Shown here one piece after another: positions 1 through 45,298 of a DNA stretch of 45,298 nucleotides (positions are counted from its first letter, which is position 1; each line of letters opens with the position of its first letter). The stretch covers positions 1-45,298 of the forward strand of contig JAPPBT010000021.1 in NCBI GenBank assembly GCA_026702745.1, given 5' to 3'. Both the position numbers and the translations under genes were made by a program. The notes beneath the pieces were generated by a model. It searched no databases, was not told where the DNA came from, and was given only the letters and a program-made list of their open reading frames with translations. This stretch comes from Gemmatimonadota bacterium. GTDB taxonomy: Bacteria; JAAXHH01.

Positions 1-326
1 CTGTCCCTACCGCCCAGATACCTGGGCAGGACGTGATCCACGGTCAGGGGTCCTCTCGTCGTACTGCAGTACTGGCACTGGTGGCCGTCGCGCTTGAGGA
101 TGTTCTTGCGGGACAGCATGATGCCCTTGCGGGGTATGCGGACGAAGTTCACGAGCCGGACGATACTGGGCCGGTCGAACAGCGTGTAAACGCCCCGCAC
201 CGGGTCCGCATAATTGTCAATGATCTCCGCCTTGCGCAGAAAAACGAGAATGACCGCCCGTCTTGCCGTACAAACACTCAAAGGCTCGTAGTTCTGGTTC
301 AGAACGAGGACATGTTCGCTTACCAT
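1..326 (-). CDS. HNH endonuclease, C-terminus cut by the window edge
   Basis: The minus strand is open from an ATG at 326-324 to the window edge, giving 108 codons with no stop. It opens with the family's usual VLVLNQNYEPL segment. It then has IPRKGIMLSRKNIL, a Cys pair (CQYC) and the HNH-type core LTVDHVLPRYLGG, where D-H is the metal/catalytic pair. These are features of stand-alone HNH proteins of the McrA/5-methylcytosine-specific-like group, usually 160-200 aa, so the C-terminal part lies outside. A GTG three codons upstream is an alternative start. A good promoter lies about 90 bases upstream. Many such proteins are uncharacterised, and whether it belongs to the neighbouring defence genes is an inference. 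Confidence 0.85.
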   Translation of the reverse strand, partial: MVSEHVLVLNQNYEPLSVCTARRAVILVFLRKAEIIDNYADPVRGVYTLFDRPSIVRLVNFVRIPRKGIMLSRKNILKRDGHQCQYCSTTRGPLTVDHVLPRYLGGRD

Positions 327-657
327 GCCTTGCACGCCTTTCCGAAACCCCTGTTCCTCCCTCGCGAAACGATCCTGAACCGGTTACGGGAACGATCCCC
401 GTTAAACCTACACAATGTAGATTTATCAAGGGCTTACGTCAATAGTTTTATTGGCGGACACAGGCGGGTGGAACGGAGTTTCATGCACGGTGGCATCCTG
501 TTGCGACGGGGCAAATTACGACTTGATTCCTGACCGGTTCTGGTTATTGTAAGATACGGATTCATATTACGGCGTATCGATCCAAAATCACGGCTCAGTT
601 ACAGGTGCGCGTTGACTCAAAACGTATACTGTGTCTGCACCCCGACCTAAGGTAAAT
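327..657. other. Divergent intergenic region between HNH gene and mod
   Basis: This stretch of about 330 bases has no convincing gene. It holds the minus-strand promoter for the HNH gene (414-442). In front of mod there is a -10-like TATACT at 625-630, but without a good -35 at the right distance; the TTGACT at 612-617 is only 7 bases away. The mod ribosome binding site is AAGG at 649-652. Confidence 0.5.
414..442 (-). promoter_or_regulatory. Predicted sigma70-type promoter of the HNH gene
   Basis: Read on the minus strand, TTGACG (442-437) is followed after 17 bases by TACATT (419-414). The -35 matches 5 of 6 and the -10 matches 4 of 6 consensus bases. The distance to the HNH start leaves a leader of about 80 bases. 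Confidence 0.45.
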
Positions 658-3600
658 ATGTCTGACTCAATCAGTAAATTTCAAACACTACTAAGAGAAC
701 TGTTTCAGTTCGACTGCGCTGATCTAGATTTCGGCATCTACCGTATCATGAATCACAAGAGAGATGAGATCGAACGGTTTATCACGGTGGATCTGCCAGT
801 TAATGTCAAAGAGGAATTGAATCGTGGAGCACTAGCCGAGCAAGCTCAAGCAGCAGCTGAACTAGAAGAAACCGCACAGCAGATCAGAACCACTTTGACA
901 CAGGACGCGATTGACGCCGATGGAAATCTGGTCAAATTTCAGGACGCGGATATCGGTAAAAGGTACCTCGAGCTAAGGGAGAAGGCACATGGCGGTGGCA
1001 ACCGGGATGCTCTCGAATCAGTAGTCTTCAATCACCTATATGCCTTCTTCAGTCGCTACTACCAGGAAGGCGATTTCATCTCAAAGCCCCGCTACTCCAA
1101 GCGCCACCGATACGCGATTCCCTACAACGGCGAAGAGGTCCATTTACACTGGGCCAATAAGGACCAGTATTACGTTAAGACCGGCGAAAACTTCCGAGAT
1201 TACTCGTTTCAAGTACGCGATGTAACCGTGCATTTCAAACTTCAAGCGGCCGACGTGGAGCAGGACAACGTCAAGGGTGACAAGAGGTTTTTCTTTCCCA
1301 GCAACGTGGAACCAACCTGGGACGGAAACAACAGACGGCTCCAGATTGGTTTTGAATTCCGTCCGCTTACCGCGCAGGAGGAAATCACCTACAGCAAAAG
1401 AAACCAGCAGGATGCTATTCTCGCCGAAGCAGTTGAAAAGATACCTGGTCGGCTTGAACAGGCCCCCGCTGCATTGAGTGCACTAATGACAGAGAGACGT
1501 GAAAACGGGGATAGCAAGCCGGTAACTGTCCTTGAACACCACTTGAAGCAGTATACCCGCCGCAACACCTCGGACTTCTTCATCCACAAGGATCTCAAGG
1601 GATTTCTCGACAACGAACTCGATTTCTATCTCAAGAACGAAGTACTGATCCTCGACGAAGTAGAGACGGGTGGAGAAGAACGTGCTGAAGGATGGTTTCA
1701 GATAATGAGGATGATCCGTTCTGTAGGCCGTCAGATAATCGAATTCCTGAATCAGATCGAGAATTTCCAGAAATTGCTTTGGGAAAAGCGCAAGTTCATC
1801 ACTGAAACGCAGTATTGTATATCGGTCGGACATGTTGACCAATGTTTCTATGAAGAAGTCTCTAAATGCGAGGCGCAGTGGGAGGAATGGAAAACGCTGG
1901 CCCTTCTCGATATCGGCGAAAATCACACGGACCTGTTTAATCTGACCAATGACTATGTAGGTAAACGTGTAGAGTTCCTGCAGAATCGCCCGACGCTTCC
2001 TCTCGATACGAAGCACTTCGACGAGGACTTTGTCGATCGCCTGTTAGGCAGTTTCGAGGATCTGGACGGCATGACGGGCGGGCTGTTGATCCACGGCGAG
2101 AACTGGCAGGCGTTGAATCAGTTGTCAAGAATGTACATGGGTCAGTTTAAATGTGTGCATATAGATCCGCCATACAACACACAGACAAGCGGGTTTCTCT
2201 ACAAAAACGGATACCAGCATTCGAGTTGGCTTGCTATGATGCAAAATCGTATCGCTGCAACAGTCCCGTTACTTGCACAGGATGGTTCCTTCCTGTGCCA
2301 CATTGACGAGAACGAGTATGAACGACTGTACCTTATGGTGGACGGGTTTCCAATTAGAGATTCCGGTACAGTTGTGTGGGATAAGAGAAATCCCATGACA
2401 GGCGGTGGTGGTATCGCAATCCAACATGAATATGTTATCTGGAGATCCGATTCTACCGAAGCATTCAATCTTCGGAACCAGTCTGTCATTAGCATTTTAA
2501 ACAAAGCAAAGGAACTCGTATCACTGAATGGTGGACTTACGCCTGAATCCAAACGATCGTTTTCGAAGTGGGTAGTTAGTAACCCGGCACTTAGTGGTGG
2601 TGAAAGAGCCTACCGTTTTTTGGATGAAAATGGTCACGTGTTTCAAAGCGTTAGCCTTAGGGCACCCGAACCACGTCAAGATCCTAAATTCCATGTTCCA
2701 CTGATTCATCCGGTAACAGGCCAGCCATGTCCCGTCCCTCCGAATGGTTTCTCACGTACTCCTGAAACTCTTCAGCGTATGATCGAGAAGGGAGAGATCA
2801 TTTTTGGTAGTGACCACACAACCCAACCGAGGCAGAAACGTTTTTTGACGGAAGACTCAAGAAGGCAATTCACGTCCATCATTCAAGACGCTACTCGTGG
2901 CAAATTGGATTTGAAAAACTTAAACTTGGAGGATTTTCCCTATTGCCATTCGGTGCGTTTCTACGAGGGCTTGTTAGCAGCGGCTACACCTGAAAACGAT
3001 AGCGCTGTCCTTGATTATTTTGCAGGCTCGGGAACTACTGGTCACGCAGTCATAAATCTTAACAGAGAAGACGGTGGCCAGCGTACGTTTATCCTTGTCG
3101 AGATGGGCGATCACTTCGACACAGTGCTACTGCCACGCATTAAAAAAGTAACGTTCACGCCAGAGTGGAAGGACGGTAAGCCGAAACGCATGGCAACACA
3201 GGAAGAAGCAAATCGTAGCCCGAGCATTATAAAGTACATGCGATTGGAATCCTATGAGGACGCGCTGAACAACATCGACTTCGCCGAGAGATCCGGACAG
3301 AATGCCCTACAATTCAACGACTACCTGCTTAAGTACATGCTCCGATGGGAAACGAAACACTGTTCGACCCTCCTGAACGTCGAGAATCTAACCCAGCCTT
3401 TCAACTATACGCTCAATTTCCACGTAGACGGTCAGATCCGGCAGCGAATCGCCGACATTCCGGAGACGTTCAACTACCTGATCGGTCTGCGCGTTGATAC
3501 CCGTCGAGTGTACAACAGCGATGATCGGCGATACTTGGTTTATCGAGGTCAGATTGAGCAGCGGCGAGTTGTCGTTATCTGGAGAGAAACCCAGCATTGG

Positions 3601-3759
3601 AACAATGCCGATCTGACACGCGATAAGGCGTTTGTAGACGAACTTAGACTGGCAGAGGGTGCGGATGAGGTCTATGTGAACGGTGATTCCCTTATCCGAG
3701 AAGCAAATGCACTGGAGCCGGAGTTCAAGCGCAGGATGTTCGCAGGCGCTCAGATGTAA
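658..3759 (+). CDS. mod: Type III-like DNA adenine methyltransferase (Mod subunit)
   Basis: Predicted 1033-aa site-specific N6-adenine methyltransferase. Catalytic motif IV is DPPY at residues 503-506. The SAM-binding motif I, DYFAGSGTT, is at 786-794. The order IV before I, with the target-recognition region between, marks a beta-class enzyme. A long N-terminal domain of about 480 residues has no motif I can name; it begins with a DFGIYRIMNHKR segment that I associate with large Mod-type methyltransferases. I chose ATG 658 because AAGG sits 5 bases upstream; a GTG at 631 would add nine residues. The partner helicase-nuclease is at 5383-8526. The unusual point is that four small genes of HEPN/nucleotidyltransferase type separate them. 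G+C is clearly lower than in the genes from 8537 on, as expected for a transferred island. Confidence 0.88.
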   Translation: MSDSISKFQTLLRELFQFDCADLDFGIYRIMNHKRDEIERFITVDLPVNVKEELNRGALAEQAQAAAELEETAQQIRTTLTQDAIDADGNLVKFQDADIGKRYLELREKAHGGGNRDALESVVFNHLYAFFSRYYQEGDFISKPRYSKRHRYAIPYNGEEVHLHWANKDQYYVKTGENFRDYSFQVRDVTVHFKLQAADVEQDNVKGDKRFFFPSNVEPTWDGNNRRLQIGFEFRPLTAQEEITYSKRNQQDAILAEAVEKIPGRLEQAPAALSALMTERRENGDSKPVTVLEHHLKQYTRRNTSDFFIHKDLKGFLDNELDFYLKNEVLILDEVETGGEERAEGWFQIMRMIRSVGRQIIEFLNQIENFQKLLWEKRKFITETQYCISVGHVDQCFYEEVSKCEAQWEEWKTLALLDIGENHTDLFNLTNDYVGKRVEFLQNRPTLPLDTKHFDEDFVDRLLGSFEDLDGMTGGLLIHGENWQALNQLSRMYMGQFKCVHIDPPYNTQTSGFLYKNGYQHSSWLAMMQNRIAATVPLLAQDGSFLCHIDENEYERLYLMVDGFPIRDSGTVVWDKRNPMTGGGGIAIQHEYVIWRSDSTEAFNLRNQSVISILNKAKELVSLNGGLTPESKRSFSKWVVSNPALSGGERAYRFLDENGHVFQSVSLRAPEPRQDPKFHVPLIHPVTGQPCPVPPNGFSRTPETLQRMIEKGEIIFGSDHTTQPRQKRFLTEDSRRQFTSIIQDATRGKLDLKNLNLEDFPYCHSVRFYEGLLAAATPENDSAVLDYFAGSGTTGHAVINLNREDGGQRTFILVEMGDHFDTVLLPRIKKVTFTPEWKDGKPKRMATQEEANRSPSIIKYMRLESYEDALNNIDFAERSGQNALQFNDYLLKYMLRWETKHCSTLLNVENLTQPFNYTLNFHVDGQIRQRIADIPETFNYLIGLRVDTRRVYNSDDRRYLVYRGQIEQRRVVVIWRETQHWNNADLTRDKAFVDELRLAEGADEVYVNGDSLIREANALEPEFKRRMFAGAQM

Positions 3760-3773
3760 AATGGATTCTTTTT

Positions 3774-3811
3774 GATACTGAAGTATTCTGGGATTCTGAC
3801 CTTCAGGTATC
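3774..3811 (+). other. Imperfect inverted repeat between mod and the first MNT gene
   Basis: GATACTGAAG at 3774-3783 pairs with CTTCAGGTATC at 3801-3811, with one bulged G and a 17-base loop. It lies 14 bases after the mod stop and 66 bases before the nucleotidyltransferase start. It has no U-tract, so it could be an RNA structure or protein site that sets the toxin-antitoxin genes apart from mod rather than a strong terminator. Confidence 0.35.
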
Positions 3812-3877
3812 TTGAGATGTGGTTAGGTGGTTCTTGTCCAGTCTGACCTTATCCGGGCTTTTGTAAGGAGTTCTGTT

Positions 3878-4210
3878 ATGGATAATGCCTTTAAACAAGC
3901 AACTCCTATAGTAATCAAGAAGTTGGTGCGAAATGTGGTGAAATGTGTAGATCCTATACGGATTATTCTCTTTGGCTCAGCGGCCAGAGGAGACATGGAA
4001 GCGCATAGCGACCTGGATCTACTCGTCGTTATGCCCGAGGGCGTTCATCGGCGAAGAACGGCGCAGAAACTCTATAGGGAAATTACCGGGCTAGGTGTGC
4101 CATTCGACATTGTCGTTGCAACACCGAATGATCTAGAAAAGCACAGACAGAATGTAGGTTTGATCTACAAAAACGCATTGGAGGAGGGTAAGGAGATATA
4201 TGGCCGTTGA
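3878..4210 (+). CDS. MNT-type nucleotidyltransferase, antitoxin-like (pair 1)
   Basis: A 110-aa minimal nucleotidyltransferase. The fold signature GS-x10-DxD is complete: G33 S34 and D45-x-D47. In HEPN/MNT modules such proteins usually act as antitoxins, some by transferring AMP to the HEPN partner. ATG 3878 is the clear start, with AAGGAG at 3865-3870, 7 bases upstream; an upstream GTG at 3827 lacks such a site. The 3' end overlaps the next gene by 11 bases, typical of translationally coupled partners. All apparent catalytic residues are present, unlike in the second pair at 4735. Confidence 0.88.
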   Translation: MDNAFKQATPIVIKKLVRNVVKCVDPIRIILFGSAARGDMEAHSDLDLLVVMPEGVHRRRTAQKLYREITGLGVPFDIVVATPNDLEKHRQNVGLIYKNALEEGKEIYGR

Positions 4211-4604
4211 CTCTTCCTCTCCAGGCAGTGCCAAAGACTGGCTTCGTCATGCGCGCAGCGACCTGGAACTTGCCTGCATAGACCAGCCGGAAGGCGTCTT
4301 GCTGGAAACCCTCTGTTTCCATGCTCAACAAGCCACGGAGAAAGCCCTGAAGGCCGTTTTTGTGTTTCTTGAAACAGATTTCCCTCGAACGCACAATATA
4401 CGAACATTGCTGGATCTGTTATCGAATCACATCGGCATTCCTCAAGTAGTAGATGCAAGCGCGGGACTTACCGACTATGCCGTTGAATCCCGCTATCCCA
4501 TGAATACCGAACCCGTCGACGAAGAAGAATACCAGCATGCAATCGGTCTCGCCAAATTGGTGGTGCATTGGGCCGAAACATTGATTTGCGAAAACATACG
4601 GTGA
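4200..4604 (+). CDS. HEPN-domain protein, toxin-like (pair 1)
   Basis: A 134-aa HEPN protein of the COG2250 type. Recognisable parts are W-L-x-H-A-x-x-D-L near the N-terminus, the core CFHAQQATEKALKA helix, the P-R-T-H-N-I turn and a late YAVESRYP segment. It overlaps the nucleotidyltransferase gene upstream, and AGGAG lies just before the ATG. HEPN proteins of such pairs are often RNases held in check by the partner. I cannot point to a canonical R-x4-6-H motif here, so nuclease activity is not shown by the sequence. It is followed by a 130-base gap before the second pair. Confidence 0.85.
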   Translation: MAVDSSSPGSAKDWLRHARSDLELACIDQPEGVLLETLCFHAQQATEKALKAVFVFLETDFPRTHNIRTLLDLLSNHIGIPQVVDASAGLTDYAVESRYPMNTEPVDEEEYQHAIGLAKLVVHWAETLICENIR

Positions 4605-4734
4605 GTGGCCATGGTGTTTTGATCGTCTTGGCGTTCATCGTGGACGGTTTACATAGCGGGTTATTGCAAATACCAGCAAATCGAAGTATCGAAACAAGCT
4701 TCTACTAGGTAGTCTTCCCAGAGACAATTCTATC

Positions 4735-5052
4735 TTGGATTTTTACTCGTGTACCTCAAAGCGCAAGATTGCCGAATTCTGTCAGCGCAATCGCATCAAG
4801 CGACTCGCCTTAATCGAATCTATACAACGCGACGCTATCACGCTTGAAAGCGACTTGGACGTACTAGTCGCCTTCGAATCGGATGTCCGTATTGGATACA
4901 TCGGACTGGCCGGTTTAGAGATCGAGCTAATGGAATTGCTCGGGTGGAAGACTGACATTCACACACTAGAGGGAGTAGAAAGAAGCCGCAACTGGTTGCT
5001 TCGCAAGATAATACTCGGTTCGGCGGAGACGGTATATGAGCAGACGAGATGA
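4735..5052 (+). CDS. mntA: MntA-like nucleotidyltransferase with altered active site (pair 2)
   Basis: A 105-aa protein of the COG1669/MntA type. KIAEFC and RIKRLAL match the family N-terminus, SDLDVLVAFE holds the metal-binding D40-x-D42, and LLGWKTDIHTL matches the C-terminal VDLVT region. The signature is usually FGS-x10-DxD, but here residues 27-29 read I-E-S, so the loop glycine is a glutamate. This glycine lies in the nucleotide-binding loop, so activity is probably reduced or lost. The start is uncertain: TTG 4735 is the only usual start codon in a sensible place and has only a weak AGAGA upstream. It overlaps the next gene by 17 bases, the usual antitoxin-toxin layout. Confidence 0.75.
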   Translation: MDFYSCTSKRKIAEFCQRNRIKRLALIESIQRDAITLESDLDVLVAFESDVRIGYIGLAGLEIELMELLGWKTDIHTLEGVERSRNWLLRKIILGSAETVYEQTR

Positions 5053-5383
5053 TCAATTAGCCTTGGTAAAGATGCGGAACCACGCTGCGGAAGCGATAGC
5101 TATACTCGGTGAGTCTAGTTTGAATGATCTCGAAGAAAACCGTGTCACTGAACTTGGATTGTGGAAACTGTTGGAGATTATTGGCGAAGCGGCCAACCGC
5201 ATTTCTGCAGAGACGCAACGACTCCATCAAGAGGTTCCCTGGCCTCAGATCATGGCAATGGGTAACCGAATGGTATACGGCTACGACGACATCAGTCTTG
5301 AAAGATTGTGGGACACAACAAAGTGGGAACTACCGCCACTCGTGAAGCAACTAGATCTCCTTATCGACAAAGAGAATCTATAA
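5036..5383 (+). CDS. hepT: HepT-like (DUF86) HEPN protein lacking the R-x4-H motif (pair 2)
   Basis: A 115-aa protein matching the HepT/DUF86 pattern: ELGLWKLLEIIGEAANRIS, then VPWPQI, then the active-site helix, then a DISLERLWDTT tail. In HepT the active site is R-N-x-x-x-H-x-Y. Here residues 76-83 read G-N-R-M-V-Y-G-Y, so the catalytic Arg is Gly76 and the His is Tyr81, while the last Tyr (Y83, the position AMPylated in studied HepT) remains. RNase activity is therefore doubtful. GGAG at 5025-5028 supports the ATG at 5036. Its stop overlaps the start of the helicase gene (taATG), so it is coupled to Res. Confidence 0.82.
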   Translation: MSRRDDQLALVKMRNHAAEAIAILGESSLNDLEENRVTELGLWKLLEIIGEAANRISAETQRLHQEVPWPQIMAMGNRMVYGYDDISLERLWDTTKWELPPLVKQLDLLIDKENL

Positions 5384-8300
5384 TGCCTTCCGAACAGCAT
5401 ACCAGCCTAGACCGGCGTCTGGTCCTGTTGGCGTGGTTGAATCGCCAGTTCGGATACGAGCAGAACCGCGATCTACTGGTAGATATGAGAGAAGCGGATG
5501 AAGGATTTGACGCCTACGGTCACAGTTCAATCTACCATCGATTGATCAGCCGTGGTGACAAGATAAAGATCCCTCCTGAAATACTCGCCAAATACGACAA
5601 GAACATCCATAAACACCTTATGGCTATGAACGCGCTACGTTCTGAGCCCATAGTCTTGAGATACTTCCAACACTTGGCGGCGTGGTATACGGAGTATGCT
5701 CTTGACAGTTACTTCAACAGACCGGGGCAAACTGTGAGTGCTCTGAACGACTTCGCCAGAGCGCACAATGCACATACTTCGAACCAGATCGCATTCTCAA
5801 AGTCCGATCTGCGCAAGTTGGCTTTCTGGATGGCGACCGGAAGTGGAAAGACGCTTATAATGCACCTCAACTACCGGCAGTTTCTCCACTACAATGATCA
5901 GCAGTTAGACAACATTCTTCTGATAACGCCTAACGAGGGGTTGAGCACACAGCACATTGAAGAAATGACGGCGTCGAACATCCCCTGCCGACGCTTCGAA
6001 CGTCACGGGGACAGCCTGATGTCATCCACCCGCGAGGCGGTCCAGGTCATAGAGATCACCAAACTGACGGAGCAGAAACGTGGCGGTGGAGTAAGCGTCC
6101 CAGTAGAGGCATTCGAAGGCAACAACCTGATTTTCGTTGACGAAGGGCACAAGGGATCCGGTGGTGAGGCTTGGAGGAGAGTACGAGAGGAATTGGGAAA
6201 GACAGGTTACACGTTCGAGTACAGTGCGACGTTCGGCCAGGCGCTATCATCTGCTGGTAATGACGCGCTGACTATAGAATACGGCAAGGCGATCGCCTTC
6301 GACTATTCGTATAGGTACTTTCACGGCGATGGTTACGGGAAAGATTTTCGGGTACTCAATTTGAACGAGGAAACGACATCCGAGTATACCGATCTGCTGT
6401 TACTGGGAAATCTGCTTTCTTTTTACGAACAGCAATGCTTGTTCGAAGCGCGAACCGAAGCGTTACGTACCTACGGACTGGAACGTCCTCTCTCATTGTT
6501 TATAGGTAGAAAGGTAAATGATGTTTACAACCAGAGTGGGGAAAAGCAGAGTGACGTGTTGACTGTAGCTCGTTTCCTGCATTGCGTCCTGAGCAAGCCG
6601 GACTGGGCTGCAGAGGCAATCGGCAGACTCCTCGAAGGAGAGACCGGTCTTTGCACGCCTCATGGACAGGACGTATTTGGCGATCAATTTGGGTATCTTC
6701 GTGCAATGAATCAGAATCCCCAAGAGATATACCGGGATCTGCTCACCTGTGTGTTCCACGCCCCGACATCTGGTGGACTGCATCTATGTGCAATACGCGG
6801 TTCAGACGGTGAAATCGGTCTGAAGGCAAGCACCGCAGATACCTATTTCGGGTTGATCTATATTGGCGACTCTACCGCGTTTAGAAACCTGGCGGGATCA
6901 GATGATTCCGGCATTGTGGTAGAGGAAGATGCGCTTACCGGTGGGTTATTCAACGATATCAATAGCCAAGGCACCACGATCAACGTCCTCATCGGTGCTA
7001 AAAGGTTTATCGAGGGTTGGGATTCCTACAGGGTATCCAATATGGGACTACTAAACGTCGGTAAAAGCGAAGGATCGGAAATCATCCAACTTTTTGGACG
7101 TGGCGTTCGCCTTCGGGGCAAAGACCGTTCCCTTAAAAGGAGTGCCTCTTTAAGTGGCGTCCATCCTGACCGGATCGAACTGCTCGAGACGCTGAATATA
7201 TATGCTGTTAGGGCAAATTACATGGCTCAGTTCCAAGTGTACTTGAATCGAGAAGGTATCGACACCGAAGGATACATCGATCTACCACTTACCATACGTT
7301 CCGAGTCGGATCTCTCAAATATGGGTCTTCTGATCCCCCGCATACCAGCGGATACCGATTTCGCTCGGGAGGAGGATCTTGCACTGACCCCGGATCATAC
7401 GGTACAGGTCCGGGTGGATGTAAGCACAAGGGTTCAGACTCTCGAAAGCGGTGTTGAAGGTGTTGAGACAACCGTCGTCCAGGCAGGCACGGAGACGATC
7501 CTCACCGATGACCTTTTGGAGCTGATCGATTGGGAAAGAGTGTATATCGAACTGCTCGAGTACAAACATTCGAAGGATTTGAAAAACCTGTACATACAGC
7601 CGTCCCTGCTACGGTCCATAATATCGGATAATCTGCATTTCACACTTATAGCAGACGACGACCTGGTCCATCCGAAATCCTTTGAAGAAGTAGCACGCCT
7701 TCAGGAAGTAGTGACTACGATACTGCGCCGTTACGTAGACGCATTCTACCGATCCAGGCAGAGAGCTTGGGAATCGAACCGGATGATTTACAAAATACTG
7801 GACGAACATGACCCCAATCTGCGCTTTAACCATCTCTACTCTTCTGACGGGAAGGGACAATACATCGTTAGTGTCCGGCGGTCCGAAGACTCAATGATCG
7901 AAGAGATTGAAAACCTCATTTCTGGCAACGATCGGATATATCAGGAAGAATCGGCCGAATTACCCCGCCTTCACTTCGACAGGCATCTCTATCAACCATT
8001 GCTGATAGAGCAGAATGAAAAGGTTAAAAGTACACCTCCGGCATTAACAAAAAGTGAGCGAGCATTTGTCACCGATCTGAAAGAATACTGGGTGAGCGAA
8101 AAGGACAAATCCCTGCTGGAAGTCGAGGTTTTTCTTCTGAGGAATCTCAGCCGCGGGACTGGCGTTGGTTTCTTCGAATCGAGCGGATTCTATCCCGATT
8201 TCATCCTCTGGATCAAGGAAACGGGTAAACAACACATCGTATTTATCGAGCCTCACGGTATGATCCACGCAGAAGCATACGAACACGACGAGAAAGCACA

Positions 8301-8526
8301 ACTTCATGTGAGATTACCGGATATGGCCAAGAAGATCGGTGAGAGAAGTGGACGCGACGACATTACGCTTGACTCGTACGTCATTTCGGCAACGCGTTTC
8401 CAAGACCTTCGCAAGAGGTATAGCGACGGAACTTGGGATATGGAAAGATTCGCAGAAGCCCACATACTCTTCGCCGAGCAGTACAACTACTTAAGTCAGA
8501 TTTTCGAAGCTCAACTTTCAACCTGA
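5383..8526 (+). CDS. res: Type III-like restriction subunit (Res): SF2 helicase with nuclease-like C-terminus
   Basis: A 1047-aa superfamily 2 helicase. Walker A ATGSGKT is at 151-157, the DEAH-box position reads DEGH at 253-256, motif III SAT is at 281-283, and the motif VI region QLFGRGVRLRG is at 569-579. The first 145 residues form an extra domain of unknown role. Near the C-terminus a PD-(D/E)xK-like block is visible: D939 in YPDFILW, then E956-P-H958-G, so the lysine usual for this nuclease fold is a histidine. ATG 5383 overlaps the previous stop by one base and has AAAGAGA 7 bases upstream; an in-frame ATG at 5308 inside the preceding gene is unlikely. It forms a restriction pair with mod at 658, and mazG starts 10 bases after its end. 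Confidence 0.85.
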   Translation: MPSEQHTSLDRRLVLLAWLNRQFGYEQNRDLLVDMREADEGFDAYGHSSIYHRLISRGDKIKIPPEILAKYDKNIHKHLMAMNALRSEPIVLRYFQHLAAWYTEYALDSYFNRPGQTVSALNDFARAHNAHTSNQIAFSKSDLRKLAFWMATGSGKTLIMHLNYRQFLHYNDQQLDNILLITPNEGLSTQHIEEMTASNIPCRRFERHGDSLMSSTREAVQVIEITKLTEQKRGGGVSVPVEAFEGNNLIFVDEGHKGSGGEAWRRVREELGKTGYTFEYSATFGQALSSAGNDALTIEYGKAIAFDYSYRYFHGDGYGKDFRVLNLNEETTSEYTDLLLLGNLLSFYEQQCLFEARTEALRTYGLERPLSLFIGRKVNDVYNQSGEKQSDVLTVARFLHCVLSKPDWAAEAIGRLLEGETGLCTPHGQDVFGDQFGYLRAMNQNPQEIYRDLLTCVFHAPTSGGLHLCAIRGSDGEIGLKASTADTYFGLIYIGDSTAFRNLAGSDDSGIVVEEDALTGGLFNDINSQGTTINVLIGAKRFIEGWDSYRVSNMGLLNVGKSEGSEIIQLFGRGVRLRGKDRSLKRSASLSGVHPDRIELLETLNIYAVRANYMAQFQVYLNREGIDTEGYIDLPLTIRSESDLSNMGLLIPRIPADTDFAREEDLALTPDHTVQVRVDVSTRVQTLESGVEGVETTVVQAGTETILTDDLLELIDWERVYIELLEYKHSKDLKNLYIQPSLLRSIISDNLHFTLIADDDLVHPKSFEEVARLQEVVTTILRRYVDAFYRSRQRAWESNRMIYKILDEHDPNLRFNHLYSSDGKGQYIVSVRRSEDSMIEEIENLISGNDRIYQEESAELPRLHFDRHLYQPLLIEQNEKVKSTPPALTKSERAFVTDLKEYWVSEKDKSLLEVEVFLLRNLSRGTGVGFFESSGFYPDFILWIKETGKQHIVFIEPHGMIHAEAYEHDEKAQLHVRLPDMAKKIGERSGRDDITLDSYVISATRFQDLRKRYSDGTWDMERFAEAHILFAEQYNYLSQIFEAQLST

Positions 8527-8536
8527 CACAACCCCT

Positions 8537-9328
8537 ATGACCCCCTTCGAAGAACTCGTGGACATCATGGCGAAACTCCGGTCGAAGGGAGGCTGTCCCT
8601 GGGACCGGGAACAGACCCACCAGACCCTGCGGCCGTACCTTATCGAGGAGGCCTACGAGGTGCTGGACGCGCTGGACAACGGCGAGGACGGCGACTTCCG
8701 GGACGAACTGGGTGACCTGCTACTCCAGGTGGTCTTCCACGCGCAAATCGCTACCGAGGAGCAGCGGTTCGACATCCACGATGTGGCCCGGGCGATCAAC
8801 AACAAGCTCGTCCGGCGCCATCCCCACGTTTTCGGGGACATCCGGGCGGACACGGCCGACGAGGTGCTGACCAACTGGGAGAAGATCAAACAGGAGGAGA
8901 AGGGGAACGAAGGACCCGGGTCGGTACTCGACGGCCTCCCGGCGGGCATGCCGGCCTTGCTCCGCGCCTACCGCATCCAGGAGAAGGTCGCCCGGGTCAA
9001 CTTCGACTGGGACGACGTTAAAGCGGTGCTCGAAAAGGTCGGCGAGGAAATCGGCGAGGTGCGACGCGCCCTGGAGCACGGGGACCGGTCGAAGATCGAG
9101 GAGGAGATGGGCGACCTGCTGTTCTCCCTGGTGAACCTTTCCCGCCACCTCAACGTGCCGCCGGAGGATGCCCTGAGAAGGAGCAACGACAAGTTCATCC
9201 GCCGTTTCCGGTATATCGAGGCCGCCCTCGAACTCAAAGGAGAAAGCCTGGAAAAGGCCACCTTCGAGGAACTGGACGCCCTGTGGGACGAGGCCAAGCA
9301 AAGGGAGTCGGATGGCGACGCCGGATGA
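8537..9328 (+). CDS. mazG: MazG nucleoside triphosphate pyrophosphohydrolase
   Basis: A 263-aa, full-length double-domain MazG that hydrolyses (d)NTPs to monophosphates and pyrophosphate. The N-terminal domain has GGCPWDREQTHQTL, the EEAYEV helix and DELGDLLLQVVFHA, giving the ExxE and ExxD metal sites. A second copy of the motif is EEIGEVRRAL with EEEMGDLLFSLVN in the C-terminal half. It marks a sharp change to high G+C compared with the upstream restriction genes, so it probably belongs to the core chromosome although it follows Res by only 10 bases. No strong ribosome binding site is visible. Its end overlaps the next gene by 17 bases. Confidence 0.95.
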   Translation: MTPFEELVDIMAKLRSKGGCPWDREQTHQTLRPYLIEEAYEVLDALDNGEDGDFRDELGDLLLQVVFHAQIATEEQRFDIHDVARAINNKLVRRHPHVFGDIRADTADEVLTNWEKIKQEEKGNEGPGSVLDGLPAGMPALLRAYRIQEKVARVNFDWDDVKAVLEKVGEEIGEVRRALEHGDRSKIEEEMGDLLFSLVNLSRHLNVPPEDALRRSNDKFIRRFRYIEAALELKGESLEKATFEELDALWDEAKQRESDGDAG

Positions 9329-10421
9329 ATCGGTGCTCCAGTTCGGCAGCGGCCGGTTTCTCCGCGCCTTCGCCGACCTCTTCATCCACGAGGCCAGGCA
9401 GGCCGGGCAGGACATCGGCCGGATCGTCGTGGTCCAGTCCACGGGCACCGGGCGGGCGCAGTTGTTCAACGAGCAGCACGGTCGTTACCGGATCCGGGTG
9501 CGGGGGATCCGTGACGGAAAACGGATCGACGAAACCGTCGAGGTGGAGAGCGTCTCGAGGGCTTTGAGTGCCGCGGAGGACTGGGAAGCCGTCCTGGCCG
9601 CGGGGCGCGACCCGTCCACGGAGTATATCCTATCCAACACCTCGGAGACCGGATACGACGTGCCGGAATCGGAACGGCTGGACGGCGAGTCGCCGGTTTC
9701 TTTCCCCGGAAAGCTGCTCACCGTACTCCATGCGCGGTATGAATACGGCGGCGCACCGGTGACCGTCATCCCCTGCGAACTGATCGACGGCAACGCAGGG
9801 GCGTTACGCGGGCTGGTCCGCGACCTGGGCCGGCAACGGCGTCTGGGCGACGGCTTCCTGGGCTGGCTGGAAGAAGGCGTGACCTGGCTGCATACGCTCG
9901 TGGACCGGATCACTATCGAACCGCCGCCGGGTTTTCCCAATCCCCACGGCGACGGGCTGCTGGCGCTGACCGAACCCTTCGCCTTCTGGGCCCTGGAGGA
10001 CCGGCCGGGCGCCGCGCCGTTCATCGAGCATCCGGCCATTACACGCACACCGGACGTCCGTCCCTACGCGCTGCGCAAGGTGCGGGTGCTCAACGGCGCC
10101 CACACGGCGCTGGTCTGCCGGGCCATGCCCCTGGGCATCCGGACCGTCAGGGAGGCGGTCGACCATGGGGACACGGGTCCCTGGCTGCGGGAACTGATGC
10201 TGGAGGAAATCGTGCCGGCCCTGCCGGACGAGGTGGAAGACGCCCGGTCCTTCGCCGAGGATTGCATCGAACGGTTCCGGAATCCATTCCTGGGCCACCG
10301 ACTCGAATCCATCGCGGTGGACCATGAAATCAAGGTGAAGATGCGCCTGGTACCCTCTTACGAAGCATACGTCGAGAAGTTTAAGCGCAAGCCGACCCTG
10401 CTGTCCGCCCTGCTCACGTGA
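9312..10421 (+). CDS. Mannitol dehydrogenase/altronate oxidoreductase-family protein
   Basis: A 369-aa member of the polyol-specific long-chain dehydrogenase family, which includes tagaturonate reductase UxaB and mannitol dehydrogenases. The nucleotide-binding start is VLQFGSGRFLRAF. The catalytic K-x4-N-G-x-H pattern is present as K256, N261, H264 in KVRVLNGAHT. It probably interconverts a keto-sugar or keto-acid with a sugar alcohol or aldonate using NAD(H). The phrase QFG-GxFLRAF favours the UxaB branch, but the substrate cannot be read from sequence. It overlaps mazG by 17 bases and precedes a zinc dehydrogenase gene by 46 bases, which suggests a small sugar-acid operon. Confidence 0.85.
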   Translation: MATPDESVLQFGSGRFLRAFADLFIHEARQAGQDIGRIVVVQSTGTGRAQLFNEQHGRYRIRVRGIRDGKRIDETVEVESVSRALSAAEDWEAVLAAGRDPSTEYILSNTSETGYDVPESERLDGESPVSFPGKLLTVLHARYEYGGAPVTVIPCELIDGNAGALRGLVRDLGRQRRLGDGFLGWLEEGVTWLHTLVDRITIEPPPGFPNPHGDGLLALTEPFAFWALEDRPGAAPFIEHPAITRTPDVRPYALRKVRVLNGAHTALVCRAMPLGIRTVREAVDHGDTGPWLRELMLEEIVPALPDEVEDARSFAEDCIERFRNPFLGHRLESIAVDHEIKVKMRLVPSYEAYVEKFKRKPTLLSALLT

Positions 10422-10432
10422 AGTGTGCGTTC

Positions 10433-10460
10433 TGAAAAGCGAGTCCTGAAAAGCGAGTCC
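10433..10460 (+). repeat. Exact 14-base tandem duplication upstream of a dehydrogenase gene
   Basis: The unit TGAAAAGCGAGTCC occurs twice without a gap at 10433-10446 and 10447-10460, ending 7 bases before the next ATG. Each unit carries a purine-rich AAAAGCGAG core, so the copy nearest the ATG may influence translation initiation. Confidence 0.9.
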
Positions 10461-10467
10461 TGCCCCT

Positions 10468-11487
10468 ATGCCCACTATCGTACTCGAAAAACCGGGACGT
10501 TTCGTCCTTGAGGATACTCCCGAGCCGACGCCTCCTGGTCCCGGCGAGGTGCTTGTGCGCATACGCCGGGTTGGGATCTGCGGCACGGACCTGCACGCCT
10601 TCGAGGGTACGCAGCCCTTCTTCGACTACCCCCGTATCCTCGGGCACGAACTGGGGGTGGAGGTCATCGCGACCGGTCGGGACGTGACGCACATCCATCC
10701 CGGTGACCTGTGCGCAGTCGTTCCCTACATGGACTGCGGGAACTGTGTGCCCTGCCGCATGGGCAAGACGAACTGCTGCTCGAACCTCGACGTCCTGGGC
10801 GTACACGTGGACGGCGGCATGCGGGACGTCCTCGTGCTCCCGGCCGGGAAGCTGCTGCGTTCCGATGTCATGTCCCTCGAGCAGCTGGCCCTTGTGGAGA
10901 CCCTGGGCATCGGCGCCCACGCCGTGGACCGCGCCGCGATCGAAAAGGGCGAAACGGTCCTGCTCATCGGCGCCGGACCCATCGGTCTGTCCGTGCTGAC
11001 CTTCGCCCTCCTGGCCGGCGCGCGTGTGATTTTGCTGGAGATCAGCGAGAAACGCATCGCATTCTGCAAGCGTCGTTACGACCTTTTCGATATCATTTCC
11101 GACACCACGGACGTGCCGTCGAAGCTGTGCGAAATACTGGGCGGCGAACTACCTACAGCGGTATTCGACGCCACCGGCCACGCTGGATCCATGATGCAGG
11201 CCCACGACTACGTCGCCAACGGCGGACGCCTGGTCTACGTAGGCATCACCGGCTCGCGCATCTCCTTCGACGGACCCGACTTCCATCGGAGGGAGATGAC
11301 CCTGGTCGGCAGCCGGAACGCCCGCACGGTCGACCTGCAGCGGGTCATCGGGCATATCGAGGCCGGCCGAATCGACACCTCGCCCTGGATTACGCACAGG
11401 GCCGATCCGGACGGCATGCTGGTGGATTTTCCCATGTGGCTCGACCCGGAGAGCGGGGTAGTCAAGGCCGTACTCGAAATGGTCTGA
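10468..11487 (+). CDS. Zinc-dependent alcohol dehydrogenase (MDR family), polyol/sugar-acid type
   Basis: A 339-aa medium-chain dehydrogenase. Catalytic zinc ligands are C38 in GICGTD and H60-E61 in GHE. The structural zinc Cys set is complete at C90, C93, C96 and C104. The Rossmann motif is IGAGPIGLS. The overall pattern is closest to sorbitol, threonine and galactonate 5-dehydrogenase relatives. With the UxaB-like neighbour upstream, a role in oxidising a polyol or aldonate is a reasonable inference, but the substrate is unknown. It is followed by about 210 bases without a gene. Confidence 0.88.
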   Translation: MPTIVLEKPGRFVLEDTPEPTPPGPGEVLVRIRRVGICGTDLHAFEGTQPFFDYPRILGHELGVEVIATGRDVTHIHPGDLCAVVPYMDCGNCVPCRMGKTNCCSNLDVLGVHVDGGMRDVLVLPAGKLLRSDVMSLEQLALVETLGIGAHAVDRAAIEKGETVLLIGAGPIGLSVLTFALLAGARVILLEISEKRIAFCKRRYDLFDIISDTTDVPSKLCEILGGELPTAVFDATGHAGSMMQAHDYVANGGRLVYVGITGSRISFDGPDFHRREMTLVGSRNARTVDLQRVIGHIEAGRIDTSPWITHRADPDGMLVDFPMWLDPESGVVKAVLEMV

Positions 11488-11697
11488 CAGAAACGGCCTG
11501 ACGACGGAGCGAACCAGGACGCTTACCGGGCGCAGAACGCTGATTAATCCGTCACGGCTCACTGATTTGCGGGCCACGACACACTATAGGGAACATTACG
11601 CGTTGTATATTCCGGCTGCGGTTCGTATCATGAAAACTACCGAAGGATATGACGACTTTGTTTGTCAAAGTGGACACCAAGGAAAAGGAGAGAAAGC

Positions 11698-12123
11698 GTG
11701 GACAAGCAGACCCTGATCGACAACCTGAACGGAGACCTGGCCGCCGAACTCGGCGCGATCATCCAGTTCACCATCTACGCGGCCAAGGCCAGCGGCCCCT
11801 ATCGGCCCGAACTGGCCAAGTTCTTTCAGGACGAGGTTGCCGATGAGCAACTTCATGCGCAATACCTGGCCGACAAGATCGTGGTACTCGGCGGCGAGCC
11901 CACGACCGTTCCCCGGCCGGTCAAGGTGAGCGATTCGAACCGCGAGAACCTGGAGACCATGCTTGAGGACGAACGTACGATCGTCCGGCGGTACGTCCAA
12001 CGCCGATCCGAGGCTGAGGAATACGGCGACTACGGGCTCATGGTCCAGCTGGAAGACATGATCCGGGACGAGAGCAGTCACGCCGAAGAAGTGGAACGCA
12101 TACTTCGGGACTGGCCCCTGTAA
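11698..12123 (+). CDS. Ferritin-like di-iron protein (bacterioferritin-type)
   Basis: A 141-aa four-helix ferritin-like protein. Likely di-iron ligands are E17, E50 and H53 (DEQLH), the E90/E92 helix, and E125 and H128 (DESSH). I chose the GTG at 11698 because AAGGAG lies 7 bases upstream (11685-11690); an upstream GTG at 11662 adds a basic stretch without family similarity. It may oxidise and store iron or protect against peroxide. It is shorter than classical bacterioferritin (about 158 aa), and I see no haem-binding methionine. The next gene follows after 19 bases. Confidence 0.85.
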   Translation: MDKQTLIDNLNGDLAAELGAIIQFTIYAAKASGPYRPELAKFFQDEVADEQLHAQYLADKIVVLGGEPTTVPRPVKVSDSNRENLETMLEDERTIVRRYVQRRSEAEEYGDYGLMVQLEDMIRDESSHAEEVERILRDWPL

Positions 12124-12142
12124 CTCCAACCGCGGCGGCTGA

Positions 12143-13087
12143 ATGCTTCGATTCATCTGGAAATGGTTCCTTCGGCTGGCCGTCGCAGCCGTGGTCATAC
12201 TTGTCGCGGTCCTGGCATACTACTCGATCGTATCCCGCCCCATGCCCGAGCATTCATTCACGGATACCGACCAGTTCCTGGCCATCGCCCACCGCGGCGG
12301 CGCGGGACTGTGGCCTGAAAACACCCTGTTCGCCTTTCAGAACGCGGTCAGAATCGGTGCGGACGCACTGGAATTCGACGTGCACGCCACGAGCGACGGT
12401 GAACTGGTGGTCATTCACGATGCCACGGTCGACCGTACGACCGACGGCGCTGGCCGGGTCGACGAGATGTCCTGGGCCGCACTGCGGGAACTGGACGCGG
12501 GTTACCGGTGGACCGCGGATGACGGCGCGAGCTTTCCGTTCCGAGGCATGGGTTTGCGGGTACCATCCCTCGAGGAGGTACTGAACGGCCTCCCCGATAC
12601 CCGAATGATCATCGAGCTGAAAGACGTGTCCGATGCTGCCAGGGTCCGTTTTTCCGAGGCAATCGCGCAGTGTTCGTACCCGGAACGGAAGGTCATCGCT
12701 TCATTTCAGTCCGAGACCGTCAAATACATACGAGACAACAACCCGGGCATCGCAACATCGTCCACCGCCGGCGAGGTGCTCGGCTTCTGGGTGCTGAACA
12801 CCCTGAGACTCGGGTTCGCCTTTGTTCCCGGTGGAGAGACGATGCAGGTACCGCCCAGTTTTCAGGATCTGACGCTGGTAAGCACCCGGTTCGTATCGGG
12901 CGCTCACCGGCACAACATGGACGTGTATGTCTGGACGATCAACGAGGAAGCGGAGATGAGACGCCATGTCGATCACGGCGTGGACGGCATTATTACGGAC
13001 TATCCGGATCGTCTCCTGCAGGTACTGGACCGGTACCCGGAATTGCGGGAACCGGAAAACGGGGAAGGAGAAGCACCGTCACCATGA
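12143..13087 (+). CDS. Membrane-anchored glycerophosphodiester phosphodiesterase
   Basis: A 314-aa GDPD-family enzyme that hydrolyses glycerophosphodiesters to sn-glycerol 3-phosphate and an alcohol. One membrane segment lies at about residues 8-28. The catalytic set is clear: H50-R51 in AHRGG, E59-N60 in PENT, E77 and D79 in EFDVH, and H92-D93. The C-terminal VWTIN and DGIITDYP segments are also typical. The N-terminal anchor places the enzyme outside the cytoplasmic membrane. Its stop overlaps the start of the ABC ATPase gene (ATGA), so lipid turnover and this exporter may be linked. Confidence 0.93.
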   Translation: MLRFIWKWFLRLAVAAVVILVAVLAYYSIVSRPMPEHSFTDTDQFLAIAHRGGAGLWPENTLFAFQNAVRIGADALEFDVHATSDGELVVIHDATVDRTTDGAGRVDEMSWAALRELDAGYRWTADDGASFPFRGMGLRVPSLEEVLNGLPDTRMIIELKDVSDAARVRFSEAIAQCSYPERKVIASFQSETVKYIRDNNPGIATSSTAGEVLGFWVLNTLRLGFAFVPGGETMQVPPSFQDLTLVSTRFVSGAHRHNMDVYVWTINEEAEMRRHVDHGVDGIITDYPDRLLQVLDRYPELREPENGEGEAPSP

Positions 13088-13827
13088 GCGAACAGGCTAT
13101 TCTGTCGGTCAGGGACCTGAGTAAGACCTACCCGAGCGGCGGCGGGATGCTTACCGTTTTGCGGGATATCGAATTCGACCTGATGCCGGGCGACTCCCTG
13201 GCGATCATCGGCCCCTCCGGCAGCGGGAAAACGACGCTGCTCGGTCTCTGCGCCGGCCTGGACCGGGCGACTACGGGATCCGTCTCAATGAACGGCATCG
13301 TGCTGGACGATCTCGATGAAGATGAACGAGCCCGCGTCCGCAACCGGCACGTGGGTTTCGTCTTCCAGAATTTCCAGCTGATCCCGACCCTCACCAGTCT
13401 CGAGAATGTCATGGTCCCGGCCGAATTGCGCGGTGAAAAGGCGGTCTACCGCCGCGCGGAGGAACTCCTGGACCGCGTGGGGCTGGCGGACCGGACCACC
13501 CACTACCCGGTACAGCTGTCCGGGGGCGAACAGCAGCGGGTCGCCATGGCCAGGGCCTTCATCAACCGTCCGGCACTGCTCTTCGTGGACGAACCCACGG
13601 GCAATCTCGACGCCGATACGGCCGCTACCGTGGAAAGCCTGTTGTTTGAACTGAACGAGGAATCCGGGACGACCCTGGTCACCGTGACCCACAACCTCGA
13701 CCTGGCACGCAGGACCCGCCGCATCGTCCGGTTGAGCGGGGGCCGCATGGTCGAAGACTACCTTCCCGAGCATTCCGGAATCCCGGAAGCCCCGTCCCTT
13801 TCCCTTACTCCAGATCCCCAGTCATGA
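13084..13827 (+). CDS. ybbA: ABC transporter ATPase, YbbA/LolD type
   Basis: A 247-aa ABC ATPase of the MacB/LolD/YbbA group. Walker A GPSGSGKT is at 43-50, the Q-loop Gln is Q95, the signature LSGGEQQ is at 145-151, Walker B LLFVDE is at 165-170 and the switch His is H203. The start at 13084 overlaps the previous stop; AAGGAG is 13 bases upstream, a little far. The stop overlaps the start of the large FtsX-type permease (ATGA), so both form one transporter. The downstream tesA-like gene supports the YbbA assignment over LolD. Confidence 0.92.
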   Translation: MSEQAILSVRDLSKTYPSGGGMLTVLRDIEFDLMPGDSLAIIGPSGSGKTTLLGLCAGLDRATTGSVSMNGIVLDDLDEDERARVRNRHVGFVFQNFQLIPTLTSLENVMVPAELRGEKAVYRRAEELLDRVGLADRTTHYPVQLSGGEQQRVAMARAFINRPALLFVDEPTGNLDADTAATVESLLFELNEESGTTLVTVTHNLDLARRTRRIVRLSGGRMVEDYLPEHSGIPEAPSLSLTPDPQS

Positions 13828-16391
13828 GCGTTCCTGCCGCATCCGATAAGACGCCGGTACGGGCAGGCTGGCTGCTCAGCATGGCCTGGCGGGACAGCCG
13901 GACCTACAGGCGCCGCCTGCTCCTGTACATGTCTTCCATCATCCTGGGCACCGCCGCGCTGGTGTCCATACGTACCCTGGGCGACAGCATGGCGGCCGCA
14001 ATCGACCTGGAGGCCAAGGCCCTGCTCGGCGCCGACCTCGACATCAACACCCGGACGGCCTTCTCTGATTCGGCCGAAGTCTTTCTCGGAAACCTGGGCG
14101 GCGAGCAGTCGCGCCAGTCCAGTTTCGTCTCCATGGTCTCCTTCCCGCGGACGGGTTCGTCACGCCTCTCCAACGTCAGGGCGCTCGAGGGCGCGTTCCC
14201 CTACTACGGCGTGCTGGAAACGGTCCCTCCCGCCGCCGCACAGGCGTTCAGAACGGACGGCACGGCCCTCGTGGACGACAACCTGATGATCCAGCACGGC
14301 GTGGAGGTCGGCGACTCGATCCGCGTCGGGATGCGCACACTCGAGATCTCCGGCCGCCTGGTCAGCATACCCGGCGAAACCGCGGCCATGAGCACGATCG
14401 GCCCCCGGGTCTACATCCCCATGTCGGAACTCGAATCCACGGGATTGATCCAGCCCGGCAGCCGCGTGACCTACCGGGCCCTGTTCCGGTTCGACGACGG
14501 TGTGGATGCGGACGAACTCGCGGCAACCTATGGCGCGGACACCGCGGCCAAGTGGGGGTGGGACTGGGACACCGTCAGGGACCGCCAGGCGGGCCTGGAA
14601 CGGTCCCTGGGCAATCTCTACCGGTTTCTCAACCTGAGCGGTTTCATCGCCCTGATCCTCGGCAGCGTAGGGGTCGCCAGTGCCATTCACACCTATGTGC
14701 GGCGGAAACGGGGCACCATAGCCGTACTGCGCTGCCTGGGTGCGGAGGGGCGGCATACCTTCGCAGTGTACGTCATCCAGGCCGTGGCCATCGGCGTGAT
14801 CGGTTCCGCCATCGGCGCGGTCGTGGGTTATCTCGTCCTTGGCGTATTGCCCGTGCTGATCCAGGACTTCGTTCCCTTCGAACTGGTGGTGGGGTTTACC
14901 TGGCTTCCGCTGCTTCAGGGCATGGGGCTCGGGCTGCTCATGGCGTTGTTGTTCGCCCTCCTGCCGCTTCTCGCGATCCGGGACATTTCTCCCCTGCTCA
15001 CGCTGCGCTCCTCCGTTGAAACACCGCGGCGCGCCAACACGGACCCGCGGCGCATCCTGCTGATCGCCGTGCTCGTGGCCGGCGTCGTGCTCTTCGGCAT
15101 CACCCAGACCAGGGTATGGCTGCAGGGCGTGGGATTCGCGGGGGGACTGATCTGCGCCTTCCTGCTGCTGACCCTGGTCGCACGGAGCCTGATCAAGCTG
15201 GCCCGGCGCATCGTGCCGGCTACGTGGCCCTATGTCTGGCGGCAGGGCCTGGCCAATCTCTTCCGCCCGGACAACCAGACTGTCACCATGGTCGTCGCCC
15301 TCGGGCTGGGCGCCTTCCTGATCACGACGCTGTACCTCCTGCAGTACTCCCTCGTGGGACACATTACCCAGGTCGGCGGAGACCGGCAGTCGAACCTGGT
15401 GCTCTTCGACATACAACCCGGCCAGCGGGAGGATATCCTGGAATCAATGCGCCGCAACGAGCTGCCGGTCATGCAGCAGACGCCGGTGGTAAGCATGCGG
15501 CTGGCGGGCCTGAAGGGGCGGACGGTCGCGGAGGTGATGGCGGATTCGACGGAAAGGGTTCCGCGCTGGGCGCTGCGCCGTGAATACCGTTCGACCTACC
15601 GGAGCCACCTGGAAGACGCGGAAACACTCCTGCAAGGGTCTTTGCAGCCCCGCGCCGAGACCGGGAAGGATTCCGTATTCGTATCCATAGAAAAGGGCAT
15701 CGCCGACCGCCTGGGGCTGGGGATCGGCGACGAGATCGTGTTCGACGTGCAGGGCGTGCCGGTGCCTACCACCGTGGGGAGCGTGAGGGCGGTAGACTGG
15801 CAGCGGATGCAGCCCAACTTCTTCGTGGTCTTCCCGGAAGGCGTCCTGGAAGAGGCGCCCCAGTTTCACGTGATCGTGACCCGTATCGATGATCCGCAGG
15901 TCTCGGCAAGCTTTCAGCGAGAAACGGTCAGCCGGTTTCCCAACGTTTCATTGATCGACCTGAGCCTTATCCTGAACACCCTCAACGACATACTCGGCAA
16001 GGTCTCCCTCATCGTCCGTTTCATGGCGCTGTTCAGCGTATTCACCGGCGTCATCGTCCTGGTGGGCGTCGTGACCAACAGTCGCTACCAGCGAATGCAG
16101 GAAAGCGTGCTGCTGAAGACCCTCGGCGGCTCCCGGAACCAGATTCTGAAGATCATGACGATCGAGTACCTGTTCCTGGGCGCGATCGGCGCATTGACGG
16201 GGGTCGTGCTGGCCTTTGCCGCCACGTGGATCCTGGCCGTCTTCGTCTTCAACATCTCCTACGTACCGGCCTACATCCCCGTGCTGGCCGTGGTCGGCGG
16301 GATCGCGTTGATCACCATCCTGGTGGGCATGGCCGCCAGCGCCGGCATCTACCGCCAGTCCCCGCTGGAAGTGCTCCGGGCGGAAATCTGA
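13824..16391 (+). CDS. ybbP: Large FtsX-domain ABC permease, YbbP type
   Basis: An 855-aa membrane protein with an N-terminal helix followed by a periplasmic MacB-like domain, a first group of three to four helices at about 270-400, a second helix near 410-460, another helix before a second periplasmic domain (about 475-720), and a final FtsX group at 730-850. This size and double-FtsX layout match YbbP rather than the roughly 400-aa LolC/E. In E. coli ybbA-ybbP lies beside tesA, and the same three families are together here. The cargo is unknown; a link to lysophospholipid or lipid handling is a family-based inference. Confidence 0.9.
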   Translation: MSVPAASDKTPVRAGWLLSMAWRDSRTYRRRLLLYMSSIILGTAALVSIRTLGDSMAAAIDLEAKALLGADLDINTRTAFSDSAEVFLGNLGGEQSRQSSFVSMVSFPRTGSSRLSNVRALEGAFPYYGVLETVPPAAAQAFRTDGTALVDDNLMIQHGVEVGDSIRVGMRTLEISGRLVSIPGETAAMSTIGPRVYIPMSELESTGLIQPGSRVTYRALFRFDDGVDADELAATYGADTAAKWGWDWDTVRDRQAGLERSLGNLYRFLNLSGFIALILGSVGVASAIHTYVRRKRGTIAVLRCLGAEGRHTFAVYVIQAVAIGVIGSAIGAVVGYLVLGVLPVLIQDFVPFELVVGFTWLPLLQGMGLGLLMALLFALLPLLAIRDISPLLTLRSSVETPRRANTDPRRILLIAVLVAGVVLFGITQTRVWLQGVGFAGGLICAFLLLTLVARSLIKLARRIVPATWPYVWRQGLANLFRPDNQTVTMVVALGLGAFLITTLYLLQYSLVGHITQVGGDRQSNLVLFDIQPGQREDILESMRRNELPVMQQTPVVSMRLAGLKGRTVAEVMADSTERVPRWALRREYRSTYRSHLEDAETLLQGSLQPRAETGKDSVFVSIEKGIADRLGLGIGDEIVFDVQGVPVPTTVGSVRAVDWQRMQPNFFVVFPEGVLEEAPQFHVIVTRIDDPQVSASFQRETVSRFPNVSLIDLSLILNTLNDILGKVSLIVRFMALFSVFTGVIVLVGVVTNSRYQRMQESVLLKTLGGSRNQILKIMTIEYLFLGAIGALTGVVLAFAATWILAVFVFNISYVPAYIPVLAVVGGIALITILVGMAASAGIYRQSPLEVLRAEI

Positions 16392-16403
16392 CGATCCGCG
16401 GGA

Positions 16404-17129
16404 TCAGGGCAGAAGTTCCTTCAGAACCGGCTCGAGCACCTTCCAGACCAGCTCGGCCATGATCGCGTGCCCTTCCGCGGTCGGATGGATGCCATCCGGC
16501 AGATTCAGTTCCGGTATGCCGCCAACACCCTCGAGAATGAAGGGGATCAGCGAGACACGCTCCGATTCCGCCAGCGCCGGGTAGATCTCCCTGAATTCAG
16601 TGACGAAGCGCTGCCCCATATTGGGCGGCGCCTGCATGCCAGCGAGAATGATCTTCGTCGCCGGATACCGCTCCCGGACGCGCCGGATGATGGCCCGCAG
16701 GTTCCGGCGGGTGACGCCGGGATCGACACCCCGTAGTCCGTCGTTCCCGCCGAGTTCGAGGATGAACACGTCCGGACGGTTCTGCAGCACCCAGTCGATA
16801 CGGCTCAGGCCGCCCGCCGTGGTCTCCCCGCCCACGCCGCCGTTGATCACCTTGAACGGCCAGCCGAGTCCGTCGATCTTATCCTGCACGCGTTGCGGAA
16901 AGGCCTTGTCGGGATCGACCCCAAACCCCGCCGTAAGGCTGTTGCCGTAGAACAGCACGGTCATCGGCGCTCCTTCGCCCGGGGCGTCCTGCCCGCTGTC
17001 CGCCGTGTCCTGCCAACTGTCCGTGTTCGCCGCGTCCTGCCCGCTGTCCGCCGCTGCGACGGGGAGCAACCAGATTACGGGGAGTAGCAAGATCACGGGG
17101 AGTAGCAAGGTGGACCGTCGTTTAAGCAT
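16404..17129 (-). CDS. tesA: TesA-like GDSL esterase/lysophospholipase, secreted
   Basis: A 241-aa SGNH hydrolase. Block I reads YGNSLTAGFG with nucleophile S64 (GNSL in place of GDSL), block II is GGVGGETTAGG, block III is GGND at 127-130, and block V is DGIHPT with D212 and H215. A signal peptide covers about residues 1-27, then a low-complexity D/Q/S-rich linker of about 25 residues. Both are made of short duplications at the DNA level (see repeats). It is convergent with ybbP, 12 bases apart. It probably hydrolyses acyl esters or lysophospholipids in the periplasm. Confidence 0.9.
   Translation of the reverse strand: MLKRRSTLLLPVILLLPVIWLLPVAAADSGQDAANTDSWQDTADSGQDAPGEGAPMTVLFYGNSLTAGFGVDPDKAFPQRVQDKIDGLGWPFKVINGGVGGETTAGGLSRIDWVLQNRPDVFILELGGNDGLRGVDPGVTRRNLRAIIRRVRERYPATKIILAGMQAPPNMGQRFVTEFREIYPALAESERVSLIPFILEGVGGIPELNLPDGIHPTAEGHAIMAELVWKVLEPVLKELLP
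16984..17052 (-). repeat. Two exact 21-base copies inside the tesA-like linker
   Basis: An identical 21-base segment occurs at 16984-17004 and 17032-17052, with a diverged version between. On the coding strand it encodes the repeated A-D-S-G-Q-D-A linker after the signal peptide. It looks like recent slippage that lengthened the linker. Confidence 0.85.
17059..17109 (-). repeat. Three 18-base repeats encoding the signal-peptide core of the tesA-like gene
   Basis: ACGGGGAGTAGCAAG lies at 17077-17091 and 17095-17109, and a shorter diverged copy starts at 17059; the period is 18 bases. In the protein this gives a six-residue repeat L-L-P-V-I-x in the hydrophobic core of the signal peptide. The frame is kept. 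Confidence 0.85.
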
Positions 17130-17274
17130 GATGTTATCACTCCGGCGTCAGTGGAGAAAACACGAATTTCCAGGGTTTACCGCTTGACGACACTGGCCGC
17201 GCCAGGTAGTATGAAAGTATAACCCCAGTCTTTCATCCCTCAAAGATCCATTTCTCCAGAAATCGCCAATTTCA

Positions 17275-17946
17275 ATGCGAAGCAAACCTGCATTTCGCCA
17301 TCTGCCGGTATGGACCCGGGTCATTACGGCACTCGCCATGACCGGTCTCTTCGCAGCCCTGCTGAACGACTTCGCCATTACCCGCAATGCATCTGCCCGT
17401 CTGTACTACCTGGCCGAGGAAACGCCCGAGTGCCAGGTGGGACTCGTACTGGGCACTTCCAAGTACGCCGAGGGGCACGTCAACCAGTACTATCGCGCAC
17501 GCATCGAGGCTGCCGCCGAATTGTTTCACGCCGGCCGGGTAAGGGCCATTCTCGTCAGTGGGGACGCTTCCACACAATACTACGACGAGACGACGACGAT
17601 GCAGCGGGACCTGGTCGAACTGGGGGTACCTGAAGACTTCATCATGCTCGACTATGCCGGCGTGCGGACCCTGGACTCCGTCTTTCGGGCGAAGAAAGTA
17701 TTCGGACTCGACCGCGTCATCGTCGTTTCTCAGCAGTTTCACTGCGAACGGGCACTTTACCTCGCGGATGCCGTCGATCTCGCAGCGACGGGATTCTGCG
17801 CCGAAGACACCCCTTATACCCAGTCTTTGCTGGTTCGCAGTCGCGAAACGCTGGCCCGGGCGATGGCTTTTGTCGACCTGAACATCTTCGGCACTCAGCC
17901 GCGTTCCCTGGAGCAGGACGAACGGGCCAAACGGGCCAGTCGATGA
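17275..17946 (+). CDS. sanA: SanA-family (DUF218) envelope protein
   Basis: A 223-aa DUF218 protein of the SanA branch. It has one N-terminal membrane segment (about 14-31), then the family pattern LVLGTSKYAEG, YYRARIEAAAELF, ILVSGD, DYAGVRTLDSVFRA and SQQFHCERAL. SanA of enterics affects envelope barrier function and vancomycin exclusion; the biochemical activity is unsettled. No clear ribosome binding site precedes ATG 17275. The last codons lie inside a 16-base sequence that is repeated downstream at 17975, so the C-terminus may have been changed by repeat expansion. Confidence 0.88.
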   Translation: MRSKPAFRHLPVWTRVITALAMTGLFAALLNDFAITRNASARLYYLAEETPECQVGLVLGTSKYAEGHVNQYYRARIEAAAELFHAGRVRAILVSGDASTQYYDETTTMQRDLVELGVPEDFIMLDYAGVRTLDSVFRAKKVFGLDRVIVVSQQFHCERALYLADAVDLAATGFCAEDTPYTQSLLVRSRETLARAMAFVDLNIFGTQPRSLEQDERAKRASR

Positions 17947-17990
17947 ACATGGCCGGGCGGGCCAGCCGGTGCGCACGGGCCAGTCGATGA
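17931..17990 (+). repeat. Direct repeat at the end of the SanA-like gene
   Basis: ACGGGCCAGTCGATGA occurs at 17931-17946, where it includes the stop codon, and again at 17975-17990. Further GGGC(C/G)A-rich partial copies lie between. Confidence 0.8.
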
Positions 17991-18121
17991 GCAAAGGCCG
18001 CGCGTCAGGGCATTGACATTCCACTTGTCCCGGCCTCCCCCTCCGTATACATTCCGGTTTTCCATTTCAGCCGACCATTCAGCCGCATCCCCGCGACACC
18101 ACGACCCGTGGAGGTAGGTGT

Positions 18122-19390
18122 TTGGATTTCGACACGTCGCTCGAGTACGCGCGACAACTGGACCGCCGCGATGAACTGGGCGGGTTCCGGGATCACTTTC
18201 TGATCGACGACCCCGGCCTGATCTACCTGGACGGCAATTCCCTCGGACGGGTTCCAAAGGACGCCATCCCCCTGATGGACCGGCTGATCCGGCAACAGTG
18301 GGGGAACCGGCTCATACGGGCCTGGAATGACGAATGGATGGGGCTTTCGAGGCGTATCGGCGGAAAGCTCGCCGGCCTGATCGGCGCCCGACCCGACGAG
18401 GTGATCATCGCCGACTCGACGTCGGTCAACCTTTTCAAGCTGATTGCCGGCGCGCTGAAGGAGCGGCCCGGGCGGCGCCGAATCGTAACCGACAGCGTGA
18501 ACTTCCCGTCCGACATCTATATCTTGAAGGCCGTGGCGGACCTGCTCGATCCCGGTTACGATCTGGTCGTACTCCCCGTGGACAATGGCTTTGCCGTGTC
18601 CGAGGAGGCCCTCGACCGGGCCATCGACGACGATACGGCCCTGGTGCTCCTCTCCCACGTCATGTACAAGTCCAGTTACATGTACGACATGGCGCGGATT
18701 ACCGAGATCGCCCACGGCCGGGACGCGATGATCCTGTGGGATCTGAGTCATTCCGCCGGTGTCGTGCCCATGGCCTGCCACGACCTGGGCATCGAACTGG
18801 CGGTCGGTTCCACGTACAAGTACCTGAACGGCGGCCCGGGCGCTCCGGCGTTCCTTTACGTCCGCGAAGACCTGCAGGCCAGGCTGGCCAATCCCATATC
18901 AGGCTGGTTCGGCCATCGTAAGCAGTTCTATTTCGATACCGAATTCGAACCGGCGACCGGCATAGACCGGTATCTCACGGGCACGCCGTCCGTCCTCTCA
19001 CTGGCCATGATCGAACCCGGTGTGGATCTCGCGCTCGAAGCCGGCGTGGAGCCCGCGCGCGCCAAGTCGCTGAGCCAGTCCGAGTACCTGGTCGCCCTCT
19101 GGGCGTCTGAACTGGCGCCCCTCGGATTCACGCTGAATTCTCCCCGGGAAGGCGCACGCCGGGGGTCGCACGTCTCCTTCGGCCATGCCGAGGGATACCG
19201 CATCGACCAGGCGATCCGGGAGGAAAGACAGGTGATCTCCGATTTCCGCATGCCCGACAACATCCGGCTGGGCATCGCTCCGCTCTACACGACCTACGAA
19301 GAACTGCACACGGCCGTGCACGCGCTGCGCGAGGTCGTGCAGTCCGGTTCGTTCCGGCAGTACAGCGCCGTCATCAAGGGAGTGACCTGA
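18122..19390 (+). CDS. kynU: Kynureninase (PLP-dependent hydrolase)
   Basis: A 422-aa class V aminotransferase-fold protein of near-standard kynureninase length. IYLDGNSLGRVP is the family N-terminal motif. DLSHSAG holds the PLP-ring aspartate and K233 in STYKYLNGGPG is the expected Schiff-base lysine; ISGWFGH is also typical. Kynureninase cleaves kynurenine or 3-hydroxykynurenine to (hydroxy)anthranilate and alanine. The start is TTG 18122, with GGAGGT 6 bases upstream. No other tryptophan-degradation gene is visible in the window, so a variant substrate is possible. The next gene follows after 2 bases. Confidence 0.9.
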   Translation: MDFDTSLEYARQLDRRDELGGFRDHFLIDDPGLIYLDGNSLGRVPKDAIPLMDRLIRQQWGNRLIRAWNDEWMGLSRRIGGKLAGLIGARPDEVIIADSTSVNLFKLIAGALKERPGRRRIVTDSVNFPSDIYILKAVADLLDPGYDLVVLPVDNGFAVSEEALDRAIDDDTALVLLSHVMYKSSYMYDMARITEIAHGRDAMILWDLSHSAGVVPMACHDLGIELAVGSTYKYLNGGPGAPAFLYVREDLQARLANPISGWFGHRKQFYFDTEFEPATGIDRYLTGTPSVLSLAMIEPGVDLALEAGVEPARAKSLSQSEYLVALWASELAPLGFTLNSPREGARRGSHVSFGHAEGYRIDQAIREERQVISDFRMPDNIRLGIAPLYTTYEELHTAVHALREVVQSGSFRQYSAVIKGVT

Positions 19391-19392
19391 CG

Positions 19393-20556
19393 GTGAACGG
19401 TCCCGTGCAGATCAATATCCCTTCCATCATCTTTAGTGGAGCGGACGCATTCGACGAAGCGGCCCCCCAGGCCGTGCGCGCCGGACTGAAAAACCTGTTG
19501 ATCGTCTCCGATCCCTATCTCGTCGAACAGGGCCTGCCCGCCCGCATGGTGGACCGGTGCCGCCAGGCCGGCATTGAAGCCTGTGTCTACGGTGACGTGA
19601 CCCCCGAGCCCACGGACGTGAACGTCGAGGAAGGGCTCGCCCAGTTCACCGAAAACGGCTGTGACGGCGTCATTGCGGTCGGCGGAGGCAGCAGCATCGA
19701 CGCGGGGAAAGCCATCGCGGTCATGGCCGCCAATGACGGGCCCCTGTCCGCATACGCAGGCTATCACCGGATACCCCGGCCCGGTGTGCCGCTGTACGCC
19801 GTTCCCACGACGGCCGGGACGGGCAGCGAAATGACCCGGGTGACGGTCATCACGGATACGCGGCGCAACGTGAAGATGATGATCCTGGACGCTCATCTGC
19901 TGCCTGCGGCGGCCTTCGTCGACTACACGCTGACCCTGTCCATGCCCCGTCCGCTGACGGCCAACGTCGGCGTGGACACGCTGACCCACGGCATAGAAGC
20001 CTATGTATCGCGTAAGAACGGCACGATAACGGACGCCCTCGCCCTTGCGTGCGTCGAACTCGTGGGCCGGCACCTGGTGCGGGCCTGGAAACATCCCGGA
20101 GACCACGCGGCCCGTGAAGGCATGATGGAAGCCGCCTCGCTGGGCGGCATGGCCTTCGCAAATAGCTCAGTCTGTCTAGTGCACGGCATGAGCAGGCCCC
20201 TCGGCGCGGTCTTCCATCTGCCCCACGGCCTCAGCAATTCCGTGCTGCTGCCGGCGGTCACCCGGTTCAGCGTGCCGGCGGCGCCTGAGCGGTACGCGGA
20301 ACTGGCCCGGAAGCTCGGTTGGGCGGGGGAAGAGGACGATACGTCTACCGCCTGTGATCTGCTCATCGATGGCCTGGAGAATCTGAACGACACCGTCGAA
20401 ATTCCCGGACTGAGAGACTGCGGTATCTCAAAGGAAGCCCTGACCGGCGCGTTGGACAAGATGGCCGACGACGCTCTCGCTTCGGGGAGTCCGCAGAACA
20501 ATCCGCGCGTGCCCACGGCCGAAGAAATCAAATCACTCTATCTGGAAGCCTACTGA
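19393..20556 (+). CDS. Iron-containing alcohol dehydrogenase
   Basis: A 387-aa group III alcohol dehydrogenase. The NAD-binding GGGSSIDAGK and PTTAGTGSE segments are present. All four metal ligands can be seen: D195, H199, H264 and H278. It starts with GTG 2 bases after the kynureninase stop, so both are probably translated from one message. Members oxidise alcohols, lactaldehyde or 4-hydroxybutyrate; the substrate cannot be given from sequence. Confidence 0.92.
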   Translation: MNGPVQINIPSIIFSGADAFDEAAPQAVRAGLKNLLIVSDPYLVEQGLPARMVDRCRQAGIEACVYGDVTPEPTDVNVEEGLAQFTENGCDGVIAVGGGSSIDAGKAIAVMAANDGPLSAYAGYHRIPRPGVPLYAVPTTAGTGSEMTRVTVITDTRRNVKMMILDAHLLPAAAFVDYTLTLSMPRPLTANVGVDTLTHGIEAYVSRKNGTITDALALACVELVGRHLVRAWKHPGDHAAREGMMEAASLGGMAFANSSVCLVHGMSRPLGAVFHLPHGLSNSVLLPAVTRFSVPAAPERYAELARKLGWAGEEDDTSTACDLLIDGLENLNDTVEIPGLRDCGISKEALTGALDKMADDALASGSPQNNPRVPTAEEIKSLYLEAY

Positions 20557-20567
20557 AGGGAAGCCCC

Positions 20568-21386
20568 ATGGCGTTTAATACGCTGCTCATCGGGGGCAGG
20601 GGAACGATCGGATCCGGACTCAGGACGTACCTGCCGGGGATGGACGGGAGATACCGCTTCTGTTCCATCGACCTGCCCGGTGCGCCCGATCGGGCCGAGG
20701 GCCGTGCCCAGGGCCGGTTCGTCGATTTGAACATCGTCGAAGAACCGGATCGATTCCGGGCCATGCTCCCCGGGTTCGATCTCGTGGTCTACCTGGCACG
20801 GCAGGGCGATCTCACCGCCATGAACGCGATGACGGACCTGGTGTTCGAATCGGTGCTGGATCTGGGCGGTGCGGACGGTCCGGGCAGTCCTGACCACCGA
20901 CCGATGATCGTGGCTTCGAGTTCCGTGCACGCGGTGGACGACACCTATCGCTTTTTCGAATCAGGCGCGTACGCGTTGATCGCGGAACGGAGGTTCGATT
21001 CGATCCAGGAATGGCCTGAGCCGATCTCCGCACACCTGCCCGCCTGCCCGATCAATGAATACGGCCACGAAAAGGCCTATGTCGAGGCCTGGGTGGAACG
21101 GGCGGCCGGCCGGGGCTGCGGTGCGGTGGCAACACGCTGGGGTGGCGTGAACCCCCGCAACACGCCCATCACGGAGGAGCGCGGCTATTTCGCCGTCTGG
21201 TGCCACCAGCAGGACGCGGCGGCCATGGTCCACGCTGCATACACCGCCCATCTCGCCGGCAAGCTGCCGCCAGCGCGGCACTATTTCGTCATTTCGGACA
21301 ACACGTACAACATTTTCGACATACAGACGCCAAAGGAAGAAATCGGCTACCTGCCCCGGCACGATGCCGAGACGTTCTTTCGCTGA
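20568..21386 (+). CDS. NAD-dependent epimerase/dehydratase-like SDR
   Basis: A 272-aa extended-type short-chain dehydrogenase. The dinucleotide motif is GGRGTIGS near the N-terminus. The active-site Y-x3-K appears as Y-G-H-E-K, and SSS in VASSSVHA supplies the preceding serine. The size and HPACPINEYG-like region resemble uronate dehydrogenases more than UDP-sugar epimerases, but I would not name a substrate. AAGGGA lies 6 bases before the ATG. It is the third gene of the kynureninase operon. Confidence 0.85.
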   Translation: MAFNTLLIGGRGTIGSGLRTYLPGMDGRYRFCSIDLPGAPDRAEGRAQGRFVDLNIVEEPDRFRAMLPGFDLVVYLARQGDLTAMNAMTDLVFESVLDLGGADGPGSPDHRPMIVASSSVHAVDDTYRFFESGAYALIAERRFDSIQEWPEPISAHLPACPINEYGHEKAYVEAWVERAAGRGCGAVATRWGGVNPRNTPITEERGYFAVWCHQQDAAAMVHAAYTAHLAGKLPPARHYFVISDNTYNIFDIQTPKEEIGYLPRHDAETFFR

Positions 21387-21416
21387 TCACCATCCGAACG
21401 GAGAAAAACGCAGACC

Positions 21417-23060
21417 ATGCGATACGATCCCCACACCTACCGCGGTTCGCGGCGCTCAGTCGTCATGGCGCCCCGGGGCATGGTGGCCACGAGCCAGCCG
21501 CTGGCCGCACAGGCCGGCATCGATATCCTCAGATCCGGTGGCAACGCCATTGACGCCGCCATCGCCGTCAACGCGGTACTCGGCGTGGTGGAACCCATGT
21601 CCTGCGGCATCGGCGGCGACCTGTTCGCCATTGTCTGGGAGGCCGATAGCGGCGAGCTGACCGGTCTCAACGCGAGCGGAAGAGCGCCCTATGCGGCGAC
21701 GATCGACCATTACTCCGGGCTGGGACACGCCTACGTGCCGGATACCGGCCCGCTGAACTGGTCCGTGCCGGGTTGCGTCGATGGCTGGTCCCGTCTCCTC
21801 GATCGTTTCGGCAACCTGTCCCTGGCACAGGTGCTGGAACCTGCCATCTCGTACGCGGAGAACGGCTTCCCCGTTTCGGACATCATTGCGCGAGACTGGG
21901 CGGGATCCATACCGCTGCTGAAGCCGTGGCCCGAGTCAACCCGCGTCTACCTGCCCGGTGGACAGGCACCCGAACCCGGCGCGGTGTTTCGTAACACGGA
22001 CTTGGCCCGATCCTACCGCATCCTGGCCAAGGGCGGACGCGACGCATTTTACAAAGGCGAGATCGCCGAGGCCGTCGTGGCCTGTTCCCGGGAAGTCGGC
22101 GGACTGTTCAGCCCCGAGGATTTCCGGGACCACTTATCGACCTGGGACGATCCCGTCAGCGTCGACTACCGGGGCCACGCGGTCTGGGAACTGCCTCCGA
22201 GCGGACAGGGCATCGCCGCCCTGCAGATGCTGAATATCCTGGAAGGCTACGACATGGCCGCATCGGGTTGCCTGTCGGCCGAAACGCTGCACCTGCAGAT
22301 CGAGGCCAAGAAACTCGCCTACGCCGACCGCGCCGTGTTCTACGCCGATCCCGCCTTCGTCGACGTACCCGTGGAAGCGCTGCTGTCAAAGGACTACGCC
22401 GAACGGCAGCGCGCACGTATCGATCCCCGCAGGGCGGCGGTCGACGTGCCGGCCGGCGATCCCGTCCTGCAGCACGGGGACACGGCCTACATGACCGTCG
22501 TCGACGAGGACCGCAACGCCGTTTCGTTCATCCAGAGCATCTTCCGGGGATTCGGATCGGGCATCGTGCCGGAGCGCACGGGCTTTCCGATCCAGAACCG
22601 GGGGCAGCTCTTCTCGCTGGATCCCATGCACCGCAACGCCCTGGCGCCTCACAAGCGGCCCTTTCACACCATCATCCCCGCCATGGTGACCCGGGACGGG
22701 AAGCCCTGGCTCACCTTCGGCCTTATGGGCGGCGCCATGCAGCCGCAGGGCCACGTCCAGGTCCTCTGCAGCATGATCGATTTCGGCATGGACGTACAGG
22801 AGGCGGGCGACGCGCCGCGGTTCCAGCACTTCGGTTCGGCCGAACCCACGGGCGCCCCCATGGAGGCCGAAGGGGGCCGGGTCAATGTGGAAGAAGGCAT
22901 CGAAGAAGGCGTCTTCAGGCGCTTAGAGGAGATGGGCCACCGGGTATCTCGTTCTGCCCACGGGTACGGCGGCTACCAGGCGATTCGCATCGACCCGGAA
23001 TCCGGCATGCTTCACGGCGCGTCGGAACCCCGGAAAGACGGTTGCGCGATCGGTTACTGA
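21417..23060 (+). CDS. ggt: Gamma-glutamyltransferase-family protein
   Basis: A 547-aa Ntn-hydrolase of the gamma-glutamyltranspeptidase family, normally made as a precursor that cuts itself before a threonine. The N-terminal GGNAIDAAIA and CGIGGDLFA motifs are clear. The expected catalytic residue is T356 in HGDTAYMTVVD. No signal peptide is visible, so it is probably cytoplasmic, as in the YwrD-like and cephalosporin-acylase-like branches. It could act on glutathione or other gamma-glutamyl amides. It ends the plus-strand operon and meets dctM head to head. Confidence 0.92.
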   Translation: MRYDPHTYRGSRRSVVMAPRGMVATSQPLAAQAGIDILRSGGNAIDAAIAVNAVLGVVEPMSCGIGGDLFAIVWEADSGELTGLNASGRAPYAATIDHYSGLGHAYVPDTGPLNWSVPGCVDGWSRLLDRFGNLSLAQVLEPAISYAENGFPVSDIIARDWAGSIPLLKPWPESTRVYLPGGQAPEPGAVFRNTDLARSYRILAKGGRDAFYKGEIAEAVVACSREVGGLFSPEDFRDHLSTWDDPVSVDYRGHAVWELPPSGQGIAALQMLNILEGYDMAASGCLSAETLHLQIEAKKLAYADRAVFYADPAFVDVPVEALLSKDYAERQRARIDPRRAAVDVPAGDPVLQHGDTAYMTVVDEDRNAVSFIQSIFRGFGSGIVPERTGFPIQNRGQLFSLDPMHRNALAPHKRPFHTIIPAMVTRDGKPWLTFGLMGGAMQPQGHVQVLCSMIDFGMDVQEAGDAPRFQHFGSAEPTGAPMEAEGGRVNVEEGIEEGVFRRLEEMGHRVSRSAHGYGGYQAIRIDPESGMLHGASEPRKDGCAIGY

Positions 23061-23081
23061 GAATAGAAATGCCTGAAGCCG

Positions 23082-23117
23082 GGACCGACCCGAGTCGCCT
23101 CGGCGTGGCGCAGGTCC
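23082..23117. terminator. Possible hairpin between convergent ggt and dctM
   Basis: Two nested stems are visible in the 62-base gap: CCGAG/CTCGG (23090-23094 with 23099-23103, loop TCGC) and an outer GGACC/GGTCC (23082-23086 with 23113-23117). There is no T-tract on either side, so termination is only a suggestion based on position. Confidence 0.3.
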
Positions 23118-23122
23118 GGGGT

Positions 23123-24436
23123 CTAGCGCAGACTCGGCAGCCACGTGGCAAGGAGCGGGGTGTAGACCAGCAAGCTCAGGCAGATGAGCTGGATCACGAT
23201 AAAGGGCAGTATACCCTTGTAAATATGCCGGGTCTGCACTTCGGGCGGCGCCACGCCTTTCAGATAGAACAGGGAGAACCCGAAGGGCGGCGTGAGGAAG
23301 GAAGTCTGCAGGTTCACCGCGATCAGGATACCGAGCCACAGCAGGTCGACCCCGAAGGCGATGAAGATGGGTGTGACGACCGGTACGATGATGTAGGTGA
23401 TCTGAATGAAATCAATGAAGAAGCCGGCGATGAAGATCATGACGAGGACCAGGGCCAGGAAGGCGTAGGTACTCAGGTTGGCGTCCATGATCAGGCTGGT
23501 CATGTACGCGTCGCCCTTCATGCCCCGGAACACCAGACCGAAGGCCTCGGCGCCCACCAGTACGAAGAAGACCATGCACGTGATGTGCGTGCATTCCTTC
23601 ATGACCTCCTTCAACGTCTCGTAGGAGAACTTGCCCTGGAACACGGTGAGCAGGGTCGCGCCCAACGCGCCTACTGCCGCCGCTTCCGTCGGCGAGGTGA
23701 TGCCCGCGAAGATGGAGCCCAGCACGACGGTCATCAGGCCCAGGGGAAGCAGAAAGGCCCGGATGATCTTCCGGAACATGCCGCTTTCCCGGAACGCGGC
23801 CAGTTCCTCGGCGGGCATGGCCGGGGCTTCGGTGGGTTTGAACATGGCGACAATGGAGATCCAGACCAGGTACATGCCCACAAGAATCGCACCCGGGATA
23901 ACGGCGCCGATGAACATGTCGCCCACCGACACGTTCAGGATGCTCCCGAGCAGCACGAGCACCACGCTGGGCGGGATAATCTGACCGAGCGTCCCCGACG
24001 CGGCGATTGTGCCCGTGGCCACCTGGGGGCTGTAGCCCCGCCTGAGCATGGTGGGCAGGCTGAGCAGGCCCATGGTCACGACCGTCGCGCCCACGATGCC
24101 GGTGGAAGCGCCCAGCAGGGCACCCACGATCACCACCGCCACCGCAAGTCCGCCCCGCAGCCGGCCGAAAAGCAGGGCCATGGTCTCCAGCATGTCCTCG
24201 GCCAGGCCCGATTTCTCCAGCATGACGCCCATGTAGACGAACAGGGGCACGGCGAGCAGGACGTAATTCGTCATGACGCCCCAGATGCGCAGGGGCAGCA
24301 GGTTGAAGAAATCCGCGCCGAAGGTCATCAGTCCGAGGAGTACGGACACGCCGCCCAGGGTGAAGGCGACCGGGTACCCCATCAGGAGCACCAGGAAGAG
24401 GACCAGGAAAAGGATGAGGGGCATCGCTTCGGTCAA
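23123..24436 (-). CDS. dctM: TRAP transporter large permease (DctM)
   Basis: A 437-aa integral membrane protein of the DctM/TRAP-T large subunit family, with about 12 hydrophobic segments. Typical parts are LMGYPVAFTLGG at the N-terminus, GASTGIVGATVVTMGLLSLPTMLRRGY and ASGTLGQIIPPSVVLVLLG in the middle, and LQTSFLTPPFGFSLFYLKG near the C-terminus. It takes up a carboxylate-type solute driven by the sodium gradient. Its start overlaps the dctQ stop. The substrate-binding protein gene is not here. Confidence 0.95.
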   Translation of the reverse strand: MTEAMPLILFLVLFLVLLMGYPVAFTLGGVSVLLGLMTFGADFFNLLPLRIWGVMTNYVLLAVPLFVYMGVMLEKSGLAEDMLETMALLFGRLRGGLAVAVVIVGALLGASTGIVGATVVTMGLLSLPTMLRRGYSPQVATGTIAASGTLGQIIPPSVVLVLLGSILNVSVGDMFIGAVIPGAILVGMYLVWISIVAMFKPTEAPAMPAEELAAFRESGMFRKIIRAFLLPLGLMTVVLGSIFAGITSPTEAAAVGALGATLLTVFQGKFSYETLKEVMKECTHITCMVFFVLVGAEAFGLVFRGMKGDAYMTSLIMDANLSTYAFLALVLVMIFIAGFFIDFIQITYIIVPVVTPIFIAFGVDLLWLGILIAVNLQTSFLTPPFGFSLFYLKGVAPPEVQTRHIYKGILPFIVIQLICLSLLVYTPLLATWLPSLR

Positions 24437-25023
24437 ACCGCGTCCTCCTCCCGGGCCGAAAGCCCTATCGGGGGCGACTCGTCCTGCTCGCCCATGGGAT
24501 CTTCTCCACCGTGGATGAACCGGTCCAGGGAGCGTGCCGCCAGGGCCAGTCCCTGCAGGAGTATGAGCGAGAACCCGAGGGGGATCATGGCCTTCAGGAT
24601 GTAGCGGGCGGGCAGACCGCCCGGGTCCGGCGAAACCTCGCCGATCCGGAAGGAATTCAGGACGAAATTCTGGGAGCTCCAGATCGCGATCACCGCGAAG
24701 GGAAGCAGAAACAGCAGGCTGCCGATGAGATTGACCAGGGCCTGGTTCCGGGGCTTGAAGTTCATATACAGCACGTCCACGCGGACGTGTTTGTTGTGTT
24801 TAAGGGCCCACGCCGAAGCGAGCAGGAAGATCACCGCGAAGAAGTGCCACTCCAGTTCCTGCACCGCCACGCTGCTGCTGCGAAGGAAATACCGGGTGAA
24901 CACGTCGATACAGACGGTCAGGACGAGCAGGGTCGTAAACCAGGAAACGACCGAGCCCACACGTTCGTTCAGCCCGTCCACCAACTGTACGAATTTGCGA
25001 AGCGCATTCAATTCCGTGTTCAC
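24433..25023 (-). CDS. dctQ: TRAP transporter small permease (DctQ)
   Basis: A 196-aa DctQ subunit with four predicted membrane segments. The VDVFTRYFL-type motif appears as CIDVFTRYFL, followed by EWHFFAVIFLLASAWALKHNKHVRVD, shared by the family. The start is GTG 25023. It overlaps dctM by 4 bases, so both are co-translated. Upstream, on the same strand, there is only a repeat-rich gap and then a divergent gene, so DctP must be encoded elsewhere or be missing. Confidence 0.93.
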   Translation of the reverse strand: MNTELNALRKFVQLVDGLNERVGSVVSWFTTLLVLTVCIDVFTRYFLRSSSVAVQELEWHFFAVIFLLASAWALKHNKHVRVDVLYMNFKPRNQALVNLIGSLLFLLPFAVIAIWSSQNFVLNSFRIGEVSPDPGGLPARYILKAMIPLGFSLILLQGLALAARSLDRFIHGGEDPMGEQDESPPIGLSAREEDAV

Positions 25024-25455
25024 CTTCCAGTTGGCCGCGGCGGCCGATCAGCATGGCCGGGTCCGGCCGAGCCAGGCCGAGCCAGGCTGGACCGGTCCAT
25101 CTTCCGCGGGCGCACCGCGTTCCCGATGGCGATTCGGTTTCCCCGAGGGGGAATCACAGGACAAAGGGGTCTTCAATATGCCGCATCGACTTTTAATATA
25201 CAACCCTAAATGCCCTCGCCTTTCAATTTGAGTGCCTTCGGCGATGCCATGACTGGGAACAACCAGGCCGTACCGGGCCGTACCGGGCCGGCTCTGGCCG
25301 CACAGTACACCGACCGGCCGCGCCGGGCTGGATCTGGCCGCACTCGGGATCGACCGGGCCCCACCGGCCCTTTACCCTTGTCGCCGATTCCGGTGGATGT
25401 ATATTGCAACTTGACCTGTATCCCCTTGCATACAGCAACATTTGGAGACCCTTAA
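25024..25455. other. Divergent 432-base intergenic region with short tandem repeats
   Basis: No gene is visible. It carries two exact 10-base tandem duplications, GGCCGAGCCA at 25065-25084 and GGCCGTACCG at 25266-25285, amid further GGCC-rich partial copies. Between them lies an AT-rich patch (25185-25205) that contains TATATT on the minus strand and may hold the dctQ promoter. GGAG at 25444-25447 serves the downstream DUF362 gene. Confidence 0.6.
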
Positions 25456-26673
25456 ATGCCGGAGAAGCCACACACCGTTCGCGCGGCGTCATGCGACCAT
25501 CGGACACCCTACGAAGGCGTTTACGAAACACTTAAGCGCATCACAGAACCGCTTGCTGATTCGTGGGCGCGCATCGAGAAAGCCCAGAAGATCGTCATCA
25601 AGTTCAACATGATGAAACCCATGGACAACGTCGTCCGGTTCGAGGGCCGCCGGCAGGAATTGGTGGACGACGCGGTTTGCAGGGCGGTGCTGCAATTGCT
25701 CCGCGAGCATACCGATGCGGAGATCTACGCCACGGACACCAATCCCTACGCAAAGGACAAACTTACGCCGGACGAGTTCAATTACGTCCACCACCTAAGC
25801 GAATTCGACGTCAAGTACGACGATTCGAACCGGCCGCCCTGGGCGGTGTACGAGGTGCCGGGCGGCGGGAACATGTTCGACCGGTACATCCTGAGCGGCG
25901 TGTTCGAGGACGCGGACGAAGTGATTTCCGTGGCGAAGATGAAGAATCACTCCTTCATGGGCATCACGCTGTGCATGAAAAACCTCTTCGGGCTTCCGCC
26001 TATCGTTCCGCCCGGGGGACGGGTCCGTACGTATTTTCATCACGCCATCCGGCTGTCCTACGTCCTCCCCGACCTGGCCATGATCACGAATCCCTGCCTG
26101 AACATCATCGACGGGCTCGTAGGGCAGAAGGGACGGGAATGGGGTGGCGAAGGCCGAGTGGGCGACGTCTTGATCGCCGGCGACCAGATCACGGCCACGG
26201 ACGCCTGCGGCGCCCACCTGATGGGGCACGATCCCGCGTCGGACTGGCCGACACCGCCGTTTCGCAGGGACAGAAACCACCTCCTGGTGGCCGCTCAGCG
26301 GGGATTCGGCACCATAGACCTGGACGAAATCGATTTCGAATCCGACGTGCAGGCTCCGGTGGCGCACTTCGACTCGGATATCGACGAAGCGCCCGAACTG
26401 TTGCACCGGCTGCGGCGCACGGCGTGCGAGCAAGGCCTGTTCTACCAGGATCACCAGAAGGACATCGTGGACCGGTACCGGGGCGAATTCATCTACATGC
26501 AGGAAGGCGAAGTCGCCTGGCACGGCGTGGACCCCTCGGTGATCGGCAGCCACCGGACCTACAGCTCGGCAAAGCCCGGGAGCGCCATGTGGCTCAAGCT
26601 GGTGGACCCCGAGGAGACGGAAGGTGAGCGATTCGAGGTCTACGACCGCTGCCTTACTGCCCTGTCGGCCTGA
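25456..26673 (+). CDS. DUF362-domain protein
   Basis: A 405-aa protein of the DUF362 family. Visible family parts are VIKFNMMKP near residue 50, the VISVAKMKNHSFMGITLCMKNLFG segment (about 155-180), and NIIDGLVGQKG with DVLIAGDQITATDACGAHLMG. No CxxCxxC ferredoxin cluster is present, although some members carry one. The function of the family is not established. GGAG lies 8 bases before the ATG. It heads a run of three close genes with an MDR enzyme and a PhyH oxygenase, so a role in one catabolic pathway is inferred. Confidence 0.88.
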   Translation: MPEKPHTVRAASCDHRTPYEGVYETLKRITEPLADSWARIEKAQKIVIKFNMMKPMDNVVRFEGRRQELVDDAVCRAVLQLLREHTDAEIYATDTNPYAKDKLTPDEFNYVHHLSEFDVKYDDSNRPPWAVYEVPGGGNMFDRYILSGVFEDADEVISVAKMKNHSFMGITLCMKNLFGLPPIVPPGGRVRTYFHHAIRLSYVLPDLAMITNPCLNIIDGLVGQKGREWGGEGRVGDVLIAGDQITATDACGAHLMGHDPASDWPTPPFRRDRNHLLVAAQRGFGTIDLDEIDFESDVQAPVAHFDSDIDEAPELLHRLRRTACEQGLFYQDHQKDIVDRYRGEFIYMQEGEVAWHGVDPSVIGSHRTYSSAKPGSAMWLKLVDPEETEGERFEVYDRCLTALSA

Positions 26674-26687
26674 ACGGAGCGGACTCC

Positions 26688-27701
26688 ATGAAAATTGCAA
26701 TGCTTTACGGCCCCAGAGACTTGCGCATGGAAGACCATGCCCTGGACACGGATAATCTCGGGCCCCACGACCTGTGGGTAGAGACCGTCATATCGGCGCT
26801 CAAGATCGGGACGGACCGTGGTAACTACGAAGGCGCGGAGCAGGTGCCCGGAGCACCGGATTTTCCGCGCTGGGTCGGCGACAGCAACCTGGGCGTGATC
26901 CGCGGCGTGGGAGCCGCCGTCGAGGATTTCGCCGTGGGTGACCGGGTCATCTCCCGGTACCCCCACCAGTCCGAGTTCATCGCGAAGGACGATGAAATGT
27001 TCGTGAAGGTCCCCGCCGGCGTGCATGACGAGGACGCGGTATACGGCCACCTGTACACGCTCAGCGCCCTGTGCTACTACAAGTCGCAGTTCCAGCCCGG
27101 CGAGAACGTGGCGGTCGTGGGACTGGGCGTCTTAGGACTCGGCGCCGTGGGACTCGGCCCCTGCCTCGGTGCGCGGACGATCGGTATCGCGAACAGCCCG
27201 GTGCGCATGGAAATGGCCGCACGCATGGGGGCGGACGCGACCTTCATGCACGACGATCCCGATCTCGCCGATAAACTGGACGAATTCACCCACGGCGATG
27301 GCGTCGACCTGGTCATACTCACGGCCAATCCATGGCCAGCGTTGCGGACATCCTGCCAGATCGTGCGCGACAACGGGCGGGTCGGCATCGTGGCCCTGCC
27401 GGGCCGGGGCGAACCGCCGCTCGATTTCAATCCCCTGGACATGGAATGGTTCTATGCCAAGGGGATCTCCCTGATCGCGATCAATGGGCGGGCCGGCTAC
27501 CTGTTCCCGCCCGAACGGGGCGACCGGAGGGAATGGTCCGCCATGTGCCGCTTCACGCTGGACCTGATGCGCGAGGGCAAGCTGGAACCGAAGCGCCTGA
27601 TTACCCACCGGATGCACTACACTCAGATAAACGAAGCCTACGAGATGATATTCAGGCGTGAAAAGAACATGATGGGTGTCGTCTTCAACTGGAAGGACTG
27701 A
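26688..27701 (+). CDS. MDR-family dehydrogenase without zinc ligands
   Basis: A 337-aa medium-chain dehydrogenase/reductase. The Rossmann motif VVGLGVLGLGAV is intact. The catalytic zinc positions are not: where zinc enzymes have C-G-T/S-D, this one reads SALKIGTDRG, the GHE motif is missing around SNLGVIRGVG, and there is no structural Cys cluster. It is therefore probably a zinc-free oxidoreductase, like quinone reductases or some bacteriochlorophyllide/sugar dehydrogenase relatives. It lies 14 bases after the DUF362 gene and 3 bases before the PhyH gene. Confidence 0.85.
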   Translation: MKIAMLYGPRDLRMEDHALDTDNLGPHDLWVETVISALKIGTDRGNYEGAEQVPGAPDFPRWVGDSNLGVIRGVGAAVEDFAVGDRVISRYPHQSEFIAKDDEMFVKVPAGVHDEDAVYGHLYTLSALCYYKSQFQPGENVAVVGLGVLGLGAVGLGPCLGARTIGIANSPVRMEMAARMGADATFMHDDPDLADKLDEFTHGDGVDLVILTANPWPALRTSCQIVRDNGRVGIVALPGRGEPPLDFNPLDMEWFYAKGISLIAINGRAGYLFPPERGDRREWSAMCRFTLDLMREGKLEPKRLITHRMHYTQINEAYEMIFRREKNMMGVVFNWKD

Positions 27702-27704
27702 AAC

Positions 27705-28502
27705 ATGACCACCGAGACGCGGTTGTCAGCAGCACAGAAAACGGCCTTTGACCGGGACGGCTACTTCATCGCGGAGGCATTCCTGTCCGAGGACGAAGTC
27801 GATACCATCCGTCGCGAGATCACGGCGATCGTGGACCGTTACCCGGACGTTCCGGAGGAACTGGTGCAGATCGAGCCGGCCGTACGCCGTGGTGCCGTAA
27901 CGCCCGAATCCACGGAGCTGGGCGTGAGGAAGTTGTTCCGGATGACCCGCCACAGCGAGCTGTTCCACGCCCTGGCCCTCCATCCCAAGATGGCAGGGAT
28001 CGCCGTCGAACTGATCGGACCTGACGTATCCCTGTTTCAGAGCATGCTGCTGATGAAGCCGCCCCGGTTCGGAGGCCAGAAGGTCTGGCACCAGGACAAC
28101 GCCTACTTCCGCCTGGAACCCAACGATGTATTCGGATTCTGGATCGCGCTGGACGACGCCGACGTGGCGAACGGATGCATGCACGTCATTCCGGGGTCGC
28201 ACCGCGCGGGGATCGGAGACCACGGGGGTGTGGCGGACGATTACGGGTTGTCCTCGGCCCCCACGGCGGATGACGCGGTGGCCTGTGTCATGAAGTCAGG
28301 GGACGCCCTCGTGTTCCATGGCGAGACCTACCACTACACGCCGCCGAATACGTCCGACCGCCGCCGAAGGGCGCTCCAGTACCACTACGCTTCCACACAC
28401 TGCCGATCTTCGAAAGACAGTCCGTTCAAGTCCACTGAGCCCGAGGTGATCGTGGCGGGGGCAGGGGCGAGGGCGGCACCGGATGTCGCCCGGTCCGCCT
28501 AG
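27705..28502 (+). CDS. Phytanoyl-CoA dioxygenase (PhyH)-family oxygenase, copy A
   Basis: A 265-aa Fe(II)/2-oxoglutarate oxygenase. The iron triad is H129-x-D131 in WHQDN and a distal His, most likely H210 in HYTPPN; IPGSHR is the usual segment between. It starts 3 bases after the MDR gene and ends with TAG 18 bases before the convergent permease gene. Members hydroxylate small acids or natural-product-like substrates; the substrate here is unknown. Confidence 0.92.
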   Translation: MTTETRLSAAQKTAFDRDGYFIAEAFLSEDEVDTIRREITAIVDRYPDVPEELVQIEPAVRRGAVTPESTELGVRKLFRMTRHSELFHALALHPKMAGIAVELIGPDVSLFQSMLLMKPPRFGGQKVWHQDNAYFRLEPNDVFGFWIALDDADVANGCMHVIPGSHRAGIGDHGGVADDYGLSSAPTADDAVACVMKSGDALVFHGETYHYTPPNTSDRRRRALQYHYASTHCRSSKDSPFKSTEPEVIVAGAGARAAPDVARSA

Positions 28503-28520
28503 TGGAAGCGGCGCTTCGGC

Positions 28521-30281
28521 TTACGATGCGCCGGCCATCGGCGGCCGCACGTCCACCTGAAGGGTGACAATATCGGTATCGTGGTATTGCTGGTGGTGCA
28601 CCGACGAAGCGTAGTGCCTTAAGAGACGGAGTGATATTTCCAATTCCTCCGGCGTCTCCACGGCTCTTTCGTCCCCAAGCAGCTCGATCCTGTCCTGCAG
28701 GTTCCCCTCGCCGGTCGCCGCGACCAGTTCGAGGACCGCGCTTTCGCCCTCACGGTGCGCGACCAGGAGCAGCCGCCGGGGCTGGCTTTGCTCACCGTCC
28801 CGCGGAATCAGCGCCAACAGTGTTTCTTCGCTCGCGGCCATGAGCCGGTCCGCCGTCCCCTTGTCCCAGCCCTGGCGGCTGGCAAATCCTTCAAGAAACT
28901 CACGGATCTTCGGCAGCGCCGCAGGATCGAAATCCGACTCCATCCGGTGACGACGGGGAGATGTGATCTCCAGGAAAAGCGTCATGAGTATGGCGGCCAG
29001 TCCGCCGGCCGTCATGCCGTTCTGCAGGAGGCCGCCTGCGAAATCGGAGACCAGCGCCGGGAAGATCGCGTCATTCTGAAAACCGACGCCGATCCAGAAT
29101 CCTACGCCCACGACCAGCCCCTTCCGGTAGTCGATCCCATCCTGCAGCACCAGCTTCATGCCGATGACGAACAGCATGGAAAGCAGAACGATCAGAAAAC
29201 CGCCGGCAACGGGGTCCGGAATGGCGAGGACGACCGCCAGGAACTTCGGGATAAACGCGACCAGGATGAAGGCCAGCCCCACGACCACCCCGACCATGCG
29301 GGAAGCCACGCCGGTCAACTCGGTCACCGCGATACTCGAGGAATAGGTCGTATTGGGCACCGTGCCCATGAGACCGGACAGCAGGTTGCCCAGACCGTCC
29401 GCGGCCACGGCGCCTTGCACGGCACGGTAATCCACCGCCCGCGGCCTGCGCCAGGAAACGCGCTGTATCGCAACCGAATCGCCGATGGTCTCCACGGCGC
29501 CGACCAGCGTTACGAACATGAAGGCGGGCAGCAGCGCCCAGAAGGCGGGACCGAAAGAGATATCGATGCCCGGCCAACTCCCGTCCGGTAGACCCAGCCA
29601 GGAAGCGGCGGCTACCCGTTCGGCATCGTACAAACCGAAATATCCACCCACGATGGACCCCGCTGCGACGCCGATCACGGGCGCCCAGAGGCGCAGCGAA
29701 GACCTCGCCTTCAATGCGATGCCGAGGGTGACCAGTACGGTGGCCACGGCCGTGACTGCCGCGGACGAGGACGGCATGCCTTCAGGCACCCTGTTCAGCA
29801 TGTTGAACGCGATGGGCATCACGGTGACCGAAATCAGCATGATGACCGTCCCTGAGACCGCGGGCGTCAGTATCCTTCGAAGCAGGGAAAGGCGGGCAGA
29901 CAGCAGGAACTGAAAAAGCGAGGAGATGATGATGAGCGTCGCCATCAGCGCGGGACCGCCTTGCGCGAGCGCCCCGATGCAGACCGCGATAAAGCTGCCC
30001 GACGTTCCCATCATCAGTACGTAGCCCGCGCCGATGCGGCCGACTCGAATGGCCTGAATGATCGTGGTCGTGCCGCTGATCGCCGCCGCGGCGAACACCC
30101 CCCAGGTCAGGAAGGACTCGCTTGCGCCCCCGGCCCGGCTCACGATGGCCACGGTCAGGACCACGCCACCAATCGTAAGCAGGGCGATCTGGAGTCCGAG
30201 GCCGATGGTCAGGAGAAGCGGTGGACGTTCGTCTGCTTCATAGCGTACGCTTGACTGGCGGGCTGAAACATCCGTGGTCAT
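28521..30281 (-). CDS. NCS2-type xanthine/uracil permease with extra C-terminal domain, copy 1
   Basis: A 586-aa protein. Residues about 20-445 form a nucleobase/ascorbate transporter of 12-14 segments, with PNTTYSSSIAVTELTGVASR as the family signature. Substrate-site positions differ from UraA: the TM1 Q-H pair is Q31-I32, the TM8 glutamate is E264, and the TM10 Glu of Y-G-E-N is S315. Residues about 455-578 form a soluble tail not found in standard NCS2 proteins. Its LMAASEETLLAL helix, central beta-rich part and ISLRLLRHYASSVHHQQY end look remotely like RsbW-type GHKL ATPase domains. A good promoter precedes the gene. Copy 2 lies directly upstream. Confidence 0.85.
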   Translation of the reverse strand: MTTDVSARQSSVRYEADERPPLLLTIGLGLQIALLTIGGVVLTVAIVSRAGGASESFLTWGVFAAAAISGTTTIIQAIRVGRIGAGYVLMMGTSGSFIAVCIGALAQGGPALMATLIIISSLFQFLLSARLSLLRRILTPAVSGTVIMLISVTVMPIAFNMLNRVPEGMPSSSAAVTAVATVLVTLGIALKARSSLRLWAPVIGVAAGSIVGGYFGLYDAERVAAASWLGLPDGSWPGIDISFGPAFWALLPAFMFVTLVGAVETIGDSVAIQRVSWRRPRAVDYRAVQGAVAADGLGNLLSGLMGTVPNTTYSSSIAVTELTGVASRMVGVVVGLAFILVAFIPKFLAVVLAIPDPVAGGFLIVLLSMLFVIGMKLVLQDGIDYRKGLVVGVGFWIGVGFQNDAIFPALVSDFAGGLLQNGMTAGGLAAILMTLFLEITSPRRHRMESDFDPAALPKIREFLEGFASRQGWDKGTADRLMAASEETLLALIPRDGEQSQPRRLLLVAHREGESAVLELVAATGEGNLQDRIELLGDERAVETPEELEISLRLLRHYASSVHHQQYHDTDIVTLQVDVRPPMAGAS

Positions 30282-30391
30282 GCAGGGTCCTGTTCAGATT
30301 CAGTGCTACACCTTGTAGCAGGGACTTGGATCGGTCTGCCGACCGAGGAATGGGAATGCTCACGTGCACTGGAATTACGCACAGGATTAGC

Positions 30392-30419
30392 AAAATAAAG
30401 GTACGTGCCAGCGAGTCAA
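30392..30419 (-). promoter_or_regulatory. Predicted sigma70-type promoter for NCS2 copy 1
   Basis: On the minus strand TTGACT (30419-30414) is followed after 16 bases by TATTTT (30397-30392). The site lies in the 191-base gap between the two permease genes and would give copy 1 its own transcript. Confidence 0.5.
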
Positions 30420-30472
30420 GGCATTCCAAAGGCGCAATATCCGGGGAATCACAGGGCGTGCCAATAAATCTG

Positions 30473-32239
30473 CTATTGACGTGATGCGGCGGAATACGGT
30501 TGCCGGACATCGACCTGGAGTGTGATGATATCCGTATCGTGGTATTGCTGGTGGCGGACCGAAGTAGCGAAATGCCTCAGGAGGCGCAGCGAAACCTCCA
30601 TTTCTTCCGGTGTTTCCACGGCTCGCGCGTCACCGAGCAACTCGATCCGGTCCTGGAGGTTGCCTTCGCCGGTTGCCGCGACGAGTTCCAGGATCGCCCG
30701 GTCGTCCTCACGGCGTACGACCAGGAGCAGCCGTCGGCGCTGGCCGGTCTCGCTTTCCCGTGGACTCAGCGTCAACAGCGTTTCCTCGCTGGCGGCCACG
30801 AGCCGGTCCGCCGTCCCCTTGTCCCAGCCCTGCCGGGTGGCGAATGCCTCGAGAAAAGCCCGAATCTTCGGCAGCGCGGCGGTACCGAGGGCGGTCTCCA
30901 TCCGGTACCGTCGGGGAGCGGCCAGTTCCAGAAACAGCGTCATCAGGATCGCCGCAAGTCCGCCTGAAGTCATCCCGTTCCGCAGGAAACCGCCCGCGAA
31001 GTCGGCCACCAGCGCGGGATAAATCGCGTCGTTCTGGAAACCCACGCCGATCCAGAAGCCCACCCCGACGACCAGCCCCTTTCGGTAGTCGATCCCGTCC
31101 TGCACGACCAGCTTCATGCCGATGAGGAAGAGGATGGCCAGCAGCACGAGCAGGAAACTGCCGACGACCGGATTCGGAATGGCGAGGACCACCGCCGGGA
31201 CCTTCGGCACAAACGCGACGAGGATGTAGATCACCCCCACGACCACCCCGACCATGCGGGAGGCCACACCGGTCAGTTCCGTCACCGCGATGCTCGAGGA
31301 GTAGGTGGTATTGGGTATGGTGCCCAGCAGGCCGGAAAGGAAATTACCCGTACCGTCCGCGGCCAGGGCGCCCTGCACCGCCCGATAGTCCACGGCCCGG
31401 GACCGGCGCCACGATATGCGCTGGATCGCGACCGAGTCACCGATCGTATCCACGGCGTCCACCAGCGTTACGAACAGGAAAGCGGGCAGTAGCGCCCAGA
31501 AGGCCGTACCGAAGGAGAGATCGATACCCGGCCAGTGGCCGTCCGGCAATCCGAGCCAGGGCGCGGCGAGCACGCGCTCCGTATCGTAAAGGCCATAGTA
31601 TCCGCCGACGATGGATCCCGTGACCATGCCGATCACCGGCGCCCACAGCCTCAGCGACGACTTGGCCTTCAATGCGATGAATATGGTCACCAACAGGGTC
31701 GCGAGTACCGTGACGGGTGCGGACGATTCCGGGAATCCTTCGGGAACATCGCCCATCATCCTGAAGACGACGGGCGTGATCGAGACCGGGATCAGCATGA
31801 TAACCGTACCGGTGACGACCGGCGTCAGGACCCGGCGAAGCAAGGAAAGGCGGGCGGAAAGCAGGAACTGGAAGAGCGACGCGACGATGATGAGGGTTGC
31901 CATCAGCGCGGGACCGCCCTCCAGCAGCGCCGAAATGCTGATCGCGATGAAACTGCCCGACGTGCCCATCAGAAGCACATAGCCCGCTCCGACGCGTCCG
32001 ACGCGCAAGACCTGGATGATCGTGGTCGTTCCGGTGATCACCGCGGCGGCGAATACCGCCCATGCAAGATAGTCCTCGCCGGCGCCTCCGGCACGGCTCA
32101 CGATGGCCACTTTCAGGAACACGCTTCCCACGGTAAGCAGGGCGAACTGGAGACCGAGTCCGATGGCCAGGAGAAACGGCGGTCTTTCGTCCGCCTCGTA
32201 TCGAACGCCGGACTGGAGGTTTGTGCTACTGTTGTCCAT
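30473..32239 (-). CDS. NCS2-type permease with extra C-terminal domain, copy 2
   Basis: A 588-aa paralogue of the 28521-30281 protein, similar over the whole length including the C-terminal tail, which again begins near residue 455. It differs at a key site: the TM8 acidic residue is D264 in place of E264, while Q31-F32 and S315 match the pattern of copy 1. The tail has VAASEETLLTL and VSLRLLRHFATSVRHQQY. It starts 6 bases after the stop of a PhyH gene, so these two are probably co-transcribed. The pair arose by tandem duplication followed by clear divergence. Confidence 0.85.
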   Translation of the reverse strand: MDNSSTNLQSGVRYEADERPPFLLAIGLGLQFALLTVGSVFLKVAIVSRAGGAGEDYLAWAVFAAAVITGTTTIIQVLRVGRVGAGYVLLMGTSGSFIAISISALLEGGPALMATLIIVASLFQFLLSARLSLLRRVLTPVVTGTVIMLIPVSITPVVFRMMGDVPEGFPESSAPVTVLATLLVTIFIALKAKSSLRLWAPVIGMVTGSIVGGYYGLYDTERVLAAPWLGLPDGHWPGIDLSFGTAFWALLPAFLFVTLVDAVDTIGDSVAIQRISWRRSRAVDYRAVQGALAADGTGNFLSGLLGTIPNTTYSSSIAVTELTGVASRMVGVVVGVIYILVAFVPKVPAVVLAIPNPVVGSFLLVLLAILFLIGMKLVVQDGIDYRKGLVVGVGFWIGVGFQNDAIYPALVADFAGGFLRNGMTSGGLAAILMTLFLELAAPRRYRMETALGTAALPKIRAFLEAFATRQGWDKGTADRLVAASEETLLTLSPRESETGQRRRLLLVVRREDDRAILELVAATGEGNLQDRIELLGDARAVETPEEMEVSLRLLRHFATSVRHQQYHDTDIITLQVDVRQPYSAASRQ

Positions 32240-32245
32240 GGACCT

Positions 32246-33079
32246 TTATACCCGTTCGAACAACCGCTGCCATGCCCCGTGTCCGGTGGCGACCTTCTCC
32301 GGATGCGACCGGCTACGGGCGATAAAGCCCGGAACCTGGTCCCTTCCCGTGGGCTTTCGCCAGTCGCTGTACCGGATATCAAGGCTCCATCGTATGTGAT
32401 CCGAGAAATTCGGCGCGGATCGGTGCACCGTGGTGTGCTGCAAGAGGAGCACGCCGCCCTGGGGAATGGGACAGGATACCCGCTCGCCGGCGGGCAAGGC
32501 GCCTGGTACGATATTCTCCGGTGAGTCCTCGAAGGGCAGCCGTTCACTGCGGTGACTGCCGCGGATGACCTCCAGGCAGCCGTTGCGTTCGTCCGTATCC
32601 ACCAGCGGCAGCCAGAAATTGACCATGAAAGTCTGTATCACGTCCGGTTCCAGGAACCCGATGTCCTGGTGCCAGTTCACGACCGACGTCCTGTCCGGAA
32701 GCTTGGCCCGGGAGTTGAACTGGGGATGGACGAGGATCTCCGGGCCGATGAGGGATTCGACCACGTCCAGGATCTCGGGCAGGGTCATGACATGAAACAT
32801 GCCCGCGGTCTTACGCTTTCCCAGGACGGCCTCGTGCAATTCCCCGCACTGGCCATCCATGGCCTCATGGATCCGGTATAGTCTCCGTTCGAAGGGCTCG
32901 TCCGCAAACCGTTCCGAAAGCCTCCCTTCCGCGTGGAACCGCTCCGCCCAGGTATCGACGACCTCGTTCAATTCCGCGATCAAGGGATCGAGCGAAGTGG
33001 GGTCGAACAGCCTTTCAATCGGCAGGAAGCCGTCTTCAAGATACTGATTGATCTGGTGGTCCGTCAGACCGCTCGCCAT
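32246..33079 (-). CDS. PhyH-family oxygenase, copy B
   Basis: A 277-aa Fe(II)/2-oxoglutarate oxygenase. The triad is H137-x-D139 in NWHQD and H219 in VHRSAPN; the 2-oxoglutarate-binding Arg lies in the HIRWSLD segment. I prefer ATG 33079, which has GAGG 9 bases upstream; the in-frame ATG at 33088 directly follows GAGG with no spacing. It precedes the NCS2 copy 2 gene by 6 bases, so the transporter may import its substrate or a related compound. Confidence 0.9.
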   Translation of the reverse strand: MASGLTDHQINQYLEDGFLPIERLFDPTSLDPLIAELNEVVDTWAERFHAEGRLSERFADEPFERRLYRIHEAMDGQCGELHEAVLGKRKTAGMFHVMTLPEILDVVESLIGPEILVHPQFNSRAKLPDRTSVVNWHQDIGFLEPDVIQTFMVNFWLPLVDTDERNGCLEVIRGSHRSERLPFEDSPENIVPGALPAGERVSCPIPQGGVLLLQHTTVHRSAPNFSDHIRWSLDIRYSDWRKPTGRDQVPGFIARSRSHPEKVATGHGAWQRLFERV

Positions 33080-33128
33080 GACATGCATCCTCGAAGTGGC
33101 GGGACCAGGTTAGGTCCGGTTAAGTCCA

Positions 33129-33157
33129 TTGATGGGACAAAACGATATGATTATACT
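33129..33157 (+). promoter_or_regulatory. Overlapping divergent promoters between PhyH-B and amidohydrolase
   Basis: On the plus strand TTGATG (33129-33134) and TATACT (33152-33157) are 17 bases apart and point to the amidohydrolase gene. On the minus strand a perfect TATAAT occupies 33155-33150, pointing to PhyH-B, but its -35 region is poor. The two -10 elements overlap, so the promoters would exclude each other. Confidence 0.5.
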
Positions 33158-33236
33158 TTGCAAATGTCAATGACTTGGGCGCTGAACGGTATCGGGGACC
33201 GTAGCGTCCTGTTGAAACTGAAATCGGAGGATTTTC

Positions 33237-34463
33237 ATGGCTTTCGACCTGGTGCTGACAGGGGCGACGATCATCGATCCGTCCCAACAGAAGAACGAAA
33301 AAGGCGACGTAGGCATCAGAGACGGCAAAATCGCCGCGGTTTCCGATCATCTCGAGGCCGGCGCAGATACGACCATCGACGTATCGGGCAAGTACCTTAC
33401 GCCCGGCTGGATCGATCTGCACGCCCACGTATACGCCGGCGCCACGACCTTCGGCATCAAGGCCGACGCTCTCTGCCTGGCCACTGGCGTAACCACCATC
33501 GTGGACGCCGGAAGTCCGGGATGGACCAACCTGCGCGGCTTTCTCGAGTTCATCGTCGAACCCTCCCGGACCGAAGTGCTCACCTTCGTCCATATCAGTA
33601 GCATCGGGCTCCTGAATTCCATGCGCGGCGAGATGGAGGACATCAAAAACGCCGATCCCGAGCGTACGGCCCGGGTCATTTCGATGTGGCCGCGGCACTG
33701 TGTCGGCGTCAAGGTCCGGCAGGGGGCTTTCCAGGTGGGAAGCCACGGCGTGGAGCCGCTCCGGAGGGCCGTCGAAGCCGCCGAGATGGCGGACACCCGG
33801 GTAATGGTACACATCGACAAGGGCGTCGCCCTGCCGGATATCCTGGAACTGCTTCGTCCGGGCGATGTGGTGACTCACTGCTACCAGGGCAAGGGAGATC
33901 ATATCCTCGGCGACGACGACCGGGTGATTCCCGAGGTATACGAAGCCAGAGAACGCGGCGTGTTCTTCGACCTTGGACACGGCGCCGGGAGTTTTCATTA
34001 CGGCATCGCCAAAAGGGCGGTCGAACTGGGTTTCCTGTCCGACGTGATCAGTACCGACCTGCACGTCTACAGCCTGAGATCGCCGGTGTACAGTCTTCCT
34101 GAAACGGCATCCAAACTGCTGAACATGGGGCTGGATTTCGAGGAGATCGTCCGCCAGACGACATCAAATCCCGCGGGAGTACTGAACCGATCGGATGATA
34201 TCGGCACGCTGAAGGAGGGAAGCGTCGCCGACATCGCCGTTTTCGACCTGGAAGAAGGTCGTTATACCTTTACCGATGCCCACGGCCGGCAGGAAATCGG
34301 GCCCAGCATGATCACCCCGCATCTTACCGTACGGGCCGGACAGGTGTACTATCCGGACGACGTGAAAGACGAGGTGGTGGAGACGGAGCGCCGCGCCGAA
34401 GAGATGGTGGGGATCACCGGGGTGCCCTACGGGACCATCCGGGACATAAAGAAAGTGCAGTGA
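33237..34463 (+). CDS. COG3964-type metallo-amidohydrolase/deacetylase
   Basis: A 408-aa amidohydrolase-superfamily enzyme with a dihydroorotase-like metal site. Visible ligands are H62-x-H64 in DLHAH, K159 (candidate bridging carboxylated lysine), H192, H214 and D274 in STDLH. The C-terminal GTLKEGSVADIAVFDLE is typical of the superfamily. The family hydrolyses N- or O-acyl groups of small acids. GGAGG is 6 bases before the ATG. The stop is followed by a long purine-rich gap. Confidence 0.9.
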   Translation: MAFDLVLTGATIIDPSQQKNEKGDVGIRDGKIAAVSDHLEAGADTTIDVSGKYLTPGWIDLHAHVYAGATTFGIKADALCLATGVTTIVDAGSPGWTNLRGFLEFIVEPSRTEVLTFVHISSIGLLNSMRGEMEDIKNADPERTARVISMWPRHCVGVKVRQGAFQVGSHGVEPLRRAVEAAEMADTRVMVHIDKGVALPDILELLRPGDVVTHCYQGKGDHILGDDDRVIPEVYEARERGVFFDLGHGAGSFHYGIAKRAVELGFLSDVISTDLHVYSLRSPVYSLPETASKLLNMGLDFEEIVRQTTSNPAGVLNRSDDIGTLKEGSVADIAVFDLEEGRYTFTDAHGRQEIGPSMITPHLTVRAGQVYYPDDVKDEVVETERRAEEMVGITGVPYGTIRDIKKVQ

Positions 34464-34881
34464 GTACGAAAACGACGGCGCTTTTCATGAATTTCTATAT
34501 ATCTCGATACTGCGAATAAGTGTAGTTCGATTAGTACTAATATTATCTGTTTTATTTTATTATATATTGATACGTTCAAAGTTAAGTCGAACAGGACTCA
34601 GGAGATGAGAAAACCCAGACCGGACGGAATGAGGGGAAAAGGGAATGAAGGAGGAAGTGAAAAGGAGCGGATGGCGCGGAAACCGTAAAAACGGGATGGC
34701 CCGGTGAAAACGATAGTACGTTTCGTATTAAAGAAGGATGGGAGACTGGACCTGACCAAAAAATGCACCGGATGAGCAGAGACCGGATGAAAAGAAGGAC
34801 GAAATCGGAATTCGGCCCGATGAAACCAGAACCGAAACCTTTTTCCGACCCACTAACCTATCACGAGGGAGGTTGCCGGCC
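34464..34881 (+). other. 418-base gene-free leader, AT-rich then purine-rich
   Basis: The first 110 bases are strongly AT-rich for this genome. From about 34600 to 34860 the plus strand is very purine-rich, with ACCGGATGA at 34770-34778 and again at 34785-34793. Only tiny open frames occur, for example 27 codons from 34605, and none looks like a gene. GGGAGG at 34867-34872 serves the next gene. It could be a long structured leader, but I recognise no riboswitch. Confidence 0.55.
34530..34541. promoter_or_regulatory. Perfect 12-base palindrome, possible operator
   Basis: ATTAGTACTAAT is its own reverse complement and lies in the AT-rich half of the gap before the enolase-superfamily gene. A palindrome of this size is a plausible dimeric regulator site. 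No regulator gene is adjacent. Confidence 0.35.
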
Positions 34882-36033
34882 ATGACCCCGGAAATTATCA
34901 AAATTGAAACCGTTGTATTCCAGTACACCGTCGAAAACATGGGCGTGGACTACAACGGATTCAACCTGGTGTACGAGAAAGGCGCCACGCGCAAACTCGG
35001 CGGCGGCCTGTTGCGGATACACACCAACCTGGGGATCGTCGGCGAATACCTGGGCGGTCCCTCGCCGTCGGGACCGGCGGTCAAGTACCTGCTGGGCCGC
35101 AATCCCTTCGAACGGGAGAAGATCTACAACGATCTGAAGCGTGGCCTGCGGCATACCGACCGTACCCAGATCGGCGCGGTGGACGTGGCGTTGTGGGACT
35201 TCGCCGGGAAGTACTACAACGCGCCGGTCTACCAGTTGCTGGGCGGTTACCGGACCGCCCTGCCGGCTTACGCGAGCACGTACCACGGCGACGAAAACGA
35301 CGGGCTGCACACGCCCGAGGCCTTCGCGGACTTCGCCGAACAGTGCCGGGACCTGGGATACCGCGCCTTCAAGATCCATGGCTGGGGCAACGCCCCCATC
35401 GAGCGAGAGGTCGCCAACGTGAAAGTCACGGGAAAGCGCGTGGGAGACGGCATGGACCTCATGATCGATCCCGCCTGTGAATACAATACCTGGGCGGACG
35501 CGCTCAAGGTGGGCCGGGCCTGCGATGAAGCCGGGTTCTTCTGGCTGGAGGATCCTTACAAGGACGGCGGCGTGTCCATTTTCGGCCACAAGAAGCTGCG
35601 GGAACACATCACCACGCCGATCCTGCAGACCGAGCACATCTTCGGCCTGGAGCAGCACGTCGATTTCGTCGTGAACGGGGGAACGGACTTCGTGCGGTCC
35701 GGGGTCTACGAGGACGGCGGCATCACCGGCGTGATGAAGATCGCCCACGCGGCCGAGGGACTCGGGCTGGACATGGAACTTCACGGCGGCGGCCTCGCCC
35801 ACCGCCATATCATGGCATCCGTCCGGAACAGCAACTACTACGAACTGGGGCTCGTGCATCCCGGTATCACGAAGAACAAGCCGCCCGTCTACGCGCCCGA
35901 ATTCACCGATGAGCTGGAGAACATCGATGAACACGGATGCGTTCCTGTCCCCCAGGGCCCGGGTCTGGGCGCTGAAATCGACCGGGATTACATCGAGGCG
36001 CATCGCATCGATACGATCGTTCACGAGGTGTAG
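34882..36033 (+). CDS. Mandelate racemase/enolase-superfamily enzyme
   Basis: A 383-aa enolase-superfamily protein, probably an acid-sugar dehydratase. Metal ligands are D196 (MIDP), E223 (WLEDP) and E251 (QTEH). The acid-base residues are K164-x-H166 in FKIHGWG and H301 in ELHGGG, the mandelate racemase pattern. GGGAGG lies 9 bases before ATG 34882. Substrate unknown; sugar acids are likely, given the aldolase at 37199. Confidence 0.9.
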   Translation: MTPEIIKIETVVFQYTVENMGVDYNGFNLVYEKGATRKLGGGLLRIHTNLGIVGEYLGGPSPSGPAVKYLLGRNPFEREKIYNDLKRGLRHTDRTQIGAVDVALWDFAGKYYNAPVYQLLGGYRTALPAYASTYHGDENDGLHTPEAFADFAEQCRDLGYRAFKIHGWGNAPIEREVANVKVTGKRVGDGMDLMIDPACEYNTWADALKVGRACDEAGFFWLEDPYKDGGVSIFGHKKLREHITTPILQTEHIFGLEQHVDFVVNGGTDFVRSGVYEDGGITGVMKIAHAAEGLGLDMELHGGGLAHRHIMASVRNSNYYELGLVHPGITKNKPPVYAPEFTDELENIDEHGCVPVPQGPGLGAEIDRDYIEAHRIDTIVHEV

Positions 36034-36079
36034 AAGAACCGGAGGGGCGGCCGTGCACGAGGCGTAGCAGGTGCCGCTT

Positions 36080-36916
36080 CTACGCGCCGGCCAGCATGTC
36101 CCGTACCCGCTTGACGACCTGCTTCTCGTCGCGGGTCATTTTCTCCAGTTCGTACATATCGTCCGACAGTTTCTCGCGGTGCTCTTCCAGCGGATACAGG
36201 TGGGGCAGGTCGAAGAACCAGCTGAAAACGTACCGCTGGAAGATGTTCAGGCGGGGATAGTCCTGGGTCCACGGACTGGCGTTGTGAAGCAGGCGGGTAG
36301 AGAAGATGATGACGTCCCCCGCCTTCATGGGGATCGTGATAGACGTGGGAGGATCGTGCTCGACAGGTAGTCCTTCCGGTTCCGGCACCGTGGTCTTGTG
36401 ACTGCCCGGCACCAGGCAGAATCCCGTACCGGGCGGCACGTCCGCCAGGGCGACCCACGTGGCCAGGTGGCTGCAGTAGATCTCGCCGTCCGCCACCTGG
36501 AAATCGTTGTTGGGATTGCGGAATCCGTGGGTGACCTTGACCCCGTCGTCATCCCGGTGAAAGTGCAGTTCTTCCGGGCCCTTGACCATGTGGGTGAATA
36601 CGCAGTGCATAAGGCGGGGACAACCCCAGGTCAACCCGGCCACCACGCGGATGATCTCCGGGTTCATGTTGAGCCGCTGGAACACCTCGTGGCCGTAGTG
36701 GATATGGCCGATATGGGTCTTGTTCGGCTCCTGGCGCCCCCGCTTGAGTGGCGCGGGAAGTTCCTTCTCGTCCGCGTTCAACCAGCCTTCCAAGACCGGA
36801 CGCATCTCGGACAGGTCGGCGTCCGGAACAACGCCGGTCAGCAGCAGGTAGCCCTGCAGCTCGAAATGCCACTTCTCTTCCGGTGACAGGAAGGACACCG
36901 GCATCTGTGTCGTCAT
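36080..36916 (-). CDS. PhyH-family oxygenase, copy C
   Basis: A 278-aa Fe(II)/2-oxoglutarate oxygenase with H120-R-D122 in FHRDDD and H211 in LLHNASP. I chose the ATG at 36916 because it overlaps the preceding stop as ATGA; an in-frame ATG at 36934 would extend into the upstream gene. It is the last gene of the aldolase/Kelch-fragment/PhyH operon and is convergent with the enolase-superfamily gene. Confidence 0.9.
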   Translation of the reverse strand: MTTQMPVSFLSPEEKWHFELQGYLLLTGVVPDADLSEMRPVLEGWLNADEKELPAPLKRGRQEPNKTHIGHIHYGHEVFQRLNMNPEIIRVVAGLTWGCPRLMHCVFTHMVKGPEELHFHRDDDGVKVTHGFRNPNNDFQVADGEIYCSHLATWVALADVPPGTGFCLVPGSHKTTVPEPEGLPVEHDPPTSITIPMKAGDVIIFSTRLLHNASPWTQDYPRLNIFQRYVFSWFFDLPHLYPLEEHREKLSDDMYELEKMTRDEKQVVKRVRDMLAGA

Positions 36917-37197
36917 ACCCGTTCCAGCTTCCACACGTCCGAGGCCATGTGACTGCCCGCCCAGTCCCGCTTCGTATCGAAGGCACTGTCCAGGTAGGTG
37001 TTGGGCTTCACCAGCGACCAGTCCCGCCCGTCGGTGGACCGCCAGACATCATTGCTGCAGACCCTGGGGTAATGGCGCTTGTCGCGCGGATTCCAACCGT
37101 CGATCAGCCACATGGCGTCGTCGAAAACCAACGCGCCGGCCCCGTCACGGGGCGCGAAGGAGGCGCGGGCGGTTACCTGCGTCCAATGATAAGCCAA
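36913..37197 (-). CDS. Short Kelch/galactose-oxidase-like fragment
   Basis: A 94-aa product starting at TTG. A single beta-propeller blade-like stretch is visible: R-D-G-A-G-A-L-V-F-D-D-A-M-W-L-I-D-G-W, then SNDVWRSTDGRDWSL. Full proteins of this kind have several such blades and usually over 300 residues, so this is either a small stand-alone protein or the remnant of a longer gene. It fits tightly in the operon, 1 base after the aldolase stop and overlapping the PhyH start, which argues for it still being translated. Confidence 0.6.
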   Translation of the reverse strand: MAYHWTQVTARASFAPRDGAGALVFDDAMWLIDGWNPRDKRHYPRVCSNDVWRSTDGRDWSLVKPNTYLDSAFDTKRDWAGSHMASDVWKLERV

Positions 37198-37198
37198 A

Positions 37199-37978
37199 TC
37201 AGGCGCCCGGGATCGCGTCCAGGTCTTTACTGCATTGCTCGAGCACGCCCATCAGGCTGAAATCGCCGCCCCAGGGCACGAGACTCGCCCCGAGGCCGCG
37301 GTAGTGGGCGACAAGTTCGGGGCTGCCCGCCGTGATGCCCCAGGCCTTGCCGTGACGCTCGGCCGCGTCCGACACTCGGGAAATGGCATCGTCCAGCGTC
37401 CAGTTGACGTTGGGATCGGTCTCCAGGCGGTGCGTCAGGTCGGCGGGACCGATGAAAACCACGTCGATGCCTTCCACGGCCGCGATGGCGTCCACGTTGC
37501 GCAGGCCCTCCACGGTCTCGATCTGGCCGACGATGAAGGTCTCCCGGTTGGCGTCCTCGAAATAAGTCGAACCCTCTTTCCACACCTCGATCCCGAAATC
37601 GCCGTCGAGGCCAGCGCCGTCGATGCCCCGGTTGCCCAGGGGCGGGAACTTCGTACAATCGACGACTTGGCGCGCGACGTCCGCCGTGGACATGAACGGG
37701 ATCATGAAGCCCGTGGCGCCGTCTTCCAGGTAACGGTACAGGCGGGTCCTTTCCAGGGTGGGCGGACGCACCATGCAGTCGATGTCGTGCTGCTTGCACA
37801 TGGCCAGGATGGACTGGACCTCCCGGGCATCCATGGCGCGGTGTTCCAGGTCGAACCAGAGGCCGTCGTATTTGAATTGGGCGGCATAGCGTATGTAGAA
37901 CGGCAGATAATGGCCGAGACCGGCCATCCGGACGAAGCCGGAGGAGCTAAGCTTGGACAGGACCTTGCTCTTGCGCAT
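37199..37978 (-). CDS. HpcH/HpaI-family aldolase
   Basis: A 259-aa class II aldolase. Expected residues are present: H46 in FDLEH, R71, Q152 and E154 in GQIETVEG, and D180 in IGPADL. Such enzymes cleave 4-hydroxy-2-oxo acids to pyruvate (or a hydroxy-pyruvate) and an aldehyde, the step after acid-sugar dehydration. ATG 37978 has AAGGA about 6 bases upstream; a further upstream in-frame start adds a non-family sequence. Confidence 0.9.
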   Translation of the reverse strand: MRKSKVLSKLSSSGFVRMAGLGHYLPFYIRYAAQFKYDGLWFDLEHRAMDAREVQSILAMCKQHDIDCMVRPPTLERTRLYRYLEDGATGFMIPFMSTADVARQVVDCTKFPPLGNRGIDGAGLDGDFGIEVWKEGSTYFEDANRETFIVGQIETVEGLRNVDAIAAVEGIDVVFIGPADLTHRLETDPNVNWTLDDAISRVSDAAERHGKAWGITAGSPELVAHYRGLGASLVPWGGDFSLMGVLEQCSKDLDAIPGA

Positions 37979-38341
37979 GCCGGATCCTTTCGGGGGAACA
38001 TCAGGAAATGGAGACAGGGTGGAAAAGCGACATTCAGGCAGTGGATCAGTGCGGAGATTATCCACGCCCCGATGTGCGGTGTCAAGGCCTAATGGCGCTG
38101 GAATCCTCACCTGCGCCATCCCGTATGATGAATCGCGGTGGCCCCTGTGCGGCCTGTAGGCCTCTATTGGATTTTATTGTAGACTGCCGAACATTTATGT
38201 ATCATGGACTAAATTCCACACGTTGGATGGCACGGGTACCTGAGGCCAGCCAACCACCATCCAGGAAACTGGATCGCAGGAGTATCGATAGGACCATTTC
38301 AGAAGGCCTATTACAGAAGGCACACCGCAGGAGGCACCTCG
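37979..38341. other. Divergent intergenic region before the ARPP-1 gene
   Basis: No gene is supported in this stretch of about 360 bases. It contains a plus-strand promoter candidate, TTGTAG (38177-38182), 17 bases, TATCAT (38200-38205). Near its end lie CAGAAGGC, CAGAAGGC and CAGGAGGC in short succession, the last giving the AGGAGG ribosome site for the ARPP-1 gene. Confidence 0.5.
38177..38205 (+). promoter_or_regulatory. Predicted promoter of the ARPP-1 gene
   Basis: TTGTAG and TATCAT are spaced by 17 bases. The -10 matches 5 of 6 consensus bases; the -35 is weaker. Confidence 0.35.
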
Positions 38342-39253
38342 ATGATTTAGCACCTCTCGACCGCGGCGATCGGCGCACCCATTACCAGACTGGGCGTTTC
38401 GTTCTTTCCCGTCTACCTTCCGTCAAACGATCCTCCGGAGATCAGGACCGGAACCTCCTCCGGGATCGTTGTCAGGGAGCTTGAAAACGCGGAAGTAGGA
38501 TCCCTGCTGGCCGTCAACCCGACCGACACGCCGATTCTGATCGTCGACGGCGAGCACTTCCTGGGAGGCAAGCAGAACCGCGCCGTAAACGCCTCCGTGC
38601 TGGTTCCGGCACGGGCTGAACGAACCATGCCCGTATCGTGTCTGGAGCAAGGGCGATGGGGACAGGCCCAGTCGTACGAGCGCGATGTGGTGAATGCCTC
38701 GCCGCGGATTCGCAGGGTGATCCAGGAGGGCGTGTACGACTCGATACAACGGGAGCAGACCCACGAGAGCGACCAGGGGAGGGTCTGGTCCGAGATCGCG
38801 GATGAACTGCAATCCCATCAGGCACAATCCAGCACCTCGGCCGCGACGGAAAGCCATCGGCAGATCTATCGTCGCGACAAGGCACGGGCCGCGGCGGCCC
38901 GGGAACTCAGTGAGCTCGGACCGTTGCCGGGGCAATGCGGCATCGCCGTATCCCAGGGTCGGTGGATTACGGCCGTGGAGATATTCGGCGCACGGCATCT
39001 GCTGGCGGAACATTGGGGCGCGCTCATCAAATCCCACCTGATGGAGCACCCCGTCCATACCGGACCTCCGTCGGCCGATATAGCGCTGTGGGTGATCCGC
39101 CGCTTTGCTTCCATGGCTTCCCAGGAGGCTCCGGGTGTCGGACTCGGTACCGATCTGCGACTCCGCGATAAGAAGCGAATCGGCCAGGCTTTGACGTACG
39201 AGGAATCGCTGGTGCACGGCAGTTTCTGGATGCGGCAGGCCAAGGCGGCGTGA
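38342..39253 (+). pseudogene. ARPP-1 (DUF6569)-family gene with in-frame amber at codon 3
   Basis: Translation from ATG 38342 reads M-I-stop; the TAG is at 38348-38350. The same frame then stays open to 39253 and encodes about 300 residues of an ARPP-1-type protein: IGAPITRLGVSFFPVYLP, then LLAVNPTDTPILIVDGEHFLGGKQNRAVNAS, then PVSCLEQGRW. AGGAGG at 38329-38334 is 7 bases before the ATG, so the start looks real. The first ordinary start after the stop is GTG 38597, which would drop about 85 residues including the GGKQNR motif. Weak starts (ATC 38369, ATT 38381, CTG 38390) are closer. The function of ARPP-1 proteins is not established. Confidence 0.75.
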
Positions 39254-39372
39254 CGTTGTGGCGAGTGCAGGACCGGCCACCGCCGGCAACTCGGTATATC
39301 TTGCTCTTGTTGTCTGTTCTTGTGGTCTGTCGCGGACACCGTAATCAACTGCTTGACCCAGGTTACATCTGA

Positions 39373-39465
39373 ATTAAAGCGCAAACTACTTGTCGTTTAT
39401 CGATATTCGATATATCTAGCGGTAGAGGTAACGCTTGTGAAGTGGAGATTGTTGATTACCACTGA
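39373..39465 (+). pseudogene. Remnant of a HigB toxin gene (C-terminus only)
   Basis: The frame from 39373 to the TGA at 39463-39465 has no start. Its last 12 codons read GNACEVEIVDYH, matching the conserved HigB/RelE-type C-terminus (VEIVDYH). Upstream, the RINDQWRICFRW-like part is not readable in one frame. It ends 15 bases before higA, the normal higBA layout, so the toxin gene appears to have decayed. Confidence 0.6.
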
Positions 39466-39480
39466 AAGGGAATACCTTCC

Positions 39481-39774
39481 ATGACACGAATGAATCCTGT
39501 GCATCCCGGTGAAGTATTGAAATTCGACTTCATGGAACCTTTTGGACTGTCTTCGAACGCGTTGGCAAAGGCCGTCGGTGTAACGCCAGCCAGGATAAAC
39601 GAGATCGTTCGTGGCCGCCGGGGGATTTCTGCTGAAACCGCATTGCGACTCGCCAAGTACTTCAATACGGACGCGCAGAGTTGGATGAACCTGCAGGTTC
39701 AATACGAACTGGCACAGGCGAAACGTACGGCAGCTTCAGCGCTGCGAGCCATCAGGCCACATAAAGTCGTGTGA
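39481..39774 (+). CDS. higA: HigA-type antitoxin (XRE-family HTH)
   Basis: A 97-aa HigA/VapI-family protein: NPVHPGEVLKFDFM at the N-terminus, a helix-turn-helix at about 25-47 (NALAKAVGVTPARINEIVRG), RRGISAETALRLAKYF and SWMNLQVQYEL. It would bind and silence the higBA promoter. An in-frame ATG at 39490 is an alternative start. The partner toxin is only a remnant upstream, so this is an orphan antitoxin. Confidence 0.92.
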   Translation: MTRMNPVHPGEVLKFDFMEPFGLSSNALAKAVGVTPARINEIVRGRRGISAETALRLAKYFNTDAQSWMNLQVQYELAQAKRTAASALRAIRPHKVV

Positions 39775-39828
39775 CTGTCACAGCGAGAGCGGACTGTCCA
39801 AGGTAAATGCCAAATGGTAATGAAGGTC

Positions 39829-39856
39829 TTGACTTAACCAGATAAAACAGTAAACT
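39829..39856 (+). promoter_or_regulatory. Promoter of the Phd/PIN operon
   Basis: TTGACT (39829-39834), a 16-base spacer and TAAACT (39851-39856). It lies 46 bases before the antitoxin start at 39902. Confidence 0.6.
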
Positions 39857-39875
39857 AAGTCATATAAACTTAGTC
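39852..39875. promoter_or_regulatory. Operator-like inverted repeat overlapping the -10
   Basis: ACTAAGT (39854-39860) and ACTTAGT (39868-39874) form an inverted repeat with a 7-base centre. The longer units AAACTAAGTC and AAACTTAGTC also read as near-direct repeats. The site overlaps the -10 element, the usual place for autoregulation by a Phd/YefM antitoxin. Confidence 0.6.
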
Positions 39876-39901
39876 TGAATATGAAACCGAGGAACACGAC
39901 C

Positions 39902-40153
39902 ATGCGAACAGTGAACATGCACGAGGCCAAAACGCACCTGTCGAGGCTCGTCCGGGACGCTGCGAACGGTGAACCATTTATCATCGCACGGGCAGGAAAA
40001 CCCGTAGTAAAGGTCATATCCGTCGACGCACCGGATCCAGGTAAAGGCGTAGAACATCGGATAGGGTTTCTGGATGGCCAGTTTTCCGTACCCGATGACT
40101 TTGACCACATGGGTTCAGCGGAAATCAAGAAGCTTTTTGAGGGCGAGCAGTGA
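39902..40153 (+). CDS. Phd/YefM-family antitoxin
   Basis: An 83-aa antitoxin. MRTVNMHEAKTHLSRLV is the family's N-terminal DNA-binding start, followed by GEPFIIARAGKPVVKV. I chose ATG 39902, with GAGGAA 8 bases upstream, over the ATG at 39881. The C-terminal part (FDHMGSAEIKKLFEG) would cover the toxin. Its stop overlaps the toxin start as GTGA. Confidence 0.92.
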   Translation: MRTVNMHEAKTHLSRLVRDAANGEPFIIARAGKPVVKVISVDAPDPGKGVEHRIGFLDGQFSVPDDFDHMGSAEIKKLFEGEQ

Positions 40154-40539
40154 CTATTCTCCTGGATACCCAGATTCTGTTATGGACCTCGAGCGTTTCG
40201 GATCGTTTACCTGCCGAAGCAAAAGCCATGATTAGCAATCCAGCGAATGATCTGGTGTTTAGTGCGGCTTCGCTCTGGGAAGTCACCATAAAGAACGGTC
40301 TGAAGCGGGAGGACTTCAGTGTGGATCCCCATTTACTGCGGCGGAGTTTATTGGATCATGGCTACAGTGAACTGTCCATAACGGGCGCACACGCGTTATG
40401 CGTAGACCTGCTTCCAATGATACACAGGGATCCATTCGACCGCATCCTGGTTGCACAGGCTCAAATTGAAAGGATGACCCTGTTAACCACAGACGCAACG
40501 CTGGGGAAATACCCTGGCCCCATTCAAGTACTTGGTTGA
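40150..40539 (+). CDS. PIN-domain toxin (VapC-like RNase)
   Basis: A 129-aa PIN-domain protein. Acidic metal-binding residues are D6 in LLDTQILLW, E44 in SLWEVTIK, D97 in DPFDRILVAQA, and D115 in TTDA. PIN toxins cut RNA, often tRNA or rRNA, when freed from the antitoxin. It is translationally coupled to the Phd-type antitoxin. All active-site residues appear intact, so this is probably the only complete toxin-antitoxin pair in this half of the window. Confidence 0.92.
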   Translation: MTILLDTQILLWTSSVSDRLPAEAKAMISNPANDLVFSAASLWEVTIKNGLKREDFSVDPHLLRRSLLDHGYSELSITGAHALCVDLLPMIHRDPFDRILVAQAQIERMTLLTTDATLGKYPGPIQVLG

Positions 40540-40665
40540 TAACCACGACTCGCAATCGACGAATTGCTGCAACCTGGGTCAAATGTGATACGGTTCTTAT
40601 GGGCCGAAGTCCGGTTGAGTTTCCCAATCCACGAGTCCACAGAAAACAGAAAGACTGTTAAGCCG

Positions 40666-42417
40666 ATGACCTCCCTTGCCATCACCACCCCGATGCCACC
40701 ACCGGCCTGGGCACTCCTGCAGAAGGAGTCCATGAAGGCGCAGGCCCGGGCCTGCGAGTACTTCTACAGCCGTTACTTCGACGAGCAGGGATACATGCGC
40801 TGCGTGCCGCGTTGGGGCGGCGACGACGGCCCCGACGACGCCATCGAGAACCTGACCGGTTGGCCCCTGCTGTACATGATGGGTGGCCCGGAACAGTTGC
40901 TCGCCCTGAGCAACCTGGCGCAGGACGGCCATATCAAGCAGTACACCGAGGCGAAGACGGTCGACGTGCCCTTCTGCCGGGACGGGATGTACTACAAGGA
41001 GTTCCCGGTAATGTTCGACTGGCTGCACAACGGCGAGAGTATGTCGGTCTTCGGGGACCTGGGCTTCTGCGACCCTGACTCCGAGGAATTCGAACGCCGG
41101 GTGCGCCTGTGGTCCGGGTTCTACATGGACGAGGATCCCGAAGCGCGGAACTACGACCCGGAGCACCGGATCATCCGCAGCCTGTTCAACGGGAGCCGCG
41201 GCCCCATGCTCCGCAAGGCCACGGCCCTGGACTGGACGGGCGATCCCATAGAGGAGGGCCGTTTCGTCCTGGCCCACGGTGAGCGCAACTACCAGGAGAT
41301 GCTGGGCCATTTCAAGGACTACACCGACGTGGTCGGCGACCATCCCTCCAACATGCTGGCCACGGGACTCGCCTTCAACGCCTTTGCGCTGACGGGCGAG
41401 GACAAGTACCGGGACTGGATCCTGGAATACGTGGACGCCTGGGTCGAGCGCACCCGCGCCAACGGCGGCATCATCCCCACCAATATCGGCCTGGACGGCT
41501 CCATCGGCGGCGCCTGTGACGGAAAGTGGTACGGCGGTTGCTACGGTTGGGGATTCACGACCGTCGCCCCACAGGACGGCCGGACTGTACACCGCGACAC
41601 GATCCACCTGGGCCTGTCGGGCTTCAGCCACGCGCTGCTGCTGACCGGGGACCGGTCCTACGCGGCGCCCTGGATCGAGATGATCGACCGGATCAACGAG
41701 AACGGCCGGGAAGAGGACGGCCGGATGGTGTACCCCAACAAGTACGGGGACGACGGCTGGTACAACTTTACCCCCGGACCCTACGGCGTCGGTGCGATGG
41801 AGACCTGGTACTGGTCGATGTCGGATGCGGCGCGGGCGCGCTGCGCCGATGATGCGTGGGTGCGTTTCGTGTCCGGCGAGCATCCTGCCTATCCGGAAGA
41901 GGCATTGCAGGCCGACCTTGCGTCGGTCCGGCAGAAGGTTGAGTCGATACGCAACGACCCCTTGACGCCGGACACCCGCCTGTCCGACAATACCAACGGT
42001 TTCAACCCCGCGACGCCGAACGCGCTGTTTCAGTTGACCATGGGCGGTCCTGCCCCGAAGCGCGCCCAGGCGGTGCACTGCATGTTCCGGTATTTCGATC
42101 CGGGAAGGCGCAGGCCCGGGCTGCCGGAAGACGTTGCGGCGCTGGTCGACACGGTCGGCGAAACGAACTCGGCGGTAACCCTGGTCAACCTGAACCCGGT
42201 GGACCCCGCCGAAGTCGTCATGCAGGGCGGCGCCTATCGGGAGCACGTGTTGAAATCGGTTTCGGTGGATAGTGCGGCAGCGGAAGAGGGCGGCCGTACC
42301 GTGGAAGTGTCCGGCGACTGTCTCAAAATCCGGCTCTCGCCCGGTTCCGGCGCGCGGCTCGAGATCGCCATGGAACGATATGTGAATCGGCCGACGCTGG
42401 CGTTTCCGTGGGGATGA
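40666..42417 (+). CDS. Uncharacterised 583-aa protein, possible alpha/alpha-toroid enzyme
   Basis: I do not recognise the family. The protein starts at ATG 40666 (an upstream GTG/CTG extension has no family-like sequence; no strong ribosome site is visible). It has no signal peptide or membrane segment. The first 430 residues are rich in W, Y, G and D, with repeated helical segments such as MLATGLAFNAFALTGEDKYRDWILEYVDAW and TIHLGLSGFSHALLLTGDRSYAAPWIEMIDR. That periodicity is typical of (alpha/alpha)6-barrel glycan-active or isoprenoid enzymes. The last 90 residues look beta-rich, as in glycoside-hydrolase C-terminal domains. A carbohydrate role is an inference. Confidence 0.6.
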   Translation: MTSLAITTPMPPPAWALLQKESMKAQARACEYFYSRYFDEQGYMRCVPRWGGDDGPDDAIENLTGWPLLYMMGGPEQLLALSNLAQDGHIKQYTEAKTVDVPFCRDGMYYKEFPVMFDWLHNGESMSVFGDLGFCDPDSEEFERRVRLWSGFYMDEDPEARNYDPEHRIIRSLFNGSRGPMLRKATALDWTGDPIEEGRFVLAHGERNYQEMLGHFKDYTDVVGDHPSNMLATGLAFNAFALTGEDKYRDWILEYVDAWVERTRANGGIIPTNIGLDGSIGGACDGKWYGGCYGWGFTTVAPQDGRTVHRDTIHLGLSGFSHALLLTGDRSYAAPWIEMIDRINENGREEDGRMVYPNKYGDDGWYNFTPGPYGVGAMETWYWSMSDAARARCADDAWVRFVSGEHPAYPEEALQADLASVRQKVESIRNDPLTPDTRLSDNTNGFNPATPNALFQLTMGGPAPKRAQAVHCMFRYFDPGRRRPGLPEDVAALVDTVGETNSAVTLVNLNPVDPAEVVMQGGAYREHVLKSVSVDSAAAEEGGRTVEVSGDCLKIRLSPGSGARLEIAMERYVNRPTLAFPWG

Positions 42418-42574
42418 GCCACCGGTTCCGCCGAGACTGCTATCAGCTTAAGTTCGACGCCTGATTTAGAACGAGGTACAGTCACAGAATTAGACATATT
42501 CATCAAGATAGTTCTTGACGCATCAATCCCACCGGTTCTTTAAATACGAAGGACACGAGAAGGGAGGATACCTG

Positions 42575-42808
42575 ATGAGTACGCAACGAGAGAAGTTCTC
42601 CAGCCAGGCTTTGCCGGAGTTGCTGGCTGCTGTGCGTGGGATAGCACGCAAGGAAGGTCGCCATTTTCAAGCGGTTCTGGAAGACGCCATGCAGGAATAC
42701 ATTGAAAACCACGACCGGGAAAAACTCCGAGCCTCTGTAATGGCCCACTTTCAGGCTAGTGTAGACAAGAACCGTCGTCTTGGCAAACTGCTGGCCAATG
42801 CCCCATGA
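42575..42808 (+). CDS. Small antitoxin-like protein, apparently orphan
   Basis: A 77-aa protein starting at ATG 42575 with GGGAGG 8 bases upstream. LPELLAAVRGIARKEGRHFQAVLEDAMQEYIE resembles a ribbon-helix-helix or related antitoxin N-terminus, and the basic KNRRLGKLLA tail is seen in partners of Fic/Doc or PIN toxins. The stop overlaps an ATG (42805), as for a coupled toxin, but that frame stops after five codons. The toxin gene is either lost or broken. Confidence 0.6.
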   Translation: MSTQREKFSSQALPELLAAVRGIARKEGRHFQAVLEDAMQEYIENHDREKLRASVMAHFQASVDKNRRLGKLLANAP

Positions 42809-42948
42809 ATTTCTGCCAATGACTATGCATCTAGCTACCAAGCCGGCATCGGCCAACGAGGCGGTTGGTCAACTACTCCGTACTGATACATTGTTGTTGT
42901 AACCCTTCCAAGTCGCCACGTGCCCCTCCCGTTTGTGTTCCCACCCCC

Positions 42949-44292
42949 TCACTCCATCACCCTGAACGGACTGTTCCCCACACCCGGCCATATCCGCACC
43001 ACGCCCAGGGTCGCCCTGACGCCGATCCAGACCCCGGTCATCAACCAGATCCAGTCCAGGGCATGGGGACCGGCGAGCAGCCCGGCCGCACCCGTGCCGG
43101 TGGCGAGGACCACGGCGTTCCTCAGGTACCGGTAGTCTCCCGAGCCCCAGTGCAGTCCGTCTGTGGCGAAGGCCAGAGCGTTCACCGGCTGTACGACGAC
43201 AGCGATGATCCAGGCCGAATGAAAGTAGGCTACCGCGGTCGCGGGTACGAGCAGATCGATGATGACTCCGCTCCCCAGCCACAGGACGAGACCCAGCAGG
43301 CCACCCGACCACACGCTCCAGTGACACACGATGCGCGCCACTTTCCGGGCGCTTCTGATCTGATCGCCGCCGAGGAAGTAGGCCACCAGGCTCTGGCCCG
43401 TGACGGCCAGGGCGTCCAGCACAAAGGTGCCGAACATCCAGACCTGCCTGATCGCCTGGTGGGCGGCCCCGATGTCGGCCCCACCGTGCGTGGCCTCGCG
43501 GGTCGTCAGGAGGAGAAACAGGTTCAGTACGCCGGTGCGTATGAAGAGATCGGCGCCGACGCGCATCAGCCGGCGGACCGCGCCGAGATTTACCTGGAAG
43601 GACCAGCCCAGCTTTCGCCTGACGATCCAGATCGACCAGACCGCGCCGATCCAGTACGCGACGACGCTGGCCACCGCCGCGCCGGCAATACCCAGGGCGG
43701 GCACGGGGCCCGCGCCGAAAATGAGTATCGGGTCGAGCACGATGTTGATGCCGTTGATGCCGAGGGCGATCCAGAGCGGCGAGCGCATATCCTGGAGTCC
43801 CCGCAAGGCGCCGCAGGCCGTCAGTGTGATCAGAATGGCGGGGGCGCCGAGCCAGCGCCAGAAGATGTAGTCCACGGCCCCATCGTGGATCACTCCCGAC
43901 GCACCGAGCAGCGTGGCCAGGTGCGAAGTAAGCGGAACGCCGAGGACGATGATCAGCAGCCCGAAGACCATGCTCATGATGATGCCCAGGCTGCTCATGG
44001 AAACGGACCGGGACCGGTCGTTGTCTCCCTCGGCCTGGGCTACTTCGGTCTGGGTACTGATCCCGAGGAAGTTGAAAACCCAGAAGAGGCCGGAAAGCGA
44101 CACGGCGCCGACCCCGAGGGCGGCCAGGGATTCCGCGCCGAGCCGCTTGATGAAGGCGGTGTCCACGAGCCCGGTAAGCGGTTCCGCGATGAGTGACAGC
44201 AACACGGGGAAGGAAAGCCGCACAAGCGTCGCATGGGGCCTGGCCGTAAAAGGATGGGCGGACGAGGTGCTTGCGGGCTTTGTATCGCACAT
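42949..44292 (-). CDS. MATE-family multidrug exporter, DinF type
   Basis: A 447-aa protein with 12 predicted membrane segments. It has the DinF-branch features FPVLLSLIAEPLTGLVDTAFIKRLG, ALGVGAVSLSGLFWVFNFLGI and ACGALRGLQDMRSPL. I chose ATG 44292, with AGG 6 bases upstream; a GTG at 44298 is also possible. It exports cationic or organic compounds using a proton or sodium gradient. Confidence 0.92.
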   Translation of the reverse strand: MCDTKPASTSSAHPFTARPHATLVRLSFPVLLSLIAEPLTGLVDTAFIKRLGAESLAALGVGAVSLSGLFWVFNFLGISTQTEVAQAEGDNDRSRSVSMSSLGIIMSMVFGLLIIVLGVPLTSHLATLLGASGVIHDGAVDYIFWRWLGAPAILITLTACGALRGLQDMRSPLWIALGINGINIVLDPILIFGAGPVPALGIAGAAVASVVAYWIGAVWSIWIVRRKLGWSFQVNLGAVRRLMRVGADLFIRTGVLNLFLLLTTREATHGGADIGAAHQAIRQVWMFGTFVLDALAVTGQSLVAYFLGGDQIRSARKVARIVCHWSVWSGGLLGLVLWLGSGVIIDLLVPATAVAYFHSAWIIAVVVQPVNALAFATDGLHWGSGDYRYLRNAVVLATGTGAAGLLAGPHALDWIWLMTGVWIGVRATLGVVRIWPGVGNSPFRVME

Positions 44293-44298
44293 ATTCAC

Positions 44299-44415
44299 CT
44301 GGGCGGCGTAGTTGATTAGCGTACTTCGTCGGCGTTCTTAGACAGCGTACTAGATCGGCGCACTCCGGCGGTGCACTTCGCCGGCGCGCTCAGGCGGCGC
44401 ACTCCGGCGGCGCAC
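44299..44415 (-). repeat. Degenerate GC-rich tandem repeats between MATE and FAD oxidase genes
   Basis: The gap is filled with imperfect units built on GGCGCACTCCGGCGG and GGCGNNCTTCGTCGG, about 13-17 bases each, at least five copies. CGGCGCACTCCGGCGG occurs almost exactly twice (from about 44355 and 44394). No gene is visible. Confidence 0.7.
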
Positions 44416-45298
44416 CTAGTCGGCGAACCGGTCCACCGCGAGGAGATCCAGGTCTATATCGAAGTCGAGGTCGCTGTCGGTCCGCTCACCGGCTATGAGC
44501 CGGCGGACCAGCTTCCCTGTCACCGGACCGAGGGATACCCCGATCATGGCGTGGCCGGCCGCCACAACCAGGTTGCTGAAGTCCGGGACCCGGCCCAGAA
44601 AGGGCAGGCCGTCGGGCGTGCAGGGACGCAACCCGCACCAGGTCTCCAGGATCTCATAAGAACCGATATCGAAATCCGGCAGATACCAGGGAATGGCATT
44701 CAGAATGGCGGCAACGCGCCGCTGGTTAATGGTCTGGTCCATGCCGGCCAGCTCCAGGGTGCCCCCGATTCGGAGCGTGTCGCCCATGGGCGTGACGGCC
44801 ACGCGGGATTCCGACAGCATGAAGGGCATTTCCGGCCAGCCAGCAGGCCGTCGCAGGGTAACGCTGTACCCCTTGGCCGGCTGAATGGGCAGCAGAACAC
44901 CAGCGAGACTGCCGAGCGCGGCGGACCAGGAACCCGCCGTGAGCACCACCTCTCCCGCCGCGATATCCCCCCGGGTCGTGTGGGTAACCGAGATACGTCC
45001 GTTTTCTTTCGTGAAGCCCTGTACTTCCGCTCCGGTAAGCACCGTCACGCCTTGCCGTTCTGTGTAGTCCGCCAACGACCGCACAAACTTGGCTGGCGTC
45101 AAGTGGGCATCCTGCCTGAAGTGCAGACCGCCCAACGCATTCAGTTCCAGCCCTGATAGTACCTCGGCCAGTCCGTCCGGAGTAAGTGTGTCGATCTCCA
45201 GTCCGTAGGAGGAGAGGAGGCTCCGTTCCTCCTCCCCTTCTTCCAGGCCGTCCTGCGTTCCGTACACAGCCACCACGCCCCGCTGATGATAGTCGAAA
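44416..45298 (-). CDS. FAD-dependent amine/D-amino-acid oxidase (DadA/ThiO-like), N-terminus outside
   Basis: The minus-strand frame is open from the window edge to its stop, giving 293 residues of the C-terminal part of a DAO-family flavoprotein. GGLHFRQDAHLTPAKFVRSL, VVLTAGSWSA, LPIQPAKGYSV and ETWCGLRPCTPDGLPFLGR are typical of DadA/ThiO proteins, and the GHAMIGVSLGPVTGK segment binds the FAD pyrophosphate. The N-terminal GxGxxG motif lies beyond the edge. The C-terminus is an odd Asp-rich run after the last helix. A role in D-amino acid or glycine oxidation is a family-based inference. Confidence 0.88.
   Translation of the reverse strand, partial: FDYHQRGVVAVYGTQDGLEEGEEERSLLSSYGLEIDTLTPDGLAEVLSGLELNALGGLHFRQDAHLTPAKFVRSLADYTERQGVTVLTGAEVQGFTKENGRISVTHTTRGDIAAGEVVLTAGSWSAALGSLAGVLLPIQPAKGYSVTLRRPAGWPEMPFMLSESRVAVTPMGDTLRIGGTLELAGMDQTINQRRVAAILNAIPWYLPDFDIGSYEILETWCGLRPCTPDGLPFLGRVPDFSNLVVAAGHAMIGVSLGPVTGKLVRRLIAGERTDSDLDFDIDLDLLAVDRFAD

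Follow-up and report, generated by a model that had tools for sequence, protein, structure and literature searches.

The MntA/HepT-type toxin-antitoxin pair at positions 4,735 to 5,383 of the window, the 45,298-nucleotide stretch of a Gemmatimonadota genome analysed here, has lost catalytic residues in both partners, and its homologues in the same operon context and at the same chromosomal site have kept them. The findings presented here suggest that this pair, cargo of a type III-like restriction-modification island, is probably disarmed and decaying, the toxin having been inactivated first and the frame kept open by the downstream Res gene. The relevant features are the following:

631..3759, + strand: Mod, an intact type III-like N6/N4 DNA methyltransferase with DPPY and FAGSGTT (0 of 125 conserved columns broken)
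3878..4210, + strand: MNT1, nucleotidyltransferase antitoxin of a Class II pair, with GSx10DxD intact and a dN/dS of 0.085 between the window and G001
4200..4604, + strand: HEPN1, PF05168 HEPN toxin of the Class II pair, with a dN/dS of 0.17 between the window and G001
4605..4764, + strand: leader, start codon and first ten codons of MNT2, without homology to the relatives' leaders (homology runs from 4765)
4735..5052, + strand: MNT2, MntA-type antitoxin without a catalytic G-loop (FGS replaced by I27-E28-S29 at 4813-4821; D40, D42 and D74 kept)
5036..5383, + strand: HepT (PF01934), with R replaced by G76 (5261-5263) and H by Y81 (5276-5278), and Y83 kept
5381..5385, + strand: TAATG junction, in which the stop of HepT overlaps the start of Res; G003, G006 and G008 have retained it
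5383..8526, + strand: Res, a type III-like restriction helicase/nuclease with its motifs present (6 of 147 conserved columns changed)
8537..9328, + strand: mazG-like gene, present in all genus members, where it bounds the island on the right

The operon order is Mod, Class II pair, MNT2/HepT and Res. The restriction genes belong to the type III-like systems, Mod carrying DPPY and FxGxG and Res a Walker A motif and a helicase domain. The translation of MNT2 (...LALIESIQRDAITLESDLDVLV...) matched NTP_transf_2 (1e-7) and showed I27-E28-S29 where its relatives have F-G-S, as the earlier note had read. Its GSX10DXD motif therefore reads ESX10DXD, with the DxD aspartates D40 and D42, and all three acidic residues, still present. 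The translation of HepT (...AMGNRMVYGYDD...) matched the HepT-like family PF01934 (2e-15) and presented G76-N-R-M-V-Y81-G-Y83 in place of R-x4-H-x-Y, Y83 lying at 5282-5284. A profile alignment built on 39 homologues equated G76, Y81 and Y83 with the R, H and Y of RX4HXY in the solved Shewanella HepT (5yep/6m6u, 'GLRNIAVHDY'), which together with the translation confirmed the proposed loss of both Arg and His and the retention of the tyrosine. The two frames were also intact and overlapping, as had been claimed, sharing 17 nt and containing no internal stops. With a PF01934 toxin directly 3' of a PF01909 MNT and overlapping frames, the pair has the arrangement of Class I. It is extremely unlikely that these changes reflect a sequencing or assembly error or a misread frame. 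The assembly is a draft of 102 contigs, but the frames are intact, the motifs carry several multi-base codon changes without any indel, and both ORFs match Pfam.

The altered positions are near-invariant elsewhere. The motif glycine was kept in every readable case among 103 other MNT homologues (a stop masks it in L085), and the HepT arginine and histidine were each 99% conserved among 107 other homologues, which indicates that their loss is more than chance variation. Among the 103 MNT/HepT pairs compared, the window pair was the only one in which the motif glycine, R and H were all missing. The earlier note had proposed that the same IES and GNxxxYxY changes be sought in homologues next to Mod/Res genes. 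They were not found there, and a conserved variant clade was rejected since both occurred in no other homologue. A scan of viral contigs likewise found no relatives. The note had further reasoned that this copy would simply be degenerating if homologues in the same context kept FGS and R-x4-H-x-Y, and this is what we observed: both motifs were kept in L034 and L058, which have the order Mod-MNT-HepT-Res in two other lineages, and in six same-site pairs of the genus, two of them with a nonsense codon in HepT.

GS mutations abolish HepT modification in Shewanella and Legionella (PMC7641770, PMC11586414). The pair could still be active by altered chemistry, with HepT cutting RNA at a different site and MNT2 inhibiting it by binding, but we regard this as very unlikely. 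The RNase site of the Legionella HEPN, which has RX4HXY, has been proposed to be Q44/E47, with Mg2+, and not R/H (PMC11586414), so the loss of HepT toxicity is not certain; HEPN toxins without the motif can be toxic (PMC3710099), and the three acidic residues of MNT2 fit such activity. However, the near-complete conservation of R and H argues that they matter in this clade, and G28E affects the loop that binds the nucleotide, in which activity is abolished even by mild changes at GS (PMC7641770, PMC11586414).

The distribution of lesions points to the order in which the partners were lost. Motif and frame were intact in 91 of the 103 complete pairs, in nine the toxin alone carried a lesion (H to P in L089, otherwise a nonsense codon) and three had lesions in both partners (the window, L054 and L085), while no antitoxin lesion was found beside an intact toxin in any of the 103. 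This nesting of antitoxin lesions within toxin lesions had a p of about 0.001, in a count where the nonsense codon of G006 and G008 is a shared one, so that these two are not independent. Such a pattern should be expected of a poison-antidote pair, where the poison has to go first, and the counts suggest that the toxin lost its activity earlier and the antitoxin later. The earlier view that both had changed together thus holds in that both are altered in the window, but the changes appear toxin-first and not simultaneous. HepT genes interrupted by in-frame stops in their conserved core were common in draft genomes, mostly beside an intact MNT (L015, L017, L018, L021, L027, L077 and L085).

The note had described the pair as the second of two MntA/HepT pairs. 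The first pair (3878-4604) turned out to be a Class II HEPN/MNT pair (PF05168/PF01909), in which a PF05168 HEPN lies downstream of an MNT with GSX10DXD. It belongs to another HEPN family and is not a duplicate of the second pair; RX4HXY is absent from Class II by definition (PMC7641770). Judged from its sequence, the Class II pair looks functional, because GSx10DxD is intact and the dN/dS values between the window and G001 are low. Another PF05168 HEPN copy of the same genome (L164, G000:C46:54170-54457) carries two in-frame stops.

Downstream of the Class II pair, the native beginning of MNT2 is gone. Homology to the relatives starts only at codon 11 (nt 4765), with an abrupt break, which makes the TTG at 4735 a doubtful start. 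Comparisons of 4605..4764 with the relatives' leaders gave scores not above those of shuffles, whereas the control comparison of G008 with G010 scored 73 against a shuffle maximum of 29; the leader common to the other genus members is therefore missing upstream of MNT2. A one-base change of the relatives' ATG to this TTG was rejected, since the flanking 30 nt are not homologous. An N-terminal hxhP motif proved a weak family-wide sign of truncation, being found in only 46 of 104.

The gap between mod and res is a cargo slot in relatives of this restriction system, and it is closed in many of them. Elsewhere it held MNT/HepT (L034, L058), MNT/PF05168 (L194), HTH-IrrE with DUF4411 (L152), AbiEi/AbiEii (L193), an AAA protein (L196) or GmrSD (L198), so that each class of pair was found alone in the slot of other loci. 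In the plasmid Res relatives examined, mod and res were adjacent and no pair lay between them. The Res of the window presented six changes at near-invariant columns (L101W, F276Y, W371S, S521G, K541R and W549Y), against none or one in its nearest full-length relatives, and it may therefore be relaxing too. In its clade, the nuclease motif in the C-terminal third of Res reads PD...EPHG, compared with PD...DPKG in most other relatives; a loss of the catalytic Lys was rejected, as the nearest Res relatives also have EPHG.

We then compared the site across the genus. The HNH-mazG intergenic space (window 336-8537) is an island site that is filled differently from species to species. It was bounded by the HNH gene and mazG in nine members readable on both sides, the window included; G006 could be read only from the mazG side, and contig ends cut off G011 and G009. 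Among the genus members, only the window carried a complete island there, and island G+C was 47-50% versus 60-68% in the mazG-side flank. An intact MntA/HepT pair with canonical motifs stood alone at the site in G002, G003, G005 and G010. G006 and G008 kept FGS in MntA, but their HepT had a TAG at codon 61 and Res was absent. The closest relatives of the window pair were canonical MntA/HepT at the same locus, G006 and G008 sharing 61-68% identity with it. G001 had the Class II pair at 81-84% identity, followed by a piece of HepT with a frameshift, which scored 81 where shuffles reached at most 37, and then by the last 48 codons of Res. In G007 and G004 the site was empty. Res scraps lay beside the lone pairs, either as its last 34-63 nt before mazG (G002, G005, G008 and G010) or as the start scrap TAATGCCTTCC (G003, G006 and G008). 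In all, a HepT pair with Res scraps was seen in six species, the Class II pair accompanied by scraps of HepT and Res in one, and an empty site in two. The scraps indicate loss of the restriction genes, with one of the two pairs left behind. Pairs have outlasted Mod and Res in seven readable species.

Between the window and G008, dS was about 1-2 at the pair versus 0.15 at mazG, whereas between G006 and G008 it was 0.02-0.04 at the pair versus 0.18 at mazG. These opposite contrasts led us to reject vertical descent of the cassette within the genus and to conclude that cassettes are exchanged between species.

The dN/dS analysis that the note had called for gave a divided answer. Codon models estimated a window-branch omega of 0.16 for MNT2 and 0.40 for HepT over a background of about 0.2, figures that are limited by saturated synonymous sites and recombining cassettes. 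An omega of 1 was rejected for MNT2 (2dlnL 31) and for both genes together (25) but not for HepT (3.2), and neutral drift over the whole branch was accordingly rejected for MNT2 and the two genes combined, not for HepT. Since the models did not show neutrality for the window branch, relaxation, if there was any, must have been either recent or incomplete, and on this long saturated branch omega mostly records the time before the losses.

The damage was confined to the active sites, with two of 16 near-invariant columns broken in HepT (R76 and H81) and two of 13 in the MNT (F27 and G28). That only catalytic columns are broken speaks against decay, since random decay would scatter more. AlphaFold models reached a pLDDT of 91 for HepT and 85 for MNT2, weak evidence since homologue alignments feed the models. 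The best fold matches of the HepT model were crystallised HEPN toxins, including the mutants R102A and H107A/Y109F, with TM scores of 0.6-0.7 and weak E-values (0.03-0.1). By the R-x4-H-x-Y spacing, the mutated residues are the motif R, H and Y, that is, the two positions lost in the window plus the tyrosine.

It is nevertheless unlikely that the pair was refunctionalised, losing catalysis and keeping fold and complex for autorepression, as a decoy or anti-addiction partner of other HEPN/MNT, or for Res regulation. The retention of every other strongly conserved residue in both proteins, the low MNT2 omega and the confident models would fit this, as would the HEPN(R102A) toxin of 7ae6, which is di-AMPylated in the crystal and implies that a dead toxin can still be handled by its antitoxin. 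On the other hand, the residue combination is unique, the same context holds intact homologues elsewhere, the native start and leader of MNT2 are gone, and the equivalent pair was largely deleted in G001, where the Class II pair was kept. That a dead MntA/HepT is retained beside the live HEPN/MNT pair through selection on its fold, as a complex without enzymatic activity (repressor, decoy or Res regulator), is unlikely, though not negligibly so. A sensor role for the neighbouring pair found no direct support, and that pair is of a different class. Of the two outcomes originally offered, parallel decay or a new non-catalytic role, decay is better supported by the intact same-context homologues, amended to a toxin-first disarming of redundant cargo.

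Toxin-first decay could have proceeded as follows. The ancestor would have been an ordinary MntA/HepT in the mod-res slot, HepT acting as an RNase and MntA silencing it by AMPylating the motif tyrosine. An unrelated Class II HEPN/MNT pair would then have moved into the slot upstream of MNT2, whose native leader and first codons, we infer, were lost with this insertion. Given the additional pair and a probably reduced expression of MNT2, R76G and H81Y in HepT may have been tolerated or favoured; redundancy through the second, intact pair is the most likely cause of the loss. Once the toxin was dead, AMPylation would have been needless and MNT2 could have lost F27 and G28 (F27I, G28E). The frames would have stayed open mainly because, with the HepT stop overlapping the Res start, translation of Res would suffer from a nonsense or frameshift mutation, so that the TAATG overlap probably kept the frame open. 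The combination of a missing Res and a HepT nonsense codon in G006 and G008 is consistent with frame-holding by Res, but represents one event.

In gene order, overlap, PF01909/PF01934 domains, HEPN fold and motif tyrosine, the pair resembles the Class I HEPN/MNT or type VII systems (MntA/HepT, Shewanella SO_3165/SO_3166; Aphanizomenon HEPN-MNT), from which it differs in lacking the G of GSx10DxD and the R and H of RX4HXY. Chromosomal toxin-antitoxin loci are known to decay via inactive toxin mutants, and ccdO157 of E. coli similarly combines an inactivated toxin with slow loss of the module from a conserved site (PMC7167474); the window pair differs in lying in a restriction island, with catalytic substitutions and open frames. 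The association of HEPN genes with restriction operons is already known (PMC3710099), and the window shares with those systems the embedding of HEPN/MNT genes in the operon; what differs is that its mod-res slot contains a tandem of two distinct classes, of which one is apparently catalytically dead. This tandem, together with the set of decay states at one site, is new. In a coupled operon, a frame that stays open does not count as evidence that its protein is functional. The decay of the pair is of an ordinary kind, but its relatives show several stages at one site: the complete island, remnants consisting of a pair alone, a toxin with a nonsense codon, reciprocal loss of one pair, and an empty site. 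Altogether, this series suggests that such pairs persist longer than the restriction genes accompanying them, and that the toxin is disarmed earlier than the antitoxin.

Follow-up and report, generated by a model that had tools for sequence, protein, structure and literature searches.

The two adjacent transporter genes of the window, by which we mean the whole 45,298-nucleotide stretch of contig JAPPBT010000021.1 from a Gemmatimonadota bacterium, encode NCS2 permeases that each end in a tail with the predicted fold of the RsbW-type anti-sigma kinases. The ATP motifs of the tail have been lost, and its presence is associated with genes of a partner-switching module. We propose that the transporter is the output of a partner-switching pathway in which a STAS protein docks on the pseudo-kinase tail, a reading to which we give an even chance of being correct.

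Both ORFs are intact and lie on the minus strand, copy A (588 residues) at 30473..32239 and copy B (586 residues) at 28521..30281. Copy A is separated by 6 bases from an upstream gene for a PhyH-family dioxygenase (32246..33088, minus strand), which based on the spacing probably forms one transcription unit with the two copies. The Pfam NCS2 permease family PF00860 matches residues 26-400 and 27-400 of the two ORFs, with 164 and 168 bits against a cut-off of 27. Copy A shows a weak PF00916 match in addition, and neither copy has another domain above the cut-off. A fold search with the core ranks UapA and UraA first, with SLC26 among the matches. The carriers are NCS2 proteins by fold and sequence, which does not imply nucleobase transport. 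The TM8 Glu and the TM10 Gln/Glu, which we take to be the substrate residues of nucleobase carriers, are not generally kept among 88 family members. At the TM8 position, assigned by alignment, Glu is found in just 39 of them, with Gln in 29, Asp in 9, Arg in 9 and Lys in 2 (Glu in copy B, Asp in copy A), and the TM10 position is mostly Thr or Ser (51 and 20, plus others). UapA and UraA, members of the NCS2/NAT nucleobase carriers, therefore share the core family and fold with the window proteins but differ from them at these positions; the solved members presumably end after the carrier domain. Since the TM8 and TM10 substrate positions differ between paralogues, several substrates are likely to be carried across them.

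The original prediction noted an extra tail of ~125 residues after each transporter. The tail is indeed present in both copies, with a length of ~135 residues: in the full-length model (numbered here as model residue + 11), the last TM helix ends near residue 440 and the first tail strand begins near residue 445, placing the tail directly after TM14 in both ORFs, at 30503..30904 in copy A and 28545..28946 in copy B (minus strand). All of the motifs quoted for it can be found (ASEETLL, ATGEGNLQDRI, LRLLRHxAxSV and I-V/I-TLQV). The resemblance to RsbW/HATPase_c_2 domains that had been suspected from the sequence is borne out by structure prediction, in which the tail is modelled as a Bergerat domain of the RsbW/SpoIIAB type. 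The AlphaFold model of the tail (pLDDT 79) has the RsbW order of strands and helices and aligns along its entire length with RsbW, UsfX and SpoIIAB. The top Foldseek matches are UsfX (9.7e-8), RsbW (2.5e-7) and SpoIIAB (1.1e-5), and the VIA Z scores are 15.4 for RsbW, 14.8 for UsfX, 13.8 for SpoIIAB, 11.4 for SiaB and 10.3 for LvrC, with the remaining rows at or below 7.8.

Routes to the identity of the tail from sequence alone are weak. The HATPase_c_2 family PF13581 (cut-off 27.4 bits) gives a match below the cut-off to the tail of copy B (14.7 bits, E 0.033) and none to that of copy A; among the family tails it matches 28 of 45 at E<=1, and the tail from the alphaproteobacterial locus L225 exceeds the cut-off with 32.4 bits. 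No match to the tail was found in an NCBIfam search, a 45-row tail profile searched against PDB sequences returned only unrelated chains and no RsbW, and hhalign of the tail against two RsbWs gave a probability of 11%. A profile of the module RsbW proteins, applied at E<=10, recovers 89 of the 95 tails but none of 950 shuffled or 95 reversed versions of them. These controls, together with the fold match, rule out a chance resemblance.

None of the 95 tails has the N-box Asn, the G1 Asp or the G2 glycines, compared to 38 of 38 module RsbWs that have all of them. The N-box Glu (E41) is retained in 94 of the 95 tails, and N82, H118 and Q120 are found in 94, 95 and 94 of them. At the N-box, G1 and G2 the residues have been substituted but show no decay, the replacements being near-invariant across phyla and even in tails of ~25% identity. 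Because the ATP motifs except the N-box Glu are replaced while N82, H118 and Q120 are near-invariant, the tail is read as a pseudo-kinase with a putatively rebuilt pocket and not as a canonical nucleotide-binding kinase. A role in binding either a nucleotide or a partner had been suggested for the tail. With all three ATP motifs missing in 95 of 95 tails, simple nucleotide binding is rejected, and of the two the sequences favor partner binding. The near-invariant replacements would also fit a small-molecule sensor, in which the rebuilt pocket (putatively lined by the N-box Glu, N82, S105, H118 and Q120) binds a metabolite, for example the substrate of the carrier or a product made from it further downstream, and exerts feedback on the carrier with no partner protein. 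We regard such a sensor as unlikely, as it leaves unexplained both the STAS, SpoIIE and RsbW genes that lie beside the carrier and the four-gene operon at L225 described below. A third possibility is that the tail is structural only, stabilizing or dimerizing the carrier, with the conserved residues maintaining the fold. RsbW-type domains are homodimers and NCS2 carriers are dimers, which is in favor of such a role, and the STAS domain of SLC26 proteins has been proposed to stabilize or dimerize its carrier. However, the near-invariant E41, N82, H118 and Q120 are polar and sit at former catalytic positions, and the tail is genetically linked to switch genes; a purely structural role appears very improbable to us.

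The tail, initially described in the two window copies, defines a family of hundreds of loci in about ten phyla. In the genome of the window, four of the five PF00860 matches bear the tail, and tail-bearing carriers are present in 12 of 12 genomes of the genus, which together with the loci from multiple phyla rules out an oddity of two copies. At all 77 loci from named genomes, which are the best 77 of 493 and lean towards close relatives, the tail is fused to the same NCS2 core. The family tree is a quick build with long branches, and the MAG labels conflict.

STAS or sigma regulators had been proposed as neighbors to look for near homologues. STAS, RsbW and/or SpoIIE genes are indeed located in the flank of 18 of the 77 loci, in two arrangements plus STAS alone; 59 have no module gene in the flank examined, some flanks being short. 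The L225 operon consists of genes for a binding protein (511-1758), a TorS_sensor-HAMP-SpoIIE-HATPase_c_2 protein (1755-4274), a STAS protein (4286-4624) and the NCS2 carrier with its tail (4711-6447), with no separate kinase gene among the four. In the genome of the window, contig C19 (locus L162) has consecutive genes for STAS, REC-SpoIIE, RsbW, a Peripla_BP_6 protein and a TorS_sensor-HAMP-HisKA kinase. The full module of RsbW, SpoIIE and STAS with its phospho-acceptor serine is thus present there, with module and transporters on different contigs. The serine is found in 48 of 48 STAS proteins. Among the eight flanking ORFs scanned at L225 and L162 there is no sigma domain, though a more distant sigma gene may exist. 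The same linkage of genes would be compatible with a carrier that acts as a transceptor, its transport conformation altering the sequestration of STAS by the tail or the pairing of the tail with RsbW, and the pathway having another output. Solute-sensing fusions of transporters to kinases are known, the SLC5/STAC kinases being described in PMC9100948. Still, the module already has an outside sensor in the binding protein and the TorS-type sensor domain, and the same flanking ORFs yielded neither a sigma factor nor another obvious target. We consider a transceptor quite unlikely.

The module and the tail co-occur across genomes. This was surveyed in 40 of the 77 loci, which come from 39 genomes, together with 16 genomes. 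Of the 12 genomes of the genus that bear the tail, 11 have a REC-SpoIIE protein at E<=1e-60, as do 36 of the 39 other tail-bearing genomes, versus none of 4 relatives that lack the tail. Two of the 39 are identical to the assemblies G006 and G009. The tail occurs without a close SpoIIE in G002 of the genus and in G027, G032 and G051 among the 39. Among 385 Alphaproteobacteria, a STAS protein at E<=1e-18 is present in 15 of 18 tail genomes versus 13 of 367 others, with a Fisher p of 8e-17 that is too small because related genomes are not independent. One threshold of the Fisher analysis is labelled 1e-24, but values as low as 1.7e-24 occur in the 13 genomes, and the threshold was set once the list had been seen. 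Genomes G461, G536 and G802 have the tail without a close STAS; G159 and G375 have the module without the tail.

In the proposed pathway, the cytoplasmic C-terminal tail would have descended from an RsbW-type anti-sigma kinase and lost its catalytic activity, most likely serving as a docking site for a small, RsbV-like STAS protein, so that transport is controlled in place of a sigma factor. In the genome of the window, an outside ligand would be detected by the periplasmic Peripla_BP_6 protein and the TorS-type sensor histidine kinase, which would signal to the REC-SpoIIE phosphatase. The phosphate on the STAS serine would be added by RsbW and removed by SpoIIE, and the unphosphorylated STAS would partition between RsbW itself and the pseudo-RsbW tails, which belong to three or four carrier paralogues. 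We infer that STAS binding to a tail would open or close the carrier. A wider form of this proposal is that one external ligand acts through the binding protein and TorS-type sensor, and then through SpoIIE, RsbW and STAS, on the tails of several NCS2 carriers that differ in substrate, and that this circuit has passed between unrelated phyla sharing sponges as their habitat. We put this at somewhat below even chances. A sponge-symbiont origin was verified for 4 of the 77 records (L078, L084, L118 and L125), and further records are presumably sponge isolates judging from their isolate names. If the wider proposal is true, many symbionts would tune their uptake to the same host-derived signal, and the conserved binding protein would provide a handle on the outside molecule that they sense.

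We have compared the system to known ones. The tail resembles the anti-sigma kinases RsbW, SpoIIAB and UsfX in its whole-domain fold, its N-box Glu and its linked STAS and SpoIIE genes, but it is fused to a transporter, has lost the N-box Asn, G1 Asp and G2 glycines, and shows no sigma factor among the flanking ORFs scanned. Partner switching is known mainly as transcription control. SiaABCD and SypE/SypA are partner-switching modules with non-sigma outputs, and BtrW/BtrV, named in a title that PMC8256260 cites, is another. Such switches share a SpoIIE phosphatase, an RsbW-type kinase and a STAS protein with the system described here, where the candidate output differs in being a membrane carrier that bears its own pseudo-RsbW receptor. 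SLC26/SulP carriers have a related 7+7 TM fold and also a partner-switching-type domain after TM14. In contrast, the core sequence here is NCS2 and the tail matches RsbW, the partner of STAS, with no C-terminal STAS domain in copies A and B. If STAS does dock on the tail, the carriers would mirror the SLC26 proteins, which bear the other member of the pair, STAS, a domain whose role in them PMC8256260 still describes as incompletely explored. The SLC5/STAC histidine kinases CbrA and CrbS likewise fuse a carrier to a GHKL-type signaling domain, but in them the sensor kinase is active and has a response regulator of its own; copies A and B have neither a HisKA domain nor an SLC5 core in Pfam, and the ATP site is dead. 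As in TorT/TorS-type sensing, the gene for a periplasmic binding protein adjoins that for a TorS_sensor-containing kinase or phosphatase, with the difference that here the binding protein is of the Peripla_BP_6 type and the output is SpoIIE/STAS. No such partner-switching system with a transporter as output was found in a literature search that covered mainly open-access papers. The kinase-like tail and the switch genes beside relatives of the carriers point to a novel means of switching a transporter on or off, and STAS docking on a kinase-like carrier tail, if true, would be a fast, post-translational output of partner switching. Because the parts are small, soluble proteins, their binding is testable without culture of the host.

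The dioxygenase gene that adjoins the carriers in the window was also considered as a general partner and rejected, as the PhyH cluster occurs in only 10 of the 77 loci, centered on the genus of the window, with a family assignment that covers part of its members. Genes for TRAP transporters are recurrent neighbors, being found at 13 of the 77 loci.

The two tailed NCS2 carriers of the window, copy A (30473-32239, 588 residues) and copy B (28521-30281, 586 residues), are adjacent on the minus strand, and Pfam places the permease domain at residues 26/27-400 in both ORFs. The predicted structure of copy A is that of a UraA/UapA-type carrier whose last transmembrane helix ends at about residue 440, with a small alpha/beta domain directly after it. 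Because arginines just past TM14 are invariant in the family alignment, the positive-inside rule would put this tail on the cytoplasmic side.

A structure model of the tail, built from a 45-sequence alignment, has the element order strand, helix, helix, strand, strand, helix, helix, strand, strand. The top Foldseek matches are the anti-sigma factor UsfX, RsbW and SpoIIAB, with VIA-align Z scores of 15.4 for RsbW (114 residues), 14.8 for UsfX and 13.8 for SpoIIAB; SiaB (11.4) and LvrC (10.3) follow, and the remaining rows shown score 7.8 or less. These matches bear out the original prediction of an RsbW/HATPase_c_2-like tail. HATPase_c_2 was detected by Pfam in 28/45 tails at E<=1 (best 2.3e-6); the diverged tail of locus L225 exceeds the curated cut-off (32.4 bits), and both window tails fall below it. 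A profile built from the 38 RsbW proteins of the STAS/SpoIIE/RsbW modules matched 89 of the 95 tails at E<=10. Seven of these reached E<=1e-3, and the controls, 950 shuffled and 95 reversed tails, gave no match.

When the 95 tails were aligned with the same 38 RsbWs, the N-box Glu was found in 94 tails, while the N-box Asn, the G1 Asp and the G2 glycines are gone from all 95. Other tail positions are nearly invariant: N82 (94/95), H118 (95/95; Tyr in 37/38 RsbWs), Q120 (94/95; Arg in 37/38) and D125 (91/95; Asn in 38/38). Seven distantly related tails of other genomes keep most of this set. By this alignment, the tail reads as a pseudo-kinase whose ATP motifs were replaced under constraint and did not decay. 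In place of docking a partner protein, the constrained domain could bind a metabolite, which we regard as unlikely, or be purely structural, which seems quite improbable.

The recurrent neighbors of the carrier, found by ORF clustering and then named by Pfam, are a STAS protein, a REC-SpoIIE phosphatase, an RsbW kinase, a Peripla_BP_6 binding protein and a HAMP-HisKA kinase. The original prediction had proposed looking for regulators near homologues, and at least one STAS, RsbW or SpoIIE gene indeed lies within the fetched flank at 18 of the 77 loci (the best 77 of at least 493 relatives in a scan of named genomes). Ten of these are in Nitrospirota, with RsbW divergent and STAS-SpoIIE-binding protein-kinase next, contig permitting; six (two incomplete), in Nitrospinota and two further bacteria, have SpoIIE-RsbW-binding protein-kinase alongside the carrier; two Rhodospirillales have STAS genes after their carriers. 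Even with one count per lineage, this is far above chance: if a module occurs about once per 4 Mb, our rough estimate of the random rate is 0.3% for each 12-kb locus. The most telling single case is L225, from the alphaproteobacterial draw, where four genes in a row, with gaps of -4, 11 and 86 bases, encode a binding protein, one polypeptide combining TorS_sensor-HAMP-SpoIIE-HATPase_c_2, then STAS and the tailed carrier.

The window's own genome holds a complete module on another contig (C19:44500-54996; a conserved operon at 4401-9884 of locus L162), comprising STAS, REC-SpoIIE, RsbW, the Peripla_BP_6 protein and a kinase that carries a TorS-type sensor domain. Sequence identity of this binding protein across phyla is about 56-73%, suggesting a single common ligand. 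REC-SpoIIE matches at E<=1e-60 occur in 11/12 genomes of the genus versus 0/4 tail-less relatives, and in 36/39 other tail-bearing genomes (30 at E<=1e-100). At 1e-100, the gammaproteobacterial draw gives 4/369, namely both strong tail carriers and two genomes without a tail. In the alphaproteobacterial draw, STAS matches at E<=1e-18 occur in 15/18 tail genomes versus 13/367 others, and tail carriers account for all of the 13 best (E<=2e-24, a cut-off set after the fact). The phospho-acceptor serine of STAS occurs in 48/48.

STAS proteins recognize RsbW-type domains, as in SpoIIAB-SpoIIAA and RsbW-RsbV. Since a dead RsbW copy is co-inherited and co-transcribed with STAS and the enzymes setting its phosphorylation, the tail is most simply read as a putative STAS docking site. 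Unphosphorylated STAS would dock on the tail and alter carrier activity, up or down. The same partners might serve a carrier acting as a transceptor, with signalling in the opposite direction, a reading we consider rather improbable. No published system joining these features was found in the literature searched. Known systems related in concept are the SLC26-STAS carriers, the SLC5/STAC kinases (PMC9100948) and partner switches whose output is not a sigma factor.

Tails are present in 12/12 genomes of the window's genus, three or four in each, and in 0/4 genomes from other genera of the phylum. The tail is joined to a carrier in all of the best 77 loci, which come from about ten phyla. Evenly drawn sets gave 3/369 for the gammaproteobacterial class, 18/385 for the alphaproteobacterial and 13/365 for Nitrospirota, rare even though these counts take in centre genomes and some tail carriers already known. 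Many isolate names in the tail records resemble what we take to be sponge projects. Four other records (bins 18, 75, 107 and 129) appear as Aplysina aerophoba sponge symbionts in a table of PMC5649159. Loci L072, L073, L075 and L076 seem to belong to one genus, yet their record titles conflict (Gemmatimonadetes or Latescibacterota). Among the matches listed, the named relative nearest to copy B has the prefix JAAXHH01, a GTDB phylum for which PMC11382960 gives sponge tissue, hypoxic seawater, freshwater and marine samples as sources. A quick family tree needs 14 changes for nine phylum labels (minimum 8), and the third tailed copy of the window's genome (L004, contig C10) groups with Acidobacteriota sequences; transfer of the carrier between phyla is therefore suggested, weakened by label quality and paralogy.

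With site equivalence to nucleobase carriers taken from the alignment, the TM8 residue that corresponds to their nucleobase-binding Glu was read in 88 proteins: 39 have E, 29 have Q, 9 have D, 9 have R and 2 have K. At the TM10 site, Thr or Ser predominates. Paralogues therefore probably differ in the solutes they transport, and it would be unsafe to take nucleobases for granted as substrates. Three PhyH-family dioxygenase genes lie near the window carriers (27705-28502, 32246-33088 and 36080-36934), the second on the minus strand with its 3' end 6 bases ahead of the copy A start. Together with an amidohydrolase gene (33237-34463) and a mandelate racemase-type gene (34873-36033), they possibly form a catabolic island.

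TRAP transporter genes (DctP, DctM) adjoin the carrier in 13/77 loci, including L103, L109, L113, L115, L121 and L143. One carrier copy of another genome (G004:C49:65529-67292) has a single in-frame TGA inside the match, possibly a pseudogene or an assembly error. At L227 (5139-8979) and L228 (3910-8025), a sensor histidine kinase stands immediately after the diverged tailed gene, in place of the STAS module. Nitrospinota-type loci carry a second REC-like stretch, similar to the REC of the SpoIIE protein, ahead of the full SpoIIE gene (L081 7688-8188; L091 1871-2335; L092 7127-7600).
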